Made by a program: the position numbers and the translations under genes
Origin: a virus
Reading direction: 5' to 3' (one strand)
IMG/VR virus record: IMGVR_UViG_3300031251_000086
Coordinates: 1 to 28,633 of that record
DNA: 28,633 nucleotides
Shown here: positions 1-28,633 of the stretch, one piece after another
Layout: each line of letters opens with the position of its first letter
Position numbering within the stretch: position 1 is the stretch's first letter
Notes under the pieces: model-generated
Told to the model about the DNA's origin: nothing
What the model saw: the letters and a program-made list of their open reading frames with translations, nothing else
Databases searched by the model: none

Positions 1-8
1 GTTTCCAT

Positions 9-95
9 GCGTGTCCGGTCAAGTTGGAGAGTGGCAGCGGGCTGTAACCCCGTTCCCTTATGGGTGAATAGGTTCGAATCCTATGGCACGCACCA
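9..95 (+). tRNA. tRNA-Tyr (GTA)
   Basis: A 7-bp acceptor stem (GCGTGTC with GGCACGC, one G-T pair) closes the gene. The anticodon loop CTGTAAC reads GTA. A long variable arm, normal for bacterial tRNA-Tyr, precedes a T arm with the TTCGAAT loop. The 3' CCA is encoded at 93-95. Confidence 0.95.
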
Positions 96-104
96 TTATC
101 GGTG

Positions 105-215
105 TTCTTACACCGCGGCATTTGGGTTCGAGTTCCCCTTGAACTATGAAAAGTACCGCACTTGATCAATGCGCGAAAAACATAGCGTCGTGGGCAGCGT
201 GCTGCGGTGTAAGAA
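105..215 (+). ncRNA. candidate structured RNA closed by a 16-bp helix
   Basis: Bases 105-120 pair with 200-215 over 16 positions, with one G-T wobble. Inside are a T-arm-like segment around 124-138 (GGGTTCGAGTTCCCC), a CTATG/CATAG helix (about 145-149 with 181-185) and a GCA/TGC helix within it. There is no anticodon arm or acceptor stem, so it is not a recognisable tRNA. The left side can also form a small hairpin (GGTGT, TCTT, ACACC at 101-114). It lies between tRNA-Tyr and tRNA-Met and may be transcribed and processed with them. It may instead be the wreck of a tRNA gene. No known RNA family was recognised. Confidence 0.4.
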
Positions 216-218
216 TAT

Positions 219-295
219 TGCGGGATAGAGGAGTCCGGTCGTCCTCGCCAGTCTCATAAGCTGGAGATCGTGTGGTTCAAATCCCACTCCCGCAA
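219..295 (+). tRNA. tRNA-Met (CAT)
   Basis: Acceptor TGCGGGA pairs perfectly with TCCCGCA. The anticodon loop CTCATAA reads CAT in a 5-bp stem. The T arm carries an extra unpaired T, so its stem is bulged. No CCA is encoded (the sequence runs on as ACACC), so the mature end would need a CCA-adding enzyme such as the one at 16721. The first base pair is T-A, so it does not look like a classic initiator. An Ile-CAT (lysidine) identity cannot be excluded. Confidence 0.85.
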
Positions 296-357
296 CACCT
301 AACCTTTCACTCAAGAGTAAGAAGAGTTTGAGAGTGTACGTCAATCATCAAGATCAT

Positions 358-435
358 CGGGGTGTAATGTCAATCTGGTAGACGGCCACGTCCGGAGCGT
401 GGAGGCTGTGAGTTCGAATCTCACTACCCCGACCA
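358..435 (+). tRNA. tRNA-Pro (CGG)
   Basis: Acceptor CGGGGTG pairs with TACCCCG. The anticodon stem CCACG/CGTGG holds the loop TCCGGAG, reading CGG. The T arm is GTGAG TTCGAAT CTCAC. CCA is encoded at 433-435. Confidence 0.95.
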
Positions 436-443
436 GTTTCAAT

Positions 444-581
444 GGAGTCATAGGGAATTGGAAAACCCACCGGAAGATTCGTCCTCGCTTTTTGTTGGTA
501 ACAACCGTTTGTTGATGGTTATCGCATGTAAAGCCGGTGTCATATGACTTAGAATGGTTCGAATCCGTTCTGACTCCACCA
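444..581 (+). tRNA. tRNA-like gene with an enlarged or interrupted anticodon arm
   Basis: The outer parts are those of a tRNA. Acceptor GGAGTCA (444-450) pairs perfectly with TGACTCC (571-577), followed by A and an encoded CCA (579-581). A D arm (GGG, AATTGG, CCC) and a T arm (GAATGG, TTCGAAT, CCGTTC) are present. Where a 17-nt anticodon arm should be, a 6-bp helix CACCGG (468-473) / CCGGTG (534-539) encloses 60 nt, which contain a GTTG-GTAA-CAAC hairpin. Either about 53 nt are removed as an intron-like insert or the gene is defective. The T stem also has one extra pair. The amino acid cannot be assigned; a GTA or similar anticodon next to 3' splice junction bases is only a guess. Confidence 0.5.
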
Positions 582-601
582 CATTTTTCGAAAGACGTAC
601 T

Positions 602-730
602 ATGAATATCGTTGTAGCTTTTCTCGCAACCATCGGCATTCTGCTTGCAGGTGTTGGGTGTCTTGCTGTGTTTTGTTTTTTGTTTGGATCCTTCCTTCAG
701 TACCTGAAAGAGGTTCAGGAGGGAAATTGA
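602..730 (+). CDS. small single-span membrane protein (42 aa)
   Basis: ATG at 602 gives 42 residues ending in TGA at 728. Residues about 3-31 form one long hydrophobic stretch rich in Val, Leu, Gly, Cys and Phe, followed by a short charged tail (YLKEVQEGN), so one membrane span is predicted. No strong ribosome binding site precedes it, and it sits inside the tRNA island just after the interrupted tRNA. No family was recognised. It could be a short holin-like or accessory membrane peptide, but nothing beyond topology supports this. Confidence 0.45.
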   Translation: MNIVVAFLATIGILLAGVGCLAVFCFLFGSFLQYLKEVQEGN

Positions 731-740
731 AGGAGATTTC

Positions 741-1051
741 ATGAGGTTACGAAACATAATCCTTGCAATCAGGGACCAAGGTCCATCAACTCGATTCATT
801 CGTAATCTCTGTAAAGGTCATCTTTGGGGGTTAGTTCACAAGAACTCGCACGTGCCGCAAGGCACAGGCAAACCAAAGGTCATGTACAACACAAAGGCAA
901 CTGCAGTGAAATCTGCGGCGGGCATGACAAAAAGAACGGTGTCTGGTTCTCAAACTACAAGTGCTTGCACTGTGATGGTTATCACGTAGGAAAGAATCGA
1001 GACAACAAGAACAACTGGGATCAGAACGATCCCAAGAACACGGGTCCTTAA
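741..1051 (+). CDS. small Cys/His zinc-binding-type phage protein, probably frameshifted
   Basis: Two overlapping frames carry parts of one apparent protein. The first starts at ATG 741 behind a good ribosome binding site (AAGGAGATTTC). The second, open from 815 and ending in TAA at 1049, holds the conserved-looking part with residues NCSEICGGH and KCLHCDGYHVGK, the Cys/His pattern of short phage zinc-binding proteins. A -1 shift at the TTTGGGGG run (823-830) would join them into a protein of about 103 residues. Otherwise the second frame could start at TTG 824 (75 residues). The shift could be a mutation, a sequencing error in the G run, or programmed. The 3' end overlaps the tRNA-Val-like gene at 1042. 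Confidence 0.55.
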
Positions 1052-1113
1052 CTCAGAGGTAGAGTGCCTCCCTTACAAGGAGATGGTCGTAGGTTCGAAT
1101 CCTAACTTCCGAG
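1042..1113 (+). tRNA. tRNA-Val (TAC), degenerate acceptor stem
   Basis: A canonical D arm (ACTC AGAGGTA GAGT), an anticodon arm with loop CTTACAA (anticodon TAC) and a T arm (TTCGAAT loop, first pair G-A mismatched) are all in place. The 5' acceptor strand GGGTCCT does not pair with the 3' strand CTTCCGA, and no CCA is encoded. The 5' strand overlaps the stop of the upstream gene. It is either a pseudogene or a tRNA that needs 5'-end repair. Confidence 0.5.
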
Positions 1114-1114
1114 T

Positions 1115-1314
1115 AATCGGATGTAGCTCAGCTGGTAGAGCAGCCGCCATGCCGAAAGGCGTTCCGTCATCGCCACTTGTTGTCTCTTATTTCTGTAACT
1201 GCGCGCTGCAGTATCATTGCTCCTCTACCCTTAGGATCAGGGTAGATCTAGGGATTGGTAATAGCCCATTAAAGAAATTGAATGCCTCGTCGGGCACATA
1301 AAGGTCCACCGATT
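1115..1314 (+). other. non-coding segment with a tRNA 5'-half-like start and several hairpins
   Basis: Bases 1118-1140 look like the first part of a tRNA (CGGATGT, then D arm AGCTCAGCTGGTAGAGC), followed by a CGCC/GGCG hairpin, but no matching T arm or 3' acceptor follows. The segment AATCGG(A)TG at 1115-1123 can pair with CACCGATT at 1307-1314. Internal hairpins include CTGC/GCAG near 1200, a 7-bp TCTACCC/GGGTAGA near 1225-1250, GGG/CCC near 1250-1268 and GCC/GGC near 1283. No ORF with a ribosome binding site is seen. It may be a tRNA gene disrupted by an insertion or a structured RNA. Confidence 0.3.
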
Positions 1315-1318
1315 TTAT

Positions 1319-1408
1319 GGAGCATGATCCATGATGGTGATTGGGTCTGCCTGGAAAGCAGTTCGCCTGATCGTAGGATCGGGTTCGGTTCGATTCCGAC
1401 GTGCTCCT
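1319..1408 (+). tRNA. tRNA-Ser (GGA)
   Basis: Acceptor GGAGCAT pairs with GTGCTCC. The anticodon loop CTGGAAA reads GGA. A long variable arm precedes the T arm (loop TTCGATT, outer pair mismatched). No CCA is encoded after the discriminator (TCAGG follows). The homing endonuclease gene starts 40 nt downstream. Confidence 0.88.
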
Positions 1409-1447
1409 CAGGTTACCTTTTTGCTTAAATACTCTCAGGAGGAAGTT

Positions 1448-2104
1448 ATGCAAAGAGCAGACAAAAGAAAGTTTCATTACATCTATAAGATCACCCGTAT
1501 TCACGATGGCAAGTTCTACATCGGCATGTATTCAACTAATAATCTTGAAGATGAATATTTTGGTTCTGGAAAGCGGATAACGCGATCTATTAAAAAGCAT
1601 GGTAAAGAAGCACATCAAAAAGAGATTCTTGAGTATCTTCCAGACAGGGAGTCATTGAAAGCACGTGAAATGCAGATTGTGAATATAGAACTTCTTGAAG
1701 ATAAGAACTGCCTGAATTTGAAACTTGGTGGTGGGGGCGGGTGGGATCATCTGCCAGCGCACATGGTGAGAGCAAACGCAATTGCGAATTCAGGCTTCAT
1801 AAATCCTTCTATTGAAGGAATGAAGAGGATTCAAGAAGCCCGCTCTCGCAACGGAAAAATCACAGGTAAAATTGTCGGCCCCACTACAATAAAATTTGCA
1901 ACACTTGCGGCCATGGCAAAAACTGCCTGTGAAAAACGTCGGCAGACTATGAATGAGCGCGGACATCAACAGGGTGAAAAGAACAGTCAATTTGGCACTT
2001 ATTGGGTAACCAATGGTGTAAAACACGTCAAGATCAAGAAAGAAGAACTCGAAGAATATCTTGCAAGAGGATATTCAAAAGGTAGAAAAATCAATGGAAG
2101 ATGA
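1448..2104 (+). CDS. GIY-YIG homing endonuclease, phage Seg-like
   Basis: The 218-residue protein begins at ATG 1448 behind a strong ribosome binding site (CAGGAGGAAGTT). Residues 9-28 carry the GIY-YIG core in its phage form (YIYK then GKFYIGMYST), followed by the DEYFGSGKR segment and a helix with Arg and Glu expected for catalysis (about residues 40-80). The C-terminal third (FGTYWVTNG to the end) matches the DNA-binding tail shared by many phage GIY-YIG and HNH endonucleases. Such enzymes cut DNA to spread their own gene. It sits between tRNA genes. Its last codons and stop lie in a duplicated fragment of tRNA-Ser (GCT), and a copy of its 5' end occurs at 3341-3396, both signs of mobility. 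The family call is firm; the target is unknown. Confidence 0.9.
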   Translation: MQRADKRKFHYIYKITRIHDGKFYIGMYSTNNLEDEYFGSGKRITRSIKKHGKEAHQKEILEYLPDRESLKAREMQIVNIELLEDKNCLNLKLGGGGGWDHLPAHMVRANAIANSGFINPSIEGMKRIQEARSRNGKITGKIVGPTTIKFATLAAMAKTACEKRRQTMNERGHQQGEKNSQFGTYWVTNGVKHVKIKKEELEEYLARGYSKGRKINGR

Positions 2105-2122
2105 AGCAGAAAGGTTCTGCAA
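2094..2122 (+). repeat. 29-bp direct repeat: copy of tRNA-Ser (GCT) 5' half
   Basis: Bases 2094-2122 are identical to 2428-2456, which are the first bases of the tRNA-Ser (GCT) gene, covering its acceptor 5' strand and D arm. The stop codon TGA of the homing endonuclease is read from this copy. It probably marks a past recombination or endonuclease-driven insertion. Confidence 0.85.
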
Positions 2123-2128
2123 GAATTT

Positions 2129-2204
2129 AGGCATGACGTGAAATGGTTTTCACAAGCCCACTACAAGGGCTCCTTAGGTGGTTCGATTCCACACTTGCCC
2201 ACCA
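2129..2204 (+). tRNA. tRNA-Val (TAC), with C33 and acceptor mismatches
   Basis: D arm GTGA/TCAC, a perfect anticodon stem AGCCC/GGGCT with loop ACTACAA (anticodon TAC) and a T arm with loop TTCGATT are present, and CCA is encoded at 2202-2204. Odd points: the acceptor AGGCATG with CTTGCCC has mismatches at the first and sixth pairs, the T stem has a G-A first pair, and the base before the anticodon is C instead of the nearly universal U33. Confidence 0.75.
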
Positions 2205-2206
2205 AG

Positions 2207-2336
2207 TTGAGCGGTCATTGGTTAGCGCCAGTGACATGACTACTCTGGCCAGAGGGGTGATGATGACGGCCGTCATTGGATCCTTTGAATTGATGGTAGT
2301 GCTGTTCGACTCAGCGCCAATTCAAGTCACGCTCAA
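2207..2336 (+). ncRNA. candidate multi-helix structured RNA within the tRNA array
   Basis: A perfect 7-bp closing helix (TTGAGCG 2207-2213, CGCTCAA 2330-2336) encloses four further elements. These are an 8-bp hairpin with a 6-nt loop (2214-2221 with 2228-2235), a CTCTGGCCAGAG palindrome (2243-2254), an ATGACGG/CCGTCAT palindrome (2263-2276), and an 8-bp helix TTGAATTG/CAATTCAA (2285-2292 with 2318-2325). The last holds a 6-bp stem with a T-loop-like TTCGACT (2299-2317), so it resembles an acceptor plus T-arm minihelix. There is no anticodon arm and no CCA. It begins two bases after the CCA of tRNA-Val and ends just before tRNA-Thr, so it is likely cut from the same transcript. No known RNA family was recognised. 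Confidence 0.5.
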
Positions 2337-2343
2337 ATAACAC

Positions 2344-2428
2344 GCTGGTGTCGCATAGCGGCAATTGCAACGGTTTTGTAAGCCGTCAGGGAAACCTTAC
2401 GTGAGTTCGAGTCTCACCGCCAGCACCA
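2344..2428 (+). tRNA. tRNA-Thr (TGT) with a long variable arm
   Basis: Acceptor GCTGGTG pairs with CGCCAGC. Anticodon stem ACGGT/GCCGT holds loop TTTGTAA, reading TGT. The T arm is perfect (GTGAG/CTCAC), and CCA is encoded. The variable region is 14 nt with a CAGG-GAAA-CCT hairpin, which is unusual because bacterial tRNA-Thr has a short variable loop. Confidence 0.88.
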
Positions 2429-2429
2429 T

Positions 2430-2518
2430 GGAAGATGAAGCAGAAAGGTTCTGCAACTCCCTGCTAAGGAGATTGTCCGGCTTTGCCGGATTCGTTTCGA
2501 ATACGACGTCTTCCTCCA
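2430..2518 (+). tRNA. tRNA-Ser (GCT)
   Basis: Acceptor GGAAGAT pairs with GTCTTCC. D stem GCAGA/TCTGC. Anticodon loop CTGCTAA reads GCT. The long variable arm TCCGGC-TTT-GCCGGA is typical of tRNA-Ser. CCA is encoded at 2516-2518. Its first 27 bases are duplicated after the homing endonuclease at 2094-2122. Confidence 0.93.
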
Positions 2519-2527
2519 ATGATTTAT

Positions 2528-2610
2528 GGGTGTGTAGATAATGCGAATCGGTACAGCCGCCGGCCTTAAAAGTCGGAACCTTGTGGGTTCAAGTCCCACC
2601 ACACCCACCA
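2528..2610 (+). tRNA. tRNA-Leu (TAA) with a short variable loop
   Basis: Acceptor GGGTGTG pairs perfectly with CACACCC. The anticodon loop CTTAAAA reads TAA. T arm GTGGG/CCCAC and encoded CCA. The variable region is only 6 nt instead of the long arm usual for bacterial tRNA-Leu, and the D-arm region is longer than normal (25 nt between acceptor and anticodon stem). It shares the D-arm sequence GATAAT.CGAATCGGTACAG with the Leu (TAG) gene at 2708. Confidence 0.9.
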
Positions 2611-2612
2611 AT

Positions 2613-2706
2613 GCCTCTATAGCTCAATGGTAGAGCGGCAGGCTTATACCCTGCGTATGCACTTGATAGGTGCGCGATTTCGGTTCGAGTCCGGATGGAG
2701 GTACCA
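2613..2706 (+). tRNA. tRNA-Ile (TAT) with a long variable arm
   Basis: Acceptor GCCTCTA pairs with TGGAGGT (G-T first pair). D arm GCTC/GAGC. Anticodon stem GCAGG/CCTGC with loop CTTATAC reads TAT, decoding the rare Ile codon AUA. CCA is encoded. The 24-nt variable region contains a TGCAC/GTGCG hairpin, which is not expected for tRNA-Ile. Confidence 0.88.
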
Positions 2707-2707
2707 C

Positions 2708-2790
2708 GGCCTCGTAGATAATACGAATCGGTACAGTTAGCTGCCTTAGAAGCAGTTCCCTTGTGGGTTCGAGTCCCACCGAGGCCACCA
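2708..2790 (+). tRNA. tRNA-Leu (TAG) with a short variable loop
   Basis: Acceptor GGCCTCG pairs perfectly with CGAGGCC. Anticodon loop CTTAGAA reads TAG. T arm GTGGG/CCCAC, CCA encoded. The variable region is 6 nt and the D-arm region is enlarged, as in the Leu (TAA) gene, so the two are probably duplicates that diverged. Confidence 0.92.
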
Positions 2791-2798
2791 GATTATTT

Positions 2799-2875
2799 GC
2801 CCCTGTATGCTAATTGGAAACGCAGTTAGCTTCAAAAGCTTACGTGTGTGAGTTCGAATCTCACTAGGGGTACCA
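2799..2875 (+). tRNA. tRNA-Leu (CAA) with a short variable loop
   Basis: Acceptor GCCCCTG pairs with TAGGGGT (with G-T pairs). Anticodon loop TTCAAAA reads CAA. T arm GTGAG/CTCAC, CCA encoded. The variable loop is 5 nt, again short for tRNA-Leu. Confidence 0.88.
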
Positions 2876-2911
2876 ATGTTTTTGTTTAACCCTTCTTAAA
2901 AGGAGAGCGAC

Positions 2912-2989
2912 GTGATCACAATGCTAACAGCAAAGTGGCTACTGGCAACGCTAGTAGAAAAACTGAACAATCCTGATCAAATCTTCTAA
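2912..2989 (+). CDS. possible 25-aa peptide
   Basis: GTG at 2912 (or ATG at 2921) follows a good ribosome binding site (AAAAGGAGAGCGAC) and opens a 25-residue frame ending in TAA at 2987. The peptide has a short amphipathic stretch (AKWLLATLVEKL). The site is what makes it plausible; no family was recognised and no coding signal can be measured at this length. It begins about 37 nt after the last gene of the dense tRNA run. Confidence 0.35.
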   Translation: MITMLTAKWLLATLVEKLNNPDQIF

Positions 2990-3340
2990 TGTTACACCGT
3001 TAGGATCTTCCTGAGAAGGGTTGGTAAGAGGAGAAAGTGAAAGTGGGCCAAAGAAGTTAGGACCAGGTTCTAGCCAGCATACCCTGCATTTGTTGTGTAA
3101 AACAAGTGAACTTCCATGGAGTTGGAAGTGCGTCATGACATTATTCTCGGGAAGAGAACTTTGAAAGTGGAGAAGCGAGCCGCCCACAAGGGGTTATCAG
3201 GAATATGACGGTACCTGTGACATTTGGAAACGGATGTAGGTGATGATCGTTCGGCCGCCCCTTTACTTGTTTCAAATTAGACTAGATCATTTTGTCCTCC
3301 TCACTATTTTTGAGCGCAATCGAGAAAGTTCGCGCCTGAG
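2990..3340. other. non-coding stretch without a clear gene
   Basis: No + strand frame with a ribosome binding site is seen here, and a minus-strand frame (2951-3187) lacks any supporting signal. Small hairpins occur, for example ACTTCC/GGAAGT near 3112-3131. The segment 3188-3263 has a 7-bp acceptor-like pairing (AAGGGGT with GCCCCTT) and a D-arm-like CAGG/CCTG helix, but no valid T arm or anticodon loop, so it may be a decayed tRNA. Confidence 0.4.
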
Positions 3341-3505
3341 TTACCTTTTTGCATATTTCAGGAGGAAGCTATGCAAAGAGCAGATAAAAGAAAGTTAATA
3401 ACAGAAAGAAAAATTTTCAACACCCGACCCATCGCAGGCGAAAGCTTGAGGAAGTTCGGGGTTGGGAAGAGCAAGGTTAATCGCTCTGTGGCAGAGGAAT
3501 GGTAG
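3341..3505 (+). pseudogene. truncated copy of the homing endonuclease 5' end
   Basis: Bases 3341-3396 repeat the leader, ribosome binding site and first codons of the endonuclease at 1448 (TTACCTTTTTGC, then AGGAGGAAG.TATGCAAAGAGC). The copy starts MQRADKRKL, as the intact gene starts MQRADKRKF, and then diverges completely. The frame stays open for 44 residues and stops at 3503, so a short peptide could still be made from the strong ribosome binding site. No GIY-YIG motif remains. It marks a past insertion and deletion of the mobile gene. Confidence 0.7.
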
Positions 3506-3835
3506 GTTAAAAACAACCCGATAAAAGTGGCAGAATGTGCCATTGCACACTGAATAATTCAATAGCCGGCTCTCGTAACCATCCGTAAGTGTCGAGATTT
3601 CGTGGTAAAAGCGAAGCCACCTCCGCACTCAAGTCTCATTATCGACCACAACGATCCTCCAACAAGTCAAACAGTTCCTTGTGACGCTGCTCGCCGAGGG
3701 AACGGGTTGATGCACCTACGACTCGGATTGAAACCCGACGAGGACGGCTTCTAGCAAATAGAAGTTCGTAGGTAGATGATGGGATTGGAACAGAACCCCG
3801 GCTATGAGGTGTTGAAATCTTTCTAAATAAGACAT
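3506..3835. other. non-coding stretch upstream of the second tRNA cluster
   Basis: No credible ORF is present on either strand. The segment is rich in small hairpins (TGGCA/TGCCA near 3530-3545, GTTCC/GGAAC near 3674-3702). It contains the compact three-helix element at 3714-3773 described separately. A CTAAATA motif at 3823-3829 lies directly before tRNA-Gly. Confidence 0.4.
3714..3773 (+). ncRNA. candidate three-helix structured RNA element
   Basis: A perfect 8-bp helix (ACCTACGA 3714-3721 with TCGTAGGT 3766-3773) closes two hairpins. One is CTCG/CGAG (3722-3725 with 3739-3742), or alternatively TCGG/CCGA. The other is a perfect 6-bp CTTCTA/TAGAAG with a GCAAA loop (3748-3764). It is too short for a tRNA and has no T loop. 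On the minus strand the same helices form equally well, so the strand is not certain. Confidence 0.35.
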
Positions 3836-3910
3836 GCGGGTATAGCTCAGTGGTAGAGCGAGACGTTGCCAACGTCTAGGTCGCCGGTTCGAACCCGGCT
3901 ACCCGCTCCA
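3836..3910 (+). tRNA. tRNA-Gly (GCC)
   Basis: Acceptor GCGGGTA pairs with TACCCGC. D arm GCTC/GAGC. Anticodon stem AGACG/CGTCT with loop TTGCCAA reads GCC. T arm GCCGG/CCGGC, CCA encoded. Fully canonical. Confidence 0.97.
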
Positions 3911-3933
3911 ATTTGATTGGTGTTTCGAATTAT

Positions 3934-4024
3934 GGATGGTAGGCTGCTTGGAGCAGAAACTGCCTTGAAAACAGTTCCCATCGGTGAGTAGCCGGTGAGA
4001 GTTCGATTCTCTTGCCATCCTCCA
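3934..4024 (+). tRNA. tRNA-Ser (TGA)
   Basis: Acceptor GGATGGT pairs with GCCATCC. The anticodon loop CTTGAAA reads TGA. A long variable arm with a CGG/CCG helix is followed by T arm GAGAG TTCGATT CTCTT and an encoded CCA. Confidence 0.92.
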
Positions 4025-4068
4025 TGTTTTGTGAACCGAAAGTTGTTGGTTATCCTTACCATACTTAA

Positions 4069-4140
4069 GGACGTTAGTGTAACTGGTAGCACTCCGCATT
4101 GATAAAGCGGGAGATGGGTTCGAATCCCACGTTTACCCCA
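4069..4140 (+). tRNA. tRNA-Ile (GAT), imperfect acceptor stem
   Basis: D arm AGTG/CACT, anticodon loop TTGATAA reading GAT, T arm with loop TTCGAAT and encoded CCA (4138-4140) are present. The 5' acceptor strand GGACGT pairs with the 3' strand only if three bases (TTA) bulge out, as though three bases had been lost from the 5' side. The T stem also has an A-C mismatch. It may be a decaying gene or one that needs end repair. Confidence 0.65.
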
Positions 4141-4177
4141 ACAGCACCTCATTTGTTCACATCACTGTTAGGTCTTT

Positions 4178-4315
4178 ATGCACACAAATTCTAAAGACAA
4201 ACCTCGCTCCTGCAGCTGCTTTGGCTGCAAACAAGCTCGCAAGATTGGTGATCTTGCTAAGAAGGAAGAGCGTGCCTTCCGTCACCGCGCAATCAAGCGG
4301 TTCGTACAGCGGTGA
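4178..4315 (+). CDS. small Cys-rich basic phage protein (45 aa)
   Basis: ATG at 4178 gives 45 residues ending in TGA at 4313. The N-terminal part has three or four cysteines (SCSCFGCKQAR) followed by a basic helix rich in Lys and Arg (KKEERAFRHRAIKRFVQR). This CxCxxC-plus-basic-tail layout recurs in short phage proteins of unknown role and suggests metal and nucleic-acid binding. It is the first protein gene after the tRNA island. No strong ribosome binding site is visible. The longer frame starting at 4221 in another phase is a shadow of this gene. Confidence 0.6.
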   Translation: MHTNSKDKPRSCSCFGCKQARKIGDLAKKEERAFRHRAIKRFVQR

Positions 4316-4370
4316 ACGTTACAGAAGACGTTACACCAGCATTCTCTGGGAAGAGAAACGGCTAACTGCG

Positions 4371-4376
4371 TACAAT
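4371..4376 (+). promoter_or_regulatory. -10-like TACAAT box directly before a start codon
   Basis: TACAAT ends six bases before ATG 4383, the same arrangement as at 21637-21642 before ATG 21649. With usual promoter spacing transcription would begin at or next to the start codon, giving a leaderless message. No -35 box is evident. Confidence 0.35.
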
Positions 4377-4382
4377 CGCAGC

Positions 4383-4913
4383 ATGAGCTTCAATTTCATC
4401 GACTCCATTAAAGCGGGTCCAGAATACCTGGCCATTCAGACGTACTACGGTAACCGCACTGCAGCTCGTAGTGTCGTGCCATTGATGAATCACATCAATG
4501 AAGGTCTCATTGTGCTCAACGCAGTCAATGCCTCATCAGAAGCTATGGCGGGTTTTTGCCTACACCCGCTGTTCCAAAATGATGAAGAGCTCACAACTGT
4601 TGGATATCAGTACACTCTTGATCGATTAGGGCTTCCAACATCTATCCGCGCTCTGATGCTCACTATGGAGTACAGGCGAGTGGCGAACAAGTACTTGGCG
4701 GACTGTGACACAACAAAAATTGAATTGAGCCCGCTGAAAGAAGTGAATGATATGCTGATCGCCGACAAGGTTCAGAATCGCAAGGACTTCTTGAAGTATC
4801 ACTATGGCAAACATCCAAACTCCACTAGATTGGATGAGTACTTCAAAGAGTGGCTTGCTACGCCCGGCATCTCTGAAGCCAGATATAGTGAACTCATCAC
4901 ACTCTTGCCATGA
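4383..4913 (+). CDS. conserved phage protein of unknown function (176 aa)
   Basis: The frame is open further upstream, but ATG 4383 is chosen because the upstream part overlaps the small Cys-rich gene and reads as low-quality sequence. The segment NRTAARSVVPLMNHINEG (residues 23-40), followed by an AS...CLHPLFQ stretch (residues about 50-66), resembles a family seen in many phages. Its His and Glu residues are arranged rather like a small metal-dependent hydrolase. I cannot name its reaction. The stop overlaps the next start by four bases (ATGA), so the two genes are translationally coupled. Confidence 0.8.
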   Translation: MSFNFIDSIKAGPEYLAIQTYYGNRTAARSVVPLMNHINEGLIVLNAVNASSEAMAGFCLHPLFQNDEELTTVGYQYTLDRLGLPTSIRALMLTMEYRRVANKYLADCDTTKIELSPLKEVNDMLIADKVQNRKDFLKYHYGKHPNSTRLDEYFKEWLATPGISEARYSELITLLP

Positions 4914-5338
4914 ACAAGACGCTCAAGTACTGTCTTGTTCTATCAATATTAGTGCACATAGTCATTGCGCTTCCAGAACACACGCCGCCAAAAAAGCAAG
5001 AACGGCAGGCCGATCCACCGGTTAAGGTCCAGCTCATGCCGCCAGAGGCGAACAAAGGCGACAACACCGGCGCCGGTTTTGGTGCCTCAGGGTCACCTGA
5101 ATGCACGAAGCGTTACAATGGAATTGGTGTTTTGATTTTTGACAGCACTGGGTTCATTGTTAAGGTACAGCCAGGATACCCAGCTGACCGAGCTGGTGTG
5201 AAGCCGGGTGATCGCGCGATAGAGCCGATCGAGATCAAGGACAATGTTGCGTCCTTCACTGTAGAACGATACGATCAACACATACACTTCACGATCAAGT
5301 CTGAGATGATCTGTTACGATGAGCGAAGTGTAACCTGA
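4910..5338 (+). CDS. membrane-anchored PDZ-domain protein
   Basis: Residues 1-21 form a signal anchor (KYCLVLSILVHIVIAL). A Pro- and Lys-rich linker follows. Residues about 70-110 then match a PDZ domain: GIGVLIF for the ligand-binding loop and strand, and the hallmark GYPADRAGVKPGDRA. PDZ domains of this sort sit in periplasmic proteases and secretion proteins and bind C-terminal peptides. There is no protease domain here (142 residues in all), so it is likely an adaptor in the periplasm facing the inner membrane. The linker-plus-anchor layout recalls GspC or TonB-like proteins, but that is only a resemblance. It overlaps the upstream gene by four bases. Confidence 0.8.
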   Translation: MNKTLKYCLVLSILVHIVIALPEHTPPKKQERQADPPVKVQLMPPEANKGDNTGAGFGASGSPECTKRYNGIGVLIFDSTGFIVKVQPGYPADRAGVKPGDRAIEPIEIKDNVASFTVERYDQHIHFTIKSEMICYDERSVT

Positions 5339-5390
5339 GTTGGTTCATCACGGGTTCATTAGTGAATCATAATGCTTAGAATCTAGATCA

Positions 5391-5397
5391 CTAAATA
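5391..5397 (+). promoter_or_regulatory. late-promoter-like CTAAATA motif
   Basis: CTAAATA lies in the 115-nt gap ahead of the VWA gene, 56 bases before ATG 5454. The same heptamer or TATAAATA occurs at 3823, 14833, 24022 and 26195, each close to a gene start. It resembles the T4 late promoter core TATAAATA. Confidence 0.35.
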
Positions 5398-5453
5398 CAA
5401 AGACTGATCCACAGTCACTTTTTAGTTTACCTATTTTCCGTTTGGAGATTTCA

Positions 5454-6497
5454 ATGAAGACATATCTTTTCAAAGTCCGCGATCACTCTGGTTCCATGCA
5501 AAGCCTGCGAGCCCCCGCAATGAGGGACTACAATGCGCTGGTTCTTGCCACCCAACGAGCAGCCTCGCTCAACAACATCGAGACCGTAGCTTCGGTCTAT
5601 GAATGTGATGGGTCAACTCCTGTACATCAACGCCGTGTCGAACACCTGACACCAATCGGCTCGCTGAAGACACTCACAAGCTATCGCGCAAATGGCGCCA
5701 CCCCACTCTTTCAGACAATCTTGCAAGCCATCAACGACCTGCGTCAAGTTCCAGATTTCAACGATCCAAATGTGAACTTCCTCGGCATGTTCACAACTGA
5801 TGGTCAAGACACGAACGGTGGTGGCGCCGAACTGGCCGCTGTCATTCGCGAACTGCAAGCAACTGATCGTTGGACCTTCGTGTTCCGTGTTCCGCGCGGC
5901 TACGCACGTGATCTGATCAAGATGGGCATTGAGCCCGGGAACATTCTTGAATGGGACCAAACAGAACGTGGCGTTCAAGCTGCCTCACAGGCAAACGACC
6001 AGGCTCTCGCTGACTTCTACACTGGCACTGCCAGCGGTACAAAGAGCTCGAAGACGTTCTACACTTCTGTGGCGAACATCACTGAAGCCGACGTGCAAAA
6101 ACTTGGCGACATCAGCGCTGAAGTTCAGCTGTTCCCTGTCTCCAAGACCGAAGAAGGTGAACAAATCCGCGACTTCGTTGAACACCGCCTGAACGGAACG
6201 GCAATGCTGAAGGGCGCCGCGTTCTACCAATTGGTCAAGACCGAAGACAAGATTCAAGACTACAAGCTTATCGCTATTCGTGACAAAGAGTCTGGTCAAA
6301 TCTTCTGTGGCCCAGAAGCTCGCGATCTGATTGGTCTGCCACGGTACGGCGATGCACGCGTCCGCCCAGACACAAATGGCAAGTGGCAAGTGTTTGTGCA
6401 GTCCACATCTGTGAATCGCAAGGTTAATGGTGGTACACAGATCATGTACTGGCCTAACGTTGGCAAGCGCTTCACTGAAGGCAAGAGCGCACGCTGA
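5454..6497 (+). CDS. von Willebrand factor A (VWA) domain protein
   Basis: ATG 5454 follows a ribosome binding site (TTGGAGATTTCA). The N-terminal half is a VWA domain. The metal-ion-dependent adhesion site is complete: D10-H-S12-G-S14 in strand one, T83 in GATPLF, and D116 in TTDGQD. VWA domains bind protein partners through this metal site. The C-terminal part (about residues 190-347), with the IRDFVEHRLNG and SGQIFCGPEARDLIG segments, I do not recognise. In phages, VWA proteins of this size are conserved but uncharacterised. A late-like promoter motif precedes it. Expression seems strong, judging from the good ribosome binding site and regular codon use. Confidence 0.85.
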   Translation: MKTYLFKVRDHSGSMQSLRAPAMRDYNALVLATQRAASLNNIETVASVYECDGSTPVHQRRVEHLTPIGSLKTLTSYRANGATPLFQTILQAINDLRQVPDFNDPNVNFLGMFTTDGQDTNGGGAELAAVIRELQATDRWTFVFRVPRGYARDLIKMGIEPGNILEWDQTERGVQAASQANDQALADFYTGTASGTKSSKTFYTSVANITEADVQKLGDISAEVQLFPVSKTEEGEQIRDFVEHRLNGTAMLKGAAFYQLVKTEDKIQDYKLIAIRDKESGQIFCGPEARDLIGLPRYGDARVRPDTNGKWQVFVQSTSVNRKVNGGTQIMYWPNVGKRFTEGKSAR

Positions 6498-6503
6498 ATC
6501 AAA

Positions 6504-7334
6504 ATGTCTTGGCTCATCATCGGAAGCACGGCAACGTACCATTGGTTCAATGACGCTCGTAAGCCAAAAGACCTCGATCTGCTCACACCAGCAAAGATCG
6601 TAGGTAATCATGGCGACATCTGCGTCATTGATGCTCAGTGGCACGATGCTTGTGAAGCAATCATGAAGGCAAGCACGGACAAAGTGTTTGCGGATCCAAA
6701 TGTGTTGCTCACGCTGAAAATGAGCCACGCTCATTGGAACATCCACCATGACAAGACGCTCTTTGACATTAAGTTCCTGCAAGACAAAGGCGCTGTTGTC
6801 AATGAAGAACTCTATGGTCGTCTCGTCAAGGTGTGGACGCAAGTGCACGGAAAGAAGCACGTTCCAGTCAACAAGCCAATGGCTGAGTTCTTCGCTGATG
6901 CTGTTCCACGCGCTTTTGATCACGAATGGCTACATAAGCAAGTAGCGTTTCATGAGCGACCACTGCATGAGCGCATTCGTAAAGACATGACCAATGTTCG
7001 GTGCCACAAAGATTTGTGGGACACCCTGACATTTGATGAAAAGTGCGAATGTGCACTCGAAGAAATCTTGGTGACGGCGATCGAGAGAACGAACATCACC
7101 AAAGACAGCCTGAAAAGTGACAAACTTAAGGCTGTCAAAATGGCGCACACTAAACTGTGCACAACAATGGCAACGGGCTGGTTTGCTCGTTTTAACATCG
7201 AAAATCACTTTGAACTTTTGATTACACGGAGAGAACAATGGCTAACCCAACTGAACTTGACCTTGCAACGCTTGCCCGCACCGACGCCCGGGGCTTTCTA
7301 CAAGCCTTCCTCGAAAAGAGTGAATGCGGATTGA
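6504..7334 (+). CDS. nucleotidyltransferase-fold phage protein
   Basis: The N-terminus has the layout of a minimal nucleotidyltransferase: IIGSTATYHWF (G7-S8) followed by PKDLDLL with D23 and D25. Such proteins transfer nucleotides or are inactive relatives. The rest matches, in my judgement, a phage family with a helical C-terminal half ending near AHTKLCTTMATGWFARFNIENHFELL (residues about 213-240). About 39 further residues extend past this expected end and overlap the next gene by 97 bases, so the original stop may have been lost. The substrate is unknown. It lies six bases after the VWA gene. Confidence 0.75.
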   Translation: MSWLIIGSTATYHWFNDARKPKDLDLLTPAKIVGNHGDICVIDAQWHDACEAIMKASTDKVFADPNVLLTLKMSHAHWNIHHDKTLFDIKFLQDKGAVVNEELYGRLVKVWTQVHGKKHVPVNKPMAEFFADAVPRAFDHEWLHKQVAFHERPLHERIRKDMTNVRCHKDLWDTLTFDEKCECALEEILVTAIERTNITKDSLKSDKLKAVKMAHTKLCTTMATGWFARFNIENHFELLITRREQWLTQLNLTLQRLPAPTPGAFYKPSSKRVNAD

Positions 7335-7618
7335 GCATCACCGATGTCTACGAAATTGAATGCCTGAAGTACGTCGTTGACGTCGTTGACGTCGTTGACG
7401 GCATCAACCTTGAGCTCGTTGACTCTGAAGGTGGTGGTGAAGGCGAAGGCTCGCACGTACATCGTGTCTTTGCAATCAATGAACATGGCAATGTGATCTC
7501 GTATATTCGAGTTACTGGGTACTATGAATCGTACTGCGGCACAGAGTACAATGATGACTGGACTTTCGTAGAACCTCGTGAAGTCAAGGTCACCCAGTAC
7601 TTCGCGGCGGGTGAGTGA
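7238..7618 (+). CDS. conserved phage hypothetical protein (126 aa)
   Basis: ATG 7238 follows a good ribosome binding site (CGGAGAGAACA), which supports this start although it lies inside the preceding frame. The protein is acidic, with a run YVVDVVDVVDG encoded by a nine-base tandem repeat (7377-7403). A C-terminal half with YIRVTGYYESYCGTEY and FVEPREVKVTQY follows. I recall similar small acidic proteins next to the following gene in other phages, but no function is known to me. It overlaps the next gene by one base. Confidence 0.8.
   Translation: MANPTELDLATLARTDARGFLQAFLEKSECGLSITDVYEIECLKYVVDVVDVVDGINLELVDSEGGGEGEGSHVHRVFAINEHGNVISYIRVTGYYESYCGTEYNDDWTFVEPREVKVTQYFAAGE
7377..7403 (+). 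repeat. nine-base tandem repeat in coding sequence
   Basis: GTCGTTGAC is repeated three times in tandem, encoding Val-Val-Asp repeats. The unit keeps the frame, so copy-number slippage would only lengthen or shorten the protein. Confidence 0.85.
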
Positions 7619-7941
7619 TGTTGGAGTTCACAGTTACAAGGGACCATCTCACGCTCCTTCGGAACTTCTACGTTGGCTGGAACGACTGTGAGACTGGCGC
7701 CCCAGAAATCGACCCAAAACGCCCGTACGGAAACGGTTACGTTCCAGGTGATGTGGCTGAAATCCTTGGTTGGGAGCGCAACGAGGACGGCGAGCTTACT
7801 GATGATCAAGAAAGTGACGCGTATCAGATCCACGGTGAGACACAAACCGTCTTGCAGATCGTTCTGAGTACGGGATCCTTTGTTCCAGGGAGTTACGCTC
7901 GCTCGCACACGTACTCCAATGACTGGGTGCTTACTGGTTGA
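7618..7941 (+). CDS. conserved phage hypothetical protein (107 aa)
   Basis: ATG 7618 (or GTG 7615) starts a protein whose central part (LRNFYVGWNDCETGAP, then the KRPYGN segment and VAEILGW) I recognise as a recurrent small phage protein without a known role. It is translationally coupled to the upstream gene through a one-base overlap and is followed by a strong hairpin at 7971-7994. A Gly/Ser/Tyr-rich tail ends the protein. Confidence 0.8.
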   Translation: MLEFTVTRDHLTLLRNFYVGWNDCETGAPEIDPKRPYGNGYVPGDVAEILGWERNEDGELTDDQESDAYQIHGETQTVLQIVLSTGSFVPGSYARSHTYSNDWVLTG

Positions 7942-7970
7942 ACCCGGACCTTGATCTGAGTAACCATACA

Positions 7971-8009
7971 AGAGGGACCTTTCATGGTCCCTCTGCCATT
8001 CCTGATGGC
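7971..8009 (+). terminator. tandem hairpins, probable terminator
   Basis: AGAGGGACC (7971-7979) pairs perfectly with GGTCCCTCT (7986-7994) around TTTCAT, and GCCA/TGGC forms a second hairpin at 7995-8009. No T run follows, so it may act as a processing or transcript-end stabilising structure instead of an intrinsic terminator. Confidence 0.55.
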
Positions 8010-8050
8010 AGAGCGCTACATATCAGAGACACTTCTTCAAGGGTAAAGAC

Positions 8051-8938
8051 ATGGTACGTTTGATTGGTGCACCTACGGGTGTAGGCACTGGAACCCCCGG
8101 TTGTGAGTACGCGCCAGGTGTGATTGAACAAAGTCTTCCAGACTTCGACTTCACCATGTTGAAACATGAAGACTCTGCGCGCTCAGAAGCTGATTGCACA
8201 AAGAACTTCCATGATGTTTTGGCTTGGGCAGCGCTCATTACTAAAGAGTTTGACAAGGCGTTCGCTGAAGGGCACACCCCTGGTTTGATCGGTGGCGATC
8301 ATTCTTTGGCTATTGGCAGCATAAACAGCGTGAGCAAGTTCACAAACAAGAACTTTCATGTGCTTTGGTTTGACGCGCACGCAGACGTGAACTCACCACG
8401 TACGTCTCCAACTGGAAACATGCATGGAATGCCAGTGCATTACCTGATGAAAATGGGGTGCATGAGACCAGATCAAATTACGTACTTTGGTCTACGTTCA
8501 GTTGACCCTGGCGAAGTGCAATTCATTGATGAACACAATATCAAGTTCTTTACTACGCACCAATGCAAGGAGAACTTCAAGGAACTCATTGCCGAAGCAG
8601 TGAAAGACATTCCTGCAGATACGCACATTCACGTCTCATTCGACATCGACTTCTTCAGCCCTGATGTAGCACCCGGCGTTGGCACTCCTGAAATTGATGG
8701 ACCATCTGACACAACCTTGACATGGTTAGATGCCATCCCTAGAGTGAACTCTTTCGATGTAGTGGAGCTTAATCCAGAGCGAGACGTGAATGATGTTACG
8801 ACTGAGCTTACAATTGAAGTAGTTAAGAAACTATCAAGGGATCATGATGTATCATACGTACGTGGCGTTCAAACTGCCAGGGTCGTTCGTAAGCGAACAA
8901 ACAGAAAGAAAAGTAAGCTCACGGGAAATGCCGAGTGA
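8051..8938 (+). CDS. arginase-family ureohydrolase
   Basis: The 295-residue protein has every metal-ligand motif of the arginase/agmatinase family: GGDHS (H84), DAHADVN (D108, H110, D112) and SFDIDFFSPD (D198, D200). It also has VVELNPERD with E239 in the place of the substrate-binding glutamate. The segment SPTGNMHGMPV (residues 119-129) follows the arginase pattern GN.HG.P rather than that of agmatinase. Arginase uses two manganese ions to split arginine into ornithine and urea. The start at ATG 8051 leads directly into the family's usual first strand. It is the first gene after a hairpin and overlaps the next by 11 bases. In a phage it could feed polyamine or proline synthesis or deplete arginine; this role is inference. 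Confidence 0.93.
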   Translation: MVRLIGAPTGVGTGTPGCEYAPGVIEQSLPDFDFTMLKHEDSARSEADCTKNFHDVLAWAALITKEFDKAFAEGHTPGLIGGDHSLAIGSINSVSKFTNKNFHVLWFDAHADVNSPRTSPTGNMHGMPVHYLMKMGCMRPDQITYFGLRSVDPGEVQFIDEHNIKFFTTHQCKENFKELIAEAVKDIPADTHIHVSFDIDFFSPDVAPGVGTPEIDGPSDTTLTWLDAIPRVNSFDVVELNPERDVNDVTTELTIEVVKKLSRDHDVSYVRGVQTARVVRKRTNRKKSKLTGNAE

Positions 8939-9227
8939 CATTCCAAGGAACTGTTTTGGGTTCTACTTCTATGATATCTATGAGACAGTAGATCCCAAGG
9001 GTAATCCAATCTTTGGACCTCGAGAAAACGTCAGCCCAATGACATACTTCGGCGACCCGTATAATCTTGATCAAATCAGGGCGCTGAACGCGCAAGACAG
9101 AAAGTTCGATATTCTGTTGTCGAACATGGAAGCCAACAGTTGGTCTCGTGTGGTAAAGACACGTATTGGCAACTGGCAACCCCTTGATCAAGGTGACAAG
9201 GTTATTTCAGGTCTAATGAATTGGTAA
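8928..9227 (+). CDS. hypothetical protein (99 aa)
   Basis: ATG 8928, just inside the end of the arginase gene, is preferred over longer frames because the upstream part overlaps arginase coding sequence. The protein starts MPSDIPRNCFGFYFYDIYE and is rich in aromatic and polar residues, with no membrane segment. I recognise no domain. Overlap with arginase and a two-base gap to the nuclease gene place it in the same transcript. Confidence 0.65.
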   Translation: MPSDIPRNCFGFYFYDIYETVDPKGNPIFGPRENVSPMTYFGDPYNLDQIRALNAQDRKFDILLSNMEANSWSRVVKTRIGNWQPLDQGDKVISGLMNW

Positions 9228-9229
9228 TC

Positions 9230-10033
9230 ATGCGCAAGCTTCTACTCTCAATTTTCCTTTCTGTTCTTGCATTTTCCGCCACCGCAGCTCAGCTTGATCC
9301 ACTTCCTATGGATCAGTGTAAGGTCCAAGCACCATTCGGTTTTCCTGTCTCTGGTAAGCAGAGCGCCACCGACATTTGCCGTAAAGGCTACGTCCTTGAA
9401 TCTGACAACAATGCAAAGATCCCAGTATGGGTTTCATACGTGTTGACACCAGCACATGCAACGGGCTGTCTGTCTCGCTCGAATCGGTTTGCAGCTGACC
9501 ATAGCCTTCAAGATCCAGCTACTCCAAAGGACTATGCAAAGTCTGGCTTTGACATTGGCCATCAAGCCAACGATAGTGACATGCGATGGGATGTTCAAGT
9601 TGAACTTGATTCCTTTATCTTGAGCAATATGGCACCGCAACTTCCAGGCTTTAACCGTGGGATTTGGAAGCGCCTTGAAGATCAGATTCGTGAATGGGCT
9701 GTTGAGCGCGAACATGACTTGACAATTTACGTCGGGCCGGTCTACAACAGGACTCAAGACTCTACGTTGAAGAACCTCGGTAAGGTCACCATTCCACATG
9801 CGTTCTACAAGATTGTGGTGGATGATACGACGCACGAAGCAATGGTGTACTTGTTTAGACATGAACCTTCTGACGAAGACCTGAGCACGTTCATCACAAG
9901 CATTGACGAAGTGCAGCGCCAAACCGGGGTCACATTCCCGCTTCCAGCTGACGTGAAGTTCACGGGGTTCTGGGATGCTGAGCACAACACCGATCGCGCT
10001 ACCAAGGGAAAGGTCTGCGCGTTGCCACATTAA
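9230..10033 (+). CDS. secreted DNA/RNA non-specific endonuclease (NucA/Serratia type)
   Basis: ATG 9230 gives a clear signal peptide (residues 1-20, ending SATAA before Q21). The mature protein has the beta-beta-metal nuclease core. The motif DRGH appears as DIGH (108-111), with catalytic H111 kept and the usual Arg replaced by Ile. SNMAPQLPGFNRGIW (132-146) supplies the metal-binding Asn and the following helix. WKRLEDQIREW and YVGPVY are also typical. Such enzymes cleave both DNA and RNA, and with a signal peptide this one should act in the periplasm or outside the cell. Six cysteines (residues about 30, 50, 80 and later) could form disulfides. A phage could use it to degrade extracellular or incoming DNA; this is inference. 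Confidence 0.88.
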   Translation: MRKLLLSIFLSVLAFSATAAQLDPLPMDQCKVQAPFGFPVSGKQSATDICRKGYVLESDNNAKIPVWVSYVLTPAHATGCLSRSNRFAADHSLQDPATPKDYAKSGFDIGHQANDSDMRWDVQVELDSFILSNMAPQLPGFNRGIWKRLEDQIREWAVEREHDLTIYVGPVYNRTQDSTLKNLGKVTIPHAFYKIVVDDTTHEAMVYLFRHEPSDEDLSTFITSIDEVQRQTGVTFPLPADVKFTGFWDAEHNTDRATKGKVCALPH

Positions 10034-10038
10034 ATAGC

Positions 10039-10054
10039 GGAGCCTTCTGGCTCC
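10039..10054 (+). terminator. GC-rich hairpin after the nuclease gene
   Basis: GGAGCC (10039-10044) pairs with GGCTCC (10049-10054) around TTCT. It lies six bases after the nuclease stop. The following bases (ATTCAT) are only weakly T-rich. Confidence 0.5.
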
Positions 10055-10136
10055 ATTCATATGAGGAGGATAGCATGTCCCAGCTAAACGCGTAAACAAC
10101 CACAATGGCAATACGATCCGCCGCACGGTCGGTGGA

Positions 10137-10472
10137 TTGACAAAGAAGTTCCGGCGTATGGCCGAACTTTACAAATACTTCGCTCGAAACATGTCGTCCA
10201 AGTTGGACTTTAGTGAGGAAGCTGAAGTTTCTCTCTTCAACCATGAATCATACGGTACAACGCTCAGCCCAAATAATGGGTTCGCAGTTGGCAAAAGGTA
10301 CCTAAACCTGAACGTCACGATGTGGCGTGAAGACCTCAGACGAGGGTGGTTGTTCAAACATGAACTTTACGAAGATCCTGAGTTGCCGCACTGGTGGTTA
10401 GACTCTGTGTTGGCTGGCCTGTATGATGGCAGCACGTATGAACAGATCCTGAAAGAGTGCAACCAAATCTGA
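10137..10472 (+). CDS. hypothetical protein, start apparently frameshifted
   Basis: The open frame runs from 10074 but has no ATG before 10158; TTG 10137 is the first listed start and gives 111 residues. A strong ribosome binding site (GAGGAGGATAGC) lies just before ATG 10075, which in its own phase stops after six codons. One added C in the CCC run at 10079-10081 would join that ATG to the frame and give an N-terminus MSPAKRVNNHNGNT, typical of a small basic phage protein. So a single-base loss or a sequencing error is likely. The body has a helical region (YKYFARNMSSKLDFSEEAE) and an acidic end. No domain recognised. Confidence 0.65.
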   Translation: MTKKFRRMAELYKYFARNMSSKLDFSEEAEVSLFNHESYGTTLSPNNGFAVGKRYLNLNVTMWREDLRRGWLFKHELYEDPELPHWWLDSVLAGLYDGSTYEQILKECNQI

Positions 10473-10508
10473 TCTGGTTTAGTAAAATGATTTAGACTTG
10501 GAGTGATC

Positions 10509-11057
10509 ATGGAAGAACTGAAGCTTATTTTTCTGGACATCGATGGTGTCGTGAATAGTACGAGGTCTGTGATCGCAAAAATCGGTCGCGCCTTCACAGA
10601 AGAAGAATGTGAAGCGCTCGGTACCGTACCGTACGGTGCAGAACACGCCATGAAGTGTGTGGATCCGGTTTGTGTAGCGCTTGTCAACAAGCTTATTGCG
10701 TGTGACGAACGCATCGGTGTGGTGCTTTCTAGCACGCACCGTAGGCACTTTCACCATGGTTCATACGGCAGTGCTGAACATCTCCAGCGTCTACGCGTTT
10801 ACCTTGGAGCTATGGGCTTCAAGCTGCCAGCGCATTTCAATGTCACGGAGTGTCTTGAAAGACCTCGCGGCTCGGAAGTTCAACAGTTCCTCGAGAACGT
10901 AGTTGTGAACGAGTATGTGATCCTTGACGACGGAACTGACTTCAAGCAAGGTCAGCCATTGGTTCGAGTAGATCCAGTCGTTGGCATGGACTTCAACAAC
11001 TACGTTGATGCGTGCAAGTTCTTAGCAGTTCCTGAACCAAGCACAATCCTGTTGTGA
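10509..11057 (+). CDS. HAD-superfamily phosphatase-like protein (RNA-repair-type HAD)
   Basis: ATG 10509 follows GGAG at the right distance. Motif I is LIFLDIDGVVNS with nucleophile D10 and D12, motif II is VVLSSTHRR (S74-S75), and motif IV is VILDDGTDF near residues 138-146. The overall pattern, with a small cap and about 182 residues, fits the HAD group known from Swiss-Army-Knife RNA repair proteins and their stand-alone phage relatives, which remove phosphates from nucleic-acid ends or nucleotides. That subfamily assignment is from memory of the motif set and is less sure than the HAD call. It overlaps the next start by four bases (GTGA). Confidence 0.82.
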   Translation: MEELKLIFLDIDGVVNSTRSVIAKIGRAFTEEECEALGTVPYGAEHAMKCVDPVCVALVNKLIACDERIGVVLSSTHRRHFHHGSYGSAEHLQRLRVYLGAMGFKLPAHFNVTECLERPRGSEVQQFLENVVVNEYVILDDGTDFKQGQPLVRVDPVVGMDFNNYVDACKFLAVPEPSTILL

Positions 11058-11815
11058 AATATCTCCTAGCCATTCTTCTCTGTTTGCCGTTACTTGCATA
11101 TGGCATCACGGCAAAATCGTATGTGGTTCTAGACCAGAATGGTGATGTAATTCTCGAGCACAATGCAGACACGGTTCGACCAATCGCGTCGATCACAAAG
11201 CTGTTCACTGCAGCTAGGAACGTTGAGCTTCCAGGAGATGCAGACATCATGGTGTCTGCGAAGGACATTCAAGAATCCAGGATGAGAACCACACCACTGC
11301 GGGCGGGGCACGAATACACTCGTGACAAGCTACTTGAGTTAGCGCTAGTGAGCTCTGACAACGCTGCTGCGAAGGCACTTGGCCGCACTGCTCAGGTTGG
11401 TATCATGCTGCCTCCAGACACTACGTACAGAGAACCATCTGGATTAGATCCAGCAAATCGAAGCACAGCACGGCAAGTGGCAAAATTCGCGCTTTCTCTT
11501 CTAGACACACGGGTTGCTGAACTAAGTGTCCACCCTGGAGTGTTCGTAGATAGCGAATACAGGAAGAACACCAACCCATTGATTGGAAAACACGGTTGGA
11601 CGTTTCTTCTCACAAAGACCGGCTTCATCAATGAGGCAGGTGGATGCTTGGTCGTGGTGACTAAGATCAAGGGTGAAGTGCGAGTGATCGCTCTTTTGGG
11701 TAGCATAAGTGTCAAGCAAAGATGGAATGATCTTGCTGAACTTCGACAGAAGCTTGGTGACACTGATTTCGCTTGGCCTGAAGCTAAGACATCATCAAAG
11801 CGGAGACATAGATGA
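11054..11815 (+). CDS. penicillin-binding-type D-Ala-D-Ala carboxypeptidase/endopeptidase
   Basis: GTG 11054 starts a 253-residue protein with a signal peptide (residues 1-17 or so). All three active-site motifs of serine DD-peptidases are present: S46-I-T-K49, S101-D102-N103 and K188-T-G190. The sizes between them and the sequence KSYVVLDQNGDVILEHNAD match the small PbpG/PBP7 and DacA-like group. These enzymes act in the periplasm and trim or open peptidoglycan cross-links. The protein ends in a basic tail (KTSSKRRHR). It overlaps both neighbours by four bases, so it is co-translated with the HAD protein and the HEGMH membrane protein. In a phage it may soften the wall before lysis or alter it during infection (inference). 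A complete penicillin-binding enzyme is rare in phage genomes. Confidence 0.9.
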   Translation: MKYLLAILLCLPLLAYGITAKSYVVLDQNGDVILEHNADTVRPIASITKLFTAARNVELPGDADIMVSAKDIQESRMRTTPLRAGHEYTRDKLLELALVSSDNAAAKALGRTAQVGIMLPPDTTYREPSGLDPANRSTARQVAKFALSLLDTRVAELSVHPGVFVDSEYRKNTNPLIGKHGWTFLLTKTGFINEAGGCLVVVTKIKGEVRVIALLGSISVKQRWNDLAELRQKLGDTDFAWPEAKTSSKRRHR

Positions 11816-12390
11816 TTAAAAGACTTTTCATGGGGGCGAGTCTAATTGCTCTAGTGTTATACTTCATTTACGGAATACTCGGCGCTGATGAACGGACGTG
11901 GCTGCTTATTCCAGGTACAATAATGCATGAAGGCATGCATTACTTGGTTGCACTTTTCCTTGGCGGATCACCAACTTCATTTAACATCGTGCCCAAGCAC
12001 GTAGTGGTCCAAAATATGGAGTTCATCATGCAAGGTTCAGTCGTATTTCTTGTGAATACTGCGAACTCTACCATTGCTCCACTTGCTCCTGTCCTGCTTA
12101 TCCCCTTCATTCCATTCTTCTTGTTCCTTGGTGTCATTCAGCGATCTTTGATTTTGAAGACAATCTGCTTTTATTTGTCACTTTGTGTGTGGGATGCTTG
12201 GATGCCGTCAATGATTGACTTCCACATCGCTACTGAAAATCCAGCGTCATATGTGTACGCATGGATCGGACTGCCAACGCTGTTCATCCTGATTACTCTC
12301 AGTTTACGCGGGTTGCTGAGCAGAATAGAATCTAAACATGACATCACTTTGGGAAATACTCGTTCCAACAGAACGACGAAACACGCCTGA
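11812..12390 (+). CDS. membrane protein with a zinc-protease HExxH motif
   Basis: The 192-residue protein has about five hydrophobic segments (residues about 5-24, 42-52, 85-110, 117-130, 145-170). HEGMH at residues 39-43 lies at the start of the second segment, as in membrane-embedded zinc proteases (site-2-protease-like or DUF3267-type). PLAPVLLIPF in the third segment resembles the conserved Pro/Asn region of that fold. A third metal ligand cannot be assigned with confidence; a D in VWDAW or MIDFH is a candidate. It is coupled to the DD-peptidase gene by a four-base overlap, so a role in the envelope is likely. The 3' end overlaps the next gene by 53 bases. Confidence 0.72.
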   Translation: MIKRLFMGASLIALVLYFIYGILGADERTWLLIPGTIMHEGMHYLVALFLGGSPTSFNIVPKHVVVQNMEFIMQGSVVFLVNTANSTIAPLAPVLLIPFIPFFLFLGVIQRSLILKTICFYLSLCVWDAWMPSMIDFHIATENPASYVYAWIGLPTLFILITLSLRGLLSRIESKHDITLGNTRSNRTTKHA

Positions 12391-12655
12391 AAAATACTAC
12401 ACTACGAGGTATCATCGTGTGTGGGATTCAAAGGTCCGTGAGACCACCAGTGATCTCACGATCATGACCCCTGTGAAGGGTCAATGGGTCTCATCAGGTG
12501 GTGAGCTTTTTAGTGAGCGTATGATTCCAGTGCGCATTGCCGCCACACGAGAACAAATAGAAAACATCATTGATTTCACACTTGCGTATTACGACCAATT
12601 GGCTGTGATGTGCTACAAAATCAGTGATGAAGTCATCATCAAAGAACGAGAATGA
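12338..12655 (+). CDS. conserved phage hypothetical protein (105 aa)
   Basis: The start MTSLWEILVPTERRNTPEKY is the typical beginning of a small phage family that I recognise by its WEILVPT and RYHRVWD patterns, followed by ERMIPVRIAATREQIE. No function is known to me. Because this N-terminus is conserved, the 53-base overlap with the upstream membrane protein seems genuine. Coupled to the next gene by ATGA. Confidence 0.8.
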   Translation: MTSLWEILVPTERRNTPEKYYTTRYHRVWDSKVRETTSDLTIMTPVKGQWVSSGGELFSERMIPVRIAATREQIENIIDFTLAYYDQLAVMCYKISDEVIIKERE

Positions 12656-12849
12656 AAATGTACATAAATGCTCTTGTTGACGGTGAAATACGCGTTATGC
12701 GAATGACGCCGAGGTTCAAGGCCGCCGTGGAGGAGCTTGCTCGCATAGCAGCCTTACGCAAGGAAACTGAACGCCTCATGGCAGATCAACAAGCTGCTTA
12801 TAGAAGGTTCAAGTCGCAAATGGTTTCGATTCGAAGGGGAATTTTATGA
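12652..12849 (+). CDS. small coiled-coil protein (65 aa)
   Basis: The protein consists of a short beta-like start (MYINALVDGEIRVMRM) and a long charged helix rich in Ala, Arg, Glu and Lys (residues 20-60), so it is probably a helical dimer. No family recognised. It overlaps both neighbours by four bases. Confidence 0.7.
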   Translation: MKMYINALVDGEIRVMRMTPRFKAAVEELARIAALRKETERLMADQQAAYRRFKSQMVSIRRGIL

Positions 12850-13187
12850 CTGCTCGGAATGATATCACTGGCGATCTGATCGCAAGCAAGGTCCCAAATG
12901 ATTCCTTTCGAAATAACTACGATGCAATCTTCAGGAAGCCTAAGCCCGTGGAAGTCGTAGAAATCGTTTTACCGAAGGTCGAACGGCATTCAGAAGTGGA
13001 TCAGACAAAGATCGTGCGTGACGCCGAAACTCGACAATGGTGGGCGTATTGCGAAATGCACCAGCAGGTTCTTGAAAAGATCCCGACCTTTGAAGAGTTC
13101 AGGACTGAAATTCTGCCAACTTTGGAATATGTTCCTGAGTTGAAAGCTGATCGGCAAATTAACCCGAAAACCAAGAACATGTACTGA
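12846..13187 (+). CDS. conserved phage hypothetical protein (113 aa)
   Basis: The N-terminus TARNDITGDLIASK, followed by FRNNYDAIFRK, is a pattern I know from small phage proteins of unknown role. A second part, RDAETRQWWAYCEMHQQVLEKIPTFEEF, looks helical. It is coupled to the upstream gene and ends 46 bases before the next start. Confidence 0.78.
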   Translation: MTARNDITGDLIASKVPNDSFRNNYDAIFRKPKPVEVVEIVLPKVERHSEVDQTKIVRDAETRQWWAYCEMHQQVLEKIPTFEEFRTEILPTLEYVPELKADRQINPKTKNMY

Positions 13188-13198
13188 GTGTTCTTGAC

Positions 13199-13204
13199 TA
13201 CAAT
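13199..13204 (+). promoter_or_regulatory. -10-like TACAAT box
   Basis: TACAAT occurs 29 bases before ATG 13234, in a short intergenic gap. The same hexamer recurs ahead of genes at 15307, 17864, 20631 and 21637. No good -35 box is visible in the sequence upstream. Confidence 0.35.
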
Positions 13205-13233
13205 GGGCATGTTTTCTTAACTTTGGAGTTCCT

Positions 13234-13902
13234 ATGGAAATCTTTGGCTTTGCGTTCTCGCTGTTTGAGACTGCGCTTCTCGTGTTGTTCATCTTCGGCA
13301 TGCTCATTGGCACTTCTCTCGACCGCGCCGGCCGCGAAGAACCGAAATGGGTGATTCTTGGTCTCGGTCTTGCAGCGCTCCTCGCAAGCACCTGGTCTGA
13401 TTGGACTTTCAAGTCTCTCGGTTCATACTTCATGTCCGCTGAGTTCTGGCACCCTGCGCTGAAGTACGTTGGTTTTGGTCTTGCATACTCGATCGTCGAA
13501 CTGTTCCGTGAAGTCGCTTCGGCTCGTGCAAAGCTCGCCAAGGAGTGGAACGATTTGCTTTCCAGGTACCCTGCATTCCGTCAACTGGTTCTTGACTCAC
13601 GTGCTGAAGGCGCCGCGTACAACCATGAAGTTCATGACCAGTTACAGAGCTTGGCTGATAGCCGTGTTTCGAGCGTGATTGGTTTGGTGCACAATACCAA
13701 AGATCACACTGTCGAACCAGTGGTGAACAAAGTTGAGCTTGCTGATCACATGACTGCATGGACCTTCTTCTGGCCGTTCTACTTGTTGTCGTTCGTGCTG
13801 GGTGACTTCGTCCTGCAGATCTTCAACATTGCGGCCGAAATGCTGGCGCACATCTCTGGCAAGGCGATCAAAGCATACTTCGCCTCCATCTTCAAGCTCT
13901 GA
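13234..13902 (+). CDS. multi-span membrane protein of unknown function (222 aa)
   Basis: ATG 13234 follows a ribosome binding site (TTGGAGTTCCT). Hydrophobic segments at residues about 6-28, 40-55, 70-88 and 176-200 suggest three or four membrane spans. A charged cytoplasmic or periplasmic domain (about residues 90-170) lies between them. The C-terminal FGD-like FVLGDFVLQIF and a final amphipathic stretch follow. No family recognised. It is followed by a strong GC hairpin and forms its own transcription unit. Confidence 0.72.
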   Translation: MEIFGFAFSLFETALLVLFIFGMLIGTSLDRAGREEPKWVILGLGLAALLASTWSDWTFKSLGSYFMSAEFWHPALKYVGFGLAYSIVELFREVASARAKLAKEWNDLLSRYPAFRQLVLDSRAEGAAYNHEVHDQLQSLADSRVSSVIGLVHNTKDHTVEPVVNKVELADHMTAWTFFWPFYLLSFVLGDFVLQIFNIAAEMLAHISGKAIKAYFASIFKL

Positions 13903-13912
13903 TAACAACAGG

Positions 13913-13934
13913 GGGCCGGGGTAATTCCCGGCCC
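13913..13934 (+). terminator. GC-rich hairpin, probable terminator
   Basis: GGGCCGGG (13913-13920) pairs perfectly with CCCGGCCC (13927-13934) around GTAATT. No T run follows, and the next gene starts nine bases later, so it may also affect that gene's translation. Confidence 0.55.
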
Positions 13935-13942
13935 ATAGTGGC

Positions 13943-14872
13943 ATGATAGCTCTTAAAACATTCGAACCAAATCTCAAGGGAAGAGACTTCGTAATTGGGG
14001 ACCTGCATGGTTCCCGCCTTGCGTTTGAGAACCTCCTAAAGAACCTGAGCTTTGACGAAACAGTAGATCGCATGTTCAGTGTTGGTGACTTAGTAGACCG
14101 CGGTGAAGACAGCCACTGGTGCTTGAGCTTGATTCGGAATTCATGGTTCCACTCCGTGTACGCAAACCATGAGCAGCTCATGTATGAGGCGTTCAGCGGA
14201 GAACCGTACGGTATTTGGTGGTTGGACAACGGTGGTTCTTGGGGGTTAAGTGCGCGCTTGGTTGCAGATACCCTGCGGGCTGGCGGAACGCCAGCCATCA
14301 CCGACGAAGAATACGACATCATTGATCTTCAGGCACTGGTCCAGGAGCTTCCAATGATGATGACAGTGAACATGAAAGATGGTAAGAAATTCCACATTCT
14401 TCATGCTGAGCTTCCAATGGATTTATCTTACAAAATCACTGATGAGATCCTCGCCGATCCGCAAAAGGTGTTTGAAATTGGAAGCACCCTCTGCCATGAG
14501 GGTTACTCCATGCTCTGGTCGCGCAACATTTTCGGTCGGTTCTATGATCAAACTCTGCATGACCACGCAAAGCTCGTTCGCACGGTGAAGTACTTTGAAA
14601 AACGGCTTCCATTCAATGATGAGCTGTCTCACATTATCAGCGGGCATACCCCGTGCCAAAAGCCGTTGACGGTGATCGGCCAGACAGTTATTGACACCAA
14701 GGCTTATGCTACACACAAGACCGCCGCCCGCGGAGCCGTTGGCCGCTGGGAGGCCCTGACCTGTGTTCAGCTTGACACTTGGCAATTCTACCAGTCAACA
14801 CCAAACACCTTCATGACCACAAACCCAATCGTTATAAATAGGGCTGATCTTAATGCATTGGGGCAACCATGA
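13943..14872 (+). CDS. PPP-family serine/threonine protein phosphatase (lambda-type)
   Basis: The metallophosphatase motifs occur in order: GDLHGS (D20, H22), GDLVDRGED (D49, D52, R53), ANHEQ (N75, H76; usually GNHE), LHAELP and SGHTP near residue 234. This matches the calcineurin-like family that includes the phage lambda phosphatase. Such enzymes remove phosphate from proteins or nucleotides using two metal ions. At 309 residues it is longer than the lambda enzyme (about 220), with an inserted region between residues 90 and 150. It overlaps the next gene by four bases. A TATAAATA motif lies inside its last codons and probably serves the downstream genes. Confidence 0.88.
   Translation: MIALKTFEPNLKGRDFVIGDLHGSRLAFENLLKNLSFDETVDRMFSVGDLVDRGEDSHWCLSLIRNSWFHSVYANHEQLMYEAFSGEPYGIWWLDNGGSWGLSARLVADTLRAGGTPAITDEEYDIIDLQALVQELPMMMTVNMKDGKKFHILHAELPMDLSYKITDEILADPQKVFEIGSTLCHEGYSMLWSRNIFGRFYDQTLHDHAKLVRTVKYFEKRLPFNDELSHIISGHTPCQKPLTVIGQTVIDTKAYATHKTAARGAVGRWEALTCVQLDTWQFYQSTPNTFMTTNPIVINRADLNALGQP
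14833..14840 (+). promoter_or_regulatory. T4-like late promoter motif TATAAATA
   Basis: A perfect TATAAATA, the core of T4-type late promoters, lies inside the phosphatase gene, 28 bases before ATG 14869. Related CTAAATA copies occur at 3823, 5391, 24022 and 26195. Confidence 0.45.
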
Positions 14873-15075
14873 AACTTATTACAGAAGCAGCACTCGACGA
14901 CCAATTCAACGTCCAAATCGGTAAGATTCAAGACGCAATTGAGAAGCTTGAAGCTCTCACTCAAGCTTTCATGAAAGAACAGCATTGGACAACACTTTCT
15001 CAAGTCAGGGCGCTTGACCGTGCGCAGAATGACATCCAAAAACTGGCTGACCACTTTTCAGCACTTAGATGGTGA
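14869..15075 (+). CDS. small helical protein (68 aa)
   Basis: The sequence is almost entirely helix-forming and charged, with heptad-like spacing of hydrophobic residues (FNVQIGKIQDAIEKLEALTQ), so a coiled coil is likely. No family recognised. It overlaps the phosphatase gene by four bases and may also be expressed from the TATAAATA motif upstream. Confidence 0.68.
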   Translation: MKLITEAALDDQFNVQIGKIQDAIEKLEALTQAFMKEQHWTTLSQVRALDRAQNDIQKLADHFSALRW

Positions 15076-15272
15076 TACGAGTCCCATGCACTCCTGAACA
15101 GGAGGACGTAATTGCTGATCACCTGATACACGGGAGGGAACTTGGTATCCTTCCAGATGAGCGGGCTTGGATCAGACAGCAAGTCAATAAACAGGAACCT
15201 TCTGCCAGAATCGTCGGCGCAGAGCTTGATCTTGAAAATGCTGTATGGGTCGTCAAAACGGTTACTGAGTAA
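15069..15272 (+). CDS. hypothetical protein (67 aa)
   Basis: ATG 15069 lies inside the end of the previous gene (seven-base overlap). The protein begins MVIRVPCTPEQEDVIADHL and has a mixed helix-strand composition without recognisable motifs. It ends before a gap that contains a small AGGAA/TTCCT hairpin (about 15281-15299) and a TACAAT box. Confidence 0.6.
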   Translation: MVIRVPCTPEQEDVIADHLIHGRELGILPDERAWIRQQVNKQEPSARIVGAELDLENAVWVVKTVTE

Positions 15273-15306
15273 CCACACACCAGGAAGCAGTAATGTTCCT
15301 GTTGTA

Positions 15307-15312
15307 TACAAT
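15307..15312 (+). promoter_or_regulatory. -10-like TATACAAT box
   Basis: TATACAAT ending at 15312 lies 27 bases before ATG 15340, in the only sizeable gap of this gene run. It matches the other TACAAT boxes in the window. Confidence 0.4.
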
Positions 15313-15339
15313 AAATTTTAGTCTTAACTTTGGTCCTTT

Positions 15340-15735
15340 ATGCTTCCACCCTTTGTGCTTCAACAGTTTGTAGAAGACAGCGAAATCCTGCTTAAACGAG
15401 CGCTCTTGGGAAAGACGCTCGCGTGCTTCGGCATCGACGGCCATGGTCTATATGGCCAAAGCACACTTGCCAAGCACTTCAATGTTCTTGACATTGAAGT
15501 CAAGATAAACCACACCGCAGATGACGACTTAGAAGGTAAGGCGTACATTGCGCTTCTTGGTTACGACGCAAAAGACTGCGGTCATGCCGCTACAGACGTG
15601 AACCTGAAAATCTCAGTTAACGAAAAGTTCAAAGTAGAGTACATTGACACAACTTGTTGGACGTGGGCAGATCTTCCTGAACAAGGTGACTGTTACTTCA
15701 CAATCAACTTTGATGTCGAAAAGCTTCTCTCATGA
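15340..15735 (+). CDS. hypothetical protein (131 aa)
   Basis: ATG 15340 begins a soluble protein with many acidic and aromatic residues. An alternating pattern in the second half (LKISVNEKFKVEYIDTTCW) suggests beta strands. No domain recognised. It leads a run of four closely coupled genes up to the CCA-adding enzyme and overlaps the next by four bases. Confidence 0.7.
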   Translation: MLPPFVLQQFVEDSEILLKRALLGKTLACFGIDGHGLYGQSTLAKHFNVLDIEVKINHTADDDLEGKAYIALLGYDAKDCGHAATDVNLKISVNEKFKVEYIDTTCWTWADLPEQGDCYFTINFDVEKLLS

Positions 15736-15986
15736 CCACATATGTCGACCCTGCAGTTTTCAAGAAGCCAAATGGACGAAAGTCTTATGCGCATCTCGTT
15801 GCTGACACGGTCGCTGAGCTTCACGTCTTCGCCGCTTCGATAGGCGTGAAGCCTCACTTCTTTCACAAGACGGCCAGCTACCCGCACTACGACATCAATG
15901 AAGAACAGCGCACGAAGGCGATCGAGGCTGGTGCGAAGGATGTCTCTTCTAAAGACTTGCTGAGCAAGGCGAAGGAAATGAAATGA
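15732..15986 (+). CDS. DUF4031 family protein
   Basis: The 84-residue protein matches the DUF4031 pattern: VDPAVF at the start, then SYAHLVADTVAELHVFAASIG (residues about 18-38), HYDI and RTKAIEAGAKDV. This small family is common in phages and bacteria and has no assigned reaction; its conserved His, Asp and Glu residues suggest metal binding. It overlaps both neighbours by four bases. Confidence 0.85.
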   Translation: MTTYVDPAVFKKPNGRKSYAHLVADTVAELHVFAASIGVKPHFFHKTASYPHYDINEEQRTKAIEAGAKDVSSKDLLSKAKEMK

Positions 15987-16219
15987 GCAAACGTGTTGAA
16001 ATTGATGGGAAGTTTTTTCGCGAACGACGTGGTATCTTGGTGGAAATTCCAGCAGAATGGGTTGGTCAAACACTGCATGATCAGACGAAGCGTAAGAGAG
16101 CTTCTAAGAAAACAAACAAGCACCGCGGCCACGACACAGCACGTCATTTCACAAAGAGTGGCTGTGTGAATGTGGTCTATCTTGATGATAGACATGCTAT
16201 GGTTGATTGCGAGGCATAA
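15983..16219 (+). CDS. small basic phage protein (78 aa)
   Basis: The first half has a short strand-rich part (VEIDGKFFRERRGILVEIP). A very basic linker follows (RKRASKKTNKHRGH). The end is VNVVYLDDRHAMVDCEA. The basic segment suggests nucleic-acid contact. No family recognised. It is coupled to the DUF4031 gene by ATGA. Confidence 0.68.
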   Translation: MSKRVEIDGKFFRERRGILVEIPAEWVGQTLHDQTKRKRASKKTNKHRGHDTARHFTKSGCVNVVYLDDRHAMVDCEA

Positions 16220-16220
16220 C

Positions 16221-16712
16221 ATGAAAATCTTTTTGATTGTTGCGAGTGGGGGCGAATACGATGACGCATGGTCAACTAACATCGGTGCTCGATACAAGAT
16301 TGAAGATGCTGAACAAGAAGTAGCGCGTCTTAAGGCAAGAGACGCACGCATCACTGCGCTTGTGCCAGAACTTGCAGAGTTGCACAGCTCATTGGCGCAG
16401 CTTCCTTTGGAATTAAGGGAAATTCCCCGTCAGCCAAAGTGGCCTAAACATTCTACTAAAGAAACAATGGCGGCACACCGCGCCGCCGTAGATGAGTGGG
16501 CAAAAAATGCAAAGACTTTGCTTGAATTTAATCAAAATCTTCAGAACGAGCGGGCAAAGAAGGCGTTCCAAGCAACCAAGGAATTGGCAATATCCATTGG
16601 CTGTAATGATGAGGATTTAGCCTTTTTGAGATTGACGAATCAAGGATTCTGGCATCCTTGTCATGTTTGCGAAGATTGCGAATATGCGATTGAAGAGATA
16701 AACCTCTTGTAG
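16221..16712 (+). CDS. hypothetical protein (163 aa)
   Basis: ATG 16221 is chosen over a longer frame because the upstream part overlaps the previous gene. The start [24 protein letters not shown] resembles the opening of small phage proteins that I know only as hypothetical. A long charged helical region (residues 30-125) follows. The end has clustered cysteines and a histidine ([12 protein letters not shown]), a possible metal site. It stands eight bases before the CCA-adding enzyme. Confidence 0.7.
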
Positions 16713-16720
16713 GAATTATC

Positions 16721-17812
16721 ATGCAAATCTTTCTGGTTGGTGGTGCAGTCCGTGATACCATGTTGGGTCGTGAACCCAAAGATCAAGACTGGGTGGTCGT
16801 TGGTGCCACTGAAACGGATGTCTCAGAACTGATTGCTTTGGGGTACACCCAAGTTGGTTCTGACTTCCCAGTGTTCTTGCATCCGGAAACGGGTGACGAG
16901 TACGCATTGGCCCGCGTAGAACGTAAGACAGGTGTTGGTTACCACGGCTTCACAGTAAGCGCTGACAACTCAGTGACCATTGAAGAAGACCTGGCCCGCC
17001 GCGATTTGACCATCAACTCTATGGCCATGACCGACGGTGGTGAAATCATTGATCCATACAATGGTATCCGTGACATTCACAACCATATTCTGCGTCACAC
17101 GACTGAAGCGTTCGCCGAAGATCCGCTGCGCGTGCTGCGGTTGGCGCGATTTGCTGCGCGCTTTCCTGACTGGAAAGTTGCACCAGAAACAATTGAACTG
17201 TGTAAGGCCATTGGGGAAGCCGGTGAATTGAATCACTTGACCTTAGAACGTGTCTGGGTAGAAATGGAAAAGGGATTCTGTGAAGAGGCACCTCACCGTT
17301 TCATTGAGGTCTTGGATGAATGTGATGCCTTGAAGCATTGCAGGGTCTTGCGAGATATCTTCCTGCCATTTGGAAAAATCGATATGGCACTGGCGAAGAA
17401 GTTGAACACGGTGCCGAAGGCGCAACGATTGTTTGTAGCTATTGGTGTGTTGGGCAAGAGCGGCCTGGCCTCACACGGTGGCCCGGTCCGCACTCGTGAT
17501 TGCTATGAGAACATGGGTGCGTTGTTGCGTGCTAAAAAAGATGCAGCGTCGTTGTTCAAAGTCTTGAAGCAAGCAAGAGCATTGCAGAACGGAATCCAGT
17601 TCAATGATTTGATTGTGGCGGCTGCGGTCTTTGAGCGTTCTGGTAATTCACGCCAGTTGCCGTTCAGTACCAAGGACTTGATGGCTGGTCAACATATTGT
17701 GTTGAACGTTCGTTCCATTGACTTCTTGGGGTTAGAGGGGAAGGCCTTGGGAAAGGCCATTGAGGACGCACGCATCAATGCCCTGAGATCAGGGCTGGAT
17801 ATAGAAGCTTAA
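16721..17812 (+). CDS. cca: CCA-adding tRNA nucleotidyltransferase
   Basis: The enzyme adds the CCA end to tRNAs. All class II head-domain motifs are clear: [11 protein letters not shown] with KDQDWVVVG (D21 and D23 bind the catalytic metals), [10 protein letters not shown] for sugar recognition, [16 protein letters not shown], and ERVWVEM. The sequence is closest to the E. coli-type Cca. At 363 residues it is shorter than the bacterial enzyme (about 412), and I do not see its HD phosphohydrolase domain. ATG 16721 starts right at the core fold. At least three tRNA genes here lack an encoded CCA (219, 1042, 1319), which gives the enzyme an obvious use. It may also repair damaged ends. A strong terminator follows. 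Confidence 0.93.
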
Positions 17813-17815
17813 AAG

Positions 17816-17843
17816 ACTGGGGCACCCGTCCCAGTTTCTTTTT
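17816..17843 (+). terminator. rho-independent terminator after cca
   Basis: ACTGGG (17816-17821) pairs with CCCAGT (17830-17835) and is followed by a T-rich run (TTTCTTTTT). It lies three bases after the cca stop codon. Confidence 0.85.
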
Positions 17844-17863
17844 GAGCCCGCAGCTCACAACTG

Positions 17864-17869
17864 TACAAT
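17864..17869 (+). promoter_or_regulatory. -10-like TACAAT box
   Basis: TACAAT lies 24 bases before ATG 17894, just after the cca terminator and upstream of a good ribosome binding site (AAAGGAG). The place is right for a promoter of the next unit. Confidence 0.4.
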
Positions 17870-17893
17870 ACTTCTATTCACAAAGGAGAATGT

Positions 17894-18130
17894 ATGTCAC
17901 GGAACAGCAAGAATGCAACTCGCCACGCCCAAGCGCGCCAGATTTCTGAAATGCGCAAGAAGGGCGAGAGCGGCCCATCAAAGACGACGCCGAAGCATGG
18001 CAAGCGTTGGGGCTACCGTTCCAATCCAGAGGCCATGAAGAGGCTGACTGAGTTCGTGAAGGGTGCGGTACCATCTCAGAAGACTGGTGGCAAGGCAATC
18101 CTCGACAGGGCGGGAAGTGCCGCAAAGTGA
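17894..18130 (+). CDS. small basic phage protein (78 aa)
   Basis: The protein starts SRNSKNATRHAQARQ and contains PSKTTPKHGKRWGYR, a pattern I know from short phage proteins of unknown role. It is strongly basic with no hydrophobic core, so it probably binds nucleic acid. The ribosome binding site (AAAGGAGAATGT) is strong, and a promoter-like box and terminator precede it, so it begins a transcription unit. Confidence 0.8.
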   Translation: MSRNSKNATRHAQARQISEMRKKGESGPSKTTPKHGKRWGYRSNPEAMKRLTEFVKGAVPSQKTGGKAILDRAGSAAK

Positions 18131-18143
18131 TAGAAATCAAAAC

Positions 18144-18263
18144 ATGGAGCACTGGACCACGTACAGCCATGCCAAACGTTTGGAGAACCTATTACGAATT
18201 TGGTTTGTGTCTTGCCGTGCTAAAAATGATACAACATTCTGCCATATACACATAGAACTCTGA
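18144..18263 (+). CDS. possible small protein (39 aa)
   Basis: A 39-residue frame from ATG 18144 to TGA 18261 fills the gap between two genes and ends one base before the next ATG. It has mixed composition with two cysteines and two histidines near the end (FCHIHIEL). No ribosome binding site is clear, and support is weak. Confidence 0.3.
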   Translation: MEHWTTYSHAKRLENLLRIWFVSCRAKNDTTFCHIHIEL

Positions 18264-18264
18264 C

Positions 18265-18786
18265 ATGGGAACTCCTACTCCTGCTAAGTTATTTAACTGC
18301 TACATAGACTCAGATGGCCCCGTAGCCGACTTTGATAAGGCTCTGAAGAAATCAGGCCTTCACACTGACGAGTTCAAGCATCTGCCTGGTACCTATCTCT
18401 GGCTTGATGTTACTCCGGGTGCCACAAATGCGCTTGATGATCTGAAGCGATTTGATGATGAAGGCAAGATTCGTGTTTGGATTCTGACGAAGACGCCGAG
18501 CGGCTCGCCGTATGCGTACACTGAGAAAGTACTGTGGTATCGTGAACATTTCCCATGGCTTGAGGATCGAGTGATCTTGACACACGACAAGTCTCTCATG
18601 GGAACCAAGCATGATTTCATCTTAGATGACCGTCCACACAAGGCAAATGCTGACAAATTCAAGGGGACCTTTACACTCTTTGACGTTCAACATCCTAAAC
18701 GATCATGGGAAGAATTCTATTCGCTCATTGAGAATGAAATTCTAGGGAACGCCTTAGAAGAGCATTCTGACAAGACCCTGGACTAA
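18265..18786 (+). CDS. 5'(3')-deoxyribonucleotidase-like HAD protein
   Basis: Motif I is YIDSDGPVADFD (nucleophile D15, then D17), the form seen in the NT5C family of cytosolic nucleotidases. Motif II and the following segment (ILTKTPSGSP, KVLWYREHFPW, RVILTHDKSLMGTKHDFILDDRP) match the same family, including the K and DD of motifs III and IV. These enzymes remove phosphate from nucleoside monophosphates and so control nucleotide pools. The role in DNA-precursor balance during infection is inferred. A strong terminator follows. Confidence 0.85.
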   Translation: MGTPTPAKLFNCYIDSDGPVADFDKALKKSGLHTDEFKHLPGTYLWLDVTPGATNALDDLKRFDDEGKIRVWILTKTPSGSPYAYTEKVLWYREHFPWLEDRVILTHDKSLMGTKHDFILDDRPHKANADKFKGTFTLFDVQHPKRSWEEFYSLIENEILGNALEEHSDKTLD

Positions 18787-18820
18787 TTGTTACGCACTTC
18801 AGGTTCTACCGAGCTAAATG

Positions 18821-18857
18821 AAGAGCTATAATGCATAAGCGTTATAGCTCTTTTGTT
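18821..18857 (+). terminator. rho-independent terminator
   Basis: AAGAGCTATAA (18821-18831) pairs perfectly with TTATAGCTCTT (18842-18852), with a following TTTTG-TTT run. The stem itself contains a TATAAT-like sequence. Confidence 0.85.
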
Positions 18858-18883
18858 TCAATTAATCATCTTTTGGAGAGAAA

Positions 18884-19630
18884 ATGAAGACTTTCATCTT
18901 TGCAGCCCTGGCCCTTGCAGCAGCAACGGCAATGGCTTGCGGAACTGGAACTTGTAGTTCCACCCCGACCGTTTCAGGCTCAGGCACTTCAGCCGCCGGC
19001 TCAAGCACCGCAACATCAGCGTTCGCAACATCCGCTGGCAATGGCAGTGCATTCAGCTCGCAATCTGCATTGGCTGGTGCTAGCGCTTTCGCTACTCCTA
19101 CCGCTGGTGCTAGCACAAACCCGTCTGGTTCAGCTGGAACTGCAGCCGTGGTTGGTGGCGCGAGCACTGGCGTTGCTTTGACAAGCGTGTCAACCACAAC
19201 TGGCAACGCCGCTGCGAACGGTACTGCTGCAGGTGGTGCTTGCGCCCAATCTGCAGGCAGTGCATCATACGGGGTCAAGGGTTTGAACCCAATCTCCGGC
19301 ACGGCCTCCGGAAACGCCAACAGCACAACTGACTTCAACGTTTCCACCAGTTCCGCTGGTGGTGGCCAAGCAGTTGCTGGTATCGCTGGTTCGACCACTT
19401 CAACCTTCACGGCCAACGCGGGTTCTGTTCGTACTGGCACTCAAGTGAACAACACAACTAGCGGCTCGTCCGCTGGTTCCGTGTCTGTTACATCCACACC
19501 GGTGCTGAGTGCTGTCGGTAACTCAGGCGCGAGCGTGGGCGGCAACGGTTCTGTTGGAAACGCATCCGCTGTTTCGAACTCAACTGCTGGCAACGGCTGC
19601 ACGGCCACGACCTGTGTGAACTCGCACTGA
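18884..19630 (+). CDS. exported Ser/Gly/Ala/Thr-rich low-complexity protein
   Basis: A strong ribosome binding site (TTTTGGAGAGAAA) and a clear signal peptide (MKTFIFAALALAAATAMA) are present. The mature 230 residues consist mostly of Ser, Gly, Ala, Thr, Asn and Val with almost no charge. There is a CGTGTC cysteine pair at the start and another (CTATTC) at the end, plus one mid-protein cysteine. Such composition resembles surface or fibre-forming proteins, but no repeat unit or known domain is visible. It heads a group of three exported proteins between two terminators. Its role could be on the cell surface of the infected host or in aggregation; I do not assign one. Confidence 0.82.
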   Translation: MKTFIFAALALAAATAMACGTGTCSSTPTVSGSGTSAAGSSTATSAFATSAGNGSAFSSQSALAGASAFATPTAGASTNPSGSAGTAAVVGGASTGVALTSVSTTTGNAAANGTAAGGACAQSAGSASYGVKGLNPISGTASGNANSTTDFNVSTSSAGGGQAVAGIAGSTTSTFTANAGSVRTGTQVNNTTSGSSAGSVSVTSTPVLSAVGNSGASVGGNGSVGNASAVSNSTAGNGCTATTCVNSH

Positions 19631-19637
19631 TCGGATT

Positions 19638-19660
19638 GAGAGGGAGCATTGCTCCCTCTC
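19638..19660 (+). terminator. perfect 10-bp hairpin between two exported-protein genes
   Basis: GAGAGGGAGC pairs perfectly with GCTCCCTCTC around ATT. It lies eight bases after the upstream stop and just before the next ribosome binding site (CAAGGAACCACC). With no T run it may be a partial terminator or RNA-processing/stability element that sets the ratio of the two proteins. Confidence 0.5.
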
Positions 19661-19672
19661 CAAGGAACCACC

Positions 19673-20137
19673 ATGAAAAAGTTTGTCTTGATCGTCCTGT
19701 CACTTGCTTCAGTTGCAACCTTCGCTGCTGATCCAGCAAGCACCATGTCAGGTAGTCTTTCCGTTGCGGGTGCTTCCAATCTCGGCAACAGCCAGAACAT
19801 CACGTTCACCTCGCCAAGTGAAGTACACAGTGTCACAACCATTGATGGTACACAAACCATCAAGAACGTTCCGTCCGTTAGCGGTCCCCCGTTGACAACG
19901 AGCAACGACACGTGCATGGGTTCTTCCTCCGGTTCCGCCAATGCCCCAGGCATTGGCATCAGCATCGGCAGTACTTGGACTGACAAGAACTGCAAGATGT
20001 TGAAGAATGCGCGTGAGCTTTGGAACATGGGCATGAAGGGTGCGGCCATGGCCTTGATGTGCAAGGACCCCGACAATCGTGAAGCTCTCGAGCTGACTGG
20101 TTACGTGTGCCCTTCCGCGAGCACTAAGAAGGACTGA
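19673..20137 (+). CDS. exported protein with a conserved Cys-containing C-terminal domain
   Basis: ATG 19673 gives a signal peptide (MKKFVLIVLSLASVATFA). A Ser/Thr/Gly-rich middle section resembles the upstream protein. A helical C-terminal domain (residues about 106-148) has three or four cysteines: KNCKMLKNARELWNMG, then ALMCKDPDNREALELTGYVC. I recall this pattern from phage-encoded exported proteins of unknown role. The cysteines probably form disulfides in the periplasm. Confidence 0.8.
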   Translation: MKKFVLIVLSLASVATFAADPASTMSGSLSVAGASNLGNSQNITFTSPSEVHSVTTIDGTQTIKNVPSVSGPPLTTSNDTCMGSSSGSANAPGIGISIGSTWTDKNCKMLKNARELWNMGMKGAAMALMCKDPDNREALELTGYVCPSASTKKD

Positions 20138-20144
20138 GGATCGT

Positions 20145-20573
20145 ATGAAGAACATTGCAATACTCCTTATTGCGTTCTTCACCACGTTCGCTCAGGCCAA
20201 CGTGGTGAACATCGCCAACGTGGTCAATGGGTCTGGTTCCCCAGGGAACGACACAGTTGAAAATGCTGTGGAAGTCTCCAATGGAATCATGCACGCTCCA
20301 CAATACCTTCCAGGGTATCCAACGGCCGCTACGATCTGGCCGCGAGTCATTGACGTCCCTTGCACACAAACGCCAACAGCCGTTGTGTGCAATGGGTACC
20401 AGTGGGCTCCAAGCATGGGGCGTGGTGAATATCTGTTTTTCAAACCTCACATCGTCGTACCGGTCGCCGTCGAAGAGAAGCGAGAAGAACCAAAAATGAC
20501 ACCTGTCCCTGAACCGCTGAAGCAACGGCCAAAGATCATCAAGAAGAGGAAAAAGAACCTCTGCGTCAAATAA
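20145..20573 (+). CDS. exported protein with a Lys/Arg-rich tail
   Basis: A signal peptide (MKNIAILLIAFFTTFAQA) is followed by a domain with two cysteines (VIDVPCTQTPTAVVCNGYQW) and the segment PSMGRGEYLFFKPHIVVP. The last 30 residues are Pro, Lys and Arg rich (KQRPKIIKKRKKNLCVK), unusual for an exported protein and possibly able to bind peptidoglycan, membrane or DNA. It is seven bases downstream of the previous gene and ends in a strong terminator that closes the trio. No family recognised. Confidence 0.78.
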   Translation: MKNIAILLIAFFTTFAQANVVNIANVVNGSGSPGNDTVENAVEVSNGIMHAPQYLPGYPTAATIWPRVIDVPCTQTPTAVVCNGYQWAPSMGRGEYLFFKPHIVVPVAVEEKREEPKMTPVPEPLKQRPKIIKKRKKNLCVK

Positions 20574-20599
20574 AGAAGGGACTACGGTCCCTTCTTTTT
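20573..20599 (+). terminator. rho-independent terminator after the exported trio
   Basis: AAGAAGGGAC (20573-20582) pairs perfectly with GTCCCTTCTT (20587-20596) around TACG, followed by T residues. It begins at the stop codon of the preceding gene. Confidence 0.88.
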
Positions 20600-20630
20600 G
20601 ATCTGTACTTTGTTACATTTCTGGCTTAGT

Positions 20631-20636
20631 TACAAT
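20631..20636 (+). promoter_or_regulatory. -10-like TACAAT box
   Basis: TACAAT preceded by GTTA lies 66 bases before ATG 20703, in the gap after a terminator. A TTTGTT about 18 bases upstream may be a weak -35 element. Confidence 0.4.
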
Positions 20637-20702
20637 TTGGTTGTGTACAACCTGAGAAGACCGTTGTACATTTACCATAACGCAACGAATCTGGATGAGA
20701 AC

Positions 20703-21188
20703 ATGAAAAAGGTATCAGCCACAACATTGCTTGAACAGATCGCAAAATTCAAGCGCTTTGCTGAACTTGCCACTGCTGAATTTCAACGGCAGCGCCTGCG
20801 CACCGTGCAAGGTCTTCAGTCTCAACTGAGTGATGTGTACGATGATGAACAAATCAAGTTCCTGAAGAAGCGTGGTGGTGAGAACGGTGAATGGTTCGAA
20901 CTTGTTCGCAAGTTCTACTTCATCGACCAATCCGATGAAGGCTACACAGTTCGCAGTGCCGCACGCGATTGGGAAACACAACCAGTGTGGGGCCCCTTCG
21001 GCCACAAGTTCGAAGCACTGATGAAGGTCGACGAACTGATCAAGTACAAGAACAATGATCGCAAATACGGCCGTGGTGATAAGGAGAAGGATATCGAACG
21101 TGCTGCCAAGATTGCTGACACGATCGCGAACGTATCGCTTGGCCTGACAACCGCCTTTGATTTCATGGGAGCAGAAAGTGATCACTGA
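20703..21188 (+). CDS. hypothetical soluble protein (161 aa)
   Basis: ATG 20703 is favoured over an earlier ATG in the same frame because the upstream sequence is the terminator and promoter region. The protein starts MKKVSATTLLEQIAKFKRFAEL and looks mostly helical, with an aromatic central part (GEWFELVRKFYFIDQSDEGY) and a charged C-terminal helix. No domain recognised. It overlaps the next gene by 11 bases. Confidence 0.72.
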   Translation: MKKVSATTLLEQIAKFKRFAELATAEFQRQRLRTVQGLQSQLSDVYDDEQIKFLKKRGGENGEWFELVRKFYFIDQSDEGYTVRSAARDWETQPVWGPFGHKFEALMKVDELIKYKNNDRKYGRGDKEKDIERAAKIADTIANVSLGLTTAFDFMGAESDH

Positions 21189-21441
21189 GCTTTACACCAT
21201 CGCCAAGAACCGTATGTTACTGAAGGTGAACGAGTTGAAGGCTCGCCGCGCGTACGATGAGTACATCAAGACCTTGTCACCGGAAAAGCAGGTGAAGTAC
21301 GCTGAGCTCCGCAGGCGCCTGGATACCGCTACACCCGCCCAAGCAATGGGCATTCTCCGCCGCGAGGCGGCCGCAATCTCTGAAGCCCAGATGCGAATTA
21401 CAGAACGCATCGAACGTGTACGAACCAACCTGGAGTCTTGA
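21178..21441 (+). CDS. hypothetical coiled-coil protein (87 aa)
   Basis: GTG 21178 follows GGGAGCAGAAA and is preferred to the earlier in-frame TTG. The protein is almost entirely charged helix (MLLKVNELKARRAYDEY and the ARRR-rich second half), so a coiled coil is likely. It overlaps the previous gene, and the next gene starts two bases after its stop. No family recognised. Confidence 0.68.
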   Translation: MITELYTIAKNRMLLKVNELKARRAYDEYIKTLSPEKQVKYAELRRRLDTATPAQAMGILRREAAAISEAQMRITERIERVRTNLES

Positions 21442-21443
21442 TC

Positions 21444-21566
21444 ATGTGGAACTACTGTCACGCAAAATCCGCCCGCAAACATCGGAAACAAGGGCACTAC
21501 GTTCGCTTTGCGTTCAACTCCGTACACGGTCGTCCTGTGTACAAGTGGATCAAAGAAGTCCAGTAA
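21444..21566 (+). CDS. small basic conserved phage protein (40 aa)
   Basis: The frame starts two bases after the previous stop. The sequence WNYCHAKSARKHRKQGH, with VHGRPVYKWI near the end, is a pattern I know from very short phage proteins: a basic HAKSARKHRK helix and a conserved aromatic C-terminus. Function is unknown; nucleic-acid binding is plausible. A strong terminator follows. Confidence 0.75.
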   Translation: MWNYCHAKSARKHRKQGHYVRFAFNSVHGRPVYKWIKEVQ

Positions 21567-21587
21567 CGCTTCCTCCTTGCGTTTCTT

Positions 21588-21611
21588 TGGGACCTTTCGG
21601 TCCCATTTTTC
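21588..21611 (+). terminator. rho-independent terminator
   Basis: TGGGACC (21588-21594) pairs perfectly with GGTCCCA (21599-21605) around TTTC and is followed by TTTTTC. Confidence 0.88.
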
Positions 21612-21636
21612 ATTTCAGAGACGAATCTGTCTTCGT

Positions 21637-21642
21637 TACAAT
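21637..21642 (+). promoter_or_regulatory. -10-like TACAAT box giving a probable leaderless start
   Basis: TTACAAT ends six bases before ATG 21649, just after a terminator. No ribosome binding site lies between, so the message would begin at or next to the start codon. The spacing equals that at 4371-4376. Confidence 0.45.
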
Positions 21643-21648
21643 CATTGA

Positions 21649-22065
21649 ATGGGCATGATCAAGATTTACTCAAGCAAGAGCAAACCTGCGAAGAAGAAGC
21701 CGGGTTGGCAGAAACAAGAGGCTGAATATCAAGCTTGGTTGAAGAGTGTCCAGTCTATGGGGTCTGGAATTCGAACATCTGGCTTAGCCCCCAAGAAGCG
21801 AATCGAGGTGGTGGTCAGTGCACCGGTTGTTGACGAGACAAGGGGCTATAGAGGCTCTAGTCTCCAGACACCGGGTGGAGCAGCGACCAAACCGGTGCAT
21901 CGGCCAGAAATCATGTACAAAGATGACCCTGAGATGCTTGAGCGCGAACTCAGGGCTCGTGAACGAAGGTTCACCACCGCACCGGCTTACAACAAGGGTG
22001 GAAATGTTCTTATCACAGATGAAATGATGAAGGACATTACAGCAGGGAAGACTAGGAGACGATAG
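21649..22065 (+). CDS. conserved phage hypothetical protein (138 aa)
   Basis: The C-terminal half is a pattern I recognise from many phages: TPGGAATKPVHRPEIMYKDD, then EMLERELRARERR and AYNKGGNVLITDEM. The N-terminal half is basic (KSKPAKKKPGWQKQEAEY). It lacks known catalytic motifs and may be a small virion-associated or DNA-linked protein; I assign no function. The start may be leaderless (ATG 21649), with ATG 21655 as an alternative. Confidence 0.85.
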   Translation: MGMIKIYSSKSKPAKKKPGWQKQEAEYQAWLKSVQSMGSGIRTSGLAPKKRIEVVVSAPVVDETRGYRGSSLQTPGGAATKPVHRPEIMYKDDPEMLERELRARERRFTTAPAYNKGGNVLITDEMMKDITAGKTRRR

Positions 22066-22403
22066 TGAAAATGACAGGGTTTGACGTTCAAAACGTAGCA
22101 AAGTTAGTACAAGACGGAATTGGTAAGACATTTCAAGATGAATTGTACAAGCGGTTCATGGAACAAGCTGAAGTAATAGCACGCGCTACAGCTTCTGAGA
22201 TTGCCGAACACATTTCAGCAAACGTCACAGGCATGCATAGTGATGCTCTTGCACAGTTCAAGTTTGACTTACACTTCAAAATGGTCTCACCTGACATTCC
22301 GAGCGCCAGCACAATTGTTGATGTTCGTGATGGGGTGCCTTTGATTGCTTGGGGTGGTGTTGACACGAAGAGCCTCAGGGGTAAGAAAATCTTTGTGGCA
22401 TGA
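22065..22403 (+). CDS. hypothetical protein (112 aa)
   Basis: GTG 22065 (or ATG 22071) begins a protein with a long helical N-terminal region (residues 5-60) and a short strand-rich end (TIVDVRDGVPLIAWGG). It overlaps the stop of the previous gene by one base and the next gene by four. No family recognised. Confidence 0.68.
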   Translation: MKMTGFDVQNVAKLVQDGIGKTFQDELYKRFMEQAEVIARATASEIAEHISANVTGMHSDALAQFKFDLHFKMVSPDIPSASTIVDVRDGVPLIAWGGVDTKSLRGKKIFVA

Positions 22404-22606
22404 CACTGCTTCGCAAGATAGCTGTTGATCTTCTACACGGTAAGCTTCCAGCAATTGCCGCCGAAGATTTGACGCGTAAACGCCTCGAAATGTGTGAGGG
22501 CTGTGAGTACTTCACACAATTGACCCACCAATGTAAGTTGTGTGGTTGTTTTATGGAAGCCAAAGCAAAGTTGCTAGAGGCTGAATGTCCCTTGGAAAAA
22601 TGGTAA
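22400..22606 (+). CDS. small zinc-ribbon protein, DUF6171-like
   Basis: Six cysteines are arranged C32-x2-C35, C45-x2-C48-G-C50 and C63 in MCEGCEYF, QCKLCGCFMEAKAKL and ECPLEKW. This is the layout of the DUF6171-type zinc ribbon, which ends CP..KW. The N-terminal helix (LLRKIAVDLLHGKLP) may be an adaptor. A zinc-binding role is firm; its partner is unknown. It is coupled to both neighbours (four-base and one-base overlaps). Confidence 0.82.
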   Translation: MTLLRKIAVDLLHGKLPAIAAEDLTRKRLEMCEGCEYFTQLTHQCKLCGCFMEAKAKLLEAECPLEKW

Positions 22607-22749
22607 TGTATACGCGTGAACAAGCAAAATTTGATGAAGCATTGACAGGATGCGTCGAAACGGATATGAACCCCGTGGAAGAGCTGTGCCACTACCAGGG
22701 TCAGCGTTCTATCAAGGTGCCGATGGCGAAGACTGATGTTTGTTCTTGA
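22606..22749 (+). CDS. small hypothetical protein (47 aa)
   Basis: ATG 22606 overlaps the preceding stop by one base, and the frame ends 14 bases inside the next gene. The peptide starts MYTREQAKFDEALTGC and is acidic and soluble. Support is positional: it fills the gap with translational coupling on both sides. Confidence 0.55.
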   Translation: MYTREQAKFDEALTGCVETDMNPVEELCHYQGQRSIKVPMAKTDVCS

Positions 22750-23278
22750 GCGTTCAATCACGAAAGCGTACTGGGAACCCACACAGTGGTACCTCATTGA
22801 GCACATGCGGCGAGGCTGGAGCTGGGTTGGAAACACACGTGTAGCAAAAATAGAGTGCACGAAAACCGGCAAAGCTTATGCAATGTTAGATGTAGTGAAT
22901 GGTGCGTGTGTCCCAGTTGGTTGGATATGGCTGCGCAGGCGTGCTAAGTGGACTGCATACGAAGTACACCAGACTTTTGTGTTGAAGAACTATCGTGGCA
23001 TGGGGTACGCAGAAACCATGTACAAGGCCGCCGTGAACGTTGATGGTGTTTTACTTGCAAGCGGTCCGTCACACACCAAGTACTCTGCTGGGCTGTGGCG
23101 CAAGTTTGTCAGAAACAGTACGTTCAATGTTTGGGCACAAGACTTTAAGAACCTTGGAAGAACATCTCAGGTGTATCTTGAGGACGATAAACTTGTGAGC
23201 ACTTCAAATCTAGACATCTATCATCTGCCGTATTCGTGGCAAGACGTGCGACTTGTCGCGCAAAGGAAACATAAATGA
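22736..23278 (+). CDS. GNAT-like acetyltransferase-fold protein
   Basis: The central part (residues about 75-105) has the GNAT order: a strand YEVHQTFVL, then the acetyl-CoA pyrophosphate loop YRGMGYAETMY (R/Q-x-x-G-x-A pattern) and a helix, then VDGVLLASGPSH and a helix YSAGLWRKFVRN. About 180 residues fits a single GNAT domain. The substrate is unknown; phage GNAT proteins may modify host proteins or small molecules. It overlaps the preceding small gene by 14 bases and the next by four. Confidence 0.72.
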   Translation: MFVLERSITKAYWEPTQWYLIEHMRRGWSWVGNTRVAKIECTKTGKAYAMLDVVNGACVPVGWIWLRRRAKWTAYEVHQTFVLKNYRGMGYAETMYKAAVNVDGVLLASGPSHTKYSAGLWRKFVRNSTFNVWAQDFKNLGRTSQVYLEDDKLVSTSNLDIYHLPYSWQDVRLVAQRKHK

Positions 23279-23961
23279 GCGATTTCGCACCCATGCCAGA
23301 TACAGTCCCACCGAACGCATGTGAGACTGTATCTGGTCATTATGTGGATATAGTAAATCCACAGGCACAGGACATTAAGATCACTGACATTGCTTGGTCT
23401 CTAGCCAGGCAAGTTCGCTTTGCTGGTCATACTCTCGGTGATCCATACCACATTGCTCAACACGCTGTGTTTGTTGCAGATCTGCTTGATATGGTGCTCG
23501 ACCATGACTTTGAGGGCGGCGCACTTCGTTCATCGTTCGACAAATGGTTATCCGACAGACACTGGCCAAGTCTGATCCGCAAGCCGGTACTGTTGATCAA
23601 TGCGCTTGGGCATGATAACAGTGAAGCGTATCTTGTTGATTTACCATCGCCAGTGAAACGGCATCCAGAGCTTCGTGCGTCGTACAAGCCTCTTGAAGAA
23701 AATTTGATGAAGGTTATCAACGAAGCTCTAGACATTCCAGAGATGAATGAGTGTGAGGCTAGAGCAGTACAGTGGGCCGATCTGATAGCACTTCAAATCG
23801 AGGCCGCCAGTCAAATGGCCTCACGTGGGCGTGGATGGAATGGTGATCTGCCGCAGTTCAACCTGGAATTCATAAATTACATGCCTAAGATCAAAAGTTG
23901 GCGGGCGGCGAACGATGAATACCTTGAGCGTTTTTATGAGCTGAAACGTTGTGTGGTGTGA
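23275..23961 (+). CDS. HD-domain phosphohydrolase (YfbR-like 5'-nucleotidase)
   Basis: The HD-domain metal ligands can be read as H63 (YHIAQHAVFVADLL), H113-D114 (ALGHDNSEAYLVDLPSPVKR) and a later Asp in QWADLIALQIEA near residue 167. This arrangement, with R45 in the first helix, matches the YfbR-like nucleotidases found in many phages, which remove phosphate from deoxynucleoside monophosphates. At 228 residues it is near the usual length (about 200). With the HAD nucleotidase at 18265 it gives two predicted nucleotide phosphatases in one window. A terminator follows. Confidence 0.85.
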   Translation: MSDFAPMPDTVPPNACETVSGHYVDIVNPQAQDIKITDIAWSLARQVRFAGHTLGDPYHIAQHAVFVADLLDMVLDHDFEGGALRSSFDKWLSDRHWPSLIRKPVLLINALGHDNSEAYLVDLPSPVKRHPELRASYKPLEENLMKVINEALDIPEMNECEARAVQWADLIALQIEAASQMASRGRGWNGDLPQFNLEFINYMPKIKSWRAANDEYLERFYELKRCVV

Positions 23962-23983
23962 TAGAGGGCATCAGGTGACAAAT

Positions 23984-24008
23984 AGGAGGGCCGAATGGTC
24001 CCTTCTTT
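23984..24008 (+). terminator. rho-independent terminator
   Basis: AGGAGGGCC pairs with GG(T)CCCTTCT around GAAT, with one bulged T and a short T-rich end. It closes the transcript that ends with the HD protein. Confidence 0.7.
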
Positions 24009-24021
24009 GCATTTCAAATCG

Positions 24022-24028
24022 CTAAATA
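24022..24028 (+). promoter_or_regulatory. late-promoter-like CTAAATA motif
   Basis: GCTAAATATT lies between the terminator and ATG 24053, ending 24 bases before it. That is the position expected of a T4-type late promoter. Confidence 0.45.
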
Positions 24029-24052
24029 TTGAGTCTTTCTTCAGGAGCACCC

Positions 24053-24937
24053 ATGTCAGAACTTAACCGCTTGCGCGAGCTTGCCGCGCTATTCCGCCCA
24101 CAAATGCAGGTTCAAGAGTCAGATGATTCTTTGAGTGATCTCGATGGCATCAAACAGATCGTTGACGAAGCTATTGAAGATCTTGAACACAAGCTGGGTA
24201 AAGGTGGTGCTCTTGAATCAATGGTTAAGAAGGCGCACAGTGTTGAAGACCTTGCGCAATTAAAGACTCAAGTAAAGCGCCTTGACTTTTTGACGGTGCA
24301 GTTCAAAAGAGAAGTCAAAGAGGTTTTGTCAGACATCGATAAAATCTTCACTGCGCACGAGCTTAAGAAGACCATGGAGTCTTTGCCAAAAAATAATGGG
24401 AGTGTTCCTTGGAAGAAGGCCAGAGCGATAAGGTTTTCCTCGCTGAAGGAAGACGTTGAGCTTACAGAGATGGCCGCCCATACATCCTTCCGAGGTGGGT
24501 GCTTCAAACGTGCTGAAGCGAAGCTCATCATCAAACAATTCCGAGGCGGTGAGGAAAGCTTTGATCTTCCTAATGGCGACAAGTACATGGCCAAGAAGGC
24601 GGTGAACGGATCTACACTTGAAGCTGGCATGATTGTGTTTGCATCGCATGACAAATATAATACTGGCGCAGAGCTCTATGAAGTTAAGGGGTTCTGTGAA
24701 GGACGTGATGGTCCAGTGAAATTCAAATCTGTCAAGGAAGCGTTCAAGGCCCACGGCGTCTCTTCTCTGAAGGCACTTGAAAAAGTTGGCGATGAAGATA
24801 ACAGCAAGGTTGTTCGTTTGGTGGTGAAAGACATTGCTGATGGTCAAGAGGGCGACTTCTTCTATCTGTTTGAGGGTCGTTGGTCTTATGGCTCTGGTGC
24901 TGAACCATTGTCCTTCACCTTGGTTGAAAAGGCCTAA
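24053..24937 (+). CDS. coiled-coil protein of unknown function (294 aa), possible virion protein
   Basis: ATG 24053 begins MSELNRLRELAALFRPQ, a start often seen in virion-associated proteins of large myoviruses. The first 120 residues form charged heptad-like helices, and the remainder (residues 125-294) seems globular with several beta segments (LVVKDIADGQEGDFFYLF). A late-like promoter motif precedes it. A structural role is inferred from this context only. The next gene begins directly after its stop codon. Confidence 0.75.
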   Translation: MSELNRLRELAALFRPQMQVQESDDSLSDLDGIKQIVDEAIEDLEHKLGKGGALESMVKKAHSVEDLAQLKTQVKRLDFLTVQFKREVKEVLSDIDKIFTAHELKKTMESLPKNNGSVPWKKARAIRFSSLKEDVELTEMAAHTSFRGGCFKRAEAKLIIKQFRGGEESFDLPNGDKYMAKKAVNGSTLEAGMIVFASHDKYNTGAELYEVKGFCEGRDGPVKFKSVKEAFKAHGVSSLKALEKVGDEDNSKVVRLVVKDIADGQEGDFFYLFEGRWSYGSGAEPLSFTLVEKA

Positions 24938-25747
24938 ATGAATTTCCGTGAACTTAGCGAAGACGGTCCAATTGAAAATTTCGCAGACCGTGCTGAACAT
25001 ACGCTTAAGGGCGTAGGTGATCTTGCGAAGGGAGCCCTTCGCAAGATCAAGGATGCGAAAGATCAAGAGCATGCTGAGGTGAAGTCGGCGACCGAGAAGA
25101 AAGAAAAAGAAGATACTGTTGCTGCAGAGAAGAATAAAAAGGCTCAAGCCCTGAAGAAAGCTGGACCTAGAACAGCTGCGGCGACAGTAGCTCACATTAT
25201 CCTTGATCGTACTCCTGAAGCAGAGGATATGCCTGAGCTTGAGGATCTTGATGTGGAGAACTTTGCACACTTGCAAAATGCAGTCGATCAGATTTCATCC
25301 AGGTTCAGAAAGTTCGTCAAGGTCTTGACGAAAAACTTCAGAACCGCACCGTACATCAATGCCATAGATCGTAAGGAAGTTCCTGAACGTCTCGGTGATC
25401 AGAACGATCGTGTTGTTGAGTCAGCTGAGACTATGCTCATGCAAGACAAGTTTGGTGAACGTGATGCTTGGATGAAAGCACTGCTTGATGATGATACTGA
25501 AGTTGGTGGGAAGGCACTCGTGAATATGATCGGGCGAATCTCAGATCAACACAGTAAAATGAATCAAGCACAGAATAAAAAGGTCTATGCTGATGGCTTG
25601 AACCTCTTGAATCTGATCGGTGCGCAACGCCAAATCATTGAGATGCGTATTGAACTTATGCGCACTGCGGTTGATCAATTGGCAGACAGACCTGCAATGA
25701 ATGAGGCACTCTTCAAACGAGTTCGAAAGCTCGCTAAGAAGCTGTAA
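24938..25747 (+). CDS. highly charged helical protein (269 aa), possible virion protein
   Basis: The start codon follows the previous stop without a gap. The N-terminal 75 residues are almost purely charged (KSATEKKEKEDTVAAEKNKK), and the rest is helical with few aromatic residues (DQISSRFRKFVKVL, IEMRIELMRTAVDQL). No catalytic motif is seen. Paired with the upstream gene under a late-like promoter, it may be an internal head or tail-associated protein; that is inference. A 30-bp palindrome lies in its coding sequence at 25019-25048. Confidence 0.75.
   Translation: MNFRELSEDGPIENFADRAEHTLKGVGDLAKGALRKIKDAKDQEHAEVKSATEKKEKEDTVAAEKNKKAQALKKAGPRTAAATVAHIILDRTPEAEDMPELEDLDVENFAHLQNAVDQISSRFRKFVKVLTKNFRTAPYINAIDRKEVPERLGDQNDRVVESAETMLMQDKFGERDAWMKALLDDDTEVGGKALVNMIGRISDQHSKMNQAQNKKVYADGLNLLNLIGAQRQIIEMRIELMRTAVDQLADRPAMNEALFKRVRKLAKKL
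25019..25048. repeat. 30-bp near-perfect palindrome inside a gene
   Basis: A 14-base arm (GATCTTGCGAAGGG) is followed by AG and the exact reverse complement. It encodes DLAKGALRKI. Such perfection is not expected from coding needs. Confidence 0.9.
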
Positions 25748-25787
25748 CCTGAAAACAGTGTTCACTTTTTAAGGTTCGTGGCATAAT

Positions 25788-25803
25788 GCACCCTAAGAGG
25801 TGC
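25788..25803 (+). promoter_or_regulatory. hairpin overlapping the ribosome binding site of the second GNAT-like gene
   Basis: GCACC (25788-25792) pairs with GGTGC (25799-25803) around CTAAGA. The paired right arm is part of the likely ribosome binding site (AGAGGTGC) before ATG 25807, so folding would mask it. A CATAAT -10-like box lies just upstream at 25782-25787. Confidence 0.35.
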
Positions 25804-25806
25804 AAA

Positions 25807-26202
25807 ATGATACGTGTTTTCAAAGACAAAACTCTCCTTGAAGGTATTGACATCGCTCTGACGAATCAACTGTACGTGCCTGGGTGGGCACTACGCCCTG
25901 CCCTAGAAACAGCGCTGAAGGATTCCAAAGCAGGATTTCAATGCAATCATGAACTTGCCATCGTCTTCGAAGATTGCAAGGCCATCGCATTAGCGTTCAG
26001 AAATCCAGATGGCTTTGGTGATGTTTATGGTTGGTTGCAAAGCGTACAGATCATGGCGTTCTGTGATGAGTCGTACCGCCAGAGGGGGTTTGCCTCTCAG
26101 TGCGTTCAAGCAATCAAACAACCACTTGACAAGGCTAGCACTGGTACTGCAAGCTCGCATTTCTTCTGGGGTAAGCATGAAGTTCCGGTCAGCGCTAAAT
26201 AG
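25807..26202 (+). CDS. second GNAT-like acetyltransferase-fold protein
   Basis: ATG 25807 is preferred to ATG 25786 because AGAGGTGC precedes it at the right distance. The segment LQSVQIMAFCDESYRQRGFASQCVQA fits the GNAT strand followed by the R-x-x-G-x-A acetyl-CoA loop and helix. At 131 residues it is a minimal domain. The preceding part (LAIVFEDCKAIALAFRNPDG) supplies the earlier strands. Substrate unknown. Sequence resemblance to the GNAT-like protein at 22736 is limited to the fold motif. Confidence 0.7.
   Translation: MIRVFKDKTLLEGIDIALTNQLYVPGWALRPALETALKDSKAGFQCNHELAIVFEDCKAIALAFRNPDGFGDVYGWLQSVQIMAFCDESYRQRGFASQCVQAIKQPLDKASTGTASSHFFWGKHEVPVSAK
26195..26201 (+). promoter_or_regulatory. 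late-promoter-like CTAAATA motif
   Basis: GCTAAATAGTTT overlaps the end of the GNAT-like gene and lies 82 bases before ATG 26284 (or 37 before the mini-ORF at 26239). Confidence 0.35.
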
Positions 26203-26238
26203 TTTGCGCCATACTGGTGCACTCAACAGAGGTTAATT

Positions 26239-26280
26239 ATGGGCTCTTGCTCTGTGGGCCGTTTCAATGAGGAAAACTGA
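26239..26280 (+). CDS. possible leader peptide (13 aa)
   Basis: ATG 26239 follows AGAGGTTAATT and reads 13 codons to TGA at 26278, three bases before the next start region (MGSCSVGRFNEEN). It may be a translation leader for the zinc-ribbon gene or chance. Confidence 0.25.
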   Translation: MGSCSVGRFNEEN

Positions 26281-26283
26281 GTG

Positions 26284-27117
26284 ATGTACTCAAACAAGCT
26301 TGTCATCGCCGTCAAGCACAATGATCGCGTTCTACGCGAACACGGCGACACTGTCCATATTCCATTTGGCAGTGAATATGCTTTGACAATTAAGAACAAG
26401 AACTCTGTTCGCGCTCTCGTGCGTGTCGAGATCGACGGCGTTGATGTGACTGGTGGAACGCGCCTGATTGTTCCAGCGAATGGATCACTTGATCTGGAGC
26501 GGTTCATCAAGGAAGGGAACTTGAATCAATGGAACCGATTCAAGTTCATCGAACGCACGAAGAAAATCGAAGACGGTCCACGTGGCATTGGCGTAGAAGA
26601 CGGCCTTGTTCGTGTAGAGTTCGAGTTCGAACGTGAACCACTGCCATATAAGAATGTGAATTGGGACACCCGTATTAAGGACCAACTTGCGCGGCATGAT
26701 CAGAATGAAATCACCGGTCCGTACTGGACAACTTGTTCTGATCAATTCATTGGTCAGATGTCCACTGGCGGTGTCGTAGGTCAGGCCTATAACGCCTCCA
26801 ATACTTTGATTTCTGGCTCAGCCGGCGACCAGCGTGTCGCCACGGCCAGCTATTCGTCCAACACGGCTCCAGTTAACGATGTCGGCATCACCGTACCCGG
26901 CTCGATCTCGGATCAGAAGTTTACTGCTGGGGCTTGGTTCCCAACTGATGGCGTGAAGCACGTGATGATCATGAAGTTGCTTGGCGAAGTTGAAGGGAAG
27001 GTCGTCGAAAAACCTGTGACCGTGAAGACCAAGCCAACTTGTGTCACATGCGGTACTGTGAACAAGGGGAACGCTAAGTTCTGTCGTGAATGTGGAACTG
27101 GATTAACAATCGTGTAA
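26284..27117 (+). CDS. conserved protein with a C-terminal zinc ribbon (277 aa)
   Basis: ATG 26284 follows GAGGAAAA. The N-terminal 100 residues form a beta-rich domain (RALVRVEIDGVDVTGGTRL, then NRFKFIER) of a kind I have seen in phage and some cellular proteins without known function. A Gly/Ser-rich middle follows. The C-terminus (residues about 254-272) is a clear zinc ribbon, CVTCGTV then CRECG. Zinc ribbons of this form often anchor proteins to partners or nucleic acid. A late-like motif upstream suggests late expression. A strong hairpin terminator follows. Confidence 0.82.
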   Translation: MYSNKLVIAVKHNDRVLREHGDTVHIPFGSEYALTIKNKNSVRALVRVEIDGVDVTGGTRLIVPANGSLDLERFIKEGNLNQWNRFKFIERTKKIEDGPRGIGVEDGLVRVEFEFEREPLPYKNVNWDTRIKDQLARHDQNEITGPYWTTCSDQFIGQMSTGGVVGQAYNASNTLISGSAGDQRVATASYSSNTAPVNDVGITVPGSISDQKFTAGAWFPTDGVKHVMIMKLLGEVEGKVVEKPVTVKTKPTCVTCGTVNKGNAKFCRECGTGLTIV

Positions 27118-27148
27118 CGATGTAACACGAAATCTCAGGTCCATGAAC

Positions 27149-27183
27149 ATGGAGTAAAGACTATAATGTCTTTACTCCATTTT
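27149..27183 (+). terminator. 13-bp hairpin terminator with TATAAT as its loop
   Basis: ATGGAGTAAAGAC (27149-27161) pairs perfectly with GTCTTTACTCCAT (27168-27180), followed by TTT. The six-base loop is TATAAT, a perfect -10 box, so the element may combine a terminator with a promoter for the next gene. Confidence 0.8.
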
Positions 27184-27186
27184 AGC

Positions 27187-27351
27187 ATGCACATCATGTT
27201 TGATCTACCAGAAGTTGGAACTGCAACGCTAGCCGAGTTCGTGCAAGCATGTCGCGACTTGGATCGACTGTTTGCCCAACAAGGAAACCTCAATGACGAT
27301 CACCACAGTGAAGCCGAAAACCGCCAAACAACTGCTTGCTCGGCTGACTGA
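27187..27351 (+). CDS. small hypothetical protein (54 aa)
   Basis: ATG 27187 begins MHIMFDLPEVGTATLAEFVQAC, a protein-like helical start. The last 20 residues overlap the next gene by 59 bases and look less natural (SEAENRQTTACSAD). It may end early or be joined to the next gene by a frameshift. Support is moderate; a promoter-like TATAAT lies upstream. Confidence 0.45.
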   Translation: MHIMFDLPEVGTATLAEFVQACRDLDRLFAQQGNLNDDHHSEAENRQTTACSAD

Positions 27352-27535
27352 AGTTGAGCGCATTGGCATCCGCTCAGCAAGCCCCGGTCGCCTAGAGTTT
27401 CTCAGGTTGAGCAGCCTCGCAAGCGACGGTCCTGTGACCGCTCAGGCTTTGGCTGAAGTGAAGGAAATTCTGGATGCGGAGTTCCAGTCTTTTGAGTGCA
27501 GGGACTGGTGGGTAACTCAAACGTGGAAGCTCTGA
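27293..27535 (+). CDS. hypothetical protein (80 aa)
   Basis: ATG 27293 follows a ribosome binding site (CAAGGAAACCTCA). The protein begins MTITTVKPKTAKQLLARLTEVE and has a helical body with a Trp-rich end (CRDWWVTQTWKL). No family recognised. Its stop overlaps the start of the membrane-Panacea gene by one base, so the two are co-translated. Since toxin-antitoxin genes are often paired this way, it is a possible partner, but nothing in its sequence shows toxin activity. Confidence 0.7.
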   Translation: MTITTVKPKTAKQLLARLTEVERIGIRSASPGRLEFLRLSSLASDGPVTAQALAEVKEILDAEFQSFECRDWWVTQTWKL

Positions 27536-28401
27536 TGAAAAAATTCTCAGCCAGTGGCCAGACGGTCTTCAAAATACCTGTCGCCCTTATTCTTGGTTTG
27601 ATCTATATGATCGCTCCGGTGTTTGCTTCACTGGTGGCAAATGTTATTGCATGGATTTTAATCTGTGCTTTTACAGTCATTTTCTGTGCTTTCAAATTCG
27701 CACCCGCGAAGGTCCCACGTGGTGGCTTCACTCGAGCTAGCGTGAACCAGCACATCCTGAATAAGATCACGTGGAGCAGTACGGCTATTGCGCTTTTACA
27801 TACGGCGATCATGGCTTTTGTGATTGGACATAACACTCATCCCTGGACATTCACGTTCTTTACGGCTATGTCCGTGTACGCACTGTACTGCGCATTCTTT
27901 GTTTTGGAAGGAGGGGTCGTGAGTTCACAAAAATCACTTGCTGTTGCTCAGTACCTTCTTGAGCAATGCCAGCGTGCGGGGATTGGCTTGACCCCAATGC
28001 AACTCATCAAGCTGACGTATGTTGCGCATGGGTACATGCTCGCGGCAACAGGCGCTCCCCTTCTTGATGAGTCCGTTGAAGCTTGGCAGTATGGCCCTGT
28101 GGTCCCTAGTGTTTATCATGCACTTAAAGGGTTCCGGAGCGCGGTTGTTGCCCATGTTCCTGGCGCATTCCCGAATAACAATTCAATCAACCATTCGGAA
28201 AAGCGAATATTGGATTTCGTGGCTGGCAGGTACGGCCGATATGATGGCATTACTCTGTCATCTGCGACACACCGGGACGACACCCCATGGGCCATTACAT
28301 GGTCGGCATGCGGCGGGAACAAAAACGCCGTAATTTCGAATGACATTATCAAGAGCTTCTACTCACAGCTCATGCGCCACCCCACGCACAGTTCGCTGTG
28401 A
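27535..28401 (+). CDS. transmembrane protein fused to a Panacea/SocA (DUF4065) antitoxin domain
   Basis: The 288-residue protein has two parts. Residues about 14-124 contain three to four membrane spans (PVALILGLIYMIAPVFASL and the following segment, STAIALLHTAIMAFVIGH, FTAMSVYALYCAFFVL). Residues about 130-280 are a SocA/Panacea domain: LAVAQYLLEQC, LTPMQLIKLTYVAHGYML, ESVEAWQYGPVVPSVYHALK and ATHRDDTPWAI are its hallmarks. Panacea domains act as antitoxins that neutralise many different toxins. An internal GTG at 27919 (residue 129), behind a near-perfect ribosome binding site (GGAAGGAGGGGTC), could produce the antitoxin domain alone. The membrane part may be a toxin-like domain or an anchor. 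It overlaps both neighbours by one and four bases. Confidence 0.85.
   Translation: MKKFSASGQTVFKIPVALILGLIYMIAPVFASLVANVIAWILICAFTVIFCAFKFAPAKVPRGGFTRASVNQHILNKITWSSTAIALLHTAIMAFVIGHNTHPWTFTFFTAMSVYALYCAFFVLEGGVVSSQKSLAVAQYLLEQCQRAGIGLTPMQLIKLTYVAHGYMLAATGAPLLDESVEAWQYGPVVPSVYHALKGFRSAVVAHVPGAFPNNNSINHSEKRILDFVAGRYGRYDGITLSSATHRDDTPWAITWSACGGNKNAVISNDIIKSFYSQLMRHPTHSSL
27919..28401 (+). other. internal in-frame start: stand-alone Panacea domain (160 aa)
   Basis: GTG 27919 is in the same frame as the full gene and follows GGAAGGAGGGG at a proper distance, one of the strongest ribosome binding sites in the window. Translation from it gives (M)SSQKSLAVAQYLLEQ..., which is the ordinary N-terminus of free SocA/Panacea proteins. 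This suggests one gene producing two proteins. Confidence 0.55.
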
Positions 28402-28565
28402 CATTTAAGGTAATTGCCGTGGAGATGATCGAGCCCAAAGGCTTCGGTCGCATCCGTCTGCAACGCATCCCGGATGACTCGACAAGCAGCGTCGTGCCCT
28501 TCGTTCAGAACATTCGTCTTGAGGCTCATTTTCGGAATGGAGTTCCAATTGCTTACAGCGAATGA
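28398..28565 (+). CDS. small hypothetical protein (55 aa)
   Basis: GTG 28398 overlaps the stop of the Panacea gene by four bases (GTGA). The peptide (MTFKVIAVEMIEPKGFGRIR, then RLEAHFRNGVPIAY) looks beta-rich and soluble. It is translationally coupled to the Panacea gene and so could be its partner, but no motif is recognised. ATG 28425 is an alternative start. Confidence 0.6.
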   Translation: MTFKVIAVEMIEPKGFGRIRLQRIPDDSTSSVVPFVQNIRLEAHFRNGVPIAYSE

Positions 28566-28633
28566 AGCTAAAGAGCTTGTGCGGTTCTCAGATGCGTCAA
28601 CAAATGATCGTCTTCAACAATGGGCACTAACCG
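28537..28633 (+). CDS. start of a further protein, cut by the window end
   Basis: ATG 28537 opens a frame that runs to the end of the window (MEFQLLTANEAKELVRFSD...). It overlaps the previous gene by 29 bases. The sequence LLTANEAKELVRFSD is the sort of start seen in small phage proteins. Only 32 codons are visible, so nothing more can be said. Confidence 0.5.
   Translation, partial: MEFQLLTANEAKELVRFSDASTNDRLQQWALT

Follow-up and report, generated by a model that had tools for sequence, protein, structure and literature searches.

A single gene in the window (the whole stretch of DNA analysed, a 28.6-kb virus record of 28,633 nt) joins membrane spans in frame to a genuine Panacea domain and carries a putative internal start site at the border between the two parts (Table 1). 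As an antitoxin domain, Panacea is highly promiscuous. This combination of features, noticed in the first-pass annotation of the DNA, was confirmed; the interpretation placed on it, a membrane toxin made together with its own antitoxin, was as a whole partly supported. The reading that we prefer, to which we assign a rough probability of 0.4, is that a large phage took up a PanA antitoxin without its usual toxin and makes it in a membrane-tethered and a free form, as a counter-defence against the membrane PanT toxins of its hosts.

Table 1. Positions of the fusion gene, its parts and neighbouring features in the window.
Feature	Position	Strand	Basis or remark
Hairpin, 13-bp perfect stem, then TTTT	27149..27183	+	MFE -19.8 kcal/mol, z -6.5
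Small upstream ORF, 80 aa	27293..27535	+	stop overlaps next start by one base, TGATG; no relatives found
Fusion gene, membrane part and Panacea domain, 288 aa	27535..28401	+	open ORF; AlphaFold model
Membrane part, residues 1-128, three to four spans, predicted N-in/C-in	27535..27918	+	no detectable relative
Internal Shine-Dalgarno sequence AAGGAGG	27908..27914	+	anti-SD pairing; single occurrence on + strand
PanA (Panacea) domain with putative internal GTG start, 160 aa	27919..28401	+	Pfam, PHROG, AlphaFold, start position of stand-alone relatives
ORF, 48 aa, where relatives have the membrane toxin gene	28419..28565	+	not a membrane protein; no relatives found

The reading frame of the fusion runs from an ATG at 27535 to a TGA at 28399-28401 without an in-frame stop. 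Its C-terminal part is a member of the SocA/Panacea family, as had been proposed for residues 129-288: the PF13274 profile matched residues 157-252 with E=3.3e-18 and 67.1 bits, passing the curated Pfam cut-off of 25.7, and PHROG 1281 matched residues 132-280 (E=1e-37). In the AlphaFold model, residues 130-280 mostly have pLDDT values of 95-98. Bartonella PanA needs residues Y56 and H120 against its membrane toxin (PMC10440598); these interface residues correspond to Y186 and H246 of the fusion, and both are near-invariant family-wide. Searches of the PDB returned no Panacea relative, neither by sequence nor by fold.

Related loci, 160 in all, were collected by scanning IMG/VR and GTDB genomes. 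In a maximum-likelihood tree, the Panacea domain of the window falls within a 15-member clade (support 100/99) of stand-alone PanA antitoxins from proteobacterial and viral sequences. Genomic neighbours were counted at 120 distinct loci whose downstream sequence was long enough, and a gene with a predicted membrane span was present just downstream in 98 of them and just upstream in 8. For relatives with at least 45% identity, a membrane-protein gene lies just downstream in 22 of 26 and just upstream in none. In the downstream proteins of these sister loci, one or two spans come after a soluble N-terminal segment, and the same general layout has been described for depolarising PanTs (PMC8832971). 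This supports the link to membrane toxins drawn in the first-pass annotation, since membrane-protein genes are the usual partners of this Panacea sub-clade. At loci L010-L017 and L131 the gene downstream of panA belongs to a PanT-like membrane subfamily with the highly conserved motif GFGxWFxP...KxSDxxxIAFxTxTTxTVxGLYGxAAYWLxGK, and the conserved segment before its span is perhaps an antitoxin-binding element. Two of the closest relatives have no downstream membrane gene; one of them, a PanA of the clade from Cupriavidus (L092), lies beside a HipA-like gene. In the window itself, no ORF matches toxin profiles and the ORF that follows the fusion encodes 48 aa; the contig ends 232 bases past the gene, so a toxin could still lie farther off.

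The data searched contain no other multi-span membrane-Panacea fusion. None of the 128 loci tested has an in-frame N-terminal extension with more than one hydrophobic segment, and PF13274 surveys of 1,149 genomes, with 49 of the long-frame loci read, gave no case in which two or more spans precede the domain. Among the long-frame Panacea proteins a single hydrophobic stretch occurs in seven, when each frame is taken from its earliest possible start codon. An apparent alignment from residue 59 with fecal phage MT835822 was rejected, as the ORF concerned is a stand-alone Panacea protein without spans. Among N-terminal extensions of PanA, HTH and PAD1 are named as the widely conserved ones (PMC8832971), and a phrase search for a membrane-anchored antitoxin had no match in the papers searched.

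The membrane spans ahead of the Panacea domain were recovered from hydrophobicity as well as from predicted structure. Favourable 19-mers begin at residues 14, 33, 78, and 106, which gives four likely spans within residues ~14-124, and AlphaFold places helices at residues 16-54, 67-98, and 103-128 (pLDDT ~55-85); from the four segments and three helices we count three to four spans. When four spans are modelled, all K/R within residues 1-128 lie on one, cytosolic, side with both ends inside, which places the Panacea domain in the cytosol. No homologue of the membrane part was found by tblastn in phages and plasmids, in the IMG/VR scan, in Pfam or in PHROGs, and a comparison with the 99 PanT-like downstream membrane proteins of the sister loci gave no significant match. 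PHROG 10390, with ~150 residues before Panacea, has an N-terminal part that does not match it either.

These results bear directly on the earlier proposal that the spans are themselves a toxin. According to this explanation, the four spans would be a new membrane toxin kept silent by the Panacea domain at its own C-terminus, with free antitoxin supplied in addition from the internal start. It is a serious rival because in PanAT systems the toxin gene commonly comes first (325 of 1,268 loci) and partners are often swapped (PMC8832971); in addition, the Panacea of this clade mostly adjoins a membrane toxin gene, and antitoxins encoded within toxin genes exist, the RpnS antitoxins arising from within rpn toxin genes (PMC10327210). 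Yet the membrane part shows homology with none of the PanT membrane proteins and is encoded upstream of panA rather than downstream, an arrangement seen in 0/26 of the closest relatives. Its spans begin at residue 14, and it lacks the soluble segment that precedes the spans in the PanT-like layout and with which, in the Bartonella PanT, Panacea is predicted to make contact (PMC10440598). We found the role of the membrane part as a toxin unsupported, and a single-gene toxin-antitoxin is in our estimate unlikely, at somewhat better than one chance in four.

The sequence at the domain border points to a second, internal initiation site. AAGGAGG, which occurs once on the + strand of the window, precedes the GTG at 27919-27921 with a slightly short spacing of 4 nt. 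The anti-SD pairing predicted at 27919 (-12.2 kcal/mol) is the best among 45 putative gene starts in the window, and that at the start of the fusion, 27535, is -3.3 kcal/mol; only 2 of 1,796 start-like codons on the + strand score as well as 27919. Stand-alone relatives, moreover, have their initiator Met at the position of this GTG (e.g., MSSQKSLAVAQ vs. MGSKSLAVAQ). RNA structure around the site showed no notable feature. The internal start suggested in the first-pass annotation is thus a convincing candidate, and, if both starts are functional, more free PanA than fusion protein would be expected. At the level of sequence only, the gene has the Rpn-like arrangement of an in-frame internal start with a ribosome binding site.

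The same site is also compatible with two adjacent genes, a membrane protein and then a free PanA overlapping it by four bases (GTGA), that were merged by the change of a single base, whether a genuine indel or an error of assembly. The internal start does read GTGA, the TGA of which would close the neighbouring frame; four-base NTGA overlaps are present at 11 gene junctions of the window, the start is complete on its own, and the fusion is unique in the data. However, only the present frame is hydrophobic up to the end of the last span, so that a one-base change would be confined to the last few codons. An A after GTG is expected by chance about once in four cases, and there is no direct sign of error. 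We consider such a merger doubtful, a little under one chance in four.

Phages often encode small membrane exclusion proteins, and the fusion might be one of these or a membrane-tethered sensor, with Panacea as a binding or sensing domain and not an antitoxin. Panacea has been proposed as a sensor in multidomain antitoxins (PMC10440598), but the closest relatives here are single-domain PanAs in toxin-antitoxin-like loci and nothing specific points to sensing, which makes this explanation improbable.

The window probably derives from a large, jumbo-type phage, since about ten genes of a 332-kb contig (L189) are in the same order as in window 16721-27117. The last of these (26281-27117) encodes a conserved phage protein, function not assigned, with a C-terminal zinc ribbon (CVTCGTVNKGNAKFCRECGT); this protein (also L178-L191) is found in at least 15 virus contigs, one of 332 kb. 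In six records searched with relatives of this gene no Panacea was found, and synteny was kept in one jumbo phage; a scan with the neighbouring gene 24029-24934 gave no result. The first 4.2 kb of the window also contain a cluster of 11 tRNA genes (9-4140) with small ORFs between them, and farther on there are a tRNA nucleotidyltransferase-like gene (16721-17812) and a deoxyribonucleoside 5'-monophosphate phosphatase-like gene (23275-23961). The hairpin downstream of the zinc-ribbon gene is likely a terminator that divides this conserved gene from an accessory run, although a consensus terminator scan did not pick it up. Past the hairpin there are densely packed small genes with no counterpart in the compared stretch of L189, and the fusion gene sits within this accessory run.

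Three features, namely the clade to which the domain belongs, the lack of the usual toxin and the predicted position of Panacea in the cytosol, favour an antitoxin directed against membrane PanTs that are encoded by others. These features, like the spans and the start-site sequence, come from computation, whereas the two products, the binding of toxins and counter-defence are inferred. In the counter-defence reading that we prefer, PanA would have been captured, minus the toxin, from a clade whose usual partners are membrane-active PanT toxins, and would be carried in frame behind a four-span membrane anchor. One mRNA would probably give rise to two proteins. The first would be a membrane-tethered PanA, weakly initiated and translationally coupled, with its Panacea domain at the cytoplasmic face; the second would be a free PanA, initiated at the strong internal site and adding a soluble pool. 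Panacea would bind the cytosolic segment just before the membrane helix of host PanTs, and the tethered form would act where these toxins insert, so that the role would most likely be one of counter-defence. Two observations are in line with it: a 41-kb virus contig (one locus, L001/L009) likewise has a PanA of the clade without a downstream membrane gene, and the fusion gene has an accessory position, with Panacea absent throughout the syntenic 332-kb phage. Against the counter-defence reading, free PanA alone would suffice and the anchor needs a reason of its own, and a PanA beside a membrane protein is usually part of a toxin-antitoxin pair.

A toxin-less, membrane-tethered phage PanA from a membrane-toxin clade would, if true, point to a reuse of PanA by phages in counter-defence, and a defence role of membrane PanATs would become directly testable. 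Should the membrane part prove toxic, toxin and antitoxin would be combined compactly in one gene, with an internal start for the antitoxin. We tentatively propose a one-gene, two-product membrane device, be it tethered and free Panacea disarming host PanTs or a self-contained membrane toxin with an intragenic antitoxin; neither form was found in the literature or the genomes searched.

Several known systems resemble parts of this arrangement. T4 Dmd, a phage antitoxin without a toxin (cited in PMC8832971), would act alike in neutralising host toxins, but it is unrelated and counters RNase toxins, so that the parallel would be one of function. In the Rpn gene-within-gene system (RpnL/RpnS; PMC10327210) the C-terminal part is made separately from an in-frame internal start, as it would be here; Rpn is, however, a nuclease, RpnS is not a Panacea protein, and toxicity of the long form has been shown for Rpn but is hypothetical for the gene of the window. 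Multidomain PanAs (HTH-Panacea and PAD1-Panacea; PMC8832971) likewise have a C-terminal Panacea behind an N-terminal extension, but their extensions are soluble, while that of the window gene is membrane-spanning and its seam carries a putative start of its own. In the membrane-toxin PanAT systems of Bartonella, E. coli, and Helicobacter (PMC8832971, PMC10440598), PanA is stand-alone and the toxin is encoded by a separate gene, downstream in the clade, in contrast to the N-terminal multi-span part and the lack of a downstream toxin here. Even so, the window gene shares with these PanAs both the Panacea domain and the interface residues, and members of its clade, too, adjoin membrane-protein genes.
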